DNA from: Prosthecobacter algae | GTDB taxonomy: Bacteria; Verrucomicrobiota; Verrucomicrobiia; Verrucomicrobiales; Verrucomicrobiaceae | NCBI RefSeq assembly: GCF_039542385.1 | Contig: NZ_BAABIA010000002.1 | Coordinates: 62,001 to 126,000 of the forward strand | Direction: 5' to 3' | DNA length: 64,000 bases | In this document: one piece after another, positions 1-64,000 of the stretch | How positions within the stretch are numbered: the first letter of the stretch is position 1 | Layout of the letters: each line of letters starts with the position of its first letter | Translations under genes and position numbers: made by a program | Notes under the pieces: generated by a model | What the model saw: the letters and a program-made list of their open reading frames with translations, nothing else | What the model was told of the DNA's origin: nothing | Databases searched by the model: none

Positions 1-144
1 CGGCTGCGGCGTGCAGGCGTGCCGCGTGAAGTGTCCATGCGGCTCGTGAATCATGCTTCAGAACTGATTCACAAGGTTTACCAGCGCGAGAAGGCCGAAG
101 ATGTCGCGCAGTGGCGTGATGCCGTAAAGTTTGAGCCAGCTTAA
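1..144 (+). CDS. Tyrosine recombinase, C-terminal end (5' part outside window)
   Basis: The frame beginning at base 1 is open to a TAA at 142-144 and encodes the last 47 residues of a protein. The peptide has the usual end of a tyrosine recombinase catalytic domain: AGVPREVSMRLVNHAS, then IHKVYQR, whose Tyr would be the nucleophile. The upstream Arg and His residues lie outside the window. Its stop codon overlaps, tail to tail, the stop of the minus-strand gene that follows. Together with two further integrases at 21.8 and 26.6 kb, it shows that several site-specific elements are stacked here. The family call is fair; the subfamily cannot be judged from so short a piece. Confidence 0.6.
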   Translation, partial: RLRRAGVPREVSMRLVNHASELIHKVYQREKAEDVAQWRDAVKFEPA

Positions 145-602
145 ACGGGCGTGGTGGACGTGAGCAATCGGCAGGAATACTGGCGCTCACTCCAATGCAC
201 CGCGCAGGTTTCCGAAACCACATACCACTTGCCCGGCGGATTGCCTGAACCGTGATTCGCTCCCATGCAAGAGCACTCGCAATTAAGTCCAACGGCATCC
301 CAACAAGCGGGAGCGCATTTCTGCTGAACTTGGAAAGGGTGAATCACATAGATTTTTCCATATCGAGCCAGCGACCGTTTCACCACGTCTTCAAACCATG
401 CTTTGGGCAGTTCCCAGCACTTCCACTGCGGATTCCAGTTTGGCTGGTTCCGATGTCCCTCCTTCAGCCATTCGCGATTGCTCTTGTCGAATGGAAGCCT
501 CAGCAAAACGGGTTTGCGTCCAGGTTGCCTGAAGGCAACAGGAATCAGTTTTTGATTCCAGACAGCTTTGAGCTTGGGGTCTTGATTGGTGTTTTGAGAC
601 AT
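141..602 (-). CDS. Hypothetical accessory protein, 153 aa
   Basis: I do not recognise this 153-residue protein. The N-terminal two thirds is rich in Trp and basic residues (WNPQWKCWELPKAWFEDV). The C-terminal part has a Cys cluster (CAPACW, CECSC) that could bind metal. A GGTGGAGG ribosome site lies about 12 nt before the ATG, which supports the start. It is the last of a set of small minus-strand genes (ArdC, 5811-6074, 6595-6957) that share good ribosome sites and long GC-rich leaders, so it probably belongs to the transfer or establishment module of the element. No function is proposed. Confidence 0.55.
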   Translation of the reverse strand: MSQNTNQDPKLKAVWNQKLIPVAFRQPGRKPVLLRLPFDKSNREWLKEGHRNQPNWNPQWKCWELPKAWFEDVVKRSLARYGKIYVIHPFQVQQKCAPACWDAVGLNCECSCMGANHGSGNPPGKWYVVSETCAVHWSERQYSCRLLTSTTPV

Positions 603-1030
603 AGGAGTGACACCTCCACCTTGTTATGCAGTCTCCAGTCTAAACCTGCTGAAAGTGTCATGGAAGGGCGAAAAGCGTCGATTCAGTTACTTCGCAGACC
701 TGCGAAGAATAGGCCGCGACAGCGGCCCGTTGGGGTTGGCGTGGGCGGGCAAATCCAAAAAGTATTCGCAGAGCGAGCAAGCGAGCGGCGCGTCTGCTGG
801 AAAAATCCGCTGCCCCTATCGGGGCAGCGCTTCCATGTGCAGGTGCAGCTTTCGGTCGTGCGCCATACGGCAAGAGAGCGAAACGGCGCGGCGGTAGCTG
901 AGGCAATGATAAACCGTTGTGCGCGGCTGGCGGTCTTGGGTCGAGATGACGGCGACACGCCACGCGGGGCGCTGCCTGCCGTTCACGGTTGCGGCCCCCT
1001 TGTGGGGGCCGGTCATTCTGACGAGTGCAT
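603..1030. other. Non-coding GC-rich stretch with hairpins
   Basis: No convincing gene lies between the 153-aa gene and ardC. A 9-bp stem with a TATC loop is at 808-829 and an 8-bp stem with a TTGT loop is at 992-1011. The second lies 20 bp past the ardC stop and could end or stabilise that transcript, although it has no T-run. The stretch may act as the leader of the downstream minus-strand gene. Confidence 0.45.
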
Positions 1031-1930
1031 TCATGGGCGAGCTTGCTCCTGCTCAAGGTTCAAGATGTAGTTGGCGGCCTTCTGCGCCTGCGATGCGGCG
1101 CGGACAATCCAGCCTTTGGCGTCCTTGCTTTGCAGGGCATGAATCCAGCTTTGCAGGTAGCCGGCGGAGTTGGTGAGTTCATCCTCAATGATGCCAGCAT
1201 GGGCATTCAGGAACGAAGCGGCCATTTCTGCCACAAGCTCTTCCTCGGCGTAGGTCTTGCGGGCTGTGTCGCCGTCGGCGCTGATGCCGCGATTCTCCAG
1301 CAAGGTCTTGCGGGCAAGCCGTGAAGCATGGCCGGTGCTGTGGGCCAGCTCATGAAACAGCGTGGAATAATAAGCCTCCTCGCCTTCGAAGAATCGCCCC
1401 TCCGGCATGTGGACGCTATCAGTTGCGGGGCGATAGCAAGGAACCGCTGCCCCTTCGCGGATGGCTGGCGCGTTGGGCATAGCTGCCACGATAGCGCGGG
1501 CACGGTCGGTCTTTTCGGAAAGCGAAAGCTCTGGCAGGTTCTCCGGCGTGGGAAACTCGATGCCTTCAATCTGTGACGCATGGAACACGGTGTAAGCCTT
1601 CAAGAAGCGGCGTGTCTCGCCCTCCCCGTCCTCGGCGTGGCTGCCCTCGTCCTGCTTGTTGTAGGTGCCGTATTTGACGACAAGCGAACCCTTCTCGCCT
1701 TTGCGGACGTGTCCGCCAAGCTCCTTGGCCTGAATGAAGGTCAGGAAAAACGGGGAAGTGCAACGCAGACTCCCCAAAAGAAAGACGTTAATCCCCTGAT
1801 AGGCTCTGCCGGTGGCAAAGTTTCGGGGAAAACCCACCTTTGAAAAATAAGGCGACTTCCAGGGAATAACCCCGGCTTGTAGTTGGTCGATGATGCGGTC
1901 TGTAACCTGTGCGTAGATGTCTGATTTCAT
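1031..1930 (-). CDS. ardC: ArdC-like antirestriction protein, zincin-type
   Basis: A 299-residue protein of the ArdC/DUF1738 family: an N-terminal ssDNA-binding domain (begins MKSDIYAQVTDRIIDQL and contains PWKSPY and NFATGRAYQGIN) followed by a metallopeptidase-like domain with HELAHSTGH near residues 193-201. In known ArdC proteins these two parts bind single-stranded DNA and protect incoming DNA from restriction during conjugation. The frame is open 18 codons further upstream, but I place the start at 1930 because AGGAGG lies 7 nt before this ATG and the MKSDIY start matches the family. A leader of more than 550 bp with a multi-hairpin repeat precedes it. Its presence fits an element that enters new hosts by conjugation. 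Confidence 0.85.
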   Translation of the reverse strand: MKSDIYAQVTDRIIDQLQAGVIPWKSPYFSKVGFPRNFATGRAYQGINVFLLGSLRCTSPFFLTFIQAKELGGHVRKGEKGSLVVKYGTYNKQDEGSHAEDGEGETRRFLKAYTVFHASQIEGIEFPTPENLPELSLSEKTDRARAIVAAMPNAPAIREGAAVPCYRPATDSVHMPEGRFFEGEEAYYSTLFHELAHSTGHASRLARKTLLENRGISADGDTARKTYAEEELVAEMAASFLNAHAGIIEDELTNSAGYLQSWIHALQSKDAKGWIVRAASQAQKAANYILNLEQEQARP

Positions 1931-2481
1931 GATGATTCCTCCTGTTGCGGTTTTGCGCAAAGCACTCGCTCGCGCGCAAAACATGCGTGCCCACTGCCGG
2001 AGGATCGGGCGGGCAGTCAGAGGGAGGTCTCCGAAGGAGGGTGCCCTTTAGGGACAGCCTTTGGATGCCCTTGACGGCCCGAACGTCCGCGAGGCATCAA
2101 AGCCGCCCGATGCTGAGGGCGGCGCACTTCACGCGCTGACTAGCGCGGTGTCGTTTGGCACGGAGGCTGTAGCGGCGTAGTCGCAGGGAACCGGAGCGAA
2201 GCGGATGCCGCCTCGGTGCGCAAAGGTGGAGGAACTGGCATGGTTCACGGAAAGACGCGGGTCGGCTCGTTGCCGACAGTGAGCGGCTTTATGGGAACGG
2301 TGCTAGGCGGTAGGATAAAACACCTGCGCAGCATGGCGGGATTGGGGAAGCGCAGCGGCCAATGCCGCCTTGCTGCCCGTATGGCGGATGGGGCGCAAGC
2401 TGGCCTTTTGGACGAATGCGCCGCGAGTGACGAAGGAGGGAAAGCGGGCGCAGTCACGCCGCAAGGCTTCGGCCAAAAGGT
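1931..2481. other. Long GC-rich leader upstream of ardC
   Basis: About 550 bp between ardC and the first hairpin repeat. Frames here are short, overlap on both strands and lack ribosome sites or recognisable protein motifs, so I read it as non-coding. Similar but shorter spacers separate repeat copies 2 and 3 from their minus-strand genes. The 2587-2859 interval on the other side is also without a supported gene and presumably holds the promoter of the ABC-3C operon. Confidence 0.45.
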
Positions 2482-2586
2482 GGGCTTGCTCGCGGCAGGT
2501 GGTGCGGAGCCGAGGGCGTTACGGGACACCTCCCGTTAGAATGGGTAGCGCCCCACGCAGTAGGCGCGAGGGAAAGCCTTTTCCCC
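2482..2586. repeat. Multi-hairpin repeat, copy 1
   Basis: First of three copies (also 6427-6532 and 7196-7269) of an intergenic element. The core from about 2513 folds as three consecutive hairpins: ACGGGA/TCCCGT at 2521-2536, GCGCC/GGCGC at 2548-2567 and GGGAAA/TTTCCC at 2570-2585. Copies 1 and 3 are nearly identical across the core, and the few differences include hairpin loops. Similarity between copies 1 and 2 extends about 25 bp further left. All copies lie upstream of a minus-strand accessory gene. Confidence 0.85.
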
Positions 2587-2859
2587 ACTTCAAAAACCAA
2601 AGAATTGAATGGGAGAAAAATCACAAACGATACCTGTGCCTGCCTCAAAAATGAAATCTCCTCGAGGACCGACGCCCAACTTGCAAGAATCGCTAAAGTG
2701 TGGATGTTCAAGGAACCTCGAACAACCCGCAACAAAAACAATGCCTCCGCGAGCACGATGCGTAGTTCACGAGGGAATTCGCGCTGACGATGGACATTCA
2801 GAAAAAAGCCCAATATAACGAAAGAACGCCCCCAAAACAGTCCTACAGGAACGTGAAAA

Positions 2860-3762
2860 ATGGATCTGAAGCAAGCCTACTACGAGCTGCGATTTGAAAA
2901 TGCTTTCCGCAGCACAAAGGGCGATGCGTTTCAGACATTCTTTGAGAAGCTAATGGGCCTTGTTTACAAGGCTGATTTCATGGCCTGCCGTCCGTGGGGC
3001 AATCAAGGTGACCGTAAAAATGATGGCTTTTTGAAATCTGAACGACGACTTTTTCAGGTTTACGCTCCAAATGAAATGGAGGCCGCCAAGGCAATCGACA
3101 AGATTACAGAGGACTTCGCGGGAGCGATGGTGCATTGGGGGCATGACTTCGACAAGTGGGTATTTGCCCACAACGCGGTGGATGGCCTCCCTCCTCACGT
3201 TCAGGCTTTGATCTTGAAACTGGAAAAAGACAATAGCGGTATAAAACTAGAGCCTTGGGGATTGGAGGAGTTTCGTCTTATTTTTCGGAAAATCTCAGAA
3301 GATGATCTCGCAGCGTGGTTTGGCCCCGTGCCGTCCGAGCAGACAAAACTTGAACTTGGCTTCGGCGATTTGCAGATTGTGCTAGAAAGAGTAGCTGATC
3401 ACCCGGTTGTGCCCAATCAGCAGGTTAAAGATGTGCCAATGAGGAAAATTGAGGCAAATGCTCTGTCAGAAAGCGTCGCCACGCTGTTGAAAGCAGGAAT
3501 GGCAAAAGCTCCCTTGGTGGCAGACTTCTTCAACAGGTGGCATGACGAGACGTTTGGGGAAAGAGTTGCGGTTGCCTTCCGAAACAAATATCAGGAGCTA
3601 CGAGGCAAATCTGGACCCGACCAAATTTTCTCAGACTTGGAATCATGGGCTGGCGGAGCAGAACGCGGCACGCCAAAGCATCAATTAGCAGTGCTGGCCG
3701 TTTTGGCTTACTACTTTGACAGTTGCGATATTTTCGAAGAACCGAGGGGTGTGACGCCATGA
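2860..3762 (+). CDS. ABC-three-component system nuclease-like effector
   Basis: A 300-residue protein, first gene of a three-gene operon. The N-terminal region (about residues 20-90) has the layout of a restriction-endonuclease-like domain as found in ABC-3C effectors: a helix with AFQTFFEKLM, then GDRKNDGFL and FQVYAP, in which Asp and Gln take the places of core catalytic residues. The rest is probably the C-terminal domain that docks on the partner proteins. A weak AGGAA site lies about 10 nt before the ATG. The stop overlaps the next start (ATGA), so the products are probably made together and act as one complex. The ABC-3C context is strong; the nuclease activity is inferred. Confidence 0.7.
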   Translation: MDLKQAYYELRFENAFRSTKGDAFQTFFEKLMGLVYKADFMACRPWGNQGDRKNDGFLKSERRLFQVYAPNEMEAAKAIDKITEDFAGAMVHWGHDFDKWVFAHNAVDGLPPHVQALILKLEKDNSGIKLEPWGLEEFRLIFRKISEDDLAAWFGPVPSEQTKLELGFGDLQIVLERVADHPVVPNQQVKDVPMRKIEANALSESVATLLKAGMAKAPLVADFFNRWHDETFGERVAVAFRNKYQELRGKSGPDQIFSDLESWAGGAERGTPKHQLAVLAVLAYYFDSCDIFEEPRGVTP

Positions 3763-4010
3763 TTCTTCCTACCAAACACCTTTCTCAAGATCGAGCGATC
3801 CTCACGGTAGGCGCAAGAATCCTCCAACATTTGTCCCAGGCCAAGACGATTTCCTCCCTGTGGGAAGAGCTGCCCCGAAATTCTGCTGGGCGAAGTGATG
3901 CGCCACAGTTGCGCTACGACGCATTCGTTCTCGCACTTGATCTCTTGTTCATGATTGGTGCAATCGAGGTTCAAGAGGGTCTCCTAACGAAAAGGAAGGT
4001 GCCAGTATGA
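3759..4010 (+). CDS. ABC-three-component system middle component
   Basis: An 83-residue protein starting MILPTKHLSQDRAIL. That opening and the alternation LLTVGARILQHL...SLWEEL are typical of the small middle components (MC6-like) that bridge effector and ATPase in ABC-3C systems. I chose the ATG at 3759, inside the stop region of the upstream gene, over the longer frame that opens at 3723, because ATGA coupling is repeated at the next junction and the family begins with this Met. It is likely a wHTH-type adaptor with no catalytic role. Confidence 0.7.
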   Translation: MILPTKHLSQDRAILTVGARILQHLSQAKTISSLWEELPRNSAGRSDAPQLRYDAFVLALDLLFMIGAIEVQEGLLTKRKVPV

Positions 4011-5728
4011 TCCATCGCATTTTCAGCAGTTTGGAGACATTCAAAGGACTTGAGTTCAAAACAGGACTTAATGTTCTGATCGCGCAGAAGGAAGATGGAG
4101 CGACTGATAAACAGACTCGAAACCGTGCGGGGAAAACAAGTCTAGTCGAAATCATCCATTTTCTAACGGGGGCTGATGCGGGCAAGGACTCCCTTTGTCG
4201 ATCAACCGCGCTGAGCGAGCAAACGTTCGGTATGGAACTCGACGTTGGAGGAGAGCGCATCAAGGTGTCGAGGTCAGGAAAAGAAAAATCGAAGATCGAA
4301 GTTGGGGGTGGAAGTTTTCTCGGAGGAAAGACGAGGCTCACAAATTCCGAGTGGGTCGATGTGCTTGGAGAGAAGATGTTTGGTTTGCACACGATTGAGG
4401 AAGATTCCGGGCGCGCGCCGACATTTCGGTCGCTCTTTGCATATTTTGTTCGTCGCCAGCTAAGCGGTGCGTTCACGACGCCCGAAAAACAGGCGGCCAT
4501 GCAGCAGGCCGGAGACTATCAAGTGGCATTGTTGTTTCTGCTTGGGTTAGACTGGAAAATCGCGAGTGACTGGCAGAAAGTTCGTGATCGTGAAAAGACT
4601 CTCAAGGAACTTAAAACTGCTGCGGGCACGGGTGCCTTTGGCAGCATCATCGGCAAAGCATCTGACCTGAGGACCGAACTGACAGTCGCCGAGGCCCGTT
4701 TGAGCGCCCTCAAAGCTCAAATTGCATCTTTTCGTATTCTTCCACAATACGACGAACTAGAGGCTGAGGTAAACCGCCTTACACGGGAAACCAAGGAGCT
4801 TCTGAATTCAAACACGATTGACAAAGCTACAGTCGGCGATTTGCAGAAGGCTATACAAAGCGAGACTCCGCCATCGCTTACAGAGTTAGAGGGTATTTAT
4901 GCAGAGGCAGGGATTGTTTTGCCTGGAGTTGCGATCAAGCGTTACGAAGAGGTCAAAAGTTTCCATGAATCAGTAGTGCGCAATCGTCGTGACTACTTGA
5001 CTGGTGAATTAGAAGCTGTTCAAGCACGCATCACCTCGCGTGAACGCACAAAAGCCTCTTTGGATGCACGCCGCGCCGAGGTGATGAACATATTACAAAG
5101 TCATGGGGCACTTGAGCAGTTCGTCCAGCTACAGGGGGAAGCAGGGCGATTGGAAGCAGAGGTGGAATCTCTGCGGCAGCGATTCGAGTCTGCTGAGCAA
5201 TTGGAAGGCTCCAAGAATGAGTTGGAAATTGAACGTAACAGGCTCACATTGCGTTTACGCCGGGATTTTTCTGAGCAAAAAGATCGTCTGTCGGAGGCCA
5301 TTCTCGCCTTTGAGGAAACCTCAAAGGGGCTCTATGAATCGGCAGGAAGCATGACTATAGAAGAAACTTCAAATGGGCCTGTGTTTCAGTTTCCAATGCA
5401 AGGCTCGCGTAGCAAAGGCATCAAAAACATGCAGATTTTCTGTTTTGACATGATGCTTATGCGCTTGTGTGCAAAGCGTGGCATTGGTCCTGGCTTTTTG
5501 GTTCACGATAGCCATCTTTTTGACGGGGTTGATGGCCGCCAGGTCATTAGCGCCCTTCAAGTTGGAGCCAAAACTGCGAAGGAATTGGGTGTGCAGTATA
5601 TCGTCACAATGAACGAGGATGACGCTTTCAAAGAAAAGATCGAAGGCTTTGATTTGAAAGACTACATGCTTCCCGTCGTCCTGACTGATGCTAAGGAGGA
5701 TGGGGGCTTATTTGGGTTTAGGTTTTAG
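4007..5728 (+). CDS. ABC-three-component system ATPase, DUF2326 / SMC-like
   Basis: A 573-residue SMC/Rad50-like ATPase. The N-terminus carries a divergent P-loop (NRAGKTSLVEII, near residue 42). The middle is a long coiled coil (about residues 180-440). The C-terminal DUF2326 part contains GFLVHDSHLFDGVDGRQ, the Walker-B-like segment of this family. It would be the sensor or motor that controls the effector encoded two genes upstream, probably in phage or plasmid defence. Translation is coupled to the middle component by an ATGA overlap. A weak inverted repeat (AGTCAG/CTGACT) followed by TTTT lies just after the stop and may end the operon. Confidence 0.8.
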   Translation: MIHRIFSSLETFKGLEFKTGLNVLIAQKEDGATDKQTRNRAGKTSLVEIIHFLTGADAGKDSLCRSTALSEQTFGMELDVGGERIKVSRSGKEKSKIEVGGGSFLGGKTRLTNSEWVDVLGEKMFGLHTIEEDSGRAPTFRSLFAYFVRRQLSGAFTTPEKQAAMQQAGDYQVALLFLLGLDWKIASDWQKVRDREKTLKELKTAAGTGAFGSIIGKASDLRTELTVAEARLSALKAQIASFRILPQYDELEAEVNRLTRETKELLNSNTIDKATVGDLQKAIQSETPPSLTELEGIYAEAGIVLPGVAIKRYEEVKSFHESVVRNRRDYLTGELEAVQARITSRERTKASLDARRAEVMNILQSHGALEQFVQLQGEAGRLEAEVESLRQRFESAEQLEGSKNELEIERNRLTLRLRRDFSEQKDRLSEAILAFEETSKGLYESAGSMTIEETSNGPVFQFPMQGSRSKGIKNMQIFCFDMMLMRLCAKRGIGPGFLVHDSHLFDGVDGRQVISALQVGAKTAKELGVQYIVTMNEDDAFKEKIEGFDLKDYMLPVVLTDAKEDGGLFGFRF

Positions 5729-5810
5729 TCAGTTCGTAAGGTTCAGTCGAATCGGAAGCTGACTTTTGGTTAACCGCACGCAATAGGCGAAAAGGAAGGG
5801 TTTCCCTCCC

Positions 5811-6074
5811 TCACTCCACGTTGTATTCATCGTCAGGATTGTGCGCCACCTCGGTAACGTAGTATTCGAGTCGGTTCACAAAGCGGCAGCCGTTGATGAT
5901 AACGGCATCGCCTGAATCAGGGCAATCAACCAGCGTCCAGATTTTATGGGGGGCCTGCGTCTTGAGGAATTCCCAATCGGAATGCGTGTCGAAGGCAATG
6001 TGGTCTGTGCCGGGTTTGGTGATGGGCTTGAACTGGTCGAACCACGCACCGTATTCGAGTTGAATGAACGCCAT
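5811..6074 (-). CDS. Hypothetical small accessory protein, 87 aa
   Basis: An 87-residue acidic protein (MAFIQLEYGAWFDQFKPI...) that I cannot place in a named family. The AAGGAGATAACCT-ATG start region is very strong, so the gene is almost certainly translated. It faces the same way as ardC and 6595-6957 and, like them, follows a non-coding leader containing the multi-hairpin repeat (copy 2). That organisation suggests a role in establishment of transferred DNA, which is inference only. Confidence 0.7.
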   Translation of the reverse strand: MAFIQLEYGAWFDQFKPITKPGTDHIAFDTHSDWEFLKTQAPHKIWTLVDCPDSGDAVIINGCRFVNRLEYYVTEVAHNPDDEYNVE

Positions 6075-6426
6075 AGGTTATCTCCTTTCAGTGTTGAGGC
6101 TGCGCCTTTCGCGGCCTGATGGCCTAGCCAGAAAGGCCCCATGAGGCGGGACGGAGTGAACCGATCACAGCGGAGAATTGGGGGGCGACCTTCAGGGGGA
6201 GCCGATTGTCCGCTTGAACGGACTGGCGGGGGCTTTAGCGATGCCATAAACAGGCACGCGTGCGCAGGCGTTGACACAGGAGACGCCGATTGTCGCTTTC
6301 AACGATGACGTGCTGGGCAGTGAGCTTGAAGCGCAGCGGAAAGAGAAGCTGCCGGGCAACCACTTCGGGGGATTGGGAAAGCAAGCTGGCCGCTGGAAAG
6401 GTAAAGCCGCAGGCCCGTCCAGCGGT
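6075..6426. other. Non-coding leader between small gene and repeat copy 2
   Basis: GC-rich spacer of about 350 bp with no supportable gene. It mirrors the leaders upstream of ardC and of the DUF6876-like gene and would form the 5' part of the 87-aa gene's transcript if transcription begins in the repeat. Confidence 0.4.
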
Positions 6427-6532
6427 GGGCTTGCTTGCGGCAGGCTGGCGCGGAGCCGAGGGCGTTACGGGACACTTCCCGTTAGAATGGGTAGCGACTC
6501 ACGCAGTAGGCGCGAGGGAAAGGCTTTTCCCA
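6427..6532. repeat. Multi-hairpin repeat, copy 2
   Basis: Second copy. The first hairpin is preserved with a changed loop (CACT instead of CACC), the middle stem is weakened (GCGAC instead of GCGCC), and the GGGAAA/TTTCCC hairpin is intact at 6516-6531. It shares an additional GCTTGC-GCGGCAGG flank with copy 1. Confidence 0.85.
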
Positions 6533-6594
6533 CCAAATGCAGGGATTCAGAAAAGTAGCCCCCCTCCGGTGGATACCAGAGGGGGTATGCCGAG

Positions 6595-6957
6595 CTAATA
6601 CTCGCTCGGCAACATCATCACGCTGTTCGTGAAGTAGAGGGAGATTTCATCCAGCGGGAAATCGGTGAACTCGATTTCCTTGGAGAAGACGATTCGGCCA
6701 TTGCCATCGTCGCAAGCCAGCGTGGCGGCGTGGTCAGAATTGACCTTGAGACGCCACGTCTGAAATTCTTCGGCGGTGACGGCTGGGATTGATTGAGCGA
6801 AAGCAATCTCATCAAGCAGCCAATAGGCACCGCCTGCCTCGGCGACGTGCTGAACACCATCGGTGTAAAGCACGTTGCGTGCGAGGCCATGGCGATACCA
6901 CTGGTCGGTTCCGGTGAATTGGCGAAGGTCGGCTTTGCTGAGTGTTTTCTGTGTCAT
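6595..6957 (-). CDS. DUF6876-family protein
   Basis: A 120-residue protein resembling DUF6876, a family found on proteobacterial and other plasmids and integrative elements: LRQFTGTDQWYRHGL, LYTDGVQHVAEAGGAYWLLDEIA and a C-terminal FTDFPLDEISLYFTN. The function of the family is unknown. The start is supported by AAGGAG 8-9 nt before the ATG. It is the nearest gene downstream of hairpin repeat copy 3 and lies between the two defence systems. Confidence 0.75.
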   Translation of the reverse strand: MTQKTLSKADLRQFTGTDQWYRHGLARNVLYTDGVQHVAEAGGAYWLLDEIAFAQSIPAVTAEEFQTWRLKVNSDHAATLACDDGNGRIVFSKEIEFTDFPLDEISLYFTNSVMMLPSEY

Positions 6958-7195
6958 ATATGGCTCCTTGTTTTGTTGATTGCCCCATTGCGGGACAGCG
7001 GTTCAAGGAGCTGGGGTCATGAGGCTGGCGGTCATGCCCCGAACACGGGAGCGCAGCGAATGGAGCGGGCACGGGGTTGACGGCCAGACGGCCCCAGCCA
7101 AAACCGCGCCCCAGGCCGCAGGGGCAAAAACAGGGAGCCGCACAGGAAGCACGGGCCGAACCGGAGCGTCACCGCGCCGACGAAGAGAGCCACGG
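6958..7195. other. Leader between DUF6876-like gene and repeat copy 3
   Basis: About 240 bp of GC-rich sequence without a credible gene. It completes the pattern of repeat, spacer and small minus-strand gene seen three times in the first 7.3 kb. Confidence 0.4.
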
Positions 7196-7269
7196 AGGGC
7201 GTTACGGGACACCTCCCGTTAGAATGGGTAGCGCCCCACGCAGTAGGCGCGAGGGAAAGGCTTTTCCCA
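7196..7269. repeat. Multi-hairpin repeat, copy 3
   Basis: Third copy, core only, nearly identical to copy 1. The last hairpin differs in the loop (GGC against GCC) while its GGGAAA/TTTCCC stem is kept, which points to selection on structure rather than on sequence alone. Confidence 0.85.
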
Positions 7270-7303
7270 GCACATTAATGCTAAAGCGGAAACCGTAGAA
7301 AGA

Positions 7304-7987
7304 TCACACTTCCTCTTCGAGGATCTGCCCATGTTCTTTAAGCCATGCCTTAGCTTTTTCAGCGGTAGGACAATTTGCTCGCACGATGTTCCAGAATCGC
7401 GGGGTATGGTTTCCCTCCATCAGATGAGCCAGCTCATGCACGATCACATAGTCGATGACAAACATCGGTGCCTTGATCAATCGCCAGTTGAAACTGACAT
7501 TGCTCTTTACCGTGCAGGAGCCCCACCGGTATCGGTTCCGCACAATATTGACCTCAGCCACCTTCACGCCTAGAGCATCCGCATAACGCTTCACTCGCGG
7601 CAGAATGGTCTCTTTAGCGCGATTGAGATACCAATCCCGCAAAACTTCACGCCGCCGAGACTGCTGAATCAGGGGGATCATAAATCGACGTGAAAACTCG
7701 ACCATGCCGCTTTTAGTTTCTGTCACTTCAATGCGGTATTCCCGCCCGAGATAAGGGGCGGATTCGCCGTTCACAAGCTCCTTTCCGGGGGCGTGAGGTG
7801 CCTGATACTTTTGGGTGTGATTTATTTTGTCGAACAACCACTGGCGCTTACTCTCCACCACCCGTCGAATCGTTTCTTCGGCGGTTCCTTCAGGCGCATG
7901 AATTATGATAGAGCGATCACGCTCCACTGTTATCGTGAGCTTCTTACGCTTGGGCGAACGAACGATCTTATAGTTCAATTTGATCAT
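7304..7987 (-). CDS. M48-type (YgjP/DUF45) metallopeptidase linked to hsdR
   Basis: A 227-residue protein of the YgjP/DUF45 zincin family. HELAH at 184-188 gives the zinc ligands and general base, and RYRWGSC (153-159) is the conserved strand before it. Proteins of this family are often encoded right after hsdR. Here the ATG overlaps the hsdR stop (ATGA), so the two are translationally coupled. Its substrate is unknown; processing or turnover of a restriction subunit would fit the position. It is the last gene of the minus-strand operon and ends about 35 bp from hairpin repeat copy 3. Confidence 0.8.
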   Translation of the reverse strand: MIKLNYKIVRSPKRKKLTITVERDRSIIIHAPEGTAEETIRRVVESKRQWLFDKINHTQKYQAPHAPGKELVNGESAPYLGREYRIEVTETKSGMVEFSRRFMIPLIQQSRRREVLRDWYLNRAKETILPRVKRYADALGVKVAEVNIVRNRYRWGSCTVKSNVSFNWRLIKAPMFVIDYVIVHELAHLMEGNHTPRFWNIVRANCPTAEKAKAWLKEHGQILEEEV

Positions 7988-10900
7988 GCAGCGTATAGGA
8001 TCGCGTCATGGTTTTTCTCGGCGATCTCCATCAAGCGACTGATTATGTGCGCTCGATTTTTCACCACACCTGGCAGCTTCGCGAATTCGAGCTGAAGCAG
8101 CGTTTTTTGTAGGTCGGCCTTTAGCTTGTTGCGTGCAGGAATGCTTTCCCAGAAGCCCGTTAGTTTCAGTTCCCGCTCAATATCGGCGTAGAGGTGCTGG
8201 GTCAACGACACCAACGTGCTGATTCGCTCCTCTTCTGTCATACCGTTCCCTGAAGTGTCTGTGCCGAAAATCTCGTGCCGCAACATGCGGAAGATTGGCA
8301 TCTCTTTTTTTCGGTGTAGGCCATAGGTCGGCTCTTTGCCTGCATTGATGATGCGCTGGCGTAGCTTCTCAAGCTCTTCGTAGATTGCCTTCCAGTTGTT
8401 GGCGAACTCCTCGAATATCTTCCGCAAGGCTTCGGCGAATGATGCCTGCAATTCCGGGTCATCATTTAGTTCCACTTCCAGATGATGGCGAACCGCGTGC
8501 TCAATCTCCGCCGCCATAGTCTTGGGGCGATTATGATTTTTTACTTCCTTTTGAAAGTCTTCGTCTAAAATTGAAATGGGCTCCACCTTCACGTCGATGC
8601 CTCGTGATACAAGGAAAGTATCGGTGATCTGGCGAAGCTTCGGCGGGATTCCCTTCATGCTCAGTCTGGCATCGCGGAAATGCTTGGCCGCCATCACATT
8701 GACTTCGACCATTGCCTTATAGTCGCGCATGTAATCCAGCGCTTCTTTGGCTGGAAAGACCAAGTTCAAATTCTTTGTGAACTGCTTGAACAGGCTCATG
8801 AACTCGAAGCGCAGATCCTCATCGTAAAACACGTCGAAGAAGGCATCGTGATCAGTCAGGTCGCTAAGGCCATGCTGCTTCAGCAGCGCCTTTATAGCAT
8901 CATGGCTGGCTTTGAGTTCGCGCAGTTCCTCTTCGGGAAAGCTCAGCGCATCCTCCACTTCCTTCTGTTCGCGCTCGTCGTAGTTATCGAGCGCCTTTTT
9001 CAGGTGATGGCCGATGCCGACGTAATCCACGACGAACCCTTTTTCTTTCGATTCGCCGCCTACGCGGTTCACTCTGGCGATGGCTTGAAGTAAACCGTGG
9101 GCAACAATGATCTTATCCAAATACATTACCTGCTCCACTGGCGCATCGAAGCCCGTCAAGAGCATGTTGTTCACGATCACTATGCCAACGTCGCCATTTA
9201 CCCCTTCGTCTTCTTTGCCAAAGGGTAGCTTAAAGCTCTTGATTGTCGCCTCGTGCTTGGATTCATCGGTGTAGGCTTTTAGATGCAGTTCGTCATTGTG
9301 GCTGCCTGAAATAATCACATCGCTCTTTAGCCGTTTCAAGGTCGGCAGCGTAGGGTCCTGCGGGTTGGCCCCTTCACAGCGCGCAATGGCTTCAGTAACT
9401 GCGTCATCAACATGCTTTTTATAGCGGACGGCTGCCTCACGGGAAGTCGCCACGATTTGCGCTTTGTAACCGTTTGGGAAGACATGCGTCAGGTAATGCT
9501 CCACCATGTCCTTGGCCTTGGACGCAATGGTCGTGTCCGCTTCCAAGTAGGCGGCTCGTGAGCCATAGCCTAAGATTTGCAGGCGCTCGTCCAGCTTGTA
9601 ATCGCTGAAGACATCCGCAAATTTAGCATCCATCCCTGACTTGTCCGGCACTTCTGCATTGTGAGTGCGGCCCTCGTAGATGATCTCCAGTGTGACACCG
9701 TCAGCGATGGCCTGACGCATAGTGTATTTGTCGATGTAGTCGCCGAAAACTTTTTCTGTCTTGTCGATAGGCGTTCCGGTGTAGCCGATGCGGCTCGCGT
9801 TGGGGATGCCCTTGTCCAGGTTGGCGGCCAACTTTGAATACTGCGAGCGGTGTGCTTCATCGGTCATCACCAGAATGTAGGGGCTGGCGTTCAACTCGGG
9901 GAAGACCTCCGAAAGATCAGACTCTCGGAACTTGTGAATCATGGCCATCACTAGATCGGAGGCATCACTGGCCAGCAGCTCCTTCAACTTCTTTATGCTG
10001 TCCGCAACCTTGACGGTATAGCCGATGCTCTGGCTCGTTTCGCTGAGCTGAGCCTCTAACTGCGTTCGGTCGGTGACGAAGATGATTTTCCACTTCGAGA
10101 GAGAAGCGTGCCGATACATCTCGCGCACCATGAACATCATCGTCAACGATTTGCCGCTGCCCTGCGTGTGCCAGATGATGCCGCTGCGTTCTCTCGGGTT
10201 TTTGCCAGCCAGCAAGCGTTTCACCGCCAACTTCACGGCCCGGAACTGCTGGTAGCGGCCTACAACTTTGATCAACTCGCCTTTGTCGTTGGTGCTGAAA
10301 AGTGTGAAGGTGCGGATGATGTCGAGCAGGTTGTCCTGGTCCAGCATACCAGCCACTAGACGCTGCTGGTCATTTGGGCTGCTGTTCCCATGTTCCAGAT
10401 CATTCAATGAGCGAGGGAAAGGGTCCGACCACCGATAAAAATGCTTCTCGTTGTGAGTTGTGATCGTGCCGAACTTTGCCTCCTGGCGACAAGTCGTGAT
10501 AAGGAACTGATTGTAGTAGAAGAGTGGCGCACTGCCCTCCCCTTTGGCTCCTCGCTGTTCGCTGTAGCGCAGTAATTGGTCAATGGCTTCGGGGATAGGC
10601 TCCTTCACCTTGGGAGACTTCGCCTCAATCACCACCACCGGCAGGCCATTGAGAAAAAGAACGATGTCGGGAATTATGTGGTGCTCCGTGCCAAGGATGC
10701 GAATCTTGAATTGGCAGACAGCAATAAAGCGATTGTTTTTGCGCTGATTGAAGTCAACGAATCGCACGGTCGGGCTCTTCTCGCCGGTCTTGCGGTTTTC
10801 GCTCACACTGGTGCCTTCAATCAGTAATCGGAAAACATGCTGATTGTTTTGCAGCAGGTTGGAGGCAGGAAAACTCGCGGTTAGCTGCTTCACCACTTCA

Positions 10901-11127
10901 TCGACTTGATCGTCCTCAAGCCAGGGCTGGATCACCTTTAGCTGCGCCCGCAGCACGGGCAGCATCACCACCTCGGTGAACGTCGTGCGATGGCTATCAC
11001 TAGGATGCTGCTTTGCGTCCAGGTCGATGACCTCCCAATCTAGCCCCTGCAACTGGTTCAACAACGGCACCTCGACGTGGTTGCGTTCGTCGAGTTTGAG
11101 AATTTGGGCTGCGTTAGTTGCGCTCAT
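7984..11127 (-). CDS. hsdR: Type I restriction enzyme, R subunit
   Basis: A 1047-residue HsdR. The N-terminal nuclease region has IPDIVLFLNGLPVVVIEAKSP, whose D...E-x-K is the PD-(D/E)XK core. Next come helicase motif I (QGSGKSLTM) and motif II (TDEAHRSQ), then ARVNR of motif VI, and a long helical C-terminus for binding the methylase core. It cleaves unmethylated DNA after ATP-driven translocation. It overlaps both neighbours by 4 nt (ATGA), tying it to the anticodon nuclease upstream and the M48 peptidase downstream. Length and motifs look intact, so the system is probably active. Confidence 0.93.
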   Translation of the reverse strand: MSATNAAQILKLDERNHVEVPLLNQLQGLDWEVIDLDAKQHPSDSHRTTFTEVVMLPVLRAQLKVIQPWLEDDQVDEVVKQLTASFPASNLLQNNQHVFRLLIEGTSVSENRKTGEKSPTVRFVDFNQRKNNRFIAVCQFKIRILGTEHHIIPDIVLFLNGLPVVVIEAKSPKVKEPIPEAIDQLLRYSEQRGAKGEGSAPLFYYNQFLITTCRQEAKFGTITTHNEKHFYRWSDPFPRSLNDLEHGNSSPNDQQRLVAGMLDQDNLLDIIRTFTLFSTNDKGELIKVVGRYQQFRAVKLAVKRLLAGKNPRERSGIIWHTQGSGKSLTMMFMVREMYRHASLSKWKIIFVTDRTQLEAQLSETSQSIGYTVKVADSIKKLKELLASDASDLVMAMIHKFRESDLSEVFPELNASPYILVMTDEAHRSQYSKLAANLDKGIPNASRIGYTGTPIDKTEKVFGDYIDKYTMRQAIADGVTLEIIYEGRTHNAEVPDKSGMDAKFADVFSDYKLDERLQILGYGSRAAYLEADTTIASKAKDMVEHYLTHVFPNGYKAQIVATSREAAVRYKKHVDDAVTEAIARCEGANPQDPTLPTLKRLKSDVIISGSHNDELHLKAYTDESKHEATIKSFKLPFGKEDEGVNGDVGIVIVNNMLLTGFDAPVEQVMYLDKIIVAHGLLQAIARVNRVGGESKEKGFVVDYVGIGHHLKKALDNYDEREQKEVEDALSFPEEELRELKASHDAIKALLKQHGLSDLTDHDAFFDVFYDEDLRFEFMSLFKQFTKNLNLVFPAKEALDYMRDYKAMVEVNVMAAKHFRDARLSMKGIPPKLRQITDTFLVSRGIDVKVEPISILDEDFQKEVKNHNRPKTMAAEIEHAVRHHLEVELNDDPELQASFAEALRKIFEEFANNWKAIYEELEKLRQRIINAGKEPTYGLHRKKEMPIFRMLRHEIFGTDTSGNGMTEEERISTLVSLTQHLYADIERELKLTGFWESIPARNKLKADLQKTLLQLEFAKLPGVVKNRAHIISRLMEIAEKNHDAILYAA

Positions 11128-13337
11128 GAGACCACCGTAACTAGTGATTGATAATGTGAAGGATCCTTCGTTTGAAGGCCACGAAGGACACTTTGAACGC
11201 AGGGTTGTGCTATAGAAATGAAGGACGGGTGTTGAAGTGCGCGTCCTGTATTTTGAAGATGTGAGGCGTCGTCGAGAAGTTTATGCACCTCCAGACGTTC
11301 TGCAGGAGAATCAAGGATCAGGTCAATTTTCTCATGCCAGGCGGTAATGTCAGGTTTCCGAAAGCCAAGGTAGGCCTCCAAAAAGCGCCGCAAAAGATTC
11401 GGTGCAGTATAAGCCTCATGGTCGGAAGGAGTCGGCGCAGTGGCAAAGCCATGCAACTGGGCGAAAATAAATTCATACTCGGACTTAAACTTGCGCAACA
11501 GGCGAGGAAGAGGTTCCAATGCCGCCGATGTCCCGGTAACATCGGTTGAGCGCCGCACATAAAAGGCTTCTGAGTCCGCTGGATAAATCCTCCCGCTCAA
11601 CCACAACCCTTTAAGGAGATTAAAAAATTCCGAATTGTGGGTCGAAACAAAAAGTTGATGCGCAGTATGCAATCTCTCTACGATTAGTGCATAGACCGCA
11701 TAGACATGGTTTGAATCCAAGCTCGAAATCGGATCGTCCACATAAACGATTGTGTTCGCGAGAGTTTCACCATCCCCTTCCAGACTCGTCATGAAATAAG
11801 CGAATGCGATGGCGATTTTCTCTCCGTCGCTCATCTTCTCCGCAGGAGTGTCTCCTCGCATGAGTTGAAACTCGGCTTCACCTCGACTCACAACGCGGAT
11901 GTCACTTCCTCGAAGTAGGTAGGCTACCAACTCCATGAATCGCCCAGCGCCTCGTGCTGTGCGGTCAATCTGTTCGGCGATCTGCTGCGCCTCCCGACCT
12001 AGCCGCTCCCGTGCGGCGGCAGAACGTCGATTGCGTTTTTCAAGAAGCTCGATCTCTACGCCATGATCTGCGAGATTCTGCTCAGAGTAATGAACGGCGG
12101 CGTAGTGTCTCTCAATTGCTTCACGAGCCTCCCTTTTCACGGTCGCCATGTTTAGGATGTTGTCGTTGTGCTGTTGAATGCACAGCCCCAATACCCCTAT
12201 CGCCTGCTGCCCCTCCTCCAACCGATCCTCGGAGTCGTTCCACTCCAGAACTGTTTCCAAGGCTATGCGTTTATGCTCCAGCGATGCCACGAGGCTATCC
12301 CGAATGCCAGAGGCGTATCCTAGCCAATCGGCAAGGCGCTCCAGCTCGATGCGAGCTTGGTCTCGGCCCTCCTGCAAAAAGTGCAAGGCATCAAGACGTG
12401 GGGGCAGGAATGTGAATACCTGAAGTTGCTCTATCTTTCGGTTAACCTGCGCCAGAAGTTCCTGAGAGGCAGTTGAGAAATGGGAGCGGAGTGCTTCTAG
12501 GCGTTCTTGAGGGAGTTCTCCTCCACAGAACCGGCATACTTCAGGGGCATTATGCAAACCAAGGCCAGTGCGGAGCCAGTCTTCCAATGGGCGATTCTCG
12601 CTCAAACCTTGAATGGCATCAAAAGATGCTGTGCGCCGGAGCAAACTTCGGACACTTGCAATCTCGGTGGCTAAGTCGGGAAGCGTTATTTGAAGCGGAG
12701 CAATTTCAGTAAACTGGTCCCCAGAACGGAAGGTGTCGATTGCAGCCTGCCGTCGGTCATCCGTCATCTCATACTCTGCCGGATTACTCCTCACTTGGAC
12801 GATACGAGTGTCGAGGTTAGGACGGCGAAAATCACGCACTCCTAGAATCTGGCTAACGGCTGTCGCCCGTATTGTGCCAGCGGTCGAATCTTCGCGTTCA
12901 ATCCGATCAATAATCGTTTGTCGTTCCTGTTCGCGGAGTTGCAGCCTTGTCTGCGCATCACGCAAGGACTCTAGCCGATGCCTCAGCGCAAGATTTTCTT
13001 CTCCGACGATGAAAACCGCTGGAGCACTGTGTTCCTCCTGGAAGTTTGCGCTAATGAAGTCGCGGTTGAAGACACGGATTGGGTGTGGAGTAGTTCTATT
13101 GGCTTCCGTAGCTTCGGTGCCGTCCGCGAATCTCACCGAAAATCGACTACCTACATGCACGAGTGGACGCGCAGGAAATTGAAGATCCTGAAAGAGGCGG
13201 GACAGTGTCGTTTTGCCTGAGTAATTCCAGCCATAGATCAGATTCCGTTTCTTGAATACCGGAACACCACTTTGATCATTGCCCGTAAAGTCGCGATAAA
13301 TCCCAAATGCCCGCAATCTCTCGATTCGTTGGATCAT
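11124..13337 (-). CDS. RloC/PrrC-like anticodon nuclease (AAA_13 ATPase)
   Basis: A 737-residue ABC-type ATPase with Walker A GWNYSGKT (36-43), a coiled coil, a CRFCG motif (Cys268, Cys271) like the zinc hook of RloC, a second coil, and Walker B YVDDPISSLD. The C-terminal domain has RRFLE (about R650, E654) and ASH (about H693), matching in order and roughly in spacing the Arg-Glu-His triad of PrrC/RloC tRNA anticodon nucleases. The gene lies between hsdS and hsdR with 4-nt overlaps on both sides, the same order as the classical prr locus. It would be held inactive by the restriction complex and cut host tRNA when a phage disables restriction. The nuclease role is inferred from these residues and the context. 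Confidence 0.7.
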   Translation of the reverse strand: MIQRIERLRAFGIYRDFTGNDQSGVPVFKKRNLIYGWNYSGKTTLSRLFQDLQFPARPLVHVGSRFSVRFADGTEATEANRTTPHPIRVFNRDFISANFQEEHSAPAVFIVGEENLALRHRLESLRDAQTRLQLREQERQTIIDRIEREDSTAGTIRATAVSQILGVRDFRRPNLDTRIVQVRSNPAEYEMTDDRRQAAIDTFRSGDQFTEIAPLQITLPDLATEIASVRSLLRRTASFDAIQGLSENRPLEDWLRTGLGLHNAPEVCRFCGGELPQERLEALRSHFSTASQELLAQVNRKIEQLQVFTFLPPRLDALHFLQEGRDQARIELERLADWLGYASGIRDSLVASLEHKRIALETVLEWNDSEDRLEEGQQAIGVLGLCIQQHNDNILNMATVKREAREAIERHYAAVHYSEQNLADHGVEIELLEKRNRRSAAARERLGREAQQIAEQIDRTARGAGRFMELVAYLLRGSDIRVVSRGEAEFQLMRGDTPAEKMSDGEKIAIAFAYFMTSLEGDGETLANTIVYVDDPISSLDSNHVYAVYALIVERLHTAHQLFVSTHNSEFFNLLKGLWLSGRIYPADSEAFYVRRSTDVTGTSAALEPLPRLLRKFKSEYEFIFAQLHGFATAPTPSDHEAYTAPNLLRRFLEAYLGFRKPDITAWHEKIDLILDSPAERLEVHKLLDDASHLQNTGRALQHPSFISIAQPCVQSVLRGLQTKDPSHYQSLVTVVS

Positions 13338-14653
13338 TGCTCAACCTCCTTTTCGCTGAGCAATGGGGTGACACGCTTCCGGCCTGTCAGCAGGTCTTGC
13401 ATTAGGGCAGTTTTCAGGGAACGGAGTTTGGTGAGAGTGGAAGTCGCGTGAGTTTCGTCTCTTTCAGCAGCACCAAGCCGTTCCTCAATTTGCTCTTGCT
13501 CAGTGATTGAAGGGAGCGCAATTCGTAGTGATGACAGAATGCCTGTATTGAGATTGGGCATGGTCGAACCGACGGCGTTAATCTCCACTTGGAGCTGCGT
13601 TGTGAAAAACTGGTAGGTTTCGGCAGTCCATCGCGGTGACAATACTTTGGTTGGAGGCCGCATCAAAAGGCAGCCTGTCCCACAGAGCCATCCTTCCTCA
13701 GAATCATGGATTACAGCACATCTCGATAAGTCGCCTCTTCTGGCGAACACTAAATCGCCTGGGCGCATTCGGTGCCTGAGTAGCGCGTTAGCTCTGGATT
13801 CCGTGATGCGGGCAATCTTCAACGTCGAAATCAGACCTCCATTAATATCTTGTGGCATGACGACAGGAACACCTTCGCTTACATACTCGTGTGAATGGAG
13901 CTGACTCCCAAATGGCCCAGTTTGGATGTGGCCACCACTCTGCGACAAAATCTGTCCAAAGTCAGTAAACTCCCATTCCACGGGGATGCGGCCAAGTGGG
14001 GAGTCCTTGAATTGATGGGTGGCTTCAGAGCGGAGGTTGCCGTGGGCGTCGATGCCTCGGGTGAGGAGGTCTTGCATTAGGCCAGTCTTGAGGCGCTGCT
14101 GCTTAGCGATCAATGCCTCCGTCTGTTCAATCGCCTGGTCCACTGTCGAGAGGATCTCGGCGATTTTGGTTTGTTCTGGTTTGGGGGGCGTGGGGATCTC
14201 GACTGACTCAATCGACCCAATCGGCAGGCCATATCGGGTCGAGCCGCTAGCATGCAATGAGAAGTAGCGGGTAACCCGCGAGGTCGAAAGCTGCTTGGCC
14301 AAATAGATCGAGTCGAGCTGCTCGACGTCGGGGCGAATCATGGCCAAGTGATAGCCGCAAACGAGGCCGGGTATCTCTTCCGTAATAACCGTTGGAATCC
14401 CAATGTCATCGGGAGTCTCTGAGTCCTTGGTGATAACTACATCGCCAGAGATAAGGCCGAAGCGATCAATTTCCGCCTGTGTAGCGGAGGCTTCCATGAA
14501 GTTAATTTGTCCTGTGACATACTCATTGGAATAGACATCCATGTAGTTGCACAGCCGCACTGGCTTCTCGCTGGCATACGTCTTCTTGTCCACGTTGCTG
14601 ACCCGGATGTCAGCGATCTCGCGGAGCTTGCGCGTTGGCCAAGGAGCACTCAT
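13334..14653 (-). CDS. hsdS: Type I restriction enzyme, specificity subunit
   Basis: A 439-residue HsdS with two target-recognition domains, each followed by a conserved helix: [20 protein letters not shown]...[14 protein letters not shown] in the middle and [15 protein letters not shown] at the end. These helices set the spacing between the two half-sites. I start it at 14653 ([13 protein letters not shown]): this ATG overlaps the hsdM stop and the family begins this way, whereas the longer upstream frame lies wholly inside hsdM. The recognition sequence cannot be read from the protein. Confidence 0.9.
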
Positions 14654-17382
14654 TTCAAATACCCCAATCCATTGAGGAAGCCATCCAGCGACAGGAGGGT
14701 TGATGTTCGGTCGGCTTCTAGGGCACGGCTGGAGACGGCGTATTTGTCCCACAGGTTTTCGACTGACTGGATCAGGTGGCGCTTGGCCGCGTTGAGGTAG
14801 CGGTTGAGTTCGTGGGTGGCTAGATCGTGGAGTTTTTTCAGAATGAGTGTCTTGGCCTCTTCATCTGTGAGCTGACCGCCAATGCTGGCGAACAGCGCAT
14901 CGGTCTTGGCGAGGCGGGCGATCAGAGCGGCTTGGTCCTTCTCCAGGGCGGTGATCTGTTTCTTTTCCTCCTTCTTCGTCTCGTCGAGGGTGGCAATCTT
15001 GGCCTGCACCTGACGCAAGAGCTGTTGGCTCTCGGCTTTGAAGTCAACGGCCCCAAGGCGCTTGAGCTGGAGCTTGAGTTCCAGTTCGTCGGTGAGGGTT
15101 TTGAGATCGGCTTTCCTCTCCTTGATGGTCTTCTCGAAGGCGCTGATTGCTTTTTCCTGGGCTTGGAGGGCTTTTAGTTCCTTTTTGGCGGATTCGCCAC
15201 TGCTGCCTTTGAGGTCGTCGATCAGCTCTTTGAGAGCTTTCTTGATGACAGCAGCGGTGACGGTTTCGTCCTCTTCTGGCTCGTAGGCTGCGATTTCCTG
15301 GGCGGCTTCTACGGCCTCGGCTAGTTCGCTCTGGGTTTCGCTAATACTGGCCTCAATAGCCACGATGGCGTCGGCATCGGCCTGGAAAAAGGCGGCGATA
15401 AGGTAGCTGTCGGGGATGAGGGTGTGATGCCAGCCGGTGGAGATGACCGTCTTCAAATCATAGCGAATCTGCTGCCACCAGTTCACAAAGACCCCGGCAC
15501 TCTGAAATTCATCGAGCACGCCGAGCGGGATGAAGCGGGTTTTGAGGCTGTTGAGTAGTTCCTGCCGGACCTCAGGCATCTTTTTGCCCTCTCGAAGCTG
15601 AGCAAAATCATCGCGGGCAACTTGCCACCACGTCTCCAGGCTCTCGCGATGGCGGGTGAATGTTGCCTGCACGCTGGCTTCGGCCTCAATAACGGTCTTT
15701 ATGGCGGCCTTGCGGTCAATGGCGTTGACGAAGGCCAGATAACCTTCACGCTCAGGCCGAAACAGAATGGTGGGTTGCACGCCAAATTTATTGCGGATGG
15801 CGGTAAACGCATTGCTGAGCACTTCGCTCTCGGGCACGCCGCCGATGAGATGGGCCTGCACGTCCTCCGGCTCGGGGTCGGGCGTATTGTCAACGTAGCG
15901 GCGGATATTGAGGTTGAAGTCGTGCTTTTCGACAATCTCTGTCTTGGCCACGAGGCGACTGTATTTTGGCAGCTCGCGCTTGTGCGTGAAGACGAAATCT
16001 ATCTTCTCAATGTCTTCGGGACGGAGTTTATTCTGGTTCTTACCTTCGGCGTATTCTCGGTCAGCATTGATGAAGAGCACCTTGTCGCGCAGATCGTCGG
16101 GTTTGTTCTTGTTGATGACGATGACACAAGCAGGAATGCCAGTGCCATAGAACAAGCCGGGCGGCAGGCTGATGATGGCCTCGATCACGTCATCGTTAAT
16201 GAGCAGCTCGCGAATGAGCTTTTCCTTACCTCCGCGAAATAATACGCCGTGAGGCATGACCGTTGCCATAAGCCCGGTTGCATCAAGGCTCGCGAGCATG
16301 TGCTGGACGAACATGAGATCGGCCTTTTTGCCGGTCTCAGGGCACCACTCGCGGAAGCGGGAGGGAAACTTCAGAGTAGCGCGGCTGTAGTTCTGCGAGA
16401 ACGGAGGGTTAGCCAACACGCGGGCAAATTTCCGCACGCTGCCGCCATCCAAAATGAGCGGGTTCTCCAAAGTGTCACCGTTCTCAATGGTAAAGCGCGT
16501 GATGTTATGAAGGATCATGTTCATAACGCAGATGGACCAAACGGTGCCGTTTGAGTCCTGGCCGAAAAGCGCGAGGTCGTTGGGGTTCTGCCCCTGCTCT
16601 TCGACGTATTGATGGCTTTGAATGAGGAAACCACCTGCGCCCATCGTGGGATCATAAATGCCCATTCCAGCCTGGGGTTTTACGATTTGCACCAACAGGC
16701 GAACAACCTCGCCTGGAGTGTAAAATTCGCCGCCTTTTTTGCCCGCACTGTCAGCGAAGTATTTGATGAGGTATTCGTAGGCCGCACCAAGGAGATCGGG
16801 GAACTCGAAGTTGTCATTCACCAGAACGAAGCCGGGCTGGCTGAAGTGATCGAGAAGGTCCTTCCACTTTTGGTCGGGGATTTTGGTCTTCCCTTTGACG
16901 GCATTGAAGTCAATGTTGTTTTTAAGCACCCCAGCAAGGGCGTCGTTTTCATCCTCGACGGCGGCTATGGCCTTGTTGAGCATGTTGCCGATGTCGTGCT
17001 TGAGGTCTTTGAGCGCTGGAACTTCATCACCGTTCTCGTCGATCCACGCCTCATGCCAACGTGCGCGAACTGGAACGAAGAAGGTTTCGCCATAAGTAGC
17101 TTTGTCTTCGAGCAGTTCAGCGAGCAATTCCGGCTGGTCGCGCAGGTGGGCGTAATCCTTTTTGATGGCGTCTCGCTTGCGGTCGAACTCGTCTGAGAGA
17201 CGTTTGAGGAACAACATTCCAAAGATGAACTCTTTGAACTCCGAGGCATCCATCTTGCCGCGTAGGATGTCGGCGGACTTGAATAGGAAGGATTCCAATT
17301 GGGAAAGAGTGATTTTATCGCGGGTCATCGAGTGGGGAAGTGGCGCAGGAGTGGGGAGCCTCTGAGGTTGAGCTTGTGCCAT
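14650..17382 (-). CDS. hsdM: Type I restriction enzyme, methylase subunit (long form)
   Basis: A 910-residue HsdM. Residues about 20-180 form the N-terminal helical domain. The methyltransferase core has [20 protein letters not shown] (AdoMet binding) and NPPFSQ (catalytic), typical of N6-adenine methylases. Common HsdM subunits are about 500 residues; this one has some 400 more, mostly predicted coiled coil ([19 protein letters not shown] through [17 protein letters not shown]). AAGGAA about 10 nt before the first ATG supports the start at 17382. It is the first gene of the five-gene restriction operon. The extension may contact the anticodon nuclease or HsdR; that is a guess. Confidence 0.92.
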
Positions 17383-17490
17383 TTTGCAGCAATTCCTTTT
17401 TTAATACAGTGGCTAGTTGAGAAGATGAAGTGTGAGCATATCAGTTCACAACACCCTCATCAAGGGGGCATGGCTCACTTGATCTTGAGA

Positions 17491-18015
17491 CTAAATCTCG
17501 GCCAAAATCTGCTGCCGTTTCGCCTCGTATTCCGCCTGGGTAATCATGTTCTTGGAGAGAAGATCGTTCAAACGGCTGAGGCGTGCCTCAATGTCGGCTT
17601 TATGCAGCGATGGCGGTTGAGCCATTGCCTGAGCATGGGCGGTCAGTGCCAACGGGAGCTGCGGTGGTGAAGATGGAGCTGGTGGCGCGTATGAAGCGGG
17701 CGGTGGCTGCCATGCTGCCGCCTCGTCTTTGCGCTGTTTCACCACGAGCGCCACGCAAGCCGTCCAGGTTGGGAGCGCCCCAACGCCTGGCACAAGCTCC
17801 AATAAGAATGATGGCAGCAACAGCCAGTGGAACCCAAGAAGCAGACTGAGAATCCCGGTCAAAGCACAGTTAATCATCATGATGATGAAAAACGCGACGG
17901 GTGCACCGACGACACTTACCATAAAAGCAGTAAGCGGAATCTGAATGAGGTCGGCAAGCCCCGCGATAACGAAGGCAAGCACGGTTCGGTTGCTGCTGAG
18001 AGTGGGTGGATTCAT
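17491..18015 (-). CDS. Membrane protein with C-terminal SHOCT domain
   Basis: A 174-residue protein with two or three hydrophobic segments (AFVIAGLADLIQIPLTAF, FFIIMMINCALTGILSLLL), a Pro-rich linker, and a C-terminal SHOCT motif (DIEARLSRLNDLLSKNMIT, then EYEAKRQQILAEI). SHOCT segments are thought to mediate oligomerisation or attachment to partners. I take the start at MNPPTLSS (18015), because upstream codons overlap the preceding gene and look non-native. It is the third gene after the coupling protein, so a role in the transfer apparatus is possible but unproven. Confidence 0.6.
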   Translation of the reverse strand: MNPPTLSSNRTVLAFVIAGLADLIQIPLTAFMVSVVGAPVAFFIIMMINCALTGILSLLLGFHWLLLPSFLLELVPGVGALPTWTACVALVVKQRKDEAAAWQPPPASYAPPAPSSPPQLPLALTAHAQAMAQPPSLHKADIEARLSRLNDLLSKNMITQAEYEAKRQQILAEI

Positions 18016-18037
18016 GGAAATGGGAGGCAAGCGCTGG

Positions 18038-18709
18038 CTACCTGCGGTTGCGGATATGCGCCTCAATGTCCGGCGCAAGCCCGGTTGGGATGGCATTTGA
18101 AGATGGCTGCGGAGTGTGCGGCGCAGAATCGTCGAAAGTTTCGACCGTATTGCTGTGGACCTCGGAAGTGATGACGCTGTCCAGAATGTCGAAGTCCCGA
18201 TTAAGTTCCTTCTGAAACACCACGTCTTCAAAGATGCGAAGGGCTGCCCCTGCGATCATCAGCCAGAATCCAAGGACGGTGGATTCTGGTAGTAACACCA
18301 GTCCGGCAAAGATGCAGAAGAATGGATCGGCAAAGCGAGCCATTCGCCGGAAGCGGCGGCAGAACTGTGGCAGCCACCGGTAGTCGAAGGGCGAAGTCCC
18401 GATGTAGTAGGTGTGCTGCAAGATGCCTTTTTTGAATTCGCGCCAGCGTTTGGTGCGCTGGCAGGTGGCAAGGAAAAGCGAGATCATTGCGAACCAAAAA
18501 AGCCATTCAGGATGAGCGCCGGGTTCGTCGGGCGGGATGATGGCGGCAACGAGCATCAAGATTCCGGTCATGATAATCATTGGAACCGGAGCAAGGAGGC
18601 GATAGCCGATGTCGCGACGCAGGAACACCATGACAGTCATGGCAGGGTAGCGCATGAGCCATTTGGAGTTGTCCCCCCTCAACCAGTCTGAGAATCGTCG
18701 GCGGTTCAT
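18038..18709 (-). CDS. Multi-pass membrane protein, probable transfer accessory
   Basis: A 223-residue protein with an Arg-rich N-terminus and about four hydrophobic segments (APVPMIIMTGILMLVAAII, WLFWFAMISLFLA, FFCIFAGLVLLP, VLGFWLMIAGAALRIF), then a hydrophilic tail. I do not recognise the family. Its start lies one base past the stop of the coupling-protein gene, so the two are almost certainly co-translated. A membrane partner of the coupling protein would fit that position. Confidence 0.6.
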   Translation of the reverse strand: MNRRRFSDWLRGDNSKWLMRYPAMTVMVFLRRDIGYRLLAPVPMIIMTGILMLVAAIIPPDEPGAHPEWLFWFAMISLFLATCQRTKRWREFKKGILQHTYYIGTSPFDYRWLPQFCRRFRRMARFADPFFCIFAGLVLLPESTVLGFWLMIAGAALRIFEDVVFQKELNRDFDILDSVITSEVHSNTVETFDDSAPHTPQPSSNAIPTGLAPDIEAHIRNRR

Positions 18710-18710
18710 T

Positions 18711-20198
18711 TCAGCTCTGGTTGAAGGTTAGCATCCGGTAGGGCAGCGACTCTTTGCCCTGCTTGAAGAGACGGCCACCGTTGTAAACGATGGCCTCGAC
18801 CTGGTTGTCATGGAGGGAGCCGCCACGTTTGAGCATCGTGAAGAACGACGGCTCAACGTAGGAACGCCGCTGCTCGGAGCGGCTGACTCCGGCACTGTGG
18901 CTGCCTCCGTCCATGATTTGCCTGCCCCCTTCGGTTCTGGATTGGCCCGCGTTGGTGCTGGTGATGTTCATCCAGCGTTCGCCAAGCAGCTTGGAAGCCC
19001 ACTCGTTCGTCTCGCCGCTGTTCTGGCAGAAAAACTTGGCCTGGAGATTCCCCAGCAGGGAATCGACGGCATCCGTGTTCCCAAGAACACGGCGGTAGCT
19101 TTCACGGTTTTGGGTCAGGAAAACCGTGCAGCCTCCCGCCGATCTGGCGACCGCCTGATATTCGGCATCGAACTTCGTCACGAAGTTCTGGGCTTCGTCG
19201 GCCCAAAGGAAGACGGGACGCAAAAAGCTGTCCCGTTTCGGCGGCGGAGAGCGCCGAAGGACGGCGACTTGGAAACAGTATTTCCAAGCGAGGTTGGCGA
19301 TGCGTCCAGCGAGCCGGTATTCCTGAACCGGCAAGTCCACGATGATAATCTTGCCGTCAAAGGCAGCCTCCGGCTTGATATTGGTATCGGAGGAGAAGAG
19401 CTGCCGGAGGGGGCGCGTCACAAGCGGGCGGGCGAGCATCGAGAACGACAGGTTGATGACGCTGCGGGTCTTCTCGGAAAGCTGGGGGTATTCCTTCATC
19501 CAGTAGTTCCGGCATTCCTCAAAGTCCGCCCGGACTTCGGGCCGGGCTTTGCTCGTCTCGCGGTCAGCCTCTTTGATGATGGCCGCGCAAGTGCTGGTCT
19601 GCTGCCAGTCCGGGTCATTGAGCTGGTCCAGATTTTGGGGCGCGGTCGTGACAATCGACCGCATCAGCGGGAGCGAAACTTGCAGGTTCGCGAACAGCGG
19701 CAAATCGACCAGATTGGTGTTCAGGTGGTGGAGGGCATCGTCCCAAAACTTGTTGTCCCCCTGTCCGCCCTCGGTGGCACCCGATGAGGCAATGGCACCT
19801 GCAATCTCATCAAGGATGGAAACGATATTGATGGTCAGCCCTCCCCCCTCTTCTGGACGGCTGGCTTCCCATTCGAGGAAATTGAAGCGGCTGCTTCCCG
19901 CGCCGTCCACGATGACGAGATCCTTGTGACGCTTTGTCTCAGTCGCCCATTGCTCCCACTGGCGACGCTCCTCCTTCTTCGCGCAAAGCACGAGTCCGCC
20001 GAAACCGGCGGCGAGGTAGCCATAAGCGAGATGCTTTGCAGGTCCGCTGGTCTTGCCACTCCCGGTTGCCCCGAAGACGCAGACGCCAGTCAGTGCGTCT
20101 GAAATACGGAAGCCGTCTCCGTCACCCCAATCGCGCAGGAGTGTTTGAGGGTGAAATTCGGGCAACTTCTTTCCGCCTAGCCACATGCGGGAAGGCAT
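18711..20198 (-). CDS. Type IV coupling protein (TraD/VirD4-like ATPase)
   Basis: A 495-residue ATPase of the TraG/TraD/VirD4 group. Walker A is GATGSGKTSG near residue 45, and the TraM-recognition segment with Walker B is RPVFLWADEAQNF, followed by a conserved FLTQNRESY. It lacks the N-terminal membrane helices of classic VirD4, and the two small membrane proteins downstream could replace them. It would link the relaxase-DNA complex to a secretion channel. No mating-pair genes are in the window, so the element may be mobilisable rather than self-transmissible. It is divergent from the relaxase, with the likely oriT between. Confidence 0.82.
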   Translation of the reverse strand: MPSRMWLGGKKLPEFHPQTLLRDWGDGDGFRISDALTGVCVFGATGSGKTSGPAKHLAYGYLAAGFGGLVLCAKKEERRQWEQWATETKRHKDLVIVDGAGSSRFNFLEWEASRPEEGGGLTINIVSILDEIAGAIASSGATEGGQGDNKFWDDALHHLNTNLVDLPLFANLQVSLPLMRSIVTTAPQNLDQLNDPDWQQTSTCAAIIKEADRETSKARPEVRADFEECRNYWMKEYPQLSEKTRSVINLSFSMLARPLVTRPLRQLFSSDTNIKPEAAFDGKIIIVDLPVQEYRLAGRIANLAWKYCFQVAVLRRSPPPKRDSFLRPVFLWADEAQNFVTKFDAEYQAVARSAGGCTVFLTQNRESYRRVLGNTDAVDSLLGNLQAKFFCQNSGETNEWASKLLGERWMNITSTNAGQSRTEGGRQIMDGGSHSAGVSRSEQRRSYVEPSFFTMLKRGGSLHDNQVEAIVYNGGRLFKQGKESLPYRMLTFNQS

Positions 20199-20591
20199 TT
20201 AGCAGCAGGGATTTTTTGCGGCAAGGCAAATCGGGCTGGATTGGCTTTGGCTGGGGTTTTCAGGGGTCTGGCAGTTCCCCCTGAAGCGGGTTCCAAGGGG
20301 GCACCTTTGGGTCAGGGATTTGAAGGGCGGAACGCCCTCTGCGGGCACAAAGAATGCCCGCCAAAAAGGGTTCCAAGGGAAACGCTCCTTTGGTCGGGTT
20401 GCAAGGGCAGAGCGCCCTTGCCGAGCGGTAAAACCGCTCACAAAAGCGGGGTCCAGGGGACGGCTTCGGAGTCCCCATGGCGAGGGATGTTGCTTGCAAC
20501 ATATAACCTCGCCATTCCTCCGCTCGCCTGTCGGCTCGCTCCGGCCTGGGCTGGAGTGCTCGCTGACCGCTCGCGGCCATTATGATGATGA
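20199..20591. other. Hairpin-rich part of the T4CP-relaxase intergenic region
   Basis: No gene is supported. Several tight inverted repeats follow one another: GCGGGCA/TGCCCGC at 20341-20361, GCAAGGGC/GCCCTTGC at 20401-20421 and GAGCGGT/ACCGCTC at 20423-20439, with a smaller GGGCG/CGCCC pair just before them. Such arrays are common next to origins of transfer, where they bind accessory proteins or serve as priming sites on single-stranded DNA. Confidence 0.5.
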
Positions 20592-20620
20592 CTGCGCACC
20601 GGCCAAGGTGACGTGCGCAG
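20592..20620. other. oriT: Candidate origin of transfer (oriT) inverted repeat
   Basis: A perfect 8-bp inverted repeat, CTGCGCAC (20592-20599) and GTGCGCAG (20613-20620), separated by 13 bp and followed by TGACGAAAGGGGG. It lies 126 bp before a MobA/MobL relaxase gene. MOBQ-type relaxases recognise an inverted repeat beside a GTGCGC-containing nick region, so this is the best oriT candidate in the window. The nick position is not assigned. Confidence 0.45.
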
Positions 20621-20679
20621 TGACGAAAGGGGGCTGGGCTACACAAAATCGCGCAACGCCGCAGCCAGACTCATTCTCC

Positions 20680-20709
20680 GAGACAAAAGGCAACGCGCTA
20701 TGGTATAAT
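20680..20709 (+). promoter_or_regulatory. Probable promoter of the relaxase gene
   Basis: A consensus TATAAT at 20704-20709 with a weak -35 (GAGACA, 20680-20685) 18 bp upstream. It lies 37 bp before the relaxase start and just beside the oriT inverted repeat, so relaxase binding could repress its own gene. Confidence 0.5.
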
Positions 20710-20746
20710 GTTCGGAAGAGAGTCGGTCGGACGACTGGAGGAGCGT

Positions 20747-21529
20747 ATGGCAATGTTCCGACTCGAAGCGAAGATTTTCAGCCGCGAAAAGCGTGCCCGG
20801 TCAGTCGTAGCTGCCGCCGCTTACCGCGCAGGGACGAAACTCCGCGACGAGATTAAAGAGAAGATTTTTGACTATGCTCGGCGGAGCAAAGGTGTGGCCT
20901 GTCACACGATTCTCGCGCCCGAAGACGCTCCCGCCTGGGCGCAAGATTCCGGTAAACTTTGGAACGCGGTGGAAGCTGGAGAGAAGCGCAAAGACGCCCA
21001 GCTTGCCCGCGAATTCATCCTGTCAGTTCCGCCGGAACTGCCCACTCAGGCCCAATTTCAAACGGCAGTGGATTGGGCCAAAACCCATCTGGTGAACTCC
21101 GGGATGATTGCCGAATTGTCTCTTCATCATCCGAAGTCCGGCAAGAATCCGCATGTCCATATTCTATGCACCATGCGCAAATTGGAGGGCGAGGAGTTCA
21201 GCAAGAAGAAGGCGACGGAATGGAATGACGTTGGCCTTCTGGTAAAACAGCGGGCCTCCTGGGCGGAGGCGGTGAACGCCGCGCTTGAACAAGCCGGACG
21301 TGAAGAGCGGGTGGATCACCGATCACTGAAAGACCGGGGAATCGACCGCCTCCCCCAGCCAAAAATTGGCGTGTCCGCCACCGCCTTAAAGCGCCGGGGA
21401 CTCGAAGATGACCCGAAACGCTTTCAGGAGGTCCGCCGCGTAAAAGTCCTCAATGAAGTTCTCCCGATGATGAAAGCCATCAAGGGGCACGGCGAAGTGG
21501 CTCAGAATCCTGCGACGCAGCCTCGATAA
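20747..21529 (+). CDS. MobA/MobL (MOBQ) family relaxase
   Basis: A 260-residue relaxase beginning MAMFRLEAKIFSREKR, with SVVAAAAYRAG, the catalytic Tyr (YRAG), and the histidine motif NPHVHILCTMR that binds metal. It nicks oriT and carries the strand during transfer. GGAGGAG at 20737-20743 serves either ATG 20747 or 20753; I prefer 20747 because the family usually begins MA-x-Y/F. The protein holds the whole relaxase domain but no primase or helicase extension. The P4-type integrase follows on the same strand about 260 bp later. Confidence 0.8.
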   Translation: MAMFRLEAKIFSREKRARSVVAAAAYRAGTKLRDEIKEKIFDYARRSKGVACHTILAPEDAPAWAQDSGKLWNAVEAGEKRKDAQLAREFILSVPPELPTQAQFQTAVDWAKTHLVNSGMIAELSLHHPKSGKNPHVHILCTMRKLEGEEFSKKKATEWNDVGLLVKQRASWAEAVNAALEQAGREERVDHRSLKDRGIDRLPQPKIGVSATALKRRGLEDDPKRFQEVRRVKVLNEVLPMMKAIKGHGEVAQNPATQPR

Positions 21530-21532
21530 ATC

Positions 21533-21792
21533 GGGGGTAATTCTGGGGGTAAACGAGTTTTCCACATTGGCTTTTTGCAATGTTTAACAGATGGTTGGAG
21601 CGGCTGTGTGAATCCTATCTCCCCGACCATTTCTTCAAACGGCAGGGTCCGTTAACATCCGAAAAAACGAGCAAATCAGCCACTCAGACACAGCGAACGG
21701 TTCGCTGGCGTCCGCACCGAATCGTTGACATTCGCGTGCGATTGGGGGTAACATTTTATGCAGTTACCCCCACTTGTGCAGGAGTTACCCCC
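21533..21792. repeat. GGGGGTAA cluster upstream of the integrase
   Basis: Five copies of GGGGGTAA(C) or its complement lie between relaxase and integrase: 21533-21540, 21545-21552, 21744-21752, and inverted at 21763-21771 and 21784-21792, the last ending at the integrase start codon. Copies three and four form a perfect 9-bp inverted repeat with a 10-bp spacer. They look like arm-type or operator sites for the integrase or its excisionase. Confidence 0.6.
21725..21754 (+). promoter_or_regulatory. Probable integrase promoter inside the inverted repeat
   Basis: TTGACA at 21725-21730 and TAACAT at 21749-21754 with an 18-bp spacer. The -10 lies inside the GGGGGTAAC arm, so occupancy of the repeat would block transcription. 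Confidence 0.4.
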
Positions 21793-22998
21793 ATGCCTCT
21801 CACAAACACTGCAATTCGCAGTGCAAAGCCGCAGAGCAAGCCTTTCAAACTGTCAGATGGCGGCGGGTTGTTCCTGCTCGTTCAGCCAAACGGAAGCAAA
21901 TGGTGGCGATACAAGTATCGGTTTGGGGGTAAGGAAAAGCTCCTCGCGCTGGGTTCTTACCCGGAAGTGAGCCTCGCCGAGGTGCGGGAACTGCACTACA
22001 AGGCGCGGAAAGCCTTGGCTGCTGGCATAGATCCCGGCGAAAAGAAGAAGGAGGCCAAGCAGCGGCTTCGCTCCAAAGTAGAGAGCGATTTCGAGACCGT
22101 TGCCCGTGAATATCACGAACAACATCTCCACGAGTGGAATCCCCGCTATGCCCGCGACGTAATCAATCGCCTCGAAACGCATCTGTTCCCGAAGTTCGGC
22201 AAGAAGCCTATCGCCGACATCACCTCACTGGATGTCTTGGACGCCCTTCGAGTCATTGAGAAGGCCGGTGCGTTGGACATGGCTCAACGCATGATGCAGA
22301 CCTGCGCACAGGTTTTCCGCTATGCCGTGACCACGGGGCGGGTAGAGCGCAATCCGGTAACGGACCTGCGTGGAGCGCTCAAGGCACCCGTCAGGAAGCA
22401 TCATGCTTATTTGGACGCCAACCAACTGCCGGAGTATCTGAAGAAGCTCGAAGCCTATCAAGGCGAGCCGCAGACGAAGCTGGCCCTTCGGTTCCTACTG
22501 CTCACCTTCGTTCGCACCACTGAGCTACGCGGAGCACTTTGGAAGGAAATCAGCTTTGAAAATGCTGATTGGCGCATTCCAGCGGAGCGCATGAAAATGA
22601 AGGACCCGCACATCGTGCCGCTTTCGCGGCAGGCAATCGCGGTCCTGAAGGAATTGAAAAAGCTCACGGGACACCGGGAGCACGTCTTCCCCAATCAGAA
22701 CAATCCCAAGACATTCATGTCTGAGAACACCATGCTCTATGCCCTCTATCGGATGGGTTATCACAGCCGGACCACTGGTCACGGCTTCCGGGCGACCGCG
22801 AGCACGATTCTCAATGAGAACGGCTTTCAGCCTGACTTGATCGAGCGCCAACTCGCCCACTGTGAACGAAACAAGGTCCGCGCTGCCTACAATCACGCCC
22901 AATACCTTCCAGACCGCCGGAAGATGATGCAGTGGTGGGCGGACTACTTGGACGAAGCTGCCAAGAAGGAATCTCCGAAGAAGCCACCCAAGCCCTGA
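21793..22998 (+). CDS. P4-type tyrosine integrase (DUF4102 N-terminus)
   Basis: A 401-residue integrase. The N-terminal arm-binding domain (MPLTNTAIRSAKPQSKPFKLSDGGGLFLLV) is the DUF4102 type of P4-like integrases. The catalytic part has FVRTTELRGALW (first Arg), TGHGFRATAST (H-x-x-R) and AAYNHAQY (Tyr nucleophile). I start it at 21793, because the family begins MPLT and the longer frame opening at 21580 has no homology-like content and contains the repeat cluster. It probably integrates the left-hand mobile element. It lies directly after the relaxase, a common arrangement in mobilisable elements. Confidence 0.88.
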   Translation: MPLTNTAIRSAKPQSKPFKLSDGGGLFLLVQPNGSKWWRYKYRFGGKEKLLALGSYPEVSLAEVRELHYKARKALAAGIDPGEKKKEAKQRLRSKVESDFETVAREYHEQHLHEWNPRYARDVINRLETHLFPKFGKKPIADITSLDVLDALRVIEKAGALDMAQRMMQTCAQVFRYAVTTGRVERNPVTDLRGALKAPVRKHHAYLDANQLPEYLKKLEAYQGEPQTKLALRFLLLTFVRTTELRGALWKEISFENADWRIPAERMKMKDPHIVPLSRQAIAVLKELKKLTGHREHVFPNQNNPKTFMSENTMLYALYRMGYHSRTTGHGFRATASTILNENGFQPDLIERQLAHCERNKVRAAYNHAQYLPDRRKMMQWWADYLDEAAKKESPKKPPKP

Positions 22999-23031
22999 CT
23001 CTAAGGCTGTCCAAGGTCAGGCGGCGGAAGA

Positions 23032-23145
23032 TTCCCGTTCGGGAACATTATGGGCTTGATGACTCAATTCCGGGCTTCAAGTTCCCGAGCGGGAATTATT
23101 TGATTGAACCGCCATCTGTGACGTGGTATTATTACCGCTCGGTAA
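23032..23145. promoter_or_regulatory. Three HipB-type operators spaced 50 bp apart
   Basis: Three 14-bp perfect palindromes precede hipB: TTCCCGTTCGGGAA (23032-23045), TTCCCGAGCGGGAA (23082-23095) and TTACCGCTCGGTAA (23132-23145). Their starts are exactly 50 bp apart, close to five helical turns, so bound HipB dimers would sit on the same face of the DNA. The second flanks the -35 and the third overlaps the end of the -10, which fits autorepression. Confidence 0.75.
23104..23132 (+). promoter_or_regulatory. hipBA promoter
   Basis: TTGAAC (23104-23109), a 17-bp spacer and TATTAT (23127-23132), 30 bp upstream of the hipB ATG. It is framed by operators two and three. Confidence 0.65.
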
Positions 23146-23161
23146 CATTTTAGGGGCAGCT

Positions 23162-23431
23162 ATGAAATACACTCCAGAACAGATCGGCGAGATGGTTCGC
23201 TCTGCCCGCAAGGGGCAAGGCGTGACCCAAAAGGAACTCGCCATGACTTCCGGGACGGGTCTTCGTTTCATCATTGATCTGGAGAAGGGAAAAGCCACCT
23301 GCCAGATTGGCAAGGTTCTGACCGTGCTCAATACGCTCGGTATCACGATGACGTTGATTGCGCCCTGGAGCGACAACCCTCCAGCGGGACGAACCGGCCA
23401 AGCCCTCTCAGGAAAGGAATCCCGCCCATGA
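23162..23431 (+). CDS. hipB: HipB-like antitoxin, XRE-family regulator
   Basis: An 89-residue helix-turn-helix protein (MKYTPEQIGEMVRSARKGQ...TQKELAMTSGTGLRFIIDLEKGK) with a C-terminal strand that in HipB contacts the kinase. The start at 23162 is preferred over the frame opening at 23123, which lies inside the operators. Its stop overlaps the hipA start (ATGA). It would bind the three upstream palindromes, repress the operon and hold HipA inactive. Confidence 0.82.
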   Translation: MKYTPEQIGEMVRSARKGQGVTQKELAMTSGTGLRFIIDLEKGKATCQIGKVLTVLNTLGITMTLIAPWSDNPPAGRTGQALSGKESRP

Positions 23432-24687
23432 CGCGCACTCTCGACGTTTACCTGCACCACCATCTAGCGGGGCATCTGATTCAGGATGAGCACGGCCAGT
23501 TGGGGTTCGAGTATGCCGAAGGCTGGCTGGCTTCAGAGGCAATCCCGCTTTCGCATTCTCTGCCTTTGAAGCGGGAGCGATTCAGCCGAAATGAATGCCG
23601 GGGCTTCTTCGCCGGTATTCTGCCGGAGGAGAGCAAGCGAGTGATGATCGCCAAGAATCTTGGCATCAGCGGCAAAAACGATTTTGCCATGCTTGAGCAA
23701 ATCGGAGGCGAGTGCGCTGGCGCAATCACCTTCATTCCAACGGGAGAAAGCCTCCCCAAGCGCGAAGATCACTATCGCCATCTGAGCAGCGCGGAGCTGG
23801 CAAAAATTCTTCGTGAACTGCCTCGCCGCCCGTTGATGGCGGGCGAAGAAGGCATTCGGTTATCGCTGGCCGGTGCGCAGGATAAAATTGCCGTGCATGT
23901 GGCCGACGGCCTGATTTCAATCCCTCTTGGCGGTGCGCCAAGCACTCACATTCTTAAACCGGCCATCGAGCATTTTGAAGGACTCGTGTTCAATGAAGCC
24001 TTTTGCATGAAGCTGGCGGCGGCCATTGGCCTGAACGTGGCAAAGGCCGAAATCGGGAATGTGGAAGGCATCGACTATTTGCTGGTCGAACGCTATGACC
24101 GCAAGCTGTCACTGCCTTCTCCAGAAGGCCCAAGCAAGCTGCAACGCGAGCATCAGGAAGACTTCTGCCAGGCGCTCAATATCGTTCCCGAGAACAAGTA
24201 TCAGAACGAAGGCGGGCCTTCGCTCAAACAATGCTTTGAGCTTCTGCGTGAGGTTTCGACAACTCCGGTTCGTGACCTGCAAGGGCTGCTTGATGCCGTC
24301 ACTTTTAACTTCCTGATCGGCAATCACGATGCACACGGGAAGAACTTCTCGCTGCTTTACACGGGAGAGGCAGCACAGGGTAGAGCAACGCATCTAGCGC
24401 CGCTCTACGACTTGCTGAGCACGGTCTATTACCCAGAACTCGCCAAAAAGATGGCGATGAAAATCGGTGGTGAATATGCCTCCGACAACGTGCATCCGCA
24501 GCATTTTGAAAAGCTGGCGGAAGAAGCAGGCCTCTCTAAAGCGCTGGTCAAGCAACGGGTGCCCCAGCTTGCCGAAGCCGTTCTCGCCGCGCTCGACGGT
24601 GCCAAGAACGATCACGCCGTTACGCTGGCTGTTGCTGAACTCATCAAGAGCCGTTGTGCGCGAACGATGATGAAGTTCAAAAAGTAG
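23428..24687 (+). CDS. hipA: HipA-like serine/threonine kinase toxin
   Basis: A 419-residue HipA kinase. The N-terminal subdomain (LSHSLPLKRE, FFAGILPEE) is followed by the ATP-binding GAQDKIAV, then STHILKP, the catalytic loop NHDAHGKNFSLL and the metal-binding PLYDLLST. In characterised HipA this fold phosphorylates glutamyl-tRNA synthetase and halts growth. All catalytic residues appear present and the length is normal, so it is probably active. The module would favour retention of the element or act in abortive infection. No clear terminator follows. Confidence 0.85.
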   Translation: MTRTLDVYLHHHLAGHLIQDEHGQLGFEYAEGWLASEAIPLSHSLPLKRERFSRNECRGFFAGILPEESKRVMIAKNLGISGKNDFAMLEQIGGECAGAITFIPTGESLPKREDHYRHLSSAELAKILRELPRRPLMAGEEGIRLSLAGAQDKIAVHVADGLISIPLGGAPSTHILKPAIEHFEGLVFNEAFCMKLAAAIGLNVAKAEIGNVEGIDYLLVERYDRKLSLPSPEGPSKLQREHQEDFCQALNIVPENKYQNEGGPSLKQCFELLREVSTTPVRDLQGLLDAVTFNFLIGNHDAHGKNFSLLYTGEAAQGRATHLAPLYDLLSTVYYPELAKKMAMKIGGEYASDNVHPQHFEKLAEEAGLSKALVKQRVPQLAEAVLAALDGAKNDHAVTLAVAELIKSRCARTMMKFKK

Positions 24688-24901
24688 CCTTTGGATGCTG
24701 CCCCCTCGCCCCGCCTTTCCTGGTGGTGACTGCGAGAATGATTAGCCAGTCGCAAGTGCGTTCAAGGCTGCGCACTTCCGCGCTTTGCTTGTGCAGTGTC
24801 GCCCGTGCGCTGCGCGGCCTTTCCCGCTCCCTCGCTTAACCTGGCTCTTTGGCCTCGCGCACGTCACGCCAATCAAGGCGGACGGTAGCAAGGAGGACAA
24901 C
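24688..24901. other. Intergenic region after hipA
   Basis: About 210 bp of GC-rich sequence with no gene that I can support. It precedes a small, well-initiated reading frame. Confidence 0.3.
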
Positions 24902-24997
24902 ATGACCGTCGGCGAATTAGCACTTCTCATCAGTTCAATAGCTCAACTGATTGCTTCATGCGTTGCAGCAGTCAGCGCCAAGCGCCGAAAGCGCTGA
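24902..24997 (+). CDS. 31-residue single-pass membrane peptide
   Basis: A very short gene: MTVGELALLISSIAQLIASC followed by VAAVSAKRRKR. It has one hydrophobic helix and a strongly basic C-terminus, the layout of small membrane peptides and some type I toxins. AAGGAGG lies 6 nt before the ATG, which is the best argument that it is real. A GCGCTCG/CGAGCGC hairpin follows 8 nt after the stop. It sits alone between hipA and the minus-strand sigma-factor pair. Confidence 0.5.
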   Translation: MTVGELALLISSIAQLIASCVAAVSAKRRKR

Positions 24998-25005
24998 TGC
25001 TGCGG

Positions 25006-25028
25006 GCGCTCGGCTCCGTGTCGAGCGC
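25006..25028 (+). terminator. Hairpin after the small membrane peptide
   Basis: GCGCTCG (25006-25012) and CGAGCGC (25022-25028) form a 7-bp stem with a 9-nt loop. No T-run follows, so it may stabilise or end the transcript only weakly. Confidence 0.35.
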
Positions 25029-25103
25029 TCGATTATCTAAGCCCCCCAAAAGAACACCCATAAACACCCATATCTGGATTTGAGAATGCCAATCAAAGGC
25101 TTG

Positions 25104-25328
25104 TTAGCGGTCCGCCTCTGGCGGTTCTGGCTCTCGCTCCTGCGTCTTGCTTGGCGTTGGCTTTTTCTGCCGCTGTGCTTCCTGCTCCTTCTCCCATTGC
25201 TCTTTGACCGCTCCCAGCGCGATCTGGATGTCCTTCTCCTCGGTGGGGTGCTGTGCAGCCACGGTTTGCCGCAGGCGTGCGCCCAGCTTCTCCAGTTTGG
25301 CGGCTGCTTCTGTGCTTTGGTCTGCCAT
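25104..25328 (-). CDS. Short coiled-coil protein next to the sigma factor
   Basis: A 74-residue, highly charged protein (MADQSTEAAAKLEKLGARL, then KEQWEKEQEAQRQKK). It is probably a helix or coiled coil followed by a Pro/Glu-rich tail, with no membrane segment. Its ATG lies one base after the stop of the ECF sigma gene, so the pair is coupled. It holds the position usually taken by an anti-sigma factor but resembles none that I know. Confidence 0.55.
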   Translation of the reverse strand: MADQSTEAAAKLEKLGARLRQTVAAQHPTEEKDIQIALGAVKEQWEKEQEAQRQKKPTPSKTQEREPEPPEADR

Positions 25329-25329
25329 A

Positions 25330-25887
25330 TCAGGATATGAGGGATTGCGCCTCCCGGAGGCAGCGCGAGATTTTCATGCGGACATTGTCATACTGCAAGT
25401 TGTGCTCGGAGGCGATTTCGCCGTAGGCAAGGCCGACAACATAATGCTTCCAGAGGAACTCGTAGCAGTCAGGGTTCGCCTTGCGAAGCAACTGGACGGC
25501 ATATTCAAGGTCGAGCCTTTCCTGGGCGGGAATGGCCGTTCGTGGCTGCCCTGATTCAATCATCTTCAAGAGTTCATCCGGCGAAACAGAGTGCAGCCGG
25601 TCGGCCTCCCTGCGCCTGAAATAGTCGCTGCTCTTGTTGCGGGCGATGCGATAGCACCACGCCCAAAACTCGCTTTTGGTGTCGCCATCAAATCTTCCAA
25701 GCCCGGCAGCGATGGCTTTCAAGGTTTCCTGAAGCACATCATCGCCTGCCTCTTGGGGAACAGAGCTGAACACAAAGAATCGGATGTCTGCCGCAATGCC
25801 GCGAAACAGCGTGTCAGCCAGCCTGAGTCGCTGGTCGAGTGCCGCTGTCACACGGTAGGTGCGGATTAGCTTCATGATGTCATCCAT
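25330..25887 (-). CDS. ECF-type RNA polymerase sigma factor
   Basis: A 185-residue sigma-70 family protein. Region 2 contains GDDVLQETLKAI, FWAWCYRIARNKSSDYFRR; region 4 contains LAYGEIASEHNLQYDNVRMKISRCLREA, a helix-turn-helix for the -35. The start may be the ATG at 25887 or the one four codons later, which has GGATGACAT just before it. Sigma factors of this type are frequent in Planctomycetes and Verrucomicrobia. Being inside a mobile element with a coupled small partner, it may direct the element's own genes. Confidence 0.8.
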   Translation of the reverse strand: MDDIMKLIRTYRVTAALDQRLRLADTLFRGIAADIRFFVFSSVPQEAGDDVLQETLKAIAAGLGRFDGDTKSEFWAWCYRIARNKSSDYFRRREADRLHSVSPDELLKMIESGQPRTAIPAQERLDLEYAVQLLRKANPDCYEFLWKHYVVGLAYGEIASEHNLQYDNVRMKISRCLREAQSLIS

Positions 25888-25998
25888 CGGGGCAGCACGA
25901 TACGGGCTGCCTCAAGGTCGGCCAAAGATTTTTAGAACCCGCTTGTTCGGATTCCGGGCTGGTGGCCGACTGGAACGGCAAAAGGGGAGAACCACGTC

Positions 25999-26316
25999 AT
26001 GAAACCTTCTGCCAACTCATCAGACAAGCAGCTCAAGGCCATCAGCCTGGAGCAGGTGTTGCAGAAGCGGCAGCTCGATCAGGCGCTTAACGCCAAAGAG
26101 TTCGCCGTTCTGGTGGGCATCTCCTATTCGACCGCTCGCGACTGGTTCCGCACGCCTGGCTTTCCAGTGTTTCGCGGCGTCGTGTTCTGGCAGGATTTCG
26201 CGCAGTGGCGCACATCGCGCCCGAGAGGGGAATCAAGCGAACACAAACAGGCGGAGCGTCTGACGGTCGCGGGCCTGCCGACAAGGGCAGCAAAAATCCT
26301 GATGGGAACGCGCTGA
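25999..26316 (+). CDS. Excisionase-like HTH DNA-binding protein
   Basis: A 105-residue protein with a MerR/excisionase-type helix-turn-helix: LNAKEFAVLVGISYSTARDWFRTPGFPVFRGVVFW, then DFAQWRTS. That arrangement matches small recombination directionality factors and element regulators. GGGGAGAA lies about 10 nt before the ATG. It is immediately upstream of the probable attachment site (26454-26482) and the second integrase, which supports a role in excision. A plain transcription regulator is the alternative. Confidence 0.6.
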   Translation: MKPSANSSDKQLKAISLEQVLQKRQLDQALNAKEFAVLVGISYSTARDWFRTPGFPVFRGVVFWQDFAQWRTSRPRGESSEHKQAERLTVAGLPTRAAKILMGTR

Positions 26317-26612
26317 TTGCGTGACCTCCGCGTATACCCATGTGGGGTATGCAGCGAAAAGCCCCATGCCGCAGGGAAGGGGAATCAAGGGGGCCGGAAA
26401 AAGTTCGTTTACTGCACTTTTACTGCACACGCTGTGGAACCCTTGATTTTGCGTGGAGCGGGCGATGGGAATCGAACCCACGTTTCGATAGGCATGATTT
26501 CAACCATGTTCGAGGATGTTCAAGCACGCTCATTTTAAAGGGTTTAAGCGAATATCAAACAAGGACGAATTGACACAAACAACCCCAAATGTTATCAGTT
26601 TTGTTATCAGGT
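26317..26612. other. Attachment-site region between excisionase and integrase
   Basis: No protein gene is supported. The stretch contains direct repeats of ACTGCAC (26411 and 26422 area) and a tRNA 3' fragment, described separately. Confidence 0.4.
26454..26482 (-). other. 3' end of a tRNA gene (probable tRNA-Gly), likely att site
   Basis: Read on the minus strand this is a T-arm (GTGGG-TTCGATT-CCCAT), the 3' acceptor strand CGCCCGC, and TCCA. The acceptor implies a partner GCGGGCG, as in bacterial tRNA-Gly. Upstream of the T-arm the sequence does not fold as an anticodon or D arm, so only about 29 nt of the tRNA is present. Such 3' fragments are left when an element integrates into a tRNA gene. 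It lies 130 bp before an integrase start. Polarity places the integrated element on the higher-coordinate side. Confidence 0.6.
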
Positions 26613-27758
26613 ATGGCATCCGTCTTTCGCCGCGAAGGCACCAAATTTTTCCACGCTGACTTCCGCGATGCGAAAGGCATCAGGCGGCATCGTTCCACCA
26701 AGGTCACAAACCGTAAAGAAGCAGAAAAAATTGCCGCCAAATATGAAGAGGCTGCCCAGAAGAGACGCACCTTTGCCCAGGTCAAACAGGTGATCAGTGA
26801 CTTTCATGAGGAGCTCACTGGTGAAAAAGTTAAAGCTGTCAGCCTGCGGGATTTCATTAATGATTGGCTCAAAGAAAAGGAGGCTGAAACAAAGCCTTCC
26901 ACCATGGATTTTTACCGCTCTGCCGCCACCCGCTTTGCCGATTTCATAGGGACCCAAGACAACGGAGACATTTTTCACGTAGGTCGTGCATCAGTCGTGC
27001 AATATCGCGGCGACCTGTTGAAGACGATGTCTTCCACAAGCACGAACCACCACCTCAAGTGCATCAAGATGATTTTTAGAGCGGCAAAGAAGAACGGAAT
27101 CGTTGCCGAAGATCCTGCCGAAAGCGTGGACACAGTAAGGAAGTCCGAGGAGGGAACTGAGCGCTTGCCGTTTGAGTTGGATGATATCAAGAAGGTTCTA
27201 GCTCTCGCAGATGATGAGTGGAAATCCATGATCCTGGTTGGCCTTTACATCGGTCAACGTCTCTCAGATGTGGCCAAACTGGAGTGGTCTGCGGTTGACC
27301 TGGATTCTGAAAAGATCACGCTTGTCACCACCAAGACAGGTCGTCGCATGTCCCTTCCTATTGCTGCGCCTCTCAAAAACCACCTCACAAAGACACCAAA
27401 GGAAAAACGGCAAGGACCGCTTCATCCGCATGCTGCAGCCGTCTTTGCCAAAACTGGGAAGGTGAGCACGCTCAGCAATCAGTTTGCTAAGCTGTTGGCG
27501 GCAGCAGGGCTTCGTGAAAAGGTCAGCCATACCAAAACAAAATCTGGTCGCGGAGCCAAGCGCGACTTGAACGCACTGAGCTTCCACAGCCTGAGGCATA
27601 CTGCGGTTTCGCTGCTCAAAGCGGCCGGCGTAGATCAAGCCACGGTCATGGAAATGATCGGCCACGAAAGCGAACAGATGAGCGCTCACTATACGCACGT
27701 GGGAGAGGAATCACTGAAAAAGGCAGCGGCAAAACTGCCTGACATCGTGAGTGAGTGA
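26613..27758 (+). CDS. Tyrosine recombinase / site-specific integrase
   Basis: A 381-residue integrase starting MASVFRREGTKFFHADFRD, an opening seen in Verrucomicrobia integrases. It has the SAM-like core-binding domain (about residues 80-180) and a catalytic domain with GLYIGQRLSDVAKL (Arg), SFHSLRHTAVS (H-x-x-R), GHES and SAHYTHV (Tyr nucleophile). I use the ATG at 26613 rather than 26589 because of the family N-terminus. It lies beside the tRNA fragment, which is its likely target. It ends 11 bp from the convergent polymerase gene. Confidence 0.88.
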   Translation: MASVFRREGTKFFHADFRDAKGIRRHRSTKVTNRKEAEKIAAKYEEAAQKRRTFAQVKQVISDFHEELTGEKVKAVSLRDFINDWLKEKEAETKPSTMDFYRSAATRFADFIGTQDNGDIFHVGRASVVQYRGDLLKTMSSTSTNHHLKCIKMIFRAAKKNGIVAEDPAESVDTVRKSEEGTERLPFELDDIKKVLALADDEWKSMILVGLYIGQRLSDVAKLEWSAVDLDSEKITLVTTKTGRRMSLPIAAPLKNHLTKTPKEKRQGPLHPHAAAVFAKTGKVSTLSNQFAKLLAAAGLREKVSHTKTKSGRGAKRDLNALSFHSLRHTAVSLLKAAGVDQATVMEMIGHESEQMSAHYTHVGEESLKKAAAKLPDIVSE

Positions 27759-27769
27759 ACGATCTACCT

Positions 27770-30700
27770 TCACCTCTTTCTCACCCTCGGCTTCTGGACG
27801 CGCAGCACCTCAAGTGTGTAACCAGCGCCATTATCAAAAGGCTGCACCTCCCCTGTCACTTCGACGACCGGGTATCTCACAGTGGCCAGGCCATGGTAGC
27901 GATAGGCCTCGGCAAAGATCTCGCATTCCACAATCCCACTTTGATCACAGATGGAGATGAATTTCATGGGCTCTCCGTTGGCCTGAATATGAGATCGAGT
28001 CACGATGATCAGCCCGCAAACCGTCACTCTCTGCCGGTGATACCGATGTAGGTCTGCGATCCGGCAATAAGTCCCCCAGCCGACTTCTGGAAACCGTTCC
28101 AAGGGATGCCCTGTGATTGTGTATCCCAGGAGCTCGAATTCATCACACAAGCGTTGCAGGCGCGACGGCTCTTCACGGAACGTCGTGCGCAATTCCTCAT
28201 CCGTGCAATTCTGCAACAGCCATCCATCACCGACACTGCCATCGCGACTGGTATGCAGGCAGTGCCAAAACTGTTCTGTCCTTGGCATACCAAATCCGTC
28301 CAAAGCCCCCACTCGAATAAGGCTCAGTGTTTCAGCAGGCTCGGGACGAACACGCTCACAAAAATCGCGAACCCCCAAGAATGGAGATCTCAGTTTTTCA
28401 GCTCTCCACCGCTCCAGCAGTGATTCACTAAGACCCTTGATGGAACGCATTGGCACTCGAATAGCTCGCCCTAGGTTCCGCGCTGGCGTTCCGCTTTCCA
28501 CGGTCATTAATTCAACGTCAAACGAGTCCGTAGAGACGTTCACATCAGGCGATAAAAAACCAATCCCCAACCGCCGACACTCCAAGGTGTAAACCAGAGG
28601 TGAATAAAACCCTTTCCCATTGGAGAGCACCGCAGCCATGAACTCCGCAGGGTGGTAACACTTGAGATAAGCCCCTTGGTACGCCTCAACCCCGTAGGCA
28701 GTGCTGTGTGCCCGGCAAAAGGCATATCCTTGGAACCCAGTCACCAACTGCCAGACCTTTTCAATGATTTCATCATGGTGCCTCTTTGCTTTGGCAGCCG
28801 CAACAAACTCCACCTTCAGCTCTGCCACTTTCCTCATGTCCAGTTTGACCAAGGCTCGGCGTAGCATGTCAGCTCGTCCAGGTGCCAGACCCGCAAAGGC
28901 TTCACAGATTTGCAGGATATGCTCTTCGTAGGCCACAACGCCAAAGGTTGAGCGAAGCACTCCGCTCAAGCTTTCATGGGTGTAATCCACAGGCTCCAAT
29001 CCTTGAGCACGCCGTGCAAACTGGCTCTTTTTCAATCCATTGGCCGCGCCAGGTCTGATCACTGAGACAATGGCAATAAGCCGATCAATGTCCCTTACCG
29101 CAGCCATGCACGCTAAGCTTGTCATGGCAGGGCTTTCGATGTGATGCACGCCTCTAGCATTACCTGAGGCGATCATCTCCCACACCGCTTCATCAGACCA
29201 CGCTTCCACACTGTCAGGACGTGGTGGGTATTCAGAGCCTCCCAAGCCGCCAATTTCCAAAGATTTTAAATCAACCGAGACTCCTTGTTGGCCTAAAGCT
29301 GTCTGAGCATCACGCAGAACAGCGAGTCCGCCTTGGGCCAGAATATCGAGTTTAATGAGCCCGACTGCCTCGACTGCATCCATGTCAAAATGAGTCGTTG
29401 GCCAGCCTTTCGCACTGGTAAAGACCGGAGTCAGAGTGCGGATGGGGTCACGAGACAATACCACGCCGCAGGGATGCATTTTGGCGTAACGTGGAAATCC
29501 GTCCAGCATGCCAGACATCAGCAAAGCCGTTCTGAGCGGCTCTTCTTTCCATTCCTCAAGATCACACTCACGCGAGACTGCCAACGCATCTGCCGCATGC
29601 TTTGCATCCGTCCAGGGCATGTGCTGGGTGAGTCGGCGAATCTCGTTTTCTGCGACTCCTAAAACCTTGGCAATATCGCCGAAAGCCGACCGCGCTTGGA
29701 AGGTATTAAAACCACCCACAATGGCAGCATGCTCTGGCCCGTAGTGAGACAAAAGGAGTTCCACCACGTCGTCTTTACGGTCATGCGCAAAATCAATGTC
29801 AATGTCCGGCAGCTTTTGCAGCGCCATGCGGTCACGATTAAGGAATCTCCGAAAATAGAGCTCAAAGCGGATGGGGCAGACATTGCTGATTTTCAGGCAA
29901 TAACAAACCAGGGAATCGGCTGCGCTTCCTCGTGTGATCCAGTCAATACCCACAGCCAGACAGCGCTGCAATAGATCCCACACCATTAAAAAATATTCCT
30001 CGTAACCGACTTCAGAAATGATCTCGAGTTCCTCATTCAACTGGGCCTCGTATTGCCCCGCTTTCACTCCATACCTCGAGCGCAAACCCTCATGAGCCAA
30101 ACGACGCAACATCATCGCGGGAGCACTGCCATCCTGAGGCTCATACTGCGGAAAGCGCAGGGTCTTAAAGTCGAACGAAAAATTGCACTGCTCCCCCAGC
30201 TCATGCGCGGCTTGCAACGCCTCAGATGAATAGCAACCTGCCCAGTGAGTGGAATCATGAAACGCGAAGTCACCTCTGCGCTTTTTGGGATGACTTTCAT
30301 GCAGGAGCGTGAGGGTCTTCATGCTCTGCAAAATGTCGAAAAACACTTTATCCTGCGGAGATCCATACCGAATCTCGGGCAAAGCTATTTCACTGCTATT
30401 AGCGGGCACGATGATCAGGCCTTCGTGGTGATCGTCGAGTTGCTCAGTGGTCACGCCACCGTCTTCACCGAAGGACAAGAGGCGGCAGAGATTCTGATAT
30501 CCTCGGGTGCTTTGCACGTAAGCTAAGAGACGCTTTTTCCCGTGGTTGAGTTCCGCACCCACCACAGGCTTAATGCCGGCGGCTGATGCGGCCTGGAAAA
30601 ACGGAATCGCAGCGTGCAGGTTGGGATCTGTGATCGCCACCATGGGCACTTCATGAGCTACCGCTTTCTCAATGATGGCGGGGATGGTGAGTGCCGAATC

Positions 30701-32026
30701 TAAAAAGCTGTAACAGCTCTTCACATTCAGTGCAGGCACAGAAGATTTCACAAATTTACGAACCAGGATCTCGGGTTTCAGGGTGACACGTTCCTGCAAG
30801 ACTCTGTTCGTTGTCGAAGCACTCGCATCTGTGACCAGTCGAGGTTTGGGGAGCACCTGTCTTGGCGCATGCCGATGTTGCGACAACCACAAGTCATGTC
30901 CACGCATGATGCTTTGATGACCACGCTTTAAATCATCCACCACCATCGCCAATGAATGCAGCCTCTCTCTTTTGGCATCAGATGCTTCCAGAGGAAGTAG
31001 CGCTGAAAAACTGGCGTGGTAAATTTTGGTGAAGCGCACCCCTACCAGACGAATGCTCACACGCCTTTCCCAGGCCTTCTTCAGCATCGCCTGCATCAGC
31101 GGATAAACATCATGCTCCAGATCGGTTGGCTCATCCAAGCTCATGGAGCGTGTCACTTCGTCCATGTCATTGTAGCGAAGACGCAGAGTGACGGTGCGAA
31201 TGCTTTTTCCGTCCTGCCTCACCCTCTGCATCAGCGTATCCACCATTGCTCGAAGCCTCGCGACAATGAAGGCAGTATCCGTGGTATCTTGGGGAAAAGT
31301 TTCCTGTTCTCCATAGCTCTTAGCCGCAGGGGCTTCACAGATCACCGGCCGCGCATCCAGACCCAGGGCATAATCTCTCAGCACCACAGCACTCTTTCCT
31401 AACAGCAACGACAGCTCGTCCAATGGCGCCGAGGCGATGTGTCCTACACGGCAAAGACCGGCTGTGTTTAACCTTGCTGCAAGTTGAGGGCCGACCATGG
31501 GCAACCACTTGTTTTCCAGCGGCCATAAAAACCCCTGCTCATGCCCCGGTGCCACTTCAATGAAGCAGTGGGGTTTGTGCAGCTTGCTCGCGATTTGTGA
31601 CACCAGTTTATTCGCACCCACACCCACGGACACCGACAGTTTTAGACTCTGTGCAATCGCCGTCTGAATGGTCGCTGCGGTGCTGCCAGCCTTGCTTTGC
31701 AATGAGCCTGTTAAATCAAGGTAGCATTCATCAATGGAGGCCACTTCCACCACCGGAGTGAAGTCATAGGCGTAGCTGAACATCAGCTTGGAAAAGCGCT
31801 CGTATTTTTCAAAGTCCCCTGGCAACACAATCAGGCTGGGGCACAGCTTCTTGGCCTTAGCTGTTGGCATCGGGGTAAAGATGCCCAGTTTTCGCGCCTC
31901 ATAACTGGCCGAGGCAATCACCCCTCTTTTTTCTCCACCCACAGCTACAGGCCTTCCACGCAGTTTGCTATCAGCAGCCTGCTCAACGCTCGCAAAGAAC
32001 GCGTCCGCATCAAAGTGCAGGATCAT
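27770..32026 (-). CDS. Fused Y-family (DinB) and C-family (DnaE-type) DNA polymerase
   Basis: One uninterrupted 1418-residue frame. Residues 1 to about 390 are a Y-family polymerase: FDADAFFASVEQ (D6, D8) and ASIDECYLDLT (D99, E100) are the catalytic acids, followed by the little-finger domain. From about 430 the protein is a DNA polymerase III alpha of the ImuC/DnaE2 kind: PHP-like domain, LPDIDIDF (D741, D743), GLIKLDIL (D894), HhH and OB regions. All polymerase acids are kept in both halves. The PHP opening reads ALNVKSCYSFLD, so the usual metal-binding H-x-H is lost. The gene follows the UmuD-like gene by 6 bp under a LexA box, so it is a probable SOS-induced translesion enzyme combining inserter and extender. 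Confidence 0.9.
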   Translation of the reverse strand: MILHFDADAFFASVEQAADSKLRGRPVAVGGEKRGVIASASYEARKLGIFTPMPTAKAKKLCPSLIVLPGDFEKYERFSKLMFSYAYDFTPVVEVASIDECYLDLTGSLQSKAGSTAATIQTAIAQSLKLSVSVGVGANKLVSQIASKLHKPHCFIEVAPGHEQGFLWPLENKWLPMVGPQLAARLNTAGLCRVGHIASAPLDELSLLLGKSAVVLRDYALGLDARPVICEAPAAKSYGEQETFPQDTTDTAFIVARLRAMVDTLMQRVRQDGKSIRTVTLRLRYNDMDEVTRSMSLDEPTDLEHDVYPLMQAMLKKAWERRVSIRLVGVRFTKIYHASFSALLPLEASDAKRERLHSLAMVVDDLKRGHQSIMRGHDLWLSQHRHAPRQVLPKPRLVTDASASTTNRVLQERVTLKPEILVRKFVKSSVPALNVKSCYSFLDSALTIPAIIEKAVAHEVPMVAITDPNLHAAIPFFQAASAAGIKPVVGAELNHGKKRLLAYVQSTRGYQNLCRLLSFGEDGGVTTEQLDDHHEGLIIVPANSSEIALPEIRYGSPQDKVFFDILQSMKTLTLLHESHPKKRRGDFAFHDSTHWAGCYSSEALQAAHELGEQCNFSFDFKTLRFPQYEPQDGSAPAMMLRRLAHEGLRSRYGVKAGQYEAQLNEELEIISEVGYEEYFLMVWDLLQRCLAVGIDWITRGSAADSLVCYCLKISNVCPIRFELYFRRFLNRDRMALQKLPDIDIDFAHDRKDDVVELLLSHYGPEHAAIVGGFNTFQARSAFGDIAKVLGVAENEIRRLTQHMPWTDAKHAADALAVSRECDLEEWKEEPLRTALLMSGMLDGFPRYAKMHPCGVVLSRDPIRTLTPVFTSAKGWPTTHFDMDAVEAVGLIKLDILAQGGLAVLRDAQTALGQQGVSVDLKSLEIGGLGGSEYPPRPDSVEAWSDEAVWEMIASGNARGVHHIESPAMTSLACMAAVRDIDRLIAIVSVIRPGAANGLKKSQFARRAQGLEPVDYTHESLSGVLRSTFGVVAYEEHILQICEAFAGLAPGRADMLRRALVKLDMRKVAELKVEFVAAAKAKRHHDEIIEKVWQLVTGFQGYAFCRAHSTAYGVEAYQGAYLKCYHPAEFMAAVLSNGKGFYSPLVYTLECRRLGIGFLSPDVNVSTDSFDVELMTVESGTPARNLGRAIRVPMRSIKGLSESLLERWRAEKLRSPFLGVRDFCERVRPEPAETLSLIRVGALDGFGMPRTEQFWHCLHTSRDGSVGDGWLLQNCTDEELRTTFREEPSRLQRLCDEFELLGYTITGHPLERFPEVGWGTYCRIADLHRYHRQRVTVCGLIIVTRSHIQANGEPMKFISICDQSGIVECEIFAEAYRYHGLATVRYPVVEVTGEVQPFDNGAGYTLEVLRVQKPRVRKR

Positions 32027-32032
32027 AGCTGA

Positions 32033-32485
32033 TCACCTCTCTGGGAGCCTCAGAAGCGCAATCTGCACCCCTTGGATGACCAGCTCTCTAGCCGGGATGA
32101 GGTCTGGATATTTCACATTAGCTGCCCGCAGATAAGGCACGCCACCCTGCAAAATGAACCGCTTGAGGGTGGTTTCACCATCAATGAGAGCTGCAACAAT
32201 GTCTCCATGCCGGGGCTCCCGAAACTCCATGATCACCACATCTCCCTCCAAGATGCCCGCCCCCTTCATCGAATCTCCGCGCACTTTAAGGGCAAAGGTC
32301 CTGGCGTTCTTCGGTAATCTCAGAGTGTCGAAATCCACATCCAGGCAGTAATCCTGCCGCCCCTCCTGAACCTCCGGCCTTCCCGCCACAATGCTGCCAA
32401 GCAACGGCACACGACGGAGAGAGAAGCTGTTGGCGAGAGTTTGCCAGAGCATTTGCAGCGAAAATACTTGGCGTGAGGTGAGCAT
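32033..32485 (-). CDS. UmuD-like S24 peptidase / LexA-type autoprotease
   Basis: A 150-residue protein without a DNA-binding domain. The peptidase S24 part has an Ala-Gly cleavage site (SIVAGRP, A34-G35), the serine in VRGDSMKG (S72) and the lysine in GETTLKRF (K108). UmuD of Escherichia coli has the same plan and length; RecA-stimulated self-cleavage there activates the partner Y-family polymerase. The start at 32485 has GGTGGAG about 5 nt upstream, and a LexA operator ends 17 bp before it. Its partner is presumably the fused polymerase encoded 6 bp downstream. Confidence 0.85.
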   Translation of the reverse strand: MLTSRQVFSLQMLWQTLANSFSLRRVPLLGSIVAGRPEVQEGRQDYCLDVDFDTLRLPKNARTFALKVRGDSMKGAGILEGDVVIMEFREPRHGDIVAALIDGETTLKRFILQGGVPYLRAANVKYPDLIPARELVIQGVQIALLRLPER

Positions 32486-32501
32486 GGCTCCACCAAATAC
32501 T

Positions 32502-32515
32502 GTTCATTAGAACAT
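32502..32515. promoter_or_regulatory. LexA operator, Verrucomicrobia type
   Basis: TGTTCATTAGAACA, a perfect 14-bp palindrome matching the TGTTC-N4-GAACA motif reported for Verrucomicrobia LexA. It lies 17 bp upstream of the umuD-like start and so should place the umuD-polymerase pair under SOS control. Confidence 0.85.
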
Positions 32516-32624
32516 TTTCAAGAACCTCCTGTGTTTTTTCACCCGCTCCCCAGAGAGAACATGACCGTCGCACCCAAAAAGGACCTCAACCACTGGTTGA
32601 TTTGAAGGACCGAGGTGATCACAA

Positions 32625-33413
32625 TTACAATCCCAATTCAGGCGTCTCATTTTCATTCGCGACCGGCACATCACCCATTTGAGGAACGGGCGAGCTGATG
32701 GGAACCAAAGATTCTGCAGATTTATTCTGAGGCAGCAAAGAAGCATTCGACACCCGGTAAGCCTCCAGCAGCTCACTTTCGTAGGGCTGGAAAAAAGACT
32801 GCAGCTCCTCTTTTGCTTGTCCAGGGGACAACCAGGCCAAAGCCCTCTCATCGTCCAAAACCAGCGGACTACGGTCATGGAACTTCGCCATGTATCGGCC
32901 CGGAGGCGTCGTCACCACACTCATTGAGGTATGCATAGGGCCTGAAGCCTGATCCTCTGCCAAAGGGCTTTGCCAAACATCCCAGATAGCAGCCAGCAGC
33001 AGAGGAGACCCGTCCGCATTGTGAATGAAATAGGGTTTGCCACGGTCGGGCCACTCATGCCAGCCGGTCACAGGAACAAGGCAGCGTCTTTGCATCACTG
33101 AGTGACGATAGGAGGCCAATTCAAAAATCGTCTCGGAACGGGCATTGAACGTGAGCCTGAATTTCTTATTCACCTCCGCCTTGCCACCTTTTGCCCAGCT
33201 AGGTATGAGGCCAAACCGCATCCGTGTCGCCACGAGTTCGCTTTCCTCCATCGTCAAAACATCCGCATAATCAGTGGGGCACAAATTGTGAACGCTAGGA
33301 GCCTTAGAACGCACATCCTCCTTCGCAGAGGCCTTCCGTCGCTCCACACGCAAAGCCCGCCCCGCTAGAGACAACGCAGGGAGCTTCGCAAACTGATTGA
33401 GACGACCGCACAT
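32625..33413 (-). CDS. SRAP-domain protein (YedK/HMCES family)
   Basis: A 262-residue SOS-response-associated protein. After Met removal, Cys2 (MCGRLNQF) is the residue that cross-links abasic sites in single-stranded DNA. NARSETIF and the VPVTGWHEW strand supply the Asn, Glu and neighbouring residues of the active site, and FHDRSPLVL is the conserved C-terminal element. HMCES/YedK protects abasic sites until repair. The last 60 residues are an extra, likely disordered tail. No LexA box is visible right before it; it may have its own promoter in the 54-bp gap to the divergent CBASS genes. It belongs with the mutagenesis cassette. Confidence 0.87.
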   Translation of the reverse strand: MCGRLNQFAKLPALSLAGRALRVERRKASAKEDVRSKAPSVHNLCPTDYADVLTMEESELVATRMRFGLIPSWAKGGKAEVNKKFRLTFNARSETIFELASYRHSVMQRRCLVPVTGWHEWPDRGKPYFIHNADGSPLLLAAIWDVWQSPLAEDQASGPMHTSMSVVTTPPGRYMAKFHDRSPLVLDDERALAWLSPGQAKEELQSFFQPYESELLEAYRVSNASLLPQNKSAESLVPISSPVPQMGDVPVANENETPELGL

Positions 33414-33467
33414 GATTTATGTTGTTGATCGTGCATTTAATCACATGTCCTATTTTCGGATAATTGT

Positions 33468-34049
33468 ATGCACCCTTATTCCATAGACACCAATGCCCGG
33501 CAAACAGTTTACTCTCTCCTAGCAATTATCGCCTTCGTAATTCCCGGCTTTGTCGCCAGTGACAGGGTTACTCACCTTGTGGGCGATAAGCTGTCCTACC
33601 CCTTTGGTGTGGGTGCAACCTTCGGAGTTCTGTTTCTGCTCTTCGACCATGTCTTCTGGAAGTGGCTTCAGTTCATCCTGCATATTCCCAACTTGAATGG
33701 CACATGGACAGCCAAAGGGATTAGCTCCTATGAAGACCCGGCGACGGGCAAGCCGATGGAGTTCGTGATGGAGTATAAAATCAAGCAAACCTTCACACGG
33801 ATCGAAATTTCAGGAGAGACCGACAAATCAACATCACGGAGCACCATGGCTTCACTAGAGATTGATCACGCAGTGCCCATCTTCCGCTACGCCTTTGAGA
33901 ACACCCCGCGAAACATGTCGGACGCAGAGCTTCAAAGGCACCCAGGCCTGATCGAGCTGCGCTTGAACTCAGTGGCCAAGATGACGGGTGATTATTTCTC
34001 CGGCAAACACCGCCTCCGTTATGGCGAGCTAATCTTCACCAAAGCCTGA
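33468..34049 (+). CDS. Cap15-like CBASS membrane effector
   Basis: A 193-residue protein with two N-terminal membrane helices (LLAIIAFVIPGFVA at about 17-30; VGATFGVLFLLFDHVF at about 48-63) and a C-terminal region of alternating strands beginning LNGTWTAKG, like the beta-barrel of Cap15. In CBASS, Cap15 binds a cyclic nucleotide through the barrel and disrupts the inner membrane. It is followed one base later by a CD-NTase gene. The pair forms a minimal CBASS locus. The effector call depends on layout and context more than on residue identity. Confidence 0.7.
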   Translation: MHPYSIDTNARQTVYSLLAIIAFVIPGFVASDRVTHLVGDKLSYPFGVGATFGVLFLLFDHVFWKWLQFILHIPNLNGTWTAKGISSYEDPATGKPMEFVMEYKIKQTFTRIEISGETDKSTSRSTMASLEIDHAVPIFRYAFENTPRNMSDAELQRHPGLIELRLNSVAKMTGDYFSGKHRLRYGELIFTKA

Positions 34050-34050
34050 T

Positions 34051-35085
34051 ATGTCCACACGCACCAAATACGAGCGTCTCCTTGCGAGGCGTGCTCCGCA
34101 AGACGAACGCAGGATCTACAATTTCAGCGAATCGTTTGAGACACAATACGGCGATGCCACCAAATACCTAATTGGTGCCATGTCACCTGTGGCACCGCTA
34201 TACACACAACGTCTAATTGTACAGGGTGACCGGGTTGAAAATCAATTAAAGACACGACTGGCAGTGTTGTATCCGGCTCTTGAATTCCGACGCCAGGGTT
34301 CCGTCTCCAATAATACTCACATCAAGTTCCACAGTGATGTGGATGTGTTGGTCATCATTGACAAGTTTCACACGCTGGAACCTCCACAACAGCCTCCAAG
34401 CCCCTACCGTGGAAACCCAGATCAAGACCTCATTGACCTGCGGCAGAATTGCGCGGACGAACTCAAAAATGCATTTCCTGCGGCAACGGTAGATAACAAG
34501 GGTTCGACCTGCGTAACCATCGACGGAGGCAGTCTTGTCTGTTCCGTTGATGCGGTCCCATCCAACTGGTTCAATACCGTTGCTTGGTCCCAGTATCGAC
34601 AGGAGCACGAACGTGGCGTCCAGGTTTATAACCGGGACAAGGGACAGCGGATTCTGAACCGTCCATTTCTTTACAACCATCGAATCCATTCGCACGACCT
34701 TCCCCGGATCGGAGTTCCTCGTTGCCTGATGCGTCTGTTGAAGAACATCAAGGCAGACCACGAGAAATCTGGTCTCGATGATGATGTGGATTTCTCCAGC
34801 TTCGACATCTGTTCGCTGGTCTATCGGATGCCAGATGATCTGGTCGCTGGAATACACAATCGGCCCCTTCGCCTTATTTACGCGCTGCTGGTCTGGATAG
34901 CGAATGTGCTGAACACTCCATCCTTGCGAGGCAGCCTAAATGTTGTGGATGACTCGCGCCTGATTTTCGACACACCCACCAAGGAACACGGCCTTAGAAT
35001 CCTGTTTGAGGATCTCAAAATCCTTTATCACCAAGCAGACCAGGAGACATCAAATCGCCAAATACTCACTGAGTCTCATCTGTAA
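34051..35085 (+). CDS. CD-NTase (cGAS/DncV-like nucleotidyltransferase)
   Basis: A 344-residue cyclic-oligonucleotide synthase. The active site reads QGSVSNNTHIKFHSDVDVLV: G83-S84 for the triphosphate, then the metal-binding D96 and D98. A third acid is likely in CSVDAVP. The C-terminal half is the helical OAS-type domain. On phage infection it would make a cyclic nucleotide that triggers the membrane effector encoded upstream. No Cap2/Cap3 ancillary genes follow, so this is the short (type I) form. The product base identity cannot be read from the sequence. Confidence 0.85.
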   Translation: MSTRTKYERLLARRAPQDERRIYNFSESFETQYGDATKYLIGAMSPVAPLYTQRLIVQGDRVENQLKTRLAVLYPALEFRRQGSVSNNTHIKFHSDVDVLVIIDKFHTLEPPQQPPSPYRGNPDQDLIDLRQNCADELKNAFPAATVDNKGSTCVTIDGGSLVCSVDAVPSNWFNTVAWSQYRQEHERGVQVYNRDKGQRILNRPFLYNHRIHSHDLPRIGVPRCLMRLLKNIKADHEKSGLDDDVDFSSFDICSLVYRMPDDLVAGIHNRPLRLIYALLVWIANVLNTPSLRGSLNVVDDSRLIFDTPTKEHGLRILFEDLKILYHQADQETSNRQILTESHL

Positions 35086-35393
35086 TTTGATGACATCCAA
35101 TCCTGCCGCATAAGGCCCCCTATCCAAACATGCAATGGACTTGTCCCTGCCCAATAACCAGAATACCGTAATTCCCGTTGCACCACCCAAAGAAGCCCCT
35201 AAGAAAGCAGAAACACCAAAAACCTGATCAAGGTCAAAGACGACCCGGAGCCCGGGAGGGGTGTAGAACGTGCTCAGTGTGCCGTTGAAGTGCCTGAGCA
35301 GCCTCGACACCCTCAAAAAAAGGCCTGATACAGCAGCTTTTCCCATCCCAGGAGGCGAATGAAGGATAAATATTTCCACAACCTGAACTTACC
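35086..35393. other. Intergenic gap between CBASS and TrlF-like gene
   Basis: About 300 bp without a supported gene or strong repeat. It probably contains the end of the CBASS transcript and the promoter of the next defence gene. Confidence 0.3.
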
Positions 35394-38036
35394 ATGAGCA
35401 AGATGACCTCCACGAATGACAAACAGTTCCCGCGAGGCGCGGAATGGGTCCGCGTGGACTTCCATCTGCACACCAAGGCAGACAAGGAGTTCAAATACAG
35501 CGGGGACGAAAACTACTACAATAGCTCTTACATCAATGCGCTGGAGAAGTCGAACATCCGATTGGGAATCATCACCAACCACAACAAGTTCGATTTCGAA
35601 GAGTTCAAATCCCTCCGAGCGACCGCCCGAAAGCAGAAGATCGGGCTTTTGCCCGGCGTGGAGCTTTCACTGAGTGACGGCCGAGCTGGAATTCATGTTT
35701 TGATCGTTTTCAGCGATGACTGGATGGATTCTGGGAAGGACTACATCAATTCGTTTCTTGCGAGCATGTTCCCTGGAAAAACTAAGGAAGAGTATGAGCA
35801 TGAAAACGGATGCAGCGAGAAAACTCTTCTCCAAATGGTGGAGATGCTCGATGGATTGTCCCGCGGAGACTATTTTCTGATCTTTGCCCATGTGGAAGAG
35901 CCCAAAGGCCTTTGGAAGGAGCTGGGCATAGGCAAACTCGCAGCTTGGAAGGAAAGTCGTTATGGCGCTCTCCGAAGTCGCACCCTAGGTTTCCAAAAAG
36001 TCCGCTCGTACAACAAACTCCATGAGGCTGACAAGCCATGCCGCCTAAAAGCAAAAAATGCTTTGGGCGACTGGTACCCCGCCGAAGTGGAGGGGTGTGA
36101 CCGTAAAAGCATTCAGGAAATCGGACAAGGTCGCTCCTGCTATCTCAAACTCGGAGAACTTTCGTTCGAAGCGACCAAGTTCGCATTATTTGATCATGAG
36201 CACCGAGTCCGCACGGAATTACAAGAACCCCGACAGGCGGTGCTTCTTCAGCAAATCAATTTCGCCGGTGGTGCCTTGGATGGAATTATTGTGCCATTCT
36301 CCCCTTCGTTGAACTGCCTGATCGGCCCGCGTGGAAATGGAAAGTCGGCGGTGATTGAGTGTTTGAGACATGCACTGGGCTTCCCAGAAGGAGCAGACGA
36401 CCGCTACAAGTCCGGTTTGGTCGAGCGCATGCTGTCGCCCGCCGGCAAAGTGGTGCTGGTGGCCGTGGACGAGTTCGGGCGTGAAGTTCGGGTGGAACGG
36501 GAGCGCAGCGGTCAGCCGTCCGTGTATCTGGATGGGGTGTATCGCGACATTTCCCCGGGATCGGTCCTCAAGGACATCCTCTACTTCGGCCAGAAGGACC
36601 TCTCTGCCCGTTCGGAGTCGTTCGACGAGAGCTTTCTCGACAAAATGCTAGCGGATCGTCTGGATCCAAAGCTTCAGGAAGAGGCGACGCTTATCGAAGG
36701 TGTGCGCCAAACCGCGAAGCAGCTCAAAGAGACGCTAGAGGCGACGGAGAAGATCGCCGCGCTACAAAAAGAGAAGAACGAACTGGAGGTGCAGCTCCAG
36801 GTCTTCACCGACAAGGGGGTGGACAAGAAGCTTGCCGAGATGACACTCTTCGACGGCGACCGGCAGGCCATCATTTCATGGCAACAGGCGCTGAAGGAGC
36901 TGGGCACAAATCTGAAGGAGGCGGCGGACTGGGACGAGGTGAACGCAGCTTTCCCCGTATTGAAATCGCAACGAACTGCTGACATTGTCGTCGAGCTTAC
37001 ATTCGCCAAGGCTAAGTCAGAAGAAGCCAAAGCGAGCGCACAAGCTGCGCTCCAGGCTTTGCGTGATACACTCAAAGTCTTGGCTGAGGCGCTCCAGAAA
37101 CTTATTCCCGTGCAAGACCAAATGAAGCAGGAGGTGGCAGAATTGCAAAAGACCCTCAACGAGCCGCAGCTCGATTTGGAGCTGTTCCGAACGAAGAAGA
37201 ATCGCCTTAATCAGTTGGTAACGCTGTTGGCAACAGGAGCGCAGCGAGCCAAAACCGAACAGACTGCACGGGACCTCCTTGGTGAGGCAGTGAACAAGCT
37301 CCATGATTTTTGGCGTGAGCGGTTCACAGAACGCGAAGCCGAGGTGCGGCGCTTGGAAGCGGAACTGCCACAGGAGATTCGTCTCCAAACAGCGTTTAAA
37401 GGCAAACGCCGCGCCTTCGGTGAGTTCCTTCGGTCAAAGTTCAAAGGCAGTGGCCTGCAGGCCGCTGCCTACGAGACAATCGAGGACGCTTTTATGGACG
37501 GACGCGAGTTGTATCAAAGCCGGGCAGAACTGGTGACAAATGGACTGAGCGAGAATGCCGCGATTAAAGTCCAGGCCACGCTGCTTGATCATCTGTCGGA
37601 TTTCCTTACCTTCCGGACTCCTGATGAGACTGCCGTTCTATTCAACGGGAAGCTGTTGGGGGAATACTCGCTCGGGCAACGCGCCACGGTGATCCTACAC
37701 ATCCTCATGCACCTGAGACGCTACCCGTTGATCCTCATTGACCAGCCGGAGGACGACCTGGACAACGAGACGCTTTACACCCATTTCATACACCAACTGC
37801 TGGACCGGAAGGAGTTGACGCAGTTCATCTTCGCCACCCACAATCCCAATATTCCCGTGCTGGGTGATGCGGAGCAGGCCATTGTCTGTCGGAAGGAGGG
37901 CGAGAAGTTTTCGTTCGACCACGGCAGCATTGACGACAAAGACATTCAACAACGCATCGTCACCGTGATGGAAGGCGGCGAAGACGCATTCCGGCGCAGA
38001 AAGGAAATTTACCAACTATGGAAGAGTTCAAATTGA
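35394..38036 (+). CDS. TrlF-like PHP-domain SMC ATPase
   Basis: An 880-residue protein. The N-terminal PHP domain opens with VDFHLHT (about 21-27) and continues with ITNHNK and GVELS, which hold metal ligands of PHP phosphoesterases. A P-loop, LIGPRGNGKSAVIECL, is near residue 312; a long coiled coil follows; and Walker B and the H-loop are LILIDQPEDDLDN and FIFATHNPN near residues 780-820. This architecture is that of the TrlF family of predicted defence or conflict nucleases, in which the ATPase would control PHP cleavage of a nucleic acid. It sits 300 bp after CBASS. Met1 or Met4 could be the start. Its 3' end overlaps a decayed gene. Confidence 0.78.
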   Translation: MSKMTSTNDKQFPRGAEWVRVDFHLHTKADKEFKYSGDENYYNSSYINALEKSNIRLGIITNHNKFDFEEFKSLRATARKQKIGLLPGVELSLSDGRAGIHVLIVFSDDWMDSGKDYINSFLASMFPGKTKEEYEHENGCSEKTLLQMVEMLDGLSRGDYFLIFAHVEEPKGLWKELGIGKLAAWKESRYGALRSRTLGFQKVRSYNKLHEADKPCRLKAKNALGDWYPAEVEGCDRKSIQEIGQGRSCYLKLGELSFEATKFALFDHEHRVRTELQEPRQAVLLQQINFAGGALDGIIVPFSPSLNCLIGPRGNGKSAVIECLRHALGFPEGADDRYKSGLVERMLSPAGKVVLVAVDEFGREVRVERERSGQPSVYLDGVYRDISPGSVLKDILYFGQKDLSARSESFDESFLDKMLADRLDPKLQEEATLIEGVRQTAKQLKETLEATEKIAALQKEKNELEVQLQVFTDKGVDKKLAEMTLFDGDRQAIISWQQALKELGTNLKEAADWDEVNAAFPVLKSQRTADIVVELTFAKAKSEEAKASAQAALQALRDTLKVLAEALQKLIPVQDQMKQEVAELQKTLNEPQLDLELFRTKKNRLNQLVTLLATGAQRAKTEQTARDLLGEAVNKLHDFWRERFTEREAEVRRLEAELPQEIRLQTAFKGKRRAFGEFLRSKFKGSGLQAAAYETIEDAFMDGRELYQSRAELVTNGLSENAAIKVQATLLDHLSDFLTFRTPDETAVLFNGKLLGEYSLGQRATVILHILMHLRRYPLILIDQPEDDLDNETLYTHFIHQLLDRKELTQFIFATHNPNIPVLGDAEQAIVCRKEGEKFSFDHGSIDDKDIQQRIVTVMEGGEDAFRRRKEIYQLWKSSN

Positions 38037-38251
38037 GAAGCCAGAGCCTGCTAGGCGGAGTCAGGACGCGGCATTAAAGCGCGAGCCGTCGGCTAACGCC
38101 AAGATGGCAGGCGAAATCGTTGCGTTTGCCAACAGTGACGGAGGGCATTTTCGTTAGCGTTGAGAAGGATTGCAGCATAGCCAGTCTTACCGGCAAAGTC
38201 GGTAAGGAAATGTCGAAGGTCGCATGGTATAGCGTTCGTCCACCGTTTTAA
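38018..38251 (+). pseudogene. Frameshifted AlbA/Schlafen-like ATP-binding protein remnant
   Basis: An ATG inside the end of the TrlF-like gene begins MEEFKLRSQSL. After a shift of frame the next segment reads LKREPSANAKMAGEIVAFAN then SDGGHF, and after a second shift VSVEKDCSIASLTG. Together these match the start of AlbA_2/Schlafen-type ATP-binding proteins (EFKRE...EIVAFANSDGG...GVEKDGS). The rest of such a protein, several hundred residues, is missing. It is a probable former partner of the TrlF-like gene. Confidence 0.55.
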
Positions 38252-38460
38252 AAAGTGAAGCCGCGCCACTGAGGAGGGACCACAAAACCCCGGAGCCATA
38301 GAGCACCATTCTTGAGATCCTCCGCATCATCATTGAGCAGAAACCGAAAGATTTACTGTCAATACATTGCCAAAGGGTCTGCGCTACCCTCGCTGCCCAG
38401 CCTGGGCGCAGCGCACAAAGTGCAACATGTTTCATCAGAACAGCCATGTCCGGCCCCGTA

Positions 38461-38478
38461 TTTGCAACCCGCTGCAAA
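38461..38478. promoter_or_regulatory. TTTGCA palindrome, copy 1
   Basis: TTTGCA-6 bp-TGCAAA, an operator-like inverted repeat, 167 bp upstream of copy 2 and within a longer similar context (ACAGC...CCG before each copy). Confidence 0.45.
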
Positions 38479-38644
38479 CTTTGGCCTTAGCTTGCGGTCA
38501 AAAACAAACTGACGGATTTTCTGCCGCTCCCAATCCATCCGCAGCCTTTTCAGGTTCCTCTGCATGGGCATGTCCGGCCGGATTTTAGCCGCCCAAACAA
38601 CGCTCTGCTGCGATGTTTGGGTAGGGCTGGTGCAGACAGCTCCG

Positions 38645-38662
38645 TTTGCAACCGATTGCAAA
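38645..38662. promoter_or_regulatory. TTTGCAA palindrome, copy 2
   Basis: TTTGCAA-CCGA-TTGCAAA, a perfect 7-bp inverted repeat 58 bp before the basic-protein gene. With copy 1 it suggests a shared regulator. Confidence 0.5.
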
Positions 38663-38720
38663 ATAAAGGTTGATTTTATAATGCAGCCCCCTTTTATCCA
38701 TATTTATTCTTTTTCTCCAC

Positions 38721-38945
38721 ATGGCAAAACCCGCAGTTAACCAAGCTAAATCCCCCATCAAGCGGCGCATACGTTCCCGCACGGGCAAGGCAGGAACTAC
38801 GGGCAAGGTGAAGGCTGCACCTGCGAAAAGCCGCCGCAGGTCGTCTGCTGCCAAGGACAGCTACCTCTCTGAGGTGATGCATTTCATACGTTCACTGGCT
38901 GACCATCAGGCCCGCTCGAGGAAGACCGTGCTTCGGGTCCGCTGA
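38721..38945 (+). CDS. Small histone-H1-like basic protein
   Basis: A 74-residue, very basic protein rich in Lys, Arg, Ala and Pro (IKRRIRSRTGKAGTTGKVKAAPAKSRRR), then a helical end (YLSEVMHFIRSLADHQ). Its composition resembles bacterial histone-H1-like or other nucleic-acid-coating proteins. No conserved domain is evident. Two palindromes lie upstream. No clear ribosome site is seen, which is common for genes in this window. A DNA-binding role is inferred from charge alone. Confidence 0.5.
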   Translation: MAKPAVNQAKSPIKRRIRSRTGKAGTTGKVKAAPAKSRRRSSAAKDSYLSEVMHFIRSLADHQARSRKTVLRVR

Positions 38946-38997
38946 AGGGTGCCCGAAAGCACATTGAACTCCCCTCCGCGCACAGTCTCTTCACTCG

Positions 38998-40662
38998 ATG
39001 CCAGTATTTCACGCACGTCTGGCATCGCCGATGACATGTAAGGTCCGGGACATTCAGAGGCCCGAGAGTTTCTTCCGCCTCTTGAAGGAGGAGCTTGGCC
39101 AAACAGACTCTCTTTCCACGCCGCTGCACCGCGTGTGTTCCCTGGCACGCCGCCTGGAGGTTGCCACCGTTGTCATCGAAGAGCTGGAAGAGGCCGGAGA
39201 GATCATTGAAGAAAATGAAGACCTCCAGGGGCTAAAGGCCTGGCATGGCAGCCTGCCCGTCATACGCCTCAGCTTTTTCAGGACTCCCTTCCTAAAACCA
39301 GAGGACATTTCAGATCAGGACGCGAGCTCCTTCATCGGGTATGCGCTCCTGAAGCGTGATTACACTTCAAGGAAACAAACAAAGACTAGATGCCGGGTCT
39401 ATGAGGCTATAATGCCCTCTCCTGGACATGCCTACATCCACATCCGTGGCGGAGTGGAATGGGAATGCCGGGTGAATGACTCCACTCTTATCGCCCGCGG
39501 CTATCCGTTCTTCCAGCAGAACACACTGACCAATGTCTGCTCCCACGCCGCGGTGCGCACCATCGCGGCCTGCTTTAGCCAGCCGGACCAGACACTCACC
39601 TTTCGGCAGATGAACAGCCGCCTGGAAAAGCAGCCGGAAGACATCCGCAACGGGCTGCTGACTCCTGAGATTGCCAAACTGCTGGAGACCACCGGTGCGG
39701 AAGTCTCCGTCTATGCTTACAATGACTTGGCGCAACCTGGACCGAAGCTCCCCTACCAGCGGCTGGCCTATGGAAGCCTGGAGTCCGGCTACCCGGCCAT
39801 GCTCATCTTTGGAGACGCCACCCTAGGTGAATCAGCAGAGCATTTTCTGCATGCCGTGCCAGTCTTCGGCCACACCTTCAACCCGGATATGTGGCTGCCG
39901 CAGGTGGAGCAGGCCCGCTTCGACCTGGGCAAGAAAATGGGATACATCCCCAGCGATTTCTGGCTTGGCTCTTTCATCGGGCATGACGACAATTTCGGTC
40001 CCCACTATAGCATCCCGCGCCATTACCTGCGCAGCATGCGCTCCTCCTCCAAGGAACATCCCCAGTCGATCTCCACCGAGGGGGTGGCCTGGCTGCTGAC
40101 CACTCTGCCCAAAGGGGTCAGGATAAACAGCGTGATAGCCGAGGCCATCTGCATCAGCGCATTGAAAAAGCGCTCCATCGAAATCAAAAAGCATGACGGA
40201 GAGTGGACCCAACGCATGCTAGAAAACCAGAAGGAAGGCCAGCTTGTACTGCGCACCCTGCTCCTGGAAAAGTCGCAATACCGGAAGCACCTGGAAAACA
40301 TGGAAGGCTGGAAACAGGCAGAGCGTCTAAGTCAGGAAGAGATTCAGGCTATTTTGGACAGCATTCCCGGAGACCTTTTCTGGATGGTGGAAATCTCTCT
40401 CCTGGAGCTCTTCCCTACCAACCGCCGCAAGCTGGGAGAGATGATCATCAACCCCCATGAGGAGGGAGCCTCCATGGCAGAGCTGCAGGTGGAAAAAAGC
40501 GCTCTGGGCCTGCGCCTGCCGGGGCTATGGATCTCCTGGCCGCCCAATGGCGTACGCAATTCTCATCGGCTATCCCTGACTCTGGCCAGCCACACTCCGC
40601 TCTACGGCTGCGAGCAGCCATCAAAAAAACCGAAAGACGAAAGTGCGCCGACCGCCACCTGA
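38998..40662 (+). CDS. Unknown 554-aa protein with papain-like peptidase motifs
   Basis: I do not recognise the family. Around residue 173 it reads QQNTLTNVCSHAAVRTIA, resembling the Gln-x(n)-Cys start of papain/C39-like peptidases (Cys181). HAVPVFGHT (His285 or His292) and a following Asn295/Asp297 give the order Cys-His-Asn/Asp. The first 100 residues contain a wHTH-like helical part (RVCSLARRLEVATVVIEELE), and the C-terminal 200 are helical. It has no signal peptide, so it would act in the cytoplasm. It follows the basic protein by 52 bp. A cysteine protease or transglutaminase-like activity is plausible but not shown. Confidence 0.45.
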   Translation: MPVFHARLASPMTCKVRDIQRPESFFRLLKEELGQTDSLSTPLHRVCSLARRLEVATVVIEELEEAGEIIEENEDLQGLKAWHGSLPVIRLSFFRTPFLKPEDISDQDASSFIGYALLKRDYTSRKQTKTRCRVYEAIMPSPGHAYIHIRGGVEWECRVNDSTLIARGYPFFQQNTLTNVCSHAAVRTIAACFSQPDQTLTFRQMNSRLEKQPEDIRNGLLTPEIAKLLETTGAEVSVYAYNDLAQPGPKLPYQRLAYGSLESGYPAMLIFGDATLGESAEHFLHAVPVFGHTFNPDMWLPQVEQARFDLGKKMGYIPSDFWLGSFIGHDDNFGPHYSIPRHYLRSMRSSSKEHPQSISTEGVAWLLTTLPKGVRINSVIAEAICISALKKRSIEIKKHDGEWTQRMLENQKEGQLVLRTLLLEKSQYRKHLENMEGWKQAERLSQEEIQAILDSIPGDLFWMVEISLLELFPTNRRKLGEMIINPHEEGASMAELQVEKSALGLRLPGLWISWPPNGVRNSHRLSLTLASHTPLYGCEQPSKKPKDESAPTAT

Positions 40663-41113
40663 CAGTTCCGAAGTGGAAAGTAGAAACCGAGACACGATCC
40701 CGCTGGCTTAGCCAATCTTGCGAGACAGAGATGTCTTCTACATCCGCTACGGGCTGACGGCTGCCTGCTGACCGCCGGATGAGCCAGCAGCCCGGAGGAC
40801 ATCATTGTTTCGCTTAACCATCAGCTTGTGCATGGAGCCGGGTTGGAAAACCCTTGTCCAGCACCAACTTCAGGTCATCAACAACACCGGCCCCCCGGAT
40901 GCCCCTGCTGCCACCTGAGGTGCCGCGGCGGCTTCCATACCCCCCAATTTGCCCCATAGCGGGTGAGAGGCGCGCTGGACGAATTGAAATTTCTTTTAAA
41001 TTTTTGGATTTGAACACCTAACAGAGTGGGCGAGGCAGCGGGGTGAGGAGGCTTCCGTCATTCGTCCGCCAGGAAGCGTTGAAGCATCATGGGCTAACAT
41101 TTAAATGTGAATC
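40663..41113. other. Intergenic region, 450 bp
   Basis: I see no gene. It separates the plus-strand defence region from the minus-strand DNA-metabolism island and ends at a perfect palindrome. Confidence 0.35.
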
Positions 41114-41133
41114 ACATCAACCATGGTTGATGT
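41114..41133. promoter_or_regulatory. Perfect 20-bp palindrome, left flank of the island
   Basis: ACATCAACCATGGTTGATGT. Its inner 18 bp (CATCAACCATGGTTGATG) recurs in the 24-bp palindrome at 51481-51504. The two copies bracket the 41.2-51.4 kb island. Confidence 0.7.
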
Positions 41134-41158
41134 CCGAAACCTCCTCCCACCTAAAGAA

Positions 41159-41185
41159 AAGGGTCCCGGATAATCCGAGGCCCTT
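41159..41185 (-). terminator. Intrinsic terminator after the DUF932 gene
   Basis: AAGGG...CCCTT stem with an inner CGGAT/ATCCG, followed on the minus strand by TTTTCTTT. It lies 8 bp past the stop. Confidence 0.7.
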
Positions 41186-41192
41186 CCTTTTC

Positions 41193-41972
41193 TCACGCGG
41201 CTAGGCCGACGTGAATGTCTAACAGGCCGTGGAGGGCCTCAGTGCGTTTGGGGAGTTCCGCCAGGTTGCCGCTTTTCAGGGACTCGGTGAAGGCGTTGAA
41301 CAGACTCCAGACATTGCGGCCGGCGAAGGCGTCGTATCTGGGTTCCCTCCATTCATTGAGCACCGAAGGGATGAGGCGGTTGGAGCACACGCCCACATCC
41401 GTTGCGCGGATGATGAGGTCATGGGCATCCACTTCACCAATGCCCGCTTCTTTGTAGGCAGCGATGCGTTTGTCCTGGTCATGCCACTTGGCCATGAGTT
41501 GGCCGATGGAGCGTCCCACCAGTTGCGGCAGGTCACGGACAATGAACCGAGTGTGTTTGCGGGCGAATTTGATCTCTCCGGAAAAGGAAAGGTTGTCGCA
41601 CACAAACACACTGGCACCGGCCACGATCCCAGCGGGGAAGGTTTTATCATGGCTGTTACGCAATCCCAGCACCCAGCAATAATCTTCGCTGGACTGATGG
41701 GAGGTCACTTCCATGAGGCCGAAATAACGCATGCCATCATGTGACAACGAATGCGCCTGCGTGCCGATTTTAAGCCGGGAACTGGACAGGGTTTTCTGGA
41801 CGGTGGTGATGAGCTGATGATGTGGAATGGGACACCAGCTATAGGTAGGTGCAGGCGTGGGCACAGAACGGACTTCTTGAAGGTCGGCAGTGTGGGCACC
41901 GCAATGCAACATCAGGTTAGGGGTTTTACGAGGCTTAGCCATAGGGGCGATGAGGTCGAGGTTTGCGATCAT
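41193..41972 (-). CDS. DUF932 phage/plasmid-like protein
   Basis: A 259-residue DUF932 protein: YCWVLGLRNSHDKTFPAGIV, then AGASVFVCDNLSFSGEI and the KHTR that follows are the conserved core of this family, found on phages, plasmids and integrative elements. Its biochemical role is unknown; its company is usually replication or recombination genes. A second possible start is Met11 (MAKPRKTPN). It is the last gene of the minus-strand island and is followed by a terminator. The 240 bp before it include terminator T2 and leave room for its own promoter. Confidence 0.82.
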   Translation of the reverse strand: MIANLDLIAPMAKPRKTPNLMLHCGAHTADLQEVRSVPTPAPTYSWCPIPHHQLITTVQKTLSSSRLKIGTQAHSLSHDGMRYFGLMEVTSHQSSEDYCWVLGLRNSHDKTFPAGIVAGASVFVCDNLSFSGEIKFARKHTRFIVRDLPQLVGRSIGQLMAKWHDQDKRIAAYKEAGIGEVDAHDLIIRATDVGVCSNRLIPSVLNEWREPRYDAFAGRNVWSLFNAFTESLKSGNLAELPKRTEALHGLLDIHVGLAA

Positions 41973-42152
41973 GGGGATGAGGTAGTTAGAGGAGGTTTTA
42001 AATTATTTAATTGATGACTGATTGAATGGGTGAAGCGCCTGGTCATGACAGGGAACCCATGAGGTTAATTCTTTTGATGGAGGCACGGTTGAAACGTTCC
42101 TTCTGGCGAAAGAAGACCTGGGTGGTGTGTGCTGTTGAGGGCCTATAAAAAG

Positions 42153-42188
42153 AGAACCCGGCACGTCGGTGAAGACGCAGCGGGCTCT
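42153..42188 (-). terminator. Terminator T2 after the clamp gene
   Basis: Hairpin with outer CCCG/CGGG and inner CGTC/GACG stems, then TTCTCTTTTTATAG on the minus strand. It is 27 bp past the clamp stop. Confidence 0.6.
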
Positions 42189-42214
42189 GTTTCCCATATG
42201 ATGGATGGTTCGGC

Positions 42215-43642
42215 CTACAGCTTCAGGCCTTGCAGGGTGCGTAGCGTGGAGCGGACAGAACTCATTTCTCGGGCACTGGTTTTTTGCTCACGCTGGAGAA
42301 GCTTGAGTTTATTGGCCAGGTCACGGATTTGGTTAAGCCCGTCCTGAAACCGATCCCGCAGGAGGTTGCAGAGGTTGAGCGCTTCATCCATGGCAGGAGC
42401 GCTAGGCCCTGCTTCAGGAGCATCGGAGTTGGGACGATTGAGCATTGGATTTGTAGTTGGGGGTTTGGGTTGGTGTGTAGGTACTGCCGTTGTGTCCATC
42501 TTTCGGATGGGAGTGGGTTGAGGCGATGTGCCTGCCTTGTCAGACCTCACTGGCATGATGATGAGTTGCTTGCCTTGCGCATGAAGACGCAGAGGTGAAC
42601 GTTCATCGAAGAGGCTGATGTGATGGAGGCCGAATTGCAGGGCTTTGATGAGGAAACGACGGTCTAAAAAGATCGTCACTTCCGGTCCATGACCTTGCAT
42701 CGCCTCCAGAGGGATGTGCAGCCAAGGTTCTTCGGCACTTGGTTTTGCCAGCAAGTTGAGGGTGTTGCTTTTCCACTGCATGCCCAGCGTATGAAACTGA
42801 GTGTCATGGTTAGGCAGGCGCTGTATCAACTGGATCACTGCTTCCAATTGATCTGGAGGCAGAGTCAGGTGTGTTTTCGCTTGGGTGGGGTCAGGAACTG
42901 CAACCTGCCAGTCCGGATATTTATTCGGGATCTGACGTGACACGAATCTCCATCTGCGACTGCTGAGCTGCACCCATTCTTCGTTGCTTTTGATCTGCCA
43001 TTCACCATCCCAAAGAAAATCCTTCCACCCCAAGAATTTATGACTGGGGATGAGGACGGATTGTTTCAGGGGGAGGGTGAAGGAATTCGCGGAGTAGAGG
43101 TGTTTTCCATCGGTGCCCACCAAGTAGTTTGCCTTGGGGTTTCGGACATCAATGAAGGTGCCATTGAGCACGTAACGAGTGGCATCAGTGCTGGTGCAGG
43201 ACATCGCTTCATGGAAGCTTTGTCGCAGATGTGCAGGCAGCGGAACCGATTCAAGATTAAGGCGCGGTGTCACAGGAAAGTCTGTCACCGGCAAGAGTTT
43301 GATTTTAGTTTCTCCGGTCTGGCCACCCAATGAAAATTGGATCGCCAGATTCTCGGGGTCGGTGGTGATGCGGATCTGCTCACCTTTGCCGCAGCTTTTA
43401 ACGGTGTGCAGGAGCTGATCATAAGGCACGAGCACGGTCGCGGGTGGACCGTCAGAAGGGTGTTCAAAGCGCACGGTGACAAAATGGTCGAGATCTGTCC
43501 CGGTAAGGGCAATCCAACCATCTGCGGTGCGATCAATTTTAACGTGTTTAAGGAGGGGTAAGCTGGCTTTGGGTGTGATCACCTTGCCAAGTCCCGCCAG
43601 AGCTGCCTTGAGCTCTGCAATGGGTAAGACGATGGGTTTCAT
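42215..43642 (-). CDS. DnaN-like sliding clamp with C-terminal extension
   Basis: A 475-residue protein of which the first about 365 residues match the three-domain beta sliding clamp: start MKPIVLPIAELKAALAGLGKVI, KASLPLLKHVKI, then SATKLVGTDGKHLY-like YLVGTDGKHLYSAN, and LQFGLHHISLF in domain three, ending in a clamp-like IIMPVR. Cellular DnaN proteins end here. This one continues with a Pro/Thr-rich linker and an about 60-residue coiled coil (LCNLLRDRFQDGLNQI...). It is probably a mobile-element clamp that recruits its own partners. Terminator T3 is only about 20 bp before the ATG. Confidence 0.75.
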   Translation of the reverse strand: MKPIVLPIAELKAALAGLGKVITPKASLPLLKHVKIDRTADGWIALTGTDLDHFVTVRFEHPSDGPPATVLVPYDQLLHTVKSCGKGEQIRITTDPENLAIQFSLGGQTGETKIKLLPVTDFPVTPRLNLESVPLPAHLRQSFHEAMSCTSTDATRYVLNGTFIDVRNPKANYLVGTDGKHLYSANSFTLPLKQSVLIPSHKFLGWKDFLWDGEWQIKSNEEWVQLSSRRWRFVSRQIPNKYPDWQVAVPDPTQAKTHLTLPPDQLEAVIQLIQRLPNHDTQFHTLGMQWKSNTLNLLAKPSAEEPWLHIPLEAMQGHGPEVTIFLDRRFLIKALQFGLHHISLFDERSPLRLHAQGKQLIIMPVRSDKAGTSPQPTPIRKMDTTAVPTHQPKPPTTNPMLNRPNSDAPEAGPSAPAMDEALNLCNLLRDRFQDGLNQIRDLANKLKLLQREQKTSAREMSSVRSTLRTLQGLKL

Positions 43643-43666
43643 AAGCGATGCGGTTGAGGTTAAAAA

Positions 43667-43707
43667 CCAACCACCCCTGCTCCGGTGAAGAAGTCAGGGG
43701 TGGTTGG
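43667..43707 (-). terminator. Terminator T3 after the ligase gene
   Basis: A perfect 13-bp stem (CCAACCACCCCTG and its complement) followed by TTTTT on the minus strand. It lies 22 bp past the ligase stop and about 20 bp before the clamp ATG. Confidence 0.9.
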
Positions 43708-43728
43708 CAGTGGGATGAGTGTGTGGAA

Positions 43729-44796
43729 TTACACAATCACGAGTGTTGGCTCAGCTTTGTATTTTAGCTGATCGGTGGTGCATTCAGCGGCACGGATGTC
43801 TTCACGAACGCCAAGATAAACAGGCTGGTAAATGGAACCTGATTCCCAGAAGGCGTAGAGATAACGACATTCCACGACCGAGCCTGCTTTGGGCATGGCA
43901 TGGTTGGGTGGAATGGTCACGTTGCCTGCCCTCTTGATTTTATCCCCCTCAAACAGAAGCAGAGAAACACTCCTTTTGTCATTGCTTTTGGCGACAACAA
44001 AGGAGGCGGTTTCATAGAACTTGTGATTGAGGCATGGACCGCCGGCGTTGGGTCTTCCAGGAGTGTAGGCAGCGTCCATGTGCCTGAAAACCACTCCCTC
44101 TTTGCCTTGCTCCTTCAGGGTTTGAAACCACGGCTCCTTTTCCGGAGCGCAGTAGCTTTCCACCAGTTTAATGTGGGTGTGCCTGAAGGTGCGCAGGAAA
44201 TCACGCAACTGGAAGTAACGTGTGGCAAAGCGTGACTGACGGATGTCTTCACCTGCCAGGGACAGGATGTCGAAGACATGGAACACGTCCCCCACCGCTT
44301 CGCCATCGAGAATAAAATCCTCAGGGCTTTGGGTGGCACTTTGTTGGATGGTTTCAGGGGGTGTGAAGGTCACTCCCAAACGGTTGATGCTGGTGATGAC
44401 CTTCCCCTGTTTTTGCAGGAGCATTCGCCTGCCATCCATTTTCTCCTGCATCCAGTGGACGTGATCTTGAAGAAGATCTTCAAGTTCGTCCTCTGCAACA
44501 GGGTTTAACAGCATGCAGCGAAGGCCCGTGGGCTTTTGCTGTTGATGCTGGAGGCTTTCAGTTAAGGCGGGACCTTGCGTGTAGCCATTGGCCAACTTTT
44601 GCCGCACCAGACGATCATAGGCCGTTTTAGCGACGACGTAGGAAACAGGAACGGGTGTCTTGCTGCCAGTGGTCAAGGTGCTGCCACGACGACCATAGGC
44701 GAAGTTGACCAGGTAACCCTGAGCGTGAGGGTGAAGGCTGGCTTGATAAACTTTGTCAGAACCGTTTTCACGGCAGTAGAGGGTGATGCTTTCCAT
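43729..44796 (-). CDS. WGR-domain ATP-dependent DNA ligase
   Basis: A 355-residue two-part protein. Residues 1 to about 75 form a WGR domain (KVYQASL, FAYGRRGS, then VRQKLANGY), a nucleic-acid-sensing fold known from PARPs. From about 90 comes an ATP-dependent ligase or nucleotidyltransferase core: EKMDGRR with Lys119 to be adenylated (motif I), ILDGEAV (III), FHVFDIL (IIIa), EGVVFRH (IV) and a motif-V-like NHKFYETASFVV. The C-terminus is a short OB-type domain. The WGR could guide the ligase to particular nicks. It is flanked by terminators T4 (8 bp before the start) and T3. Confidence 0.8.
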   Translation of the reverse strand: MESITLYCRENGSDKVYQASLHPHAQGYLVNFAYGRRGSTLTTGSKTPVPVSYVVAKTAYDRLVRQKLANGYTQGPALTESLQHQQQKPTGLRCMLLNPVAEDELEDLLQDHVHWMQEKMDGRRMLLQKQGKVITSINRLGVTFTPPETIQQSATQSPEDFILDGEAVGDVFHVFDILSLAGEDIRQSRFATRYFQLRDFLRTFRHTHIKLVESYCAPEKEPWFQTLKEQGKEGVVFRHMDAAYTPGRPNAGGPCLNHKFYETASFVVAKSNDKRSVSLLLFEGDKIKRAGNVTIPPNHAMPKAGSVVECRYLYAFWESGSIYQPVYLGVREDIRAAECTTDQLKYKAEPTLVIV

Positions 44797-44809
44797 GTGG
44801 GTATAAAAA

Positions 44810-44843
44810 AAGCCGGACCATCCATGAGTGGACGATCCGGCTT
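44810..44843 (-). terminator. Terminator T4 between membrane-protein gene and ligase
   Basis: A 14-position stem with two mismatches (AAGCCGGA...TCCGGCTT) and a 7-nt T-run on the minus strand. The T-run ends only about 8 nt before the ligase ATG. Confidence 0.85.
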
Positions 44844-44862
44844 GGGGGTTGTGGGTGTGGGT

Positions 44863-45342
44863 TTAATACACGTCTCGGCGTCCCCTGCCCCGAAGGTCAA
44901 GACAGGTGCGGATGATGTAGAGCAATCCGCAGACGAGCAGGATGCTGAGCAACACAGACAGGGGAAACAGCACAAAGCTGGTCACGGTCTGAGTTAGCAT
45001 GACTGCCCAGGTCTGGAACTGACCGAGTGCGAGGGTGATGAGCGGAGCAACCCCCAAGGCCGGAATGGCCACGGTTAATGCCACGCGTAAATTGAGTTTG
45101 ATGAACTCACGGAGCTGCCCTTGGGGAGACAGCCAGTAAACGAGGCAATGACCCATGAAGCGCATCACTTCTGCCGATCTTTCGATGGCATTGAGGCGAG
45201 GCAAGTCATGATCCACCACTGGAGGCGCGAGCGGTTTAGGCTGCCAAAGGGGCCTCCAACTCGCCCCCAGCCGCTTCGCCCATGAACTGGGATTGGCGAC
45301 CGTTGACCGAGGAGAGGTGTCCCATTCGTCGTGTTCTAACAT
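44863..45342 (-). CDS. Small membrane protein, 159 aa
   Basis: A protein of unknown family starting MLEHDEWDTSPR: a soluble N-terminal half, then two hydrophobic segments (VALTVAIPALGVAPLITLAL and FVLFPLSVLLSILLVCGLLYII) and a basic C-terminus. Its first 107 bp overlap, in another frame, the 3' end of the upstream gene. A later start (MRFMGHCLVYW) would remove the overlap, so the exact N-terminus is uncertain. It is followed by terminator T4. Confidence 0.5.
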   Translation of the reverse strand: MLEHDEWDTSPRSTVANPSSWAKRLGASWRPLWQPKPLAPPVVDHDLPRLNAIERSAEVMRFMGHCLVYWLSPQGQLREFIKLNLRVALTVAIPALGVAPLITLALGQFQTWAVMLTQTVTSFVLFPLSVLLSILLVCGLLYIIRTCLDLRGRGRRDVY

Positions 45343-45580
45343 AATGTTTTCGTGTGGTTGCGCCGAGGGCGGTTCCGAGGATGAACAGAAAGGCACAGGC
45401 GATGCCGAGAGAGCCGGTGGCAATTTGCCAAAGGTCCAAAGTGTGATGCTGTGCGCTGACTTGGTTTTCGAGGGTGATGATTTTGGTCCGGTAATCCGGC
45501 ACAGGGTCGCTGGTATGATCAAACCATCCGGCCTGTGAAGCCGGAGGGATTAGCAGCCAGAGGAAGAGCATTTTTCTCAT
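45236..45580 (-). CDS. Small exported or membrane protein, 114 aa
   Basis: It starts MRKMLFLWLLIPPASQAGWF, a signal-peptide-like opening with an AxxA-type cleavage region. A periplasmic heptad-like segment (KIITLENQVSAQHHTLDLW) is followed by a membrane helix (ATGSLGIACAFLFILGTALG) and a basic tail. The arrangement resembles small phage spanin or holin accessory proteins, but I see no specific motif. Terminator T5 lies about 25 bp before the start, and the end overlaps the next gene by 107 bp. Confidence 0.5.
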   Translation of the reverse strand: MRKMLFLWLLIPPASQAGWFDHTSDPVPDYRTKIITLENQVSAQHHTLDLWQIATGSLGIACAFLFILGTALGATTRKHYVRTRRMGHLSSVNGRQSQFMGEAAGGELEAPLAA

Positions 45581-45611
45581 GAATAAAGGAGGGTATGGGG
45601 TTGAAGAAAAA

Positions 45612-45641
45612 AGGCCGGTCTCCTGGGTGGAAAACCGGCCT
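45612..45641 (-). terminator. Terminator T5 after the nuclease gene
   Basis: AGGCCGGT/ACCGGCCT stem followed by a TTTTTTCTTC tract on the minus strand, 17 bp past the nuclease stop. Confidence 0.85.
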
Positions 45642-45657
45642 CTTCTGCTTGGGGGTT

Positions 45658-46467
45658 TTAATGCCATCGGCGGCATTCGTTGAAGAACTCACAACTGCTG
45701 CACTGCATCCCTGGTGAAGGAATAAAGTCCTGGCGCTGCAAGCCTTCGGTATAGGCCTCGATCTGTTTAAACAGACGTAACTGCTGTCGAGGCATCATGG
45801 GAGGCATTGGGGTGATGACCACCTTGGGGTTCTTGAGCTTGACCAGGTGATGCAGTTCTACGCCGCTTTCTTGTTGCCCGGTGTTGTGCCGGTAAAGAAG
45901 GGAGTAGCTGCTGGTCTGGACCTCGTGACTGTGAGCGGCTTTTTCCGAATTTGGAGTGCTGGCACAGGTTTTATAATCAATGACTTTGCGTTGTTGCACG
46001 AGGTCGAGGATGCCGATCAACCGAGGTAAACCATGGTTGATGAGGTTGGCCTCTACGGGCACTTCCACGGCATCGGGTTTGACCTCGGCAGGCACATGGC
46101 TCTCACGCAGATACGTGTTTACCAAACGCCAGCCAGTGGTCTTGTCCTCGGCCTCTTCATCGGGTTTCCAAGGAATCCCGTCCGGGTCGTCCGACCATGC
46201 TTTTGCATAAGCCTCATGCGCTTGGATAAGCGTGAGGGGCTTTTGCACCCAGCGTGCTTTGTTCCATGACTTTAACACGGTGTGAACCGCATTGCCGACA
46301 TGCAGCGACGCTGTCTTGGGCTTTTTTATTTTGAGCACGTAGCGAAAGAAGAACTTCAACCTGCACTGCAAAAACAGGTTCAACCGTGAGGCGGATACCT
46401 GTTCTTGCAATGAGGCGATGATGTCTTTTTCACTCGGCTCCTCTTTGGGGGGAGCCTGGGTGTTCAT
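45658..46467 (-). CDS. RecB/Cas4-like PD-(D/E)XK nuclease with Fe-S cysteines
   Basis: A 269-residue nuclease. The core is GILDLV...KVIDYKT (catalytic Asp, then D-x-K) preceded by the helical VSASRLNLFLQC. Four cysteines, C35 and C256/C259/C265 (QCSSCEFFNEC), are placed as in the iron-sulfur clusters of Cas4 and AddB. QTSSYSLLYR is the conserved Q-x-x-x-Y motif. It probably trims DNA ends as an exonuclease in recombination or replication of the element. It overlaps the upstream gene by 4 nt (ATGA). No CRISPR repeats are present, so an adaptation role is unlikely. Confidence 0.82.
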   Translation of the reverse strand: MNTQAPPKEEPSEKDIIASLQEQVSASRLNLFLQCRLKFFFRYVLKIKKPKTASLHVGNAVHTVLKSWNKARWVQKPLTLIQAHEAYAKAWSDDPDGIPWKPDEEAEDKTTGWRLVNTYLRESHVPAEVKPDAVEVPVEANLINHGLPRLIGILDLVQQRKVIDYKTCASTPNSEKAAHSHEVQTSSYSLLYRHNTGQQESGVELHHLVKLKNPKVVITPMPPMMPRQQLRLFKQIEAYTEGLQRQDFIPSPGMQCSSCEFFNECRRWH

Positions 46468-46988
46468 GCGGCTTGGCGTTGGGTGGGACGTTGTTGCCAG
46501 CGGGTTTGACGTGCAGGCTTGCCAGCTTTCACCAGCAAATCTTCGATCAACTGAGAGGCCTGCATTTTATTGAGCTGCTTCACTCCCAGGCCAAAGAGCT
46601 GCTGCGACAGATCTTCGGCCTCCTGCTTATCCAGGTTGTTGTCACTGACGATGCGCAGGATGAACCCACGCTGCCCGTCGGTGCAGTTCCAGGCATCTCC
46701 GTTAGCGCGAGGCTGCTGGGGTGCTTTGCTTTGCTGACGCATTTGCCCTTGGGATGGGTAATTGCGGTGGTTGGCTTGTGCGTGACCATTGCTGGCTTGC
46801 GGGACAAAACCGGGCTCTTGGATTTCCTGGTCCACCGAGTGTTGCAGGAGCTGATAGAGCTTCTGCACTTCGGCTTCGACCTGGGAGATGTCGGTGAGTT
46901 CGATTTCGACGGAGGCACTGAAGCTGTGGCTGCTGTATTGGGGGAGCCCGAGCTTTTTGCTGTAGTTGGCGCTGAGTTTGACTGCCAT
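46464..46988 (-). CDS. Conserved-type hypothetical coupled to the nuclease, 174 aa
   Basis: It starts MAVKLSANYSKKLGLPQYSS, followed by a beta-rich SFSASVEIELTDISQVEAEVQKL, a Gln/Ser/Pro-rich linker and a helical C-terminal part (ILRIVSDNNLDKQEAEDLSQQL...). I chose 46988 because the upstream extension overlaps terminator T6 and the preceding gene. ATGA overlap with the RecB-like nuclease indicates a joint role; a DNA-binding or recombination mediator is a reasonable guess. No catalytic motif is visible. Confidence 0.55.
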   Translation of the reverse strand: MAVKLSANYSKKLGLPQYSSHSFSASVEIELTDISQVEAEVQKLYQLLQHSVDQEIQEPGFVPQASNGHAQANHRNYPSQGQMRQQSKAPQQPRANGDAWNCTDGQRGFILRIVSDNNLDKQEAEDLSQQLFGLGVKQLNKMQASQLIEDLLVKAGKPARQTRWQQRPTQRQAA

Positions 46989-47017
46989 GATGTTGGGGTG
47001 GTGTTGGGGCACAAAAA

Positions 47018-47047
47018 ACCGGCTTCTCAGGAATTGAGAAAGCCGGT
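47018..47047 (-). terminator. Terminator T6
   Basis: ACCGGCTTCTCA pairs with TGAGAAAGCCGGT (one bulge), followed by TTTTTTG on the minus strand. It is 28 bp past the stop of the 64-aa gene and about 25 bp before the next start. Confidence 0.85.
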
Positions 47048-47074
47048 GCTTTTGAACTTGGGTTTGTGGATGTC

Positions 47075-47269
47075 CTAGGCCGCTTGTGGGCGATCTGGGA
47101 CGGGAGTGAGCAGACTCGCTTGTATCCATCCAGGCGTACCCTTGAGGGCTGCCTGCAGAAGCATTTCAGCAAGTCGTGTCATGGGGATACGACGGCGCTT
47201 GGCTTCATGATAAAGGACACAAACTAGGAATCTCGACAACGGGGGTGAGTAGTGGGTGGGTCTGGCCAT
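47075..47269 (-). CDS. Small basic hypothetical protein, 64 aa
   Basis: MARPTHYSPPLSRFLVCVLY..., a 64-residue protein with a predicted helix resembling a ribbon-helix-helix or short HTH (IPMTRLAEMLLQAALKG). It lies exactly between terminators T7 and T6, with T7's T-run ending about 8 nt before its ATG, so it is a single-gene unit. It may be a small regulator of the island. The evidence is position and composition only. Confidence 0.45.
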   Translation of the reverse strand: MARPTHYSPPLSRFLVCVLYHEAKRRRIPMTRLAEMLLQAALKGTPGWIQASLLTPVPDRPQAA

Positions 47270-47281
47270 AAGGGCACAAAA

Positions 47282-47306
47282 AAGGAAGGACTTAAGGGCC
47301 TTCCTT
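47282..47306 (-). terminator. Terminator T7
   Basis: AAGGAAGG/CCTTCCTT stem with a 9-nt loop and a TTTTTTGTGCCC tail on the minus strand; the same TTTTTTGTGCCC tail follows T6. Confidence 0.85.
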
Positions 47307-47326
47307 CTTCATGTTATTATACCAGT

Positions 47327-47680
47327 TTATGGCAATTTTTTTAACTGGTTAGCCAATATGGTTTCTTCGGTATCCTTGGTAATAATCAAGACGCGGGCAT
47401 CATGTTCACTTTCCAAGAAAACAATAAATGATACCACATCAAGGTCGCACAACTCACTCTCCACAGAACTGTAAACGTCAATCGAAAGACCAGACATTTC
47501 ATAGCCACGATCTAGGACCTTAAATAAATCACCGCAGCATGTTTCCCCTCCAAACGAGATTAGATTGTGAGAGACCAATTGGAGTGTGAACCCTAAAAGT
47601 TCAATGTTGTAAGTACTTGTCGACAGAAGGCACTGGCCTTGTGGCTTTGGGACGGTGATACGGATCTTGCCTGAATTCAT
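47327..47680 (-). CDS. Hypothetical protein, 117 aa
   Basis: A 117-residue protein (MNSGKIRITVPKPQGQ...) of unknown family, with beta-strand character and no membrane segment. Its base composition is more AT-rich than its neighbours, suggesting separate origin. Terminator T7 follows the stop by about 20 bp. Confidence 0.45.
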   Translation of the reverse strand: MNSGKIRITVPKPQGQCLLSTSTYNIELLGFTLQLVSHNLISFGGETCCGDLFKVLDRGYEMSGLSIDVYSSVESELCDLDVVSFIVFLESEHDARVLIITKDTEETILANQLKKLP

Positions 47681-47799
47681 GTATTATTATGTCGCCCTTT
47701 TGAGGATTTTCCGAAGCACCGATTTGAGTGCGCGGTCAATTGGTTCGACATCCACAACATAATACATTATCCTAAAAAGTCAAATTGTAAGTAAGATTA

Positions 47800-48171
47800 T
47801 TACCTATTTTGATCGATTTTATCACGGATGCTTTCAAACTTGGCCTTGAGTGAATTATTCCAAGCTTCGATTTTGTCGAACACCCTGCCCATATACACCC
47901 CAAGAATATTGAAGAGACCTTCCATAACGGTCTTCATGAAGATGCAGAAAATGATGAAGGTTGGGATGGCGACAGCAATTGCAAGCCAGACCCAGATCAT
48001 GCGGTTGTCACTGGCTTCCGATGTCTTGGCAAGGTGGACCGTCTTGCTCCCTGTGGAGGGACCCCAGAGCACGCATGCAATCAGGACAATCCAAAGCATG
48101 GCCGCGATTTTTGTTCCACATCCCATAATAGACGAAATTTGAAGGTTTAGTGCAGGTGTGCTGACGAGCAT
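47800..48171 (-). CDS. Small membrane protein, 123 aa
   Basis: It has two hydrophobic segments (AAMLWIVLIACVLWG; MIWVWLAIAVAIPTFIIFCIF) and a charged C-terminal helix (FDKIEAWNNSLKAKFESI). I take the ATG at 48171, because it shares its A with the stop of the upstream gene (TAATG), a sign of coupled translation; an internal start at MGCGTK is possible. Function unknown. Confidence 0.5.
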   Translation of the reverse strand: MLVSTPALNLQISSIMGCGTKIAAMLWIVLIACVLWGPSTGSKTVHLAKTSEASDNRMIWVWLAIAVAIPTFIIFCIFMKTVMEGLFNILGVYMGRVFDKIEAWNNSLKAKFESIRDKIDQNR

Positions 48172-48944
48172 TAACGCTGACCTGTCGTGCCGATGTAGTG
48201 CATCATCAGTTCCATAAGCGGCTTAGGCAGGTAGAGCTGGGACACCTCCAGCAGCTTCCACTCCTGACCACGGTAGTTGGTGCCGTTGGGAGAATCAGGA
48301 TCCATCAGAACACTGTCTATGCGGATGACCGTCTCCTTGCCCTCTGGATGCGAATAACCGCTGACCTTGCGATATTGCCTCCAGCTACCCGTGCGCAGGA
48401 AATGTGTTTGATGGTCCACCCACAACCGGGTCGTCGCTTTGCGCCGGTTGTTGATGAAATTATACATGCTCCAATCAGGGGCTGTGTGGATGTCCCTGAT
48501 CATGTCTCTCCGGGGGGATTCACACACCAGTTGAACGGCCACCACTTGATCAGCTTTATCAGTAACGAGGTAGAGCTTGTTGAAACCGCCATCGAAGATC
48601 CCATCAAAGGCATAGTGAAACAGCGAATCTTTGGGGAAGCCCGCAGTGATGACTTTGTTTTTGGGAACCATGGTTTGCTTGAGGCCCAGCTTCTGCTTTG
48701 CCTCTACGAACGGCATCAGGTAGGTGACTCCTTGGTAAATCTCCACCTCCGGTGCAGGTGCTACATTGGGAGAGGGACGTGCGAAGGGAGAGAGCAAAGA
48801 GGCCAACTCCTTCATCGCAGCGGAGCCTCCATGCATCGGGCTTGCCCATCCGTTATCAAGGGCGAGGCCAGGTGTGTATTGCGCCACTGAGCAGACCGTG
48901 AACGATGACAGAAGGAGGAGACAAGGGAAGAGTTTCTGAATCAT
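48171..48944 (-). CDS. Secreted protein of unknown function, 257 aa
   Basis: It starts MIQKLFPCLLLLSSFTVCSV, a clear signal peptide, and is therefore exported. The mature part is mixed alpha/beta (YQGVTYLMPFVEAKQKLGL..., LYLVTDKADQVVAVQLV). I do not recognise a domain. The start at 48944 is chosen over 48962 because it puts the signal peptide first. It is divergent from an XRE regulator across a palindrome and coupled to a membrane protein downstream. Confidence 0.55.
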   Translation of the reverse strand: MIQKLFPCLLLLSSFTVCSVAQYTPGLALDNGWASPMHGGSAAMKELASLLSPFARPSPNVAPAPEVEIYQGVTYLMPFVEAKQKLGLKQTMVPKNKVITAGFPKDSLFHYAFDGIFDGGFNKLYLVTDKADQVVAVQLVCESPRRDMIRDIHTAPDWSMYNFINNRRKATTRLWVDHQTHFLRTGSWRQYRKVSGYSHPEGKETVIRIDSVLMDPDSPNGTNYRGQEWKLLEVSQLYLPKPLMELMMHYIGTTGQR

Positions 48945-49010
48945 TTCGAGGTCTTCCGACAATCAGGAAGTCACCTACGCTAGCAGTTCTTCCACAACGC
49001 TCAATCGAAA

Positions 49011-49028
49011 CATTCCGGATACGGAATG
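49011..49028. promoter_or_regulatory. Operator-like palindrome between divergent genes
   Basis: CATTCCG-GATA-CGGAATG, 23 bp before the XRE gene and 67 bp before the secreted-protein gene. It is a likely binding site for that regulator. Confidence 0.5.
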
Positions 49029-49050
49029 AAATTTCGCTAATTGACGGCAG

Positions 49051-49251
49051 GTGAACTCCCTGGACAAAGAACTGGCTGCCTTCCTTCGCCGGAAAAGAGG
49101 TGACATGACGTACAAGGCCTTCTCCCAGAAAATTGGGTTGCCTCCATCCACGATCTTCCGGTTGGAGCAGGAACAGCAGAGCATCACGTTATCCAAACTC
49201 CAAATTGTCATGGATCGTCTCAAGTGCTCAGTGAAGGATATTTTCGGCTGA
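49051..49251 (+). CDS. XRE-family transcriptional regulator, 66 aa
   Basis: A compact helix-turn-helix protein (ELAAFLRRKRGDMTYKAFSQ, KIGLPPSTIFRLEQ, KLQIVMDRLKCSVKDIFG) that is essentially one Cro/C1-type domain. The start is a GTG with only weak ribosome-site support. It is the only plus-strand gene inside the 41-51 kb minus-strand island and is divergent from the secreted-protein operon, so it probably controls that operon through the palindrome between them. Confidence 0.72.
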   Translation: MNSLDKELAAFLRRKRGDMTYKAFSQKIGLPPSTIFRLEQEQQSITLSKLQIVMDRLKCSVKDIFG

Positions 49252-49568
49252 CAACCGTTCACCGAAGAAATTATTTCACCGAATTATTTCTGATTCCCAC
49301 GACCATTTCGGTGATGACCATCTTGGCTCAGTGGCGTTAATCAATGCGGATCCATCCTAACCAAATGGATCGTACCATATTTAGTGATCTATGCGCAGGG
49401 AGCGGTAATGATCAAATCCACAGGAATGCATCTGCTTTGCACTCACGAATTTTGTGAGGCGTTTGAATGAGGCGGGAGTGTCTCCATAGCGGAAGACGCC
49501 CCACGCCCTTCAAACCGTGTTTTTTGGGAGATGCAGCCTCTCATTTGACGCTGAATGCACATCTCCTG
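49252..49568. repeat. Intergenic region with TTCACCGAA repeats
   Basis: Two direct copies of TTCACCGAA (49258-49266, 49275-49283) and one inverted TTCGGTGA (49307-49314) lie after the XRE gene. The remaining 250 bp hold nothing that I can support. Confidence 0.4.
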
Positions 49569-51368
49569 CTATTCGACGTATTCCACATCGATTTTGTCTG
49601 GGTGCCGGAATGAGCAGATAGCACTCACTTTTTCGCCACCCAGGTAGTCAAAATTGAGATGATCAAAAGGTGCCTCTACATCACCTTCATACTGCCATCT
49701 GCATTCGATATTTTCACATCGCTTGTAAACCTGAGTGATGATCTGGGGCAAATACCGCAACATCAATTTGGGTGTCTTTGCCTGTTTGAGGAAAAACTGG
49801 GGGTCGTATTTTCCCCGCTCCAATTTCCATTCTCCAATGCAAAGGGGATGACAGTTGGAAAGCAACTCCAACAAGGCTTCCGCAGTGAGTTGGGGGTTAT
49901 CGTGGAACAATTGGCGAAGCGATTTTTGATCACGCTCATCCACCAAAAATTCCTGGATGGCCCATGCATCAAGCACCTCTTGAATTTGCTCATCAATCCA
50001 CTGTGAATCTGTCAGCATGTCTTCAGTCACATGGTCATAAGGCAAGTCTGCATAAGCAGTCGTGCAAGCAAGCACCTCATCATATGGCAACTCGGGCTGC
50101 TGACCGCTCACATGATCAGGTGTATGCGCAGCGGGAACCTGGTCATTTTTGATTGATGATGAACGCAAGGTTTGAATCACCTCTTTTGCTCGATCTTTAA
50201 TTAGGCTAAGGCCGGTTAAAGGACAGTCCTCTGAGTCGTTTGACGAAGTCAAGGCGACTCGGTAATGACCCTTGATATCTGAATTAATACATTCATTTAT
50301 ATATGTCGTTTCATCAACGCGCTGGAACCCTTGATTCTGCAAGGGTTCCAGAAGCATCGAGGCATCGGCGCTGTGTACATCTGCGGGTTGACTGTGTACT
50401 TCTGCGGGTCTCGTTTGGACTTCTGCGGTTTGGGTATCGATCAACAAATCAGCACTTTTCAGTGTGTAAAAGCATGGTCTTGAGGGGTGCTTCACAATGA
50501 TTTTTTGCGCGCACATGGCCTTCAGGCACCTGGAAATGGTGTCTTCGGAAAAGCCAAGAATTGGGCTCAGTTTTGTTGCACTCAGTTCGGCATAGGGGAC
50601 TCCCTGCGCATCCCGTAGAGGATCAGTGAAGTGGGCAAGCGCATATTTCAGATTTCCGAGCAAAACGGCTGACCGAACACATTCTGTTGCCTGTGCATCT
50701 GAGACTGAAAAACTCAGGAGACATGCAGCCTTTGACAATTTCTCGAAATTTCGACCCGAGACAGCGGAGATCTTTTTCATGATTCGCTCCCCTATGGAGA
50801 ACCACAGTTTTGATTTGTCCCTGCGCACCAAAAAGTCGTTGCCAAGCTTCCTCTCAAGCCTCTGGAGGGCCTTGTGAATGGCTGCTTGTGTGAAATACGG
50901 ATGATCGTGCTGCAATTGCGACAGGCTGCGAAAGCTGTAGCGACGCCCCAAGATTACCGTCTGCTTGTATTTGTTCCTCTGCCACAACGACAGGTTGTAG
51001 AGAATCACTGCTGCAGTGACGTCAGGCTGCTTGGGATTGAGCTCCTTGGCGATTTCTGGATGATAGAAATGCAAAAGGCTAGGTGCGTCAGTATTGGAAG
51101 ATCTCTTGCTCTGATGGATGCCTTCCCCCACCATACCCATCTCGGCCAGCAATGCTGGAATGGGAGAAATAGTATCCGGCTCGATTTTTAGACAATGGAA
51201 GCGAGGGAAAAATACCGTTTCTTCCATTGTTGACGACCTGCTCTGTGCTCCTTCACTCTTATCTCTAACGATTGGGGGTTTAATTATTACCATAAAACAC
51301 TGCGGGAATTTTGCTGCACGACACAAACCATTGATTTTCAAAGGAAGAATGTAGAGCAGGCGATCCAT
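49569..51368 (-). CDS. Winged-helix protein, probable replication initiator or organiser
   Basis: A 599-residue protein. Two winged-helix-like parts are visible, about residues 130-210 (YSFRSLSQLQHDHPYFTQAA... LERKLGNDFLVRRDKSKLWFSI) and 250-310 (YAELSATKLSPILGFSEDTI, SRCLKAMCAQKIIVKHPS). A variable acidic linker and a helical C-terminus rich in Leu and Trp follow. The layout resembles plasmid or phage replication proteins that bind an origin and recruit helicase, which fits the clamp, ligase and nuclease in the same island. A shorter form from Met48 (51227) is possible. An AT-rich stretch and a 24-bp palindrome lie 110-135 bp upstream. Confidence 0.5.
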   Translation of the reverse strand: MDRLLYILPLKINGLCRAAKFPQCFMVIIKPPIVRDKSEGAQSRSSTMEETVFFPRFHCLKIEPDTISPIPALLAEMGMVGEGIHQSKRSSNTDAPSLLHFYHPEIAKELNPKQPDVTAAVILYNLSLWQRNKYKQTVILGRRYSFRSLSQLQHDHPYFTQAAIHKALQRLERKLGNDFLVRRDKSKLWFSIGERIMKKISAVSGRNFEKLSKAACLLSFSVSDAQATECVRSAVLLGNLKYALAHFTDPLRDAQGVPYAELSATKLSPILGFSEDTISRCLKAMCAQKIIVKHPSRPCFYTLKSADLLIDTQTAEVQTRPAEVHSQPADVHSADASMLLEPLQNQGFQRVDETTYINECINSDIKGHYRVALTSSNDSEDCPLTGLSLIKDRAKEVIQTLRSSSIKNDQVPAAHTPDHVSGQQPELPYDEVLACTTAYADLPYDHVTEDMLTDSQWIDEQIQEVLDAWAIQEFLVDERDQKSLRQLFHDNPQLTAEALLELLSNCHPLCIGEWKLERGKYDPQFFLKQAKTPKLMLRYLPQIITQVYKRCENIECRWQYEGDVEAPFDHLNFDYLGGEKVSAICSFRHPDKIDVEYVE

Positions 51369-51480
51369 TTATTTTCCAAGCCAGCTCACCCGGTCCTGCA
51401 TCCTTACGGAATTTTAACATTAATCCTCAAATTGGATAAAGTCAACGCCAGTAAGATATATACTTATTGTTAAATAATTC

Positions 51481-51504
51481 GACCATCAACCATGGTTGAT
51501 GGTC
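51481..51504. promoter_or_regulatory. Perfect 24-bp palindrome, right flank of the island
   Basis: Half-site GACCATCAACCA followed by its exact complement. It contains the same 18-bp core as 41114-41133. It sits beside an AT-rich run (TATATACTTATTG, about 51455) upstream of the replication-type gene, so it could be an operator or part of an origin. Confidence 0.7.
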
Positions 51505-51651
51505 ATTTCTCCAAAGATGCGAAGCTGAGGAAGGAAAAACGCGACTAAGGGAAGCTGCGACAACTGGCGGCTAGCGCCGAAAGCCGTCTCCCCCTGCACC
51601 AAGCCCTCAAAAGAATCAAACTCAGCCGCCATCACCTAACCCAAACGTGCT

Positions 51652-52010
51652 TTTGGGCGGGCCATGGACTATGCCCTGACGCTGTGGCCCATGCTTGAGG
51701 TGTATTGAGAGGACGTGTGGAGATTGACAACAATCCGGTGGAAAACTCAATCCGCCCCACCGCCATCGGCAAAAAGAACTGGCTCTTTATGGGTCATCCA
51801 AAAAGCGGCTCCCGCGCCGCCACGTTCTACACGCTGATGGGCAACTGCCACCGTGAAGGCATCAACGCGGAAGCCTACCTGACGGACCTCTTCACACGCC
51901 TCCCCGCAGAAACCAACCAGACCGGGCATCGCCGCACCCCGAAAGCCTGGGCAACTGACCAAAGAGCGCTAAATCAGTCCCTGGGAAAACACTGCGCGGA
52001 CACAGTTTAG
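51652..52010 (+). pseudogene. IS66-family transposase C-terminal remnant
   Basis: The segment FGRAMDYALTLWPML ends in a stop (TGA at about 51706) and resumes one frame over as GRVEIDNNPVENSIRPTAIG then KKNWLFMGHP, the hallmark C-terminal catalytic end of IS66 transposases. The N-terminal three quarters and the accessory genes are missing. It is a dead fragment. Confidence 0.85.
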
Positions 52011-52045
52011 CCGGACCTGTCAAGATCCGAGGGACGGGGCGGCGT

Positions 52046-52222
52046 TTGACGGATACGATCCTTTACACCATCATCGAATCCTGCCGCGCCCGCAGCCTGG
52101 ATCCCTGGAAGAACCTGCGTGACGTGCTTACCCGTTTGCCGACCATGACCAACCGGCAGGTCAAAGACATCACGCCCAAAGCCTGGGCTGAGGCCCGGAG
52201 GCTCAAACAACGAGCCGCGTAG
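52046..52222 (+). pseudogene. Second IS66-family C-terminal remnant
   Basis: In-frame LTDTILYTIIESCRARSLDP followed by LRDVLTRLPTMTNRQVKDIT and a TAG at 52220-52222. This is the extreme C-terminus of a different IS66 transposase, lying directly after the first remnant. No inverted repeats are visible. Confidence 0.75.
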
Positions 52223-52767
52223 CTATCAGCACACCACCATCAACCTGCTTCAGCAGGCGCTTGGGGTCACGCTTACAAACTTGCGGCTTCACGGTGATTG
52301 CTTACATCGTGCAGTCAGTCGCATCTCTCACTGAAGTCGTGGCCCCGTCGCTTTTCGCATCCTCGTGGCTTCGGGGAACGGGCCAGTTAACCAGGACAAA
52401 AACGCCGAGGGAGGGAGGCGTTTTGGACAAAGCGCAGCGTAGCCCGAAGGGTGAATCTGCGGGGAGCAGATTCATCAACGCTCCGGGGTGGGCAAGGCGT
52501 TGGGGTGTTCAGTCAGACGTAGGCAAACTTGGCCCCTCCAAACACAGGGCGGGGCCGTCCGCTCATCCCTTCCACCGCAGAGATGATTGCGGAAGAGCTG
52601 GCGGTCGGAGGCGCTCTTCATTCACGGGGTTTTCATAGCCGAGAAGCTGGCTGCGCTTCATTCTTTTGAAGAGCTTGGCACGGTCAAGGCTATTGGTTGG
52701 CGCGTACGTTCATTTTCCACCGCAACGCGGGGATGGCTTGAAGACCCTCTATGCCCACGTCCCAAGA
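52223..52767. other. Intergenic region, 545 bp
   Basis: No gene supported. A small hairpin (GAATCTGC/GCAGATTC, about 52452-52472) is present. The sequence looks like insertion-sequence debris. Confidence 0.35.
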
Positions 52768-53304
52768 TCAAGACGCAGGATGGATAAGCGACAATTTGGC
52801 CGACATTTGATCGAGTATTCTCTTCAACTCTTCATTTGTTTTATGAAGGTTCTCGTCATGCCAACTTTCCGGCACTCCACTATATTCAAGCAATCGCTCA
52901 AATGGAATCAGGCTCGTTTCTGGCTCAACCCCATACGTTTGCCCGAGTGAGGAGACCAAGTGCCATGCGCCACCGCAAATAAGATAAAAATGACGTGCGG
53001 CTTGATTTGGGATACACGACACCCCGTCATCAGGTCGGTCAATCAAAACCAAAAAACCATCAGCGACTCTCCACAGCTCGGTAAAATCTTTAACGAAAGC
53101 CTCGGACCAACCACATCTTGGTGCTCTTTTAATTATTTGCTCAATTACGGCACGAAGCTTTCGAGTGAGTTTCGACCTTGCAAAGACTCTAGTTCCTCCA
53201 ATCTCAAGAAGGCCTGGATGTGGAAAAAGATCACACGCCCCTATATGCGCTGCCTTGATAAGTTCAACCACAGACCGGGCATACCAATGTTTTGTAAAAA
53301 GCAT
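52768..53304 (-). CDS. Probable immunity protein for the RHS toxin tip
   Basis: A 178-residue soluble protein (MLFTKHWYARSVVELIKAAH...) of no recognised family. Its ATG is 5 bp after the stop of the giant RHS gene, and the ribosome site (GGAGG) lies inside the RHS coding end, so it is co-expressed with the toxin. That position and size are typical of cognate immunity proteins, which neutralise the C-terminal toxin in the producing cell. The role is inferred from context only. Confidence 0.6.
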   Translation of the reverse strand: MLFTKHWYARSVVELIKAAHIGACDLFPHPGLLEIGGTRVFARSKLTRKLRAVIEQIIKRAPRCGWSEAFVKDFTELWRVADGFLVLIDRPDDGVSCIPNQAARHFYLICGGAWHLVSSLGQTYGVEPETSLIPFERLLEYSGVPESWHDENLHKTNEELKRILDQMSAKLSLIHPAS

Positions 53305-53309
53305 AATCG

Positions 53310-56300
53310 TTATTCAGTGCCTCCAGATGATTGATTCAACGCTTTTCTCACAGCCTCAGCCCCCGTGTCACTCACCTGGGTGTTAAAGTTCATTGATCCC
53401 GTAACTGCAAAGCCACCTGGGGCTTTGGGGTCAGCGATTGCTGTAAATGCTTCTGCACCATCTTTTAATTCTCCCGCTGTACCTGCCGCAGGAGGGGTTT
53501 TGATTAGCTTAGCTTGCTTAGCAAGCTCGGCATGACTTGTGAAGGCATCAATGGGAACCGCCCGACCAACAAGATTGCCATCTTGAACAATACCTTTAAA
53601 CCCAACGATACCTGAAGATTCTTCAACAATTTCCGCCACCTGACGGCCTATGGACTGTGCGCTGGCTGTGGGAGCAATGAACCCCGCGCCAAGGTTCACA
53701 ATAATCCCAGCCACCGTGGCTGTCCCGTCACTGCCACCAGCCGCCTTAACAATGCCTTCGGTTGCTTGCGTCGTTATATTGTCTTGCTGCTTGCCACTTA
53801 TCATCTGCCTAATACCTGCCTGTAGATCGTCAGCTCCATGAGCGATTGCAATAGGCCCCACCCACTTCGTAAGACCAGTTGGCTCAGGTGCCAGTAGGCC
53901 CAAAGCACCAGCTGCAACTTGAATGCCCCCGCCCACCGCTTGAACCCCTCCCATTGTACGTGGATGCTCATTCACCCATTGCCCCACAGCTTGGACATCA
54001 TTAGCTAGTCTTGCCCCGCGTTCCCTATCAACATTATCGAGAGCCACCCGAAGCTGGGGTGAGCATCCAGGCAATCCCCGAGGGTCGGCCCAACTGTGAA
54101 GTCCGTCTGGATCCCAAGCCGTCCAAGGATTCTGCTTCACATAGGCATAAAGGTTGGGGCCGTCCACGAACCCCGCCGGGTCCCGGCTCAGCCAGGAACC
54201 CGTTTCGATGTCGCGATACCGAAAGCCTTCGTTCAGCAGCCCTGTCGGGTCTTCGTCCTTGCTGTTCGCTCTTTGTTTGTCCGCGTTGTTGCCCGTTTCC
54301 TTCGTCCGTTTCCCGTAGGCTTCGTAGCTCGCTGTCCAGGTTAGGGCTGCGCTCGCGTCGCTCTGCGCCACGATGTCGCCTCGGCCGTTGCTCAGGTTGT
54401 ACTTCGGCACTCCGCCTCGGGTGCTGTACAGCAAGCCTCCCACGCCGCCGCCCATGTCCGGGCCGCGCACATACCTTACCGTGCTGCCTCCAGGGCTGCT
54501 CAGGGTCGTTTGGACCGTCGTGCTTTCATACTCGGCGAGGCTTAGACCTCCGCTGAACAGGATGGCTGTGTGTTTCGCGGCCTGTTCTCCCTGCGCGCTT
54601 TGATGCGTGCCGATCCGCCGCGTGCGGTAGTCGTAATCATAGCTGTGCACCTGCCCTGTAGACATTGTCACGCTGGCCAGCCGACCCGGCACATCCCAGG
54701 TATAGGTCGTAATGCCCGTGCCGGTGTATTCGATGCCGCCACCGCTCAATCTCAGCACTTCTAACGTAGGCAGCAGGACGGTATTGCCACTGCCTGTCAC
54801 CGTCATCAATGTCGTCACTGTAGGTGTACTGCTGAGCAGTGTCACCACCTCACTCACCGTGCTGAGGCTCAGCGCCTCGCGGCCCCCGCTCAGGGTTTGT
54901 GCACCATCACTGCTGACAACGGATGTGCCGCTGCCAGTCACGGTGATCAGGGCCGCCACGGATGGCGTGGCTTCGAGCAAGGCCACCACTTCATCCACCG
55001 CGCTCACCGAGGCACGCGCCGTGCCACCGGACAGGTACTGGAAGTCGGCAGACGTCATCACCGCCGCACCGCTGCCAGTCACCGTCATCAGCGCGGTCAC
55101 AGCTGGTGTCGCATTGAGCAAGGTCACCACCTCGCCCACGGTGCTCGTGGACTGGCAGTTGGACCCGCCACCGCTCAGTGTCACCCCTTCAGGCTGGGCC
55201 AGCACCATGGCATCCCCGCTGCCCGTCACCGTGAGGTAGCCATTGGCTGCACCGCCGGACAGCAAACTCGCCACGTCTGCCGTGGTCGTCTCCACCACGC
55301 CAGCCTCACCACCGGCCAGCTGCCAGCTGCCCACGGACATTAACTGGTCAGGATCGCTCGCGCTGAGCTGGACTAGAGGCAACAGGCCCGAAGCTGCCGC
55401 TGCCACTTCTCCTGCCGTCGTCACCGGAGCATAGAGTCCGCCATCGGCCAGCTGCACGGAGGTGCTCGTCGTCACCGTCTCGCTGCTAGAGACAGCACCC
55501 GACACCGTCACCAAGGAAGACGCCACCGACTGAATTTCGGAGACGACTTCCGCTACGGTGCACGCAGGTGGCGAGGAAAATTCATCCGCCGCCGTGGGCA
55601 GCGTGACGATGATTGTCTGGCCCTCCACTCGGGCCGCAAGAGACTCCCCAAACGACTGGCCTTCCTGAATCGCCACCGAGATGGCATTCCCATCCGTCCC
55701 AGGTGGCACCGCCTTAAAGGTCACGCCAGCCCAGTCCGCCTTGGCATGGCCGCCATCGCGGGCGAGGCGCACCGTCACCCCATTGCCCGTGGCCGAAAGC
55801 AGCAGCGGCTCACCTTCTCCGCCCAGCGTGTGAGTCACCGTGATGGCATTGCCAGCCGTACCCAGATTGGAGGCCGTATAGGTCAGTCCCGTCTGTTCCA
55901 GGACCGCCGCTTCGGCACCGGTCTGCTCAAGCCGCAGCGTGAGCTGATTGCCCACCATCGTGGCCCCCAGCGCCTCGTTCTCATTGGCGAGCTGGTAACG
56001 CACCTGGAGATCATTCCCCCCGCTGCCCGCCGTCACGGCCTGATACGTCAGTCCCTGCAGGGTCGCGGAGGCTTTGTCCCCGCTGTTGGTCGCCAGCTTC
56101 ACGGCAATGTCACCATCCACCACCAAGACGGAGGCTTCCTGGTCCGGCTCACTGGCCTGCAGGGCAATGCCCGTGGCGGGGCCATCTCCGGGGGCTTTGT
56201 TATCGGTGTAGGTGATGCCCTGGTTCACAAGGCTGTGAGGGCTGCCTGCATCCGTCTCCAGCTTCACCACCACATCATTGCCTTGGACTGAAGCCGAAAG

Positions 56301-59300
56301 ATCCCCTCCCGCGCTGGCTTTTTCCAGTCTCACCTTGAGATCATTGCCAGCATCTCCCACCTCGGCAGCGGTGTAGGTGATGCCCTGGCTTGTCACAGCC
56401 GCCCGGAGTCCCTGGTCCATCGCCAGGGTGACGCTGACATCGCTCCCCGTCACCGACACACCCGCCGCAGGCCTGCCTGCTGCACCATTCAGCAAACGAA
56501 CACCTAGCGCATTGCCAGATTCCCCCGGCATGGCCGCTTGGTAACTGATGCCCTGAATGCTGGCAGTCGCCGTCTGGTCCACGCCCAGTTCCCGGCGCAC
56601 GCGGTTGCCCCGTGCATCGTAGAGGTAATTCACTGTGCCCGTGATAGCCCCGCCTGGAGTCAGCCTCCTCTCGGTGGTGACGAGCTGATTCGCATGATTG
56701 TAAAGGTAGGTCCAGTGGCCCACCTCAGTTCCCAGGGTGCCACTGCCCGATACGCTGACCTGCTTGCTGTCGCGGTTGTTCCCCGCATCGTACCCATATA
56801 CAGTGGTCACGGTCTGCGCCCCGGTTTCGCTGATCTGCTCTTCTAACAAACGGTTCGTTTCATCATACCACAGCATGGTGACACGTGTCCGCGCCTCCGC
56901 GCCAAACCATTGCTCAGTCTGCTGCTTGACATTGCCGATTTCGTCATGCAGCCAGTTAAAGCGGGCCTGCCGGTTCGCCTCCGTGAAGGGGGCGGCCTGA
57001 TGCAGGACGCGCGTGGTCAGGCGACCCAGCGCATCGTAAGTATTGCGTGTCACCTGCCCGTTGCCCACATTGAGCTGGAGAGCGCGGCCTGCTAGGTCAT
57101 AGGCATAGCCTGTCACCTTTTTGTCGGCTTCAAACGTGGACGCGGGGCCTTCGCTGATCGTGAGGGGGCGGTTCAGCGCATCGTAAGCCGTGACAGTGCG
57201 CCTGCCGTCGCCATAGTTCGCCTGCACGCGGTTGCCGATCTTGTCATACTGGTAAGTGTGGGTGACCCCGCGTGCGGTTTCACTGGTCTGCCGTCCCAGT
57301 TCATCATAGGTGTAAACCACGCCTGCGGCGGGACTGCTGCTTTCCACCACGCTGAGCATGCGGCCGCAGGTATCGTAGTTAAAGGTGCGGGTGTTGGCCG
57401 CCACCGATCCCAAGGCAGGGGTGGACACCGTTTCCAGGCGGTCACGGTCGTCATAGGTATAGGTGGTGGTGTTCATGGCCGGGTCCGTCTCGCTGAGCTT
57501 GACGGCGGCATTGTAAGTGTATGTCCAGACGTCCTGCGTAGCAGTCCCTGTGGCGGTCAGGGATCCCTGAAACACCTGGGTCTTCACCCGGTTCTGGCCG
57601 TCATAGGTGAAGGTGCTCACCTTGTCCCGTCCATCTTTGACCTGGATGCGGTTCCCTGCCTTGTCGTATTCAAACTCATTGACGATGTTGCTGTGATCCG
57701 TGGTGCGAACCAGCCGGTTAAAGGCATCGTAAACGTTGGTCACCACCTGATCCTTGGCATTGGTGGTGGTCAGCACATTGCCGCCCTCATCATAGGTCAT
57801 GGAGGTGACGTTGCCCAGCGCATCCTCGGCGGAAGTGACACGCCCCGCAGGATCATAAAACTTCTTCGTTTCATATCCCAGCGGATCCACCGTCACGGTC
57901 ACACGCCCGGCAGCATCATAACGAGTCTCAACCACCGGGTGTCTCACCACCTGTTCGGCATCGCCAGCATCCACCACCTCCGGCAACGTCACAAACGTCG
58001 GGCGGTTGCGCCGGTCATAGGCGGTGCTGGTGACGCGGCCAAGGGCATCCTTCACCCATTCGGCATTCCCGGCCAAGTCATAACCCGTCCTGGTGATGGC
58101 TGACACACCTCCAACTGCAGGTGACTCCACCTCCCTGACGCGCCCTGCGGTATCAAAGCGGGTCAGCGTCTCCTTACCCTGCTCATTGATCACCTTCCAG
58201 GGCTGGCCATGGTGGGTGTAGAAGGCCTGGACGAAGGTGCCGTCTGGGTGCTGCGTCTTGATGGCCCGGCCCTGCGCATCATAGGTGAATAAGGTTTTAC
58301 GTGTGGCAATCACCCGGTGGCTGACGGAGGCAGGATTGGCCGAGGCATCCTTCACATCATAGGTGGTCGTCACCGTGCCCGCATCTGTGCCGCTTTGTTC
58401 GGTGACGCGGTACAGTTTGTCATACTTGAAGGTCGCCACACGGCCTGCGGGATCCGTCAGGCGCACAGGTTTGAAGCCGCTGATGTCAAAGACACTGCTC
58501 CCCACCTCTTTGCCGTTGTTGAGACCGGGCACTTGGTATTCAGACAGGGTCACCTGACGGTCGGCCGCATTGGCCGCTCCATCATTGACCGTGACCTGCT
58601 CCGGCCTGCCGATGGCATCATATTTAAACCGTGTGACGATGCCGCGTGCGTTCGTCTGGGTCACAGGCAGATTCATGTCATTGTAGGTGGTTTCCTCCAC
58701 CAGATCTCCGGCAGCACGGGAGTCGGCCAGGCCGTTCCCATTCAGATCCACGGTGCTGGTGATGCGCCGGTTCAGCGCATCATAAACATGGAAGGCCGTG
58801 CGGCCGGTCTCATCCGCCTCTTTGATGAGGTTGCCATGTGCATCATAGTCCATGCTCTTGCTGCTGCCGTCCGGGAACTGCACCCCCGTCAGGCGGTTGC
58901 TGCCATCGTAGCTGAAGCAGGTGGTGAATCCGCGTCCGTCCGTGACGGAGCGTTTGTTGCCATTGAGATCGCTGACCGTCAAAGTGGTGTGGGCCTGGCC
59001 ATCCACCATCCTCGTTTCCGTCACCCTTCTCCACCAGCCTGCTACCTGCACATCCGTGCCCAGGCTGTAGTCCGTCACCAAAGGCGGGCAGACACCGATG
59101 GCCGGGCGGTTCGGGTCTGTCCCGTTCGGAGCCAAAGTGCGGCGGGTCACAAAACCCGCAAAGGTGCCATGCCCATAGGTGAGGGTCTCTTCCTTGCCCC
59201 CCGCCATGCCGCCCACCTTTTCCTTCAGACGCCGCCCAAAGGCTCCACCTGAAACGTTTGGCTGGTCGATGACATACTCCGTTTTGACTTTGCGCGAGTC

Positions 59301-62300
59301 CGTGACCGATTTCAGGATGCGCGTCGCCGCATCATAAGTGAAGGTCTTTGTCTGTCCCAGCGAGTTGACCTCCAGGGTGGGATCATCGTAAACCCGGCCC
59401 ATGTCAGGTGCCATGACGTTGGAATATTGCACCCGGTCCGCGTAGAAGAAGGCGGTCTTGTTTCCATTGCGGTCCGTGACTTCCTGTAGCGACATGTTGG
59501 CACCTGGATTGAAACGATAGCTCTCCTTGCCGCCATCTGGAGATTCGATTTCCATCTTTTGGAAGGAGTAGGTCACCGCCTTATTGCCAGGGTTTTCCTT
59601 GGCCACAACGCCTTTCACGGTGGTGCCCATCGGCTCGGTAAAGCGATAGGTGTAGGCACGGGCGGTAGATCCCGTTCCATAGGTAAAGATGGTGGTCACA
59701 GGCCGGGCCGCCTGCTGGTAATTATAGTCATTGAGCAGTTCCGGATCTATGACACGGGTGTTGCTGATGTTGACGGTGCCAATGATGGGCGATTGCACCG
59801 CCGTCAGCTTCATTGGCAGGCCGTATTGCATCTTCCGTCCCTGGCTGCCGGAGTAGAAGATGGTGGTGTTTTGCATATGGCTGAAGTTGTATGCATGCCC
59901 CCGCTCATCTGTGATCTGGGTGAGCTCCAAATGATAATGCTTGGCAAATCTGCCATCATCGTCCGTTTCCTTCGTATCCGACAGCGTCTGCTCATAAGCT
60001 ACCGTATTGCCCCCGCGCACCACCGAGCTGAGCACCTTCACCGTTCTGTGTTGGGTGCCCGCATTTTGCACCCGGTAAGGAACCGACAGCGAGGCGTAAT
60101 TGTAGCTGGTGCTGTCGCCATTGGGTGCACGCACTTCCACGATGCGGCCATTTTCCTGCCGGATGGAAATCTGATGTCCTGGCCGTTGAGGATCCTTGAT
60201 CAGGCAGGGGACGAGGCTGGCTATATCTGGGTACTCATAATGCAATTCATTCCCCCAGCGGTCCTTCACGCGAGTCAGGCGGGCATATCTCTGGTATTGA
60301 ACGCCCCCGCTGCCATAGACGCGGTCGTCTGAGAACTTCTGCTTGAGAGTGTTCCCTGAAATCACTTCATAAAAGCATTGGGTGCCAAATTTTTTGGTCA
60401 GCTTGACCGTGTGAAAGGTGATCAGTTCCGGATCGGCTGGAACAACCCCCGCCTGGAAATAGCTCTGGGCACCTTTGACGTCATAGTACTCCTGACGAGA
60501 ATGAAACCATTTTTTCAGGCCGTTCAATCCGGGAGCCTCAAGGTGGTCATAGTTTTGGTGGCTTCCAGTTTCATCCACCACGTTCGCGCTAACGTCGCCG
60601 CCTTTGGTGATGTTGAATTGCACGTAGCTGCAGACGTTCGTTCCCCAGCCAGGACCGAAGGGCTGGAAAGGACGCTCCCAGGGCCGCAGGCCGGAGCGGT
60701 CCGACCACGAGTCCGAAGCCACATCCCGGCGGACTTGCAGCGGCAGCAGGCTGCTGTCATCTGTCACATACACATCACTGACGGAGTGCCTGAGCTGGGC
60801 AAGGAAACTGTCAATGTAGGTTTCCTCGTTCAGCTCTCCATTTTCATTCTGGACCTGCGGCTTCGCATCCGGCATCGGGACCCCATTGAGCCCCACTTTC
60901 CGGTAACGTGGTCCCGCCCCGTCTGAGGCGCTGATCCGCATAGGGCTGCCGTCATCCGTGCTGTCGTCAGTAAGTTCCAGAGTGACAGAAGACTCCTCGC
61001 CATTGTTATCGCCAGAAGCATACGCCGAGACGACGTTAGAGTTCAGCTCACCTGAAGCAATTTCCATCATTTCATATGAAATACTAGGATCAGAACCCAC
61101 ATATTGACGAGTAACCTTTACCCTGCGGGTAATCTTCTGTGAGGAAGACTGGGTCAGCTTCATGCATACCTCGGCCTTCCCGACATAAGAGGGGCCTGTA
61201 AAAGGGCCGTCAGAAGGAGCATCCTCGGGATCGCATTCAACCCCCTCATTATCCACCCAGCTCCAGATATTTTCTCCTCCCGGATAAAAAAATTCATCAT
61301 CTGAGATATCATCGGGAGTTTCCATGCCGGCAATTTGCACCCGTTCTCCCCCCCCCGTTTGTGTGAGTTCTGCCCGGAAACGGTTGGGTGTCGAGTGCGT
61401 GCCGCATGCACATGTCTGCCCAATCATGTTTGGAGCATCGGAACTGTCAGGCACACAACCTTCAGTGACAATCAAGTACCTCCCCTTCGCCATCACGCCC
61501 CCCTCCTCGTAACCTCTCCATCCACTTTCTTCGTATTCTCCGTCACTGTAGGTGGTTGAATTCTGCACCTCAATGCGCGGCCCGCCCCCAGCATCTCCGC
61601 CAGCCGGAACGGACACGATGTGATTGACCTCGAAGTCGCCTCCCGATCCGTGGTTCAAGGGCGTAACCGTTGGCTGGATGTAGGGACTCGTCACGCCCGT
61701 GCCGGGATTGTAGTTTCCAGGGGTAACCGGTGGCGGCACATAGTCCTTGATCAACGGATGCCTGAAGCTCAGCACTTCAAAACGGTTGATCAATCCATCA
61801 TCATCAATGTCATCATCCCAGTCTGATGCGTCCCGGAGGTTCAAACCTGGAAGTCCCCCTCGGGCACGGTAAAAATGCTCCCACACATCCGCCATCCCGT
61901 CACCATCGGCATCTCCATCCGCCACGGGCATGGTCCAGTTTGGGTGTGCATTCGCGATGACATAGGCCATGTCCGCTGAAACACCCGGCCCGTTGTGACT
62001 GTCCAGGCTGGGTGTGCTGGAATCTGCGTCCATCGGGTTCAGCCCCAGATCAAACTCCTCGTAGTTAAAAAGCCCGTCACCGTCCGCATCTTCCGTCGCG
62101 TCGGCATGCTGGTTACGGTCAAACCGGCCTGGGTACCAAAGATTGCTCAGATCTTCCTCCAGATCCGTCATGCCGTCGTCATCGGCATCATAAACGTCAT
62201 TGTTACCCCACAGACTGGTGCCTGCCTGGTACTCCTGAAGGTTGGTGACCTGATCGGCATCCAAATCTCCCCCAGCGTCAGAGGGATCCTCTGGATCGAG

Positions 62301-64000
62301 CCCATAGGCCAGTTCGACAGGATCGGGGATATCGTCTCCATCGGTGTCCACTTCAGCACCGGAGAGCTGAAAATCCGTTAGGTAAGTGCTCAGTCCCAGT
62401 AATTTACTGCGCGACCACTTGTCCAGAGGATTGCTATGCGGAGCAATTCGAAGTTCTTCGAAGTCAGTCAGGCCGTCCCCGTCGGAGTCCACATGAGTCG
62501 TCTGGGTGTGATGTAACAAATGCTCGTCCCCATCTGAAAGCCCGTCATTGTCGGTGTCCGCCACATCAGGATCCGAACCAATGGCGGTCTCCACATTGGC
62601 ATTGAGCCCGTCAGAATCCCAGTCGGTGAAAAGCAGGGGATCTTCACGATGGCTGTCGTCCACGTTGTTATAACCGTCCCAGTCACCGTCTGTCTCATCG
62701 TCTTCGAACTGGTCATTGATGCCGTTGCCGTTGGGCGAGGGGTTAAAATCATTCCACAGCAAAGGATCGCTGATATGCGAATCATTCATGTTGATCCGGG
62801 GGTCCCCATCGTCATTGGCATAAGGGTCGTCATTGATCCCATTACCATTGGGCAATGGAAGATAATCATTCCACAGATTTCCATCGTAAGGATGCGAATC
62901 GTTGTTATCTGGGTAGCTGTCAGTATCACTGTTAGTCGGCGGCGTGACAGGCGGCTCTTCATGATCATTGATGCCGTTGCCGTTATTGTCATTCCACAAA
63001 TTTCCATCATAAGGGTGTGAATCAGCACCGTTAGGATGGTTGTCATTGTCGCTATCCAAAAGCGATTCATCCTCATCATTGTAGCCATTGCCGCCGGGTG
63101 GAAGGAAATCATTCCACAGCAACGGATTGTCAGGGTGTGAATCGTCCTGGTTAATCCGCTGGTCATTATCATCATTTCCATTTGGATCATCGTTGATGCC
63201 ATTGCGCGGACTCCGGTCGTTCCACAGCAAATCGTTCAGGGGATGAGAGTCATCCTGATCAAGATAGGTATCGTTATCAACGTCTGTCAGACCCGTTTCA
63301 AGTGTGTCATTGATGCCGTTGCGCGGAGTTACATCCTCCCACAAGTTGATGTCGCTGGGATCCGAATCTGCATGGTCAGGGTAGCCGTCACCGTCACTGT
63401 CCACGTCAGTGTCCTCCTCATCATTGATGCCATTGCGCGGGCTCCGGTCATTCCACAGCAAACTGTTCTGAGGATCTGAATCATGCTGGTCAAGATGCAA
63501 GTCGCCATCGACATCTGTCAGACCCGTTTCAGACCCGTCATTGATGCCGTTGCGCGGATTAAAATCTGCCCACAAGGCATTGTTCGCGGGATCGGAGTCC
63601 GCATTGTCTGCATATCCGTCACCATCTCCGTCTGGAGGAGGTTCACTGTCGTCGTTGTAGCCACTGTTGTCCCAGTCGCTCCACAACCAAGAAGCGTTGG
63701 GATGTGAGTCGTATTGATTGACGGTTCCATCTTGGTCATCATCTCCGTAGGGATCGTCGTTGAATCCGTTGTTATCCCAGTCATACCAACGTGCGGCGTC
63801 ATCCGGATGCGAGTCGTTCTGATTCAGTGTGCCGTCACTATCGTCATCGCCATTGGGATCATCGTTGAGCCCGTTGTTGTTCCAGTCATTCCACAGCAGG
63901 GAATTGTCAGGGTGCGAGTCATTTAGATTGATCGTGCCATCCTGATCGTCATCCCCGTTTGGATCGTCATTGATCCCGTTGTCATTCCAGTCATTCCATT
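53310..64000 (-). CDS. Giant RHS/YD-repeat protein with polymorphic C-terminal tip (5' end outside window)
   Basis: A single open frame of at least 3560 codons that enters from the right edge. From the N-terminal side: Asp/Asn-rich repeats (64.0-62.6 kb) and EF-hand-like DTDNDGLSDGDE segments (to about 61.9 kb), likely calcium-binding; a beta-rich region; the RHS shell with YD repeats (about 60.8-56.6 kb, for example TFTYDAATRILKSVTDS); an inserted array of phage-structural-like half-modules (56.6-54.75 kb); the RHS core ending in GFRYRDIETGSWLSRDPAGF and NLYAYVKQNP (about 54.1 kb); and a 260-residue tip (53.3-54.1 kb) that I cannot assign. Such proteins encapsulate and deliver the tip as an antibacterial toxin. 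An immunity-type gene follows. Confidence 0.88.
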   Translation of the reverse strand, partial: WNDWNDNGINDDPNGDDDQDGTINLNDSHPDNSLLWNDWNNNGLNDDPNGDDDSDGTLNQNDSHPDDAARWYDWDNNGFNDDPYGDDDQDGTVNQYDSHPNASWLWSDWDNSGYNDDSEPPPDGDGDGYADNADSDPANNALWADFNPRNGINDGSETGLTDVDGDLHLDQHDSDPQNSLLWNDRSPRNGINDEEDTDVDSDGDGYPDHADSDPSDINLWEDVTPRNGINDTLETGLTDVDNDTYLDQDDSHPLNDLLWNDRSPRNGINDDPNGNDDNDQRINQDDSHPDNPLLWNDFLPPGGNGYNDEDESLLDSDNDNHPNGADSHPYDGNLWNDNNGNGINDHEEPPVTPPTNSDTDSYPDNNDSHPYDGNLWNDYLPLPNGNGINDDPYANDDGDPRINMNDSHISDPLLWNDFNPSPNGNGINDQFEDDETDGDWDGYNNVDDSHREDPLLFTDWDSDGLNANVETAIGSDPDVADTDNDGLSDGDEHLLHHTQTTHVDSDGDGLTDFEELRIAPHSNPLDKWSRSKLLGLSTYLTDFQLSGAEVDTDGDDIPDPVELAYGLDPEDPSDAGGDLDADQVTNLQEYQAGTSLWGNNDVYDADDDGMTDLEEDLSNLWYPGRFDRNQHADATEDADGDGLFNYEEFDLGLNPMDADSSTPSLDSHNGPGVSADMAYVIANAHPNWTMPVADGDADGDGMADVWEHFYRARGGLPGLNLRDASDWDDDIDDDGLINRFEVLSFRHPLIKDYVPPPVTPGNYNPGTGVTSPYIQPTVTPLNHGSGGDFEVNHIVSVPAGGDAGGGPRIEVQNSTTYSDGEYEESGWRGYEEGGVMAKGRYLIVTEGCVPDSSDAPNMIGQTCACGTHSTPNRFRAELTQTGGGERVQIAGMETPDDISDDEFFYPGGENIWSWVDNEGVECDPEDAPSDGPFTGPSYVGKAEVCMKLTQSSSQKITRRVKVTRQYVGSDPSISYEMMEIASGELNSNVVSAYASGDNNGEESSVTLELTDDSTDDGSPMRISASDGAGPRYRKVGLNGVPMPDAKPQVQNENGELNEETYIDSFLAQLRHSVSDVYVTDDSSLLPLQVRRDVASDSWSDRSGLRPWERPFQPFGPGWGTNVCSYVQFNITKGGDVSANVVDETGSHQNYDHLEAPGLNGLKKWFHSRQEYYDVKGAQSYFQAGVVPADPELITFHTVKLTKKFGTQCFYEVISGNTLKQKFSDDRVYGSGGVQYQRYARLTRVKDRWGNELHYEYPDIASLVPCLIKDPQRPGHQISIRQENGRIVEVRAPNGDSTSYNYASLSVPYRVQNAGTQHRTVKVLSSVVRGGNTVAYEQTLSDTKETDDDGRFAKHYHLELTQITDERGHAYNFSHMQNTTIFYSGSQGRKMQYGLPMKLTAVQSPIIGTVNISNTRVIDPELLNDYNYQQAARPVTTIFTYGTGSTARAYTYRFTEPMGTTVKGVVAKENPGNKAVTYSFQKMEIESPDGGKESYRFNPGANMSLQEVTDRNGNKTAFFYADRVQYSNVMAPDMGRVYDDPTLEVNSLGQTKTFTYDAATRILKSVTDSRKVKTEYVIDQPNVSGGAFGRRLKEKVGGMAGGKEETLTYGHGTFAGFVTRRTLAPNGTDPNRPAIGVCPPLVTDYSLGTDVQVAGWWRRVTETRMVDGQAHTTLTVSDLNGNKRSVTDGRGFTTCFSYDGSNRLTGVQFPDGSSKSMDYDAHGNLIKEADETGRTAFHVYDALNRRITSTVDLNGNGLADSRAAGDLVEETTYNDMNLPVTQTNARGIVTRFKYDAIGRPEQVTVNDGAANAADRQVTLSEYQVPGLNNGKEVGSSVFDISGFKPVRLTDPAGRVATFKYDKLYRVTEQSGTDAGTVTTTYDVKDASANPASVSHRVIATRKTLFTYDAQGRAIKTQHPDGTFVQAFYTHHGQPWKVINEQGKETLTRFDTAGRVREVESPAVGGVSAITRTGYDLAGNAEWVKDALGRVTSTAYDRRNRPTFVTLPEVVDAGDAEQVVRHPVVETRYDAAGRVTVTVDPLGYETKKFYDPAGRVTSAEDALGNVTSMTYDEGGNVLTTTNAKDQVVTNVYDAFNRLVRTTDHSNIVNEFEYDKAGNRIQVKDGRDKVSTFTYDGQNRVKTQVFQGSLTATGTATQDVWTYTYNAAVKLSETDPAMNTTTYTYDDRDRLETVSTPALGSVAANTRTFNYDTCGRMLSVVESSSPAAGVVYTYDELGRQTSETARGVTHTYQYDKIGNRVQANYGDGRRTVTAYDALNRPLTISEGPASTFEADKKVTGYAYDLAGRALQLNVGNGQVTRNTYDALGRLTTRVLHQAAPFTEANRQARFNWLHDEIGNVKQQTEQWFGAEARTRVTMLWYDETNRLLEEQISETGAQTVTTVYGYDAGNNRDSKQVSVSGSGTLGTEVGHWTYLYNHANQLVTTERRLTPGGAITGTVNYLYDARGNRVRRELGVDQTATASIQGISYQAAMPGESGNALGVRLLNGAAGRPAAGVSVTGSDVSVTLAMDQGLRAAVTSQGITYTAAEVGDAGNDLKVRLEKASAGGDLSASVQGNDVVVKLETDAGSPHSLVNQGITYTDNKAPGDGPATGIALQASEPDQEASVLVVDGDIAVKLATNSGDKASATLQGLTYQAVTAGSGGNDLQVRYQLANENEALGATMVGNQLTLRLEQTGAEAAVLEQTGLTYTASNLGTAGNAITVTHTLGGEGEPLLLSATGNGVTVRLARDGGHAKADWAGVTFKAVPPGTDGNAISVAIQEGQSFGESLAARVEGQTIIVTLPTAADEFSSPPACTVAEVVSEIQSVASSLVTVSGAVSSSETVTTSTSVQLADGGLYAPVTTAGEVAAAASGLLPLVQLSASDPDQLMSVGSWQLAGGEAGVVETTTADVASLLSGGAANGYLTVTGSGDAMVLAQPEGVTLSGGGSNCQSTSTVGEVVTLLNATPAVTALMTVTGSGAAVMTSADFQYLSGGTARASVSAVDEVVALLEATPSVAALITVTGSGTSVVSSDGAQTLSGGREALSLSTVSEVVTLLSSTPTVTTLMTVTGSGNTVLLPTLEVLRLSGGGIEYTGTGITTYTWDVPGRLASVTMSTGQVHSYDYDYRTRRIGTHQSAQGEQAAKHTAILFSGGLSLAEYESTTVQTTLSSPGGSTVRYVRGPDMGGGVGGLLYSTRGGVPKYNLSNGRGDIVAQSDASAALTWTASYEAYGKRTKETGNNADKQRANSKDEDPTGLLNEGFRYRDIETGSWLSRDPAGFVDGPNLYAYVKQNPWTAWDPDGLHSWADPRGLPGCSPQLRVALDNVDRERGARLANDVQAVGQWVNEHPRTMGGVQAVGGGIQVAAGALGLLAPEPTGLTKWVGPIAIAHGADDLQAGIRQMISGKQQDNITTQATEGIVKAAGGSDGTATVAGIIVNLGAGFIAPTASAQSIGRQVAEIVEESSGIVGFKGIVQDGNLVGRAVPIDAFTSHAELAKQAKLIKTPPAAGTAGELKDGAEAFTAIADPKAPGGFAVTGSMNFNTQVSDTGAEAVRKALNQSSGGTE
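54750..56580 (-). repeat. Six A-half plus six B-half modules inserted in the RHS protein
   Basis: Between the YD repeats and the RHS core, six tandem copies of an about 55-residue unit (GITYTAAEVGDAGNDLKV...VQGNDVVVKLETD type, 56.58-55.6 kb) are followed by six copies of an about 45-residue unit (VGEVVTLLNATPAVTALMTV, TGSG type, 55.56-54.75 kb). In phage tail and structural proteins these two units normally occur as consecutive halves of one module. Confidence 0.7.
62600..64000 (-). repeat. Asp/Asn-rich 35-40-residue repeats
   Basis: About a dozen imperfect units of the form LWNDWNNNGLNDDPNGDDDS-x-x-G-x-x-N-x-DSHPD. The DxDxDG-like loops resemble calcium-binding repeats of thrombospondin type 3 or dockerin kind. 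The array continues beyond the window edge. Confidence 0.8.

Follow-up and report, generated by a model that had tools for sequence, protein, structure and literature searches.

A type I restriction-modification operon in Prosthecobacter algae with a putative RloC-type anticodon nuclease between hsdS and hsdR

Introduction

RloC cleaves tRNA in the anticodon, with excision of the wobble base, and is zinc-responsive; another anticodon nuclease (ACNase), PrrC, is linked to a type Ic restriction-modification (R-M) enzyme. Passages in PMC2610378 give the length of RloC as 658-897 aa and its motif as Arg-x3-Glu-x36-52-His, often with Ser just before the His, describe its activity and its mutants, and link it to type I or III R-M in 8 of 73 cases. 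Parts of PMC2610378 and PMC3874168 describe an internal switch of RloC, located in its hook and ATPase, and its activation by DNA breaks. In Acinetobacter baylyi, RloC is activated by DNA breaks and rloC is unlinked to hsd genes, according to a passage in PMC3874168. PrrC is described in PMC2610378 as having 341-416 aa and a triad numbered Arg320-Glu324-His356, and passages in PMC2610378 and PMC3710099 describe its silencing by the linked R-M enzyme. rloC was named from Campylobacter type I R-M loci with embedded rlo genes (a passage in PMC2610378), and rloF and, similarly, tgvAB sit between hsdS and hsdR (a passage in PMC11411939).

Here, we describe a locus within a 64,000-nucleotide stretch of DNA from Prosthecobacter algae (the window). 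It is a complete type I operon with an RloC-type protein that is most likely a latent tRNA anticodon nuclease. The nuclease would act as a second layer of defence, stopping translation once restriction has failed or DNA is broken, would be under self-contained, RloC-type control, and would be exchangeable cargo. Like the RloC proteins of Geobacillus kaustophilus and A. baylyi, the protein is an ABC ATPase of RloC size that is split by a helical CxxC insert and carries the triad. Unlike the gene of A. baylyi, which is not linked to hsd genes, the window gene lies in the hsdS-hsdR slot and is overlapped on both sides. PrrC from EcoprrI is also encoded in a type I operon, with hsdS and hsdR as its neighbours, and also combines an ABC ATPase with the ACNase triad, but it is shorter and lacks a coiled-coil/CxxC insert. 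TgvAB and the Campylobacter rlo genes are likewise accessory genes that are embedded in type I operons; however, TgvAB belongs to the modification-dependent systems of the GmrSD type and is no ABC-HEPN protein. An R-M operon with a gene of this sort inside it has precedents in PrrC, the Campylobacter rlo genes, and TgvAB; what the operon described here mainly adds is the recurrent YgjP gene.

A complete type I operon

The operon has five genes in the order hsdM-hsdS-ATPase-hsdR-YgjP metallopeptidase, all of which are present as open reading frames in the window (Table 1). A preliminary description of this DNA had stated that all five genes overlap by 4 nt, and indeed each of the four junctions is a 4-nt ATGA overlap. 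HsdM matches the PADLOC model for MTase_I (PDLC03031) at 921 bits, and HsdR matches TIGR00348 at 479 bits, with a cut-off of 285. The catalytic motifs are intact: NPPF in HsdM; PD-x-ExK, GSGKS, and DEAH in HsdR; and HELAH in YgjP. With HsdM, HsdS, and HsdR all present and their motifs intact, the predicted products make up a complete type I R-M operon. Scans for promoters and terminators gave about as many sites as in shuffled sequences. The list of open reading frames gives hsdS as 472 aa, from a start that lies upstream, within hsdM.

Table 1. Predicted features of the operon, with positions in the window
Feature	Position	Strand	Basis
hsdM, type I DNA adenine methyltransferase, 910 aa, long C-terminal extension	14650..17382	-	HsdM_N and N6_Mtase (Pfam)
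hsdS, specificity subunit, 439 aa counted from the ATG	13334..14653	-	two Methylase_S stretches (Pfam)
ABC ATPase of the RloC type, 737 aa, with a HEPN-like domain at its C terminus	11124..13337	-	AAA_13, 6e-111
Walker A, GWNYSGKTT, residues 36-44	13206..13232	-	
CxxC, putative zinc hook, residues 268-271	12525..12536	-	kept in 93/93 aligned rows
ABC signature, MSDGEK, residues 502-507	11817..11834	-	
Walker B and D-loop, residues 530-541	11715..11750	-	
C-terminal all-helical HEPN-like domain, residues ~610-737	11127..11510	-	AF2 model
Arg650 of ACNase triad	11388..11390	-	92/93 rows
Glu654 of ACNase triad	11376..11378	-	88/93 rows; Asp in 4
Lys686, Arg position of HEPN Rx4-6H motif, seven residues before His693	11280..11282	-	
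Ser692-His693, His of ACNase triad	11259..11264	-	His 92/93, Ser 90/93 rows
hsdR, restriction and translocation subunit, 1047 aa	7984..11127	-	HSDR_N, SWI2_SNF2, T1R_D3-like (Pfam)
YgjP-like metallopeptidase, 227 aa, fifth operon gene	7304..7987	-	PF01863, 4.6e-59; HELAH

An anticodon-nuclease triad and a HEPN-like fold

The ATPase was also said to carry a C-terminal Arg-x3-Glu...His set, and R650, E654, S692, and H693 have the residue numbers given in the preliminary description. With 38 residues between Glu and His, Ser just before His, and a C-terminal location, this is the arrangement of RloC. By itself, the motif is weak evidence: when the C-terminal 138 residues are shuffled 20,000 times, 17.4% of the shuffles contain its loose form (R-x3-E-x36-52-H) and 1.9% contain the form with Ser-His. 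The real support is conservation, which led us to reject chance as the source of the motif across 93 aligned rows, 77 of which came from a scan that used the Walker motifs only and not the triad. (Three of the 80 scan loci, L081, L092, and L103, had no open reading frame of 600 aa and were left out of the 93 rows; from a search of the phylum, 15 of 30 matching open reading frames were chosen.) The triad and S692 are unchanged in the window ATPase and in six relatives at 21-32% identity, and in 53 rows, R650, S692, and H693 are the sole invariant columns of the domain, with E654 nearly invariant. In 88 of 92 rows, the spacing from Glu to His lies within 36-45; the remaining four (35, 53, 54, and 57) fall outside the published range for RloC.

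When the C-terminal domains only were aligned to 14 PrrC sequences, R650, E654, and H693 paired with the Arg, Glu, and His of PrrC at two settings. The alignment score was 33.96, as compared to 18.9 or less in 200 column shuffles and 13.7 for the reversed sequence. The triad is homologous to that of PrrC.

The preliminary description had proposed structure prediction of the C terminus, and the AF2 model of residues 602-737 (136 aa; pLDDT 92.4, pTM 0.84) is HEPN-like. In VIA-align, the first 17 of the 50 rows listed were HEPN-named entries, toxins among them, Csm6, Las1, and 1wwp, 1ylm, and 1wty, which we take to be HEPN. The HEPN rows had Z from 8.6 (rmsd 3.7, 113 aligned) to 5.8, and other bundles followed from 4.9 down, but for helical bundles, a Z under about 13 may reflect no more than a shared arrangement, and rmsd was 6.5-7.7 in some of the HEPN rows. 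Foldseek with this domain found nothing at E <= 0.001 in the PDB or in BFVD (viral). Sequence-based searches recognised no solved structure of PrrC or RloC; one of them gave only rows that were weak, unrelated, or general ATPases (best E of 0.011). There is moderate support for a HEPN-like ribonuclease fold in the predicted domain.

We think it very unlikely that the protein is instead an SMC-like, DNA-binding operon ATPase that has lost the nuclease function of its C-terminal domain. Foldseek did group the model of the whole ATPase with chains from Rad50, cohesin, and Lamassu LmuACB, and position 686 is Lys rather than Arg (K686-x6-H693), both of which would fit such a protein. However, Lys is common at this position (25 of 93 rows, including the window protein; Arg in 58), and the near-exclusive invariance of the triad and S692 argues against loss of the nuclease.

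The ATPase is of the RloC type

The sequence alone had suggested an ATPase of the RloC/PrrC group with a CxxC, and the profile match, the conserved triad, and the HEPN-like domain all uphold this. Walker A, the signature, Walker B with the D-loop, and the H-switch are all intact, as in the ABC motifs of RloC. The CxxC (C268/C271) is about midway in the insert, separated by 226 residues from the preceding Walker A lysine and by 232 from the signature serine that follows, and the AF2 model of the full protein (pLDDT 86.7) has long helices at residues 113-165 and 422-474. This corresponds to the coiled-coil insert of RloC with a CxxC near its middle, although the putative Rad50-type hook may instead be a zinc finger, since 75 of 93 rows have His at the position of H286.

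The length of 737 aa falls inside the range for RloC and outside that for PrrC, which has no insert. The best PADLOC match is to PDC-S06, along the full length (735 bits, residues 1-734). PADLOC's PrrC model is not matched in full and reaches only 52 bits, with its best stretch (residues 489-577) in the ATPase part. PDC-S06 is itself a candidate phage-defence gene with no stated mechanism, and the literature passages on PDC-S06 do not state that it is RloC. Given its predicted size and insert, the ATPase is RloC-type rather than PrrC; by gene order, it is prr-like.

We also searched for the RloC proteins of G. kaustophilus and A. baylyi. The search covered 164 long open reading frames with a DDP motif in the loci fetched, and 348 genomes from a Bacillales order and 119 from an Acinetobacter genus. 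The only candidate for the G. kaustophilus protein (L063) was rejected: it fits the published residue numbers only at an offset that starts with TTC, which is no start codon. The A. baylyi protein (826 aa) was not identified among these open reading frames and genomes.

Gene order, linkage to hsd genes, and control

Among the seven PrrC loci that we fetched, the order is M-(S)-PrrC-R in four and R-S-PrrC-M in two; the seventh is cut by the end of a contig. (hsdS was detected in one of the four, and the other three have 1.2-1.3 kb of room.) The ATPase gene sits at prrC's place in the first of these orders, just as the preliminary description had it. Such an order, the ATGA overlaps, the shared ACNase triad, and the precedent of PrrC (as described in parts of PMC2610378 and PMC3710099) would all suit a PrrC-like switch, in which HsdMSR binds and silences the ATPase until a phage anti-restriction protein releases it to cut tRNA. 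We consider this switch doubtful: the architecture is that of RloC and not of PrrC, sister operons hold other genes in the slot, and linkage to hsd genes is scattered over the ATPase tree, where well-supported branches require at least 10 label changes (the tree excludes nine distant rows).

More broadly, hsd genes adjoin RloC-type genes in 15 of 87 loci. In the other 72, the DNA examined contains no hsd gene, but this count is an upper bound because 32 of them are short (the other 40 are about 22 kb or longer). The order hsdS-ATPase-hsdR was found in seven further distinct places (L045, L056, L066, L067, L082, L096/L268, and L107), and in L056, the ATPase gene has 4-nt overlaps on both sides. 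The nearest neighbours in the tree (L002 and L076) have no hsd gene in the DNA examined, so co-inheritance does not support a functional tie to HsdMSR.

Another explanation, which has some plausibility but which we would not bet on, is that the ATPase is an autonomous translation disabler that responds to DNA breaks, hitch-hikes in the operon, and is functionally unlinked to restriction. In the window as in L056, however, the gene overlaps both of its neighbours, which suggests that it is an integral part of the transcript; moreover, type I enzymes generate DNA ends themselves. In favor of autonomy are the Rad50-like head with its CxxC insert, the 72 loci without hsd genes (subject to the same bound), and the activation of A. 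baylyi RloC by DNA breaks (a passage in PMC3874168).

In the two-layer reading that we prefer, restriction would be the first layer, and the ATPase would stay a latent tRNA anticodon nuclease; if restriction failed or DNA broke, the ATPase would cleave tRNA and translation would stop. We infer the RNase activity, the tRNA target, and the zinc- and DNA-dependent control from the RloC family. The trigger is the least certain step: it could be the loss of HsdMSR, as for PrrC, or DNA ends, as for RloC, and we favor self-contained, RloC-type control. The gene would be exchangeable cargo that is co-expressed with the operon by translational coupling. A clear RloC-type case with prr-like order and coupling joins features of both of the anticodon nucleases that have been studied, and this operon would allow activation under R-M control and activation by DNA breaks to be told apart by experiment.

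The hsdS-hsdR slot and YgjP in sister operons

In sister R-M operons, the slot between hsdS and hsdR holds other genes: GmrSD, a GHKL ATPase, or AlbA/Fic-like genes. The slot thus resembles a cargo bay, and the presence of unrelated genes there argues against an obligatory lock between HsdMSR and RloC. Of the two-layer scheme in the preliminary description, an ATPase of the RloC/PrrC group at prrC's place in the operon is supported; PrrC-like silencing by HsdMSR is a conjecture. The comparison suggests that type I operons carry varied second-line effectors.

In nine of the fetched sister operons, the DNA includes hsdR, and in eight of these a YgjP gene comes next; the ninth is cut at the start of a contig. 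A search of one literature library found no paper on YgjP together with restriction-modification. It is conceivable, but quite unlikely, that the slot is a standing bay for interchangeable second-line effectors and that YgjP is a fifth core component, which would process HsdR or release the cargo, so that one R-M chassis would control many backup weapons. If YgjP does prove to be part of the machine, then type I systems would have an overlooked protease component.

Elsewhere, among plasmids, the only DNA shared with the operon is a 50-base patch inside hsdR, in one Rhizobium record. No operon DNA was found in a close relative (G1072), an empty answer that shows nothing. DNA shared with this relative was considered as the edge of an island and rejected; sharing is limited to about 27766-33414, so we do not claim an empty site. 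Finally, in four phage records, a relative of the ATPase is annotated as "translation-disabling ACNase."

RloC and PrrC features of the ATPase

The preliminary description had placed an RloC/PrrC-like anticodon nuclease (ACNase) gene within a type I restriction-modification (R-M) operon, with correct coordinates and residue numbers. The five genes (hsdM, hsdS, an ABC ATPase, hsdR, and a YgjP-like metallopeptidase; minus strand, 17382-7304) are indeed joined by 4-nt overlaps, with ATGA at all four junctions. The type I subunits are identified consistently by Pfam, PADLOC, and NCBIfam, and HsdM, HsdR, YgjP, and the ATPase each retain the motifs that we checked for.

The 737-amino-acid ATPase matches AAA_13 (Pfam, 6e-111), and a candidate phage-defense family, PDC-S06 (PADLOC, 735 bits), covers its full length. 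PADLOC's PrrC model scores 52 bits, and its best stretch is 89 residues within the ATPase part. The size, insert, and CxxC of the protein are features of RloC, as described in PMC2610378, while its gene position is a feature of PrrC. The prr-like order of hsdM-hsdS-ATPase-hsdR holds up: of seven PrrC loci that we fetched, four have M-(S)-PrrC-R, two have R-S-PrrC-M, and one is cut. RloC linked to R-M also has precedent: in 2008, linkage to a type I or III system was reported for 8 of 73 RloC genes (PMC2610378). Separately, two 741-amino-acid open frames of RloC size (L132 in genome G414 and L133 in G479) match the C-terminal part of the PrrC model (model positions 124-360 and 124-361); judging by sequence, they are possible bridges between RloC and PrrC.

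Within the phylum, 26 of 387 genomes, counting its own, contain relatives of the ATPase (E ≤ 0.001). A scan of genome contigs that relied on Walker A and Walker B patterns alone yielded at least 297 relatives, of which we kept the best 80 loci. We aligned 77 of these (ORFs of at least 600 amino acids) together with 15 ORFs chosen from 30 phylum matches and the window protein itself, for 93 rows. C268 and C271 are cysteine in all 93 rows. The CxxC lies nearly midway in the insert, with the head motifs 226 and 232 residues away. H286, 15 residues past C271, is histidine in 75 of 93 rows, so this region may be a zinc finger rather than a Rad50-type hook. Relatives at E ≤ 1e-5 also occur in 223 of 72,556 plasmid records (136 of them span at least 80% of the query) and in 9 of 50,697 phage records, 4 of which are annotated as "translation-disabling ACNase."

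A HEPN-like C-terminal domain

The proposed PrrC-like Arg-x3-Glu...His triad is conserved: R650 is arginine and H693 is histidine in 92 of 93 rows, and E654 is glutamate in 88 and aspartate in 4. The one row without the triad letters (L106) is a truncated frame. S692, which precedes the histidine, is serine in 90 of 93 rows, and in a 53-row alignment of the C-terminal part, R650, S692, and H693 are the sole invariant columns. The motif by itself is weak evidence, because RxxxE-x36-52-H is found in 17.4% of shuffled C-termini (1.9% for the Ser-His form). Of 92 rows, 88 have a Glu-to-His distance of 36-45, and the other four fall outside 36-52.

For comparison with PrrC, we turned to the family that includes an Erwinia genome. 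The PrrC model has matches in 34 of its 198 genomes, with E of 4e-83 or better in 15, and we aligned 14 PrrC proteins. Once the ATPase parts had been trimmed from both alignments, hhalign placed R650, E654, and H693 opposite the Arg, Glu, and His of PrrC. Default settings gave E = 1.8e-5, a probability of 78%, and a score of 33.96 over 78 columns; none of 200 column shuffles scored above 18.9, and a reversed alignment scored 13.7. Another setting gave E = 1.2e-4 and a probability of 28% over 121 columns.

The AF2 model of the whole ATPase (pLDDT 86.7, pTM 0.57) matches Rad50, cohesin, condensin, and Lamassu LmuACB chains. The C-terminal domain modeled alone (pLDDT 92.4, pTM 0.84) had no Foldseek match at E ≤ 0.001 among PDB and viral models. 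Of the 50 rows listed by VIA-align, the top 17 comprise entries named as HEPN, Csm6 (a HEPN protein), Las1, and 1wwp, 1ylm, and 1wty, which we take to be HEPN-type entries; their Z values of 8.6 to 5.8 are moderate for helical proteins by the tool's own caveat, and other helical bundles start at 4.9. At the Arg position of the Rx4-6H motif, the window protein has Lys686, and the column is arginine in 58 of 93 rows and lysine in 25. The predicted fold appears HEPN-like, which is concordant with the assignment of the nuclease domains of PrrC, RloC, and Las1 to HEPN (PMC3710099).

Varied cargo and scattered linkage

Of 374 genomes in the phylum, 245 encode a relative of this HsdM. Among the best 15 places outside its own genome, nine contain hsdM, hsdS, and hsdR (L189, L190, L191, L193, L194, L196, L198, L199, and L200); the other six are cut by contig ends or lack hsdR in the stretch taken. 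The hsdS-hsdR interval in these nine sister operons is 1.3 to 7.3 kb, and no ORF within it matches the ATPase at E ≤ 1e-3. We compared 9 of the 25 mechanical ORFs from these slots to Pfam, all from operons other than L198 and L199 (whose ORFs there are small), along with one ORF from L187. The cargo includes GmrSD (L191 and L194), a GHKL ATPase with a GMT-wHTH protein (L193), DUF7380/DUF4209 with an AlbA/Fic-like protein (L190), DUF3800 (L200), and a sub-cutoff match to AbiEii (L196); the L189 ORF had no Pfam match, and the ORF from L187, where no hsdR was seen, matched TIR. YgjP follows hsdR in eight of the nine operons, and in the ninth (L199), hsdR reaches the contig start. Our literature search found no paper combining YgjP with restriction-modification. 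Defense genes embedded at the same place are already known, as with TgvAB (Vibrio cholerae VPI-2) and rloF (Campylobacter) (PMC11411939).

We surveyed 87 loci (the best 80 of at least 297 relatives and 7 others) for R-M linkage. Fifteen have hsd genes near the ATPase, or 14 of 86 places, as L096 and L268 are, judging by length, one contig; this is a lower bound, because 32 of the 72 loci in which no hsd gene was seen span less than about 22 kb. The order hsdS-ATPase-hsdR occurs in L045, L056, L066, L067, L082, L096/L268, and L107, with 1.4-3.2 kb ahead of hsdR in L066, L082, and L107. Elsewhere the ATPase is downstream of hsdR (L047 and L070), divergent (L069), upstream of hsdS (L032, where YgjP also follows hsdR), or after hsdM or hsdS with no hsdR following (L031, L104, and L270). 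In a quick 84-row tree, 16 rows are labeled as R-M-linked. These labels need 13 changes, at least 10 of them forced by well-supported branches, and 49 of 500 shuffles need as few. The association thus probably arose several times. The window protein's tree neighbors, L002 and L076, are not R-M-linked within the stretches examined.

The most likely reading of the window ATPase is as a latent tRNA nuclease of the HEPN type. Its ATPase part and insert would keep it inactive; it would be coproduced with the restriction enzyme and fire if restriction fails or DNA ends build up. A PrrC-type silencing complex with HsdMSR is possible, but the varied cargo of the sister operons and the scattered R-M linkage make a dedicated lock between HsdMSR and this RloC-type protein less probable than its being carried along as a backup.

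Surroundings of the operon

The neighborhood looks like a mobile defense region: besides the ArdC-like protein, ABC-3C pair, CD-NTase cyclase, and AAA ATPase of the table, it encodes a TraG-like coupling protein, a MobA/MobL relaxase, and HipA.

Features of the operon and its surroundings
Feature	Position	Strand	Details
ArdC-like protein	1031-1984	-	ArdcN and MPTase-PolyVal
ABC-3C pair	2860-5728	+	CTD10 on both proteins, DUF2326 on second (PADLOC PDC-M68A/B)
YgjP-like metallopeptidase	7304-7987	-	HELAH; overlaps hsdR
Tyrosine-integrase-like ORF (candidate)	21580-22998		Recognized by reading the sequence
Tyrosine-integrase-like ORF (candidate)	26589-27758		Recognized by reading the sequence
Fused polymerase	27770-32026	-	Single 1418-aa ORF: Y-family (IMS, IMS_C) and DnaE-type (PHP, pol3_alpha, finger, HHH_6, OB)
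CD-NTase/cyclase, then 880-aa ATPase	34051-38036	+	PADLOC Cyclase 1.4e-98; PADLOC Ppl 3.3e-31, Pfam AAA_21

ArdC, a known anti-restriction family, is represented near this R-M operon with an RloC-type gene; two cases of RloC-ardC linkage are given in PMC2610378. The cyclase and the 880-amino-acid ATPase are possibly a signaling defense pair of unusual makeup. Near-full-length fused homologs of this polymerase (57-99% identity) are found in many same-genus and a few same-order genomes of the 56 searched, with two or three copies in some. A close relative (G1072) shares the fused polymerase and an SRAP gene (94-97% identical DNA), whereas the flanks compared do not match, so these genes may be a mobile mutagenesis cassette.
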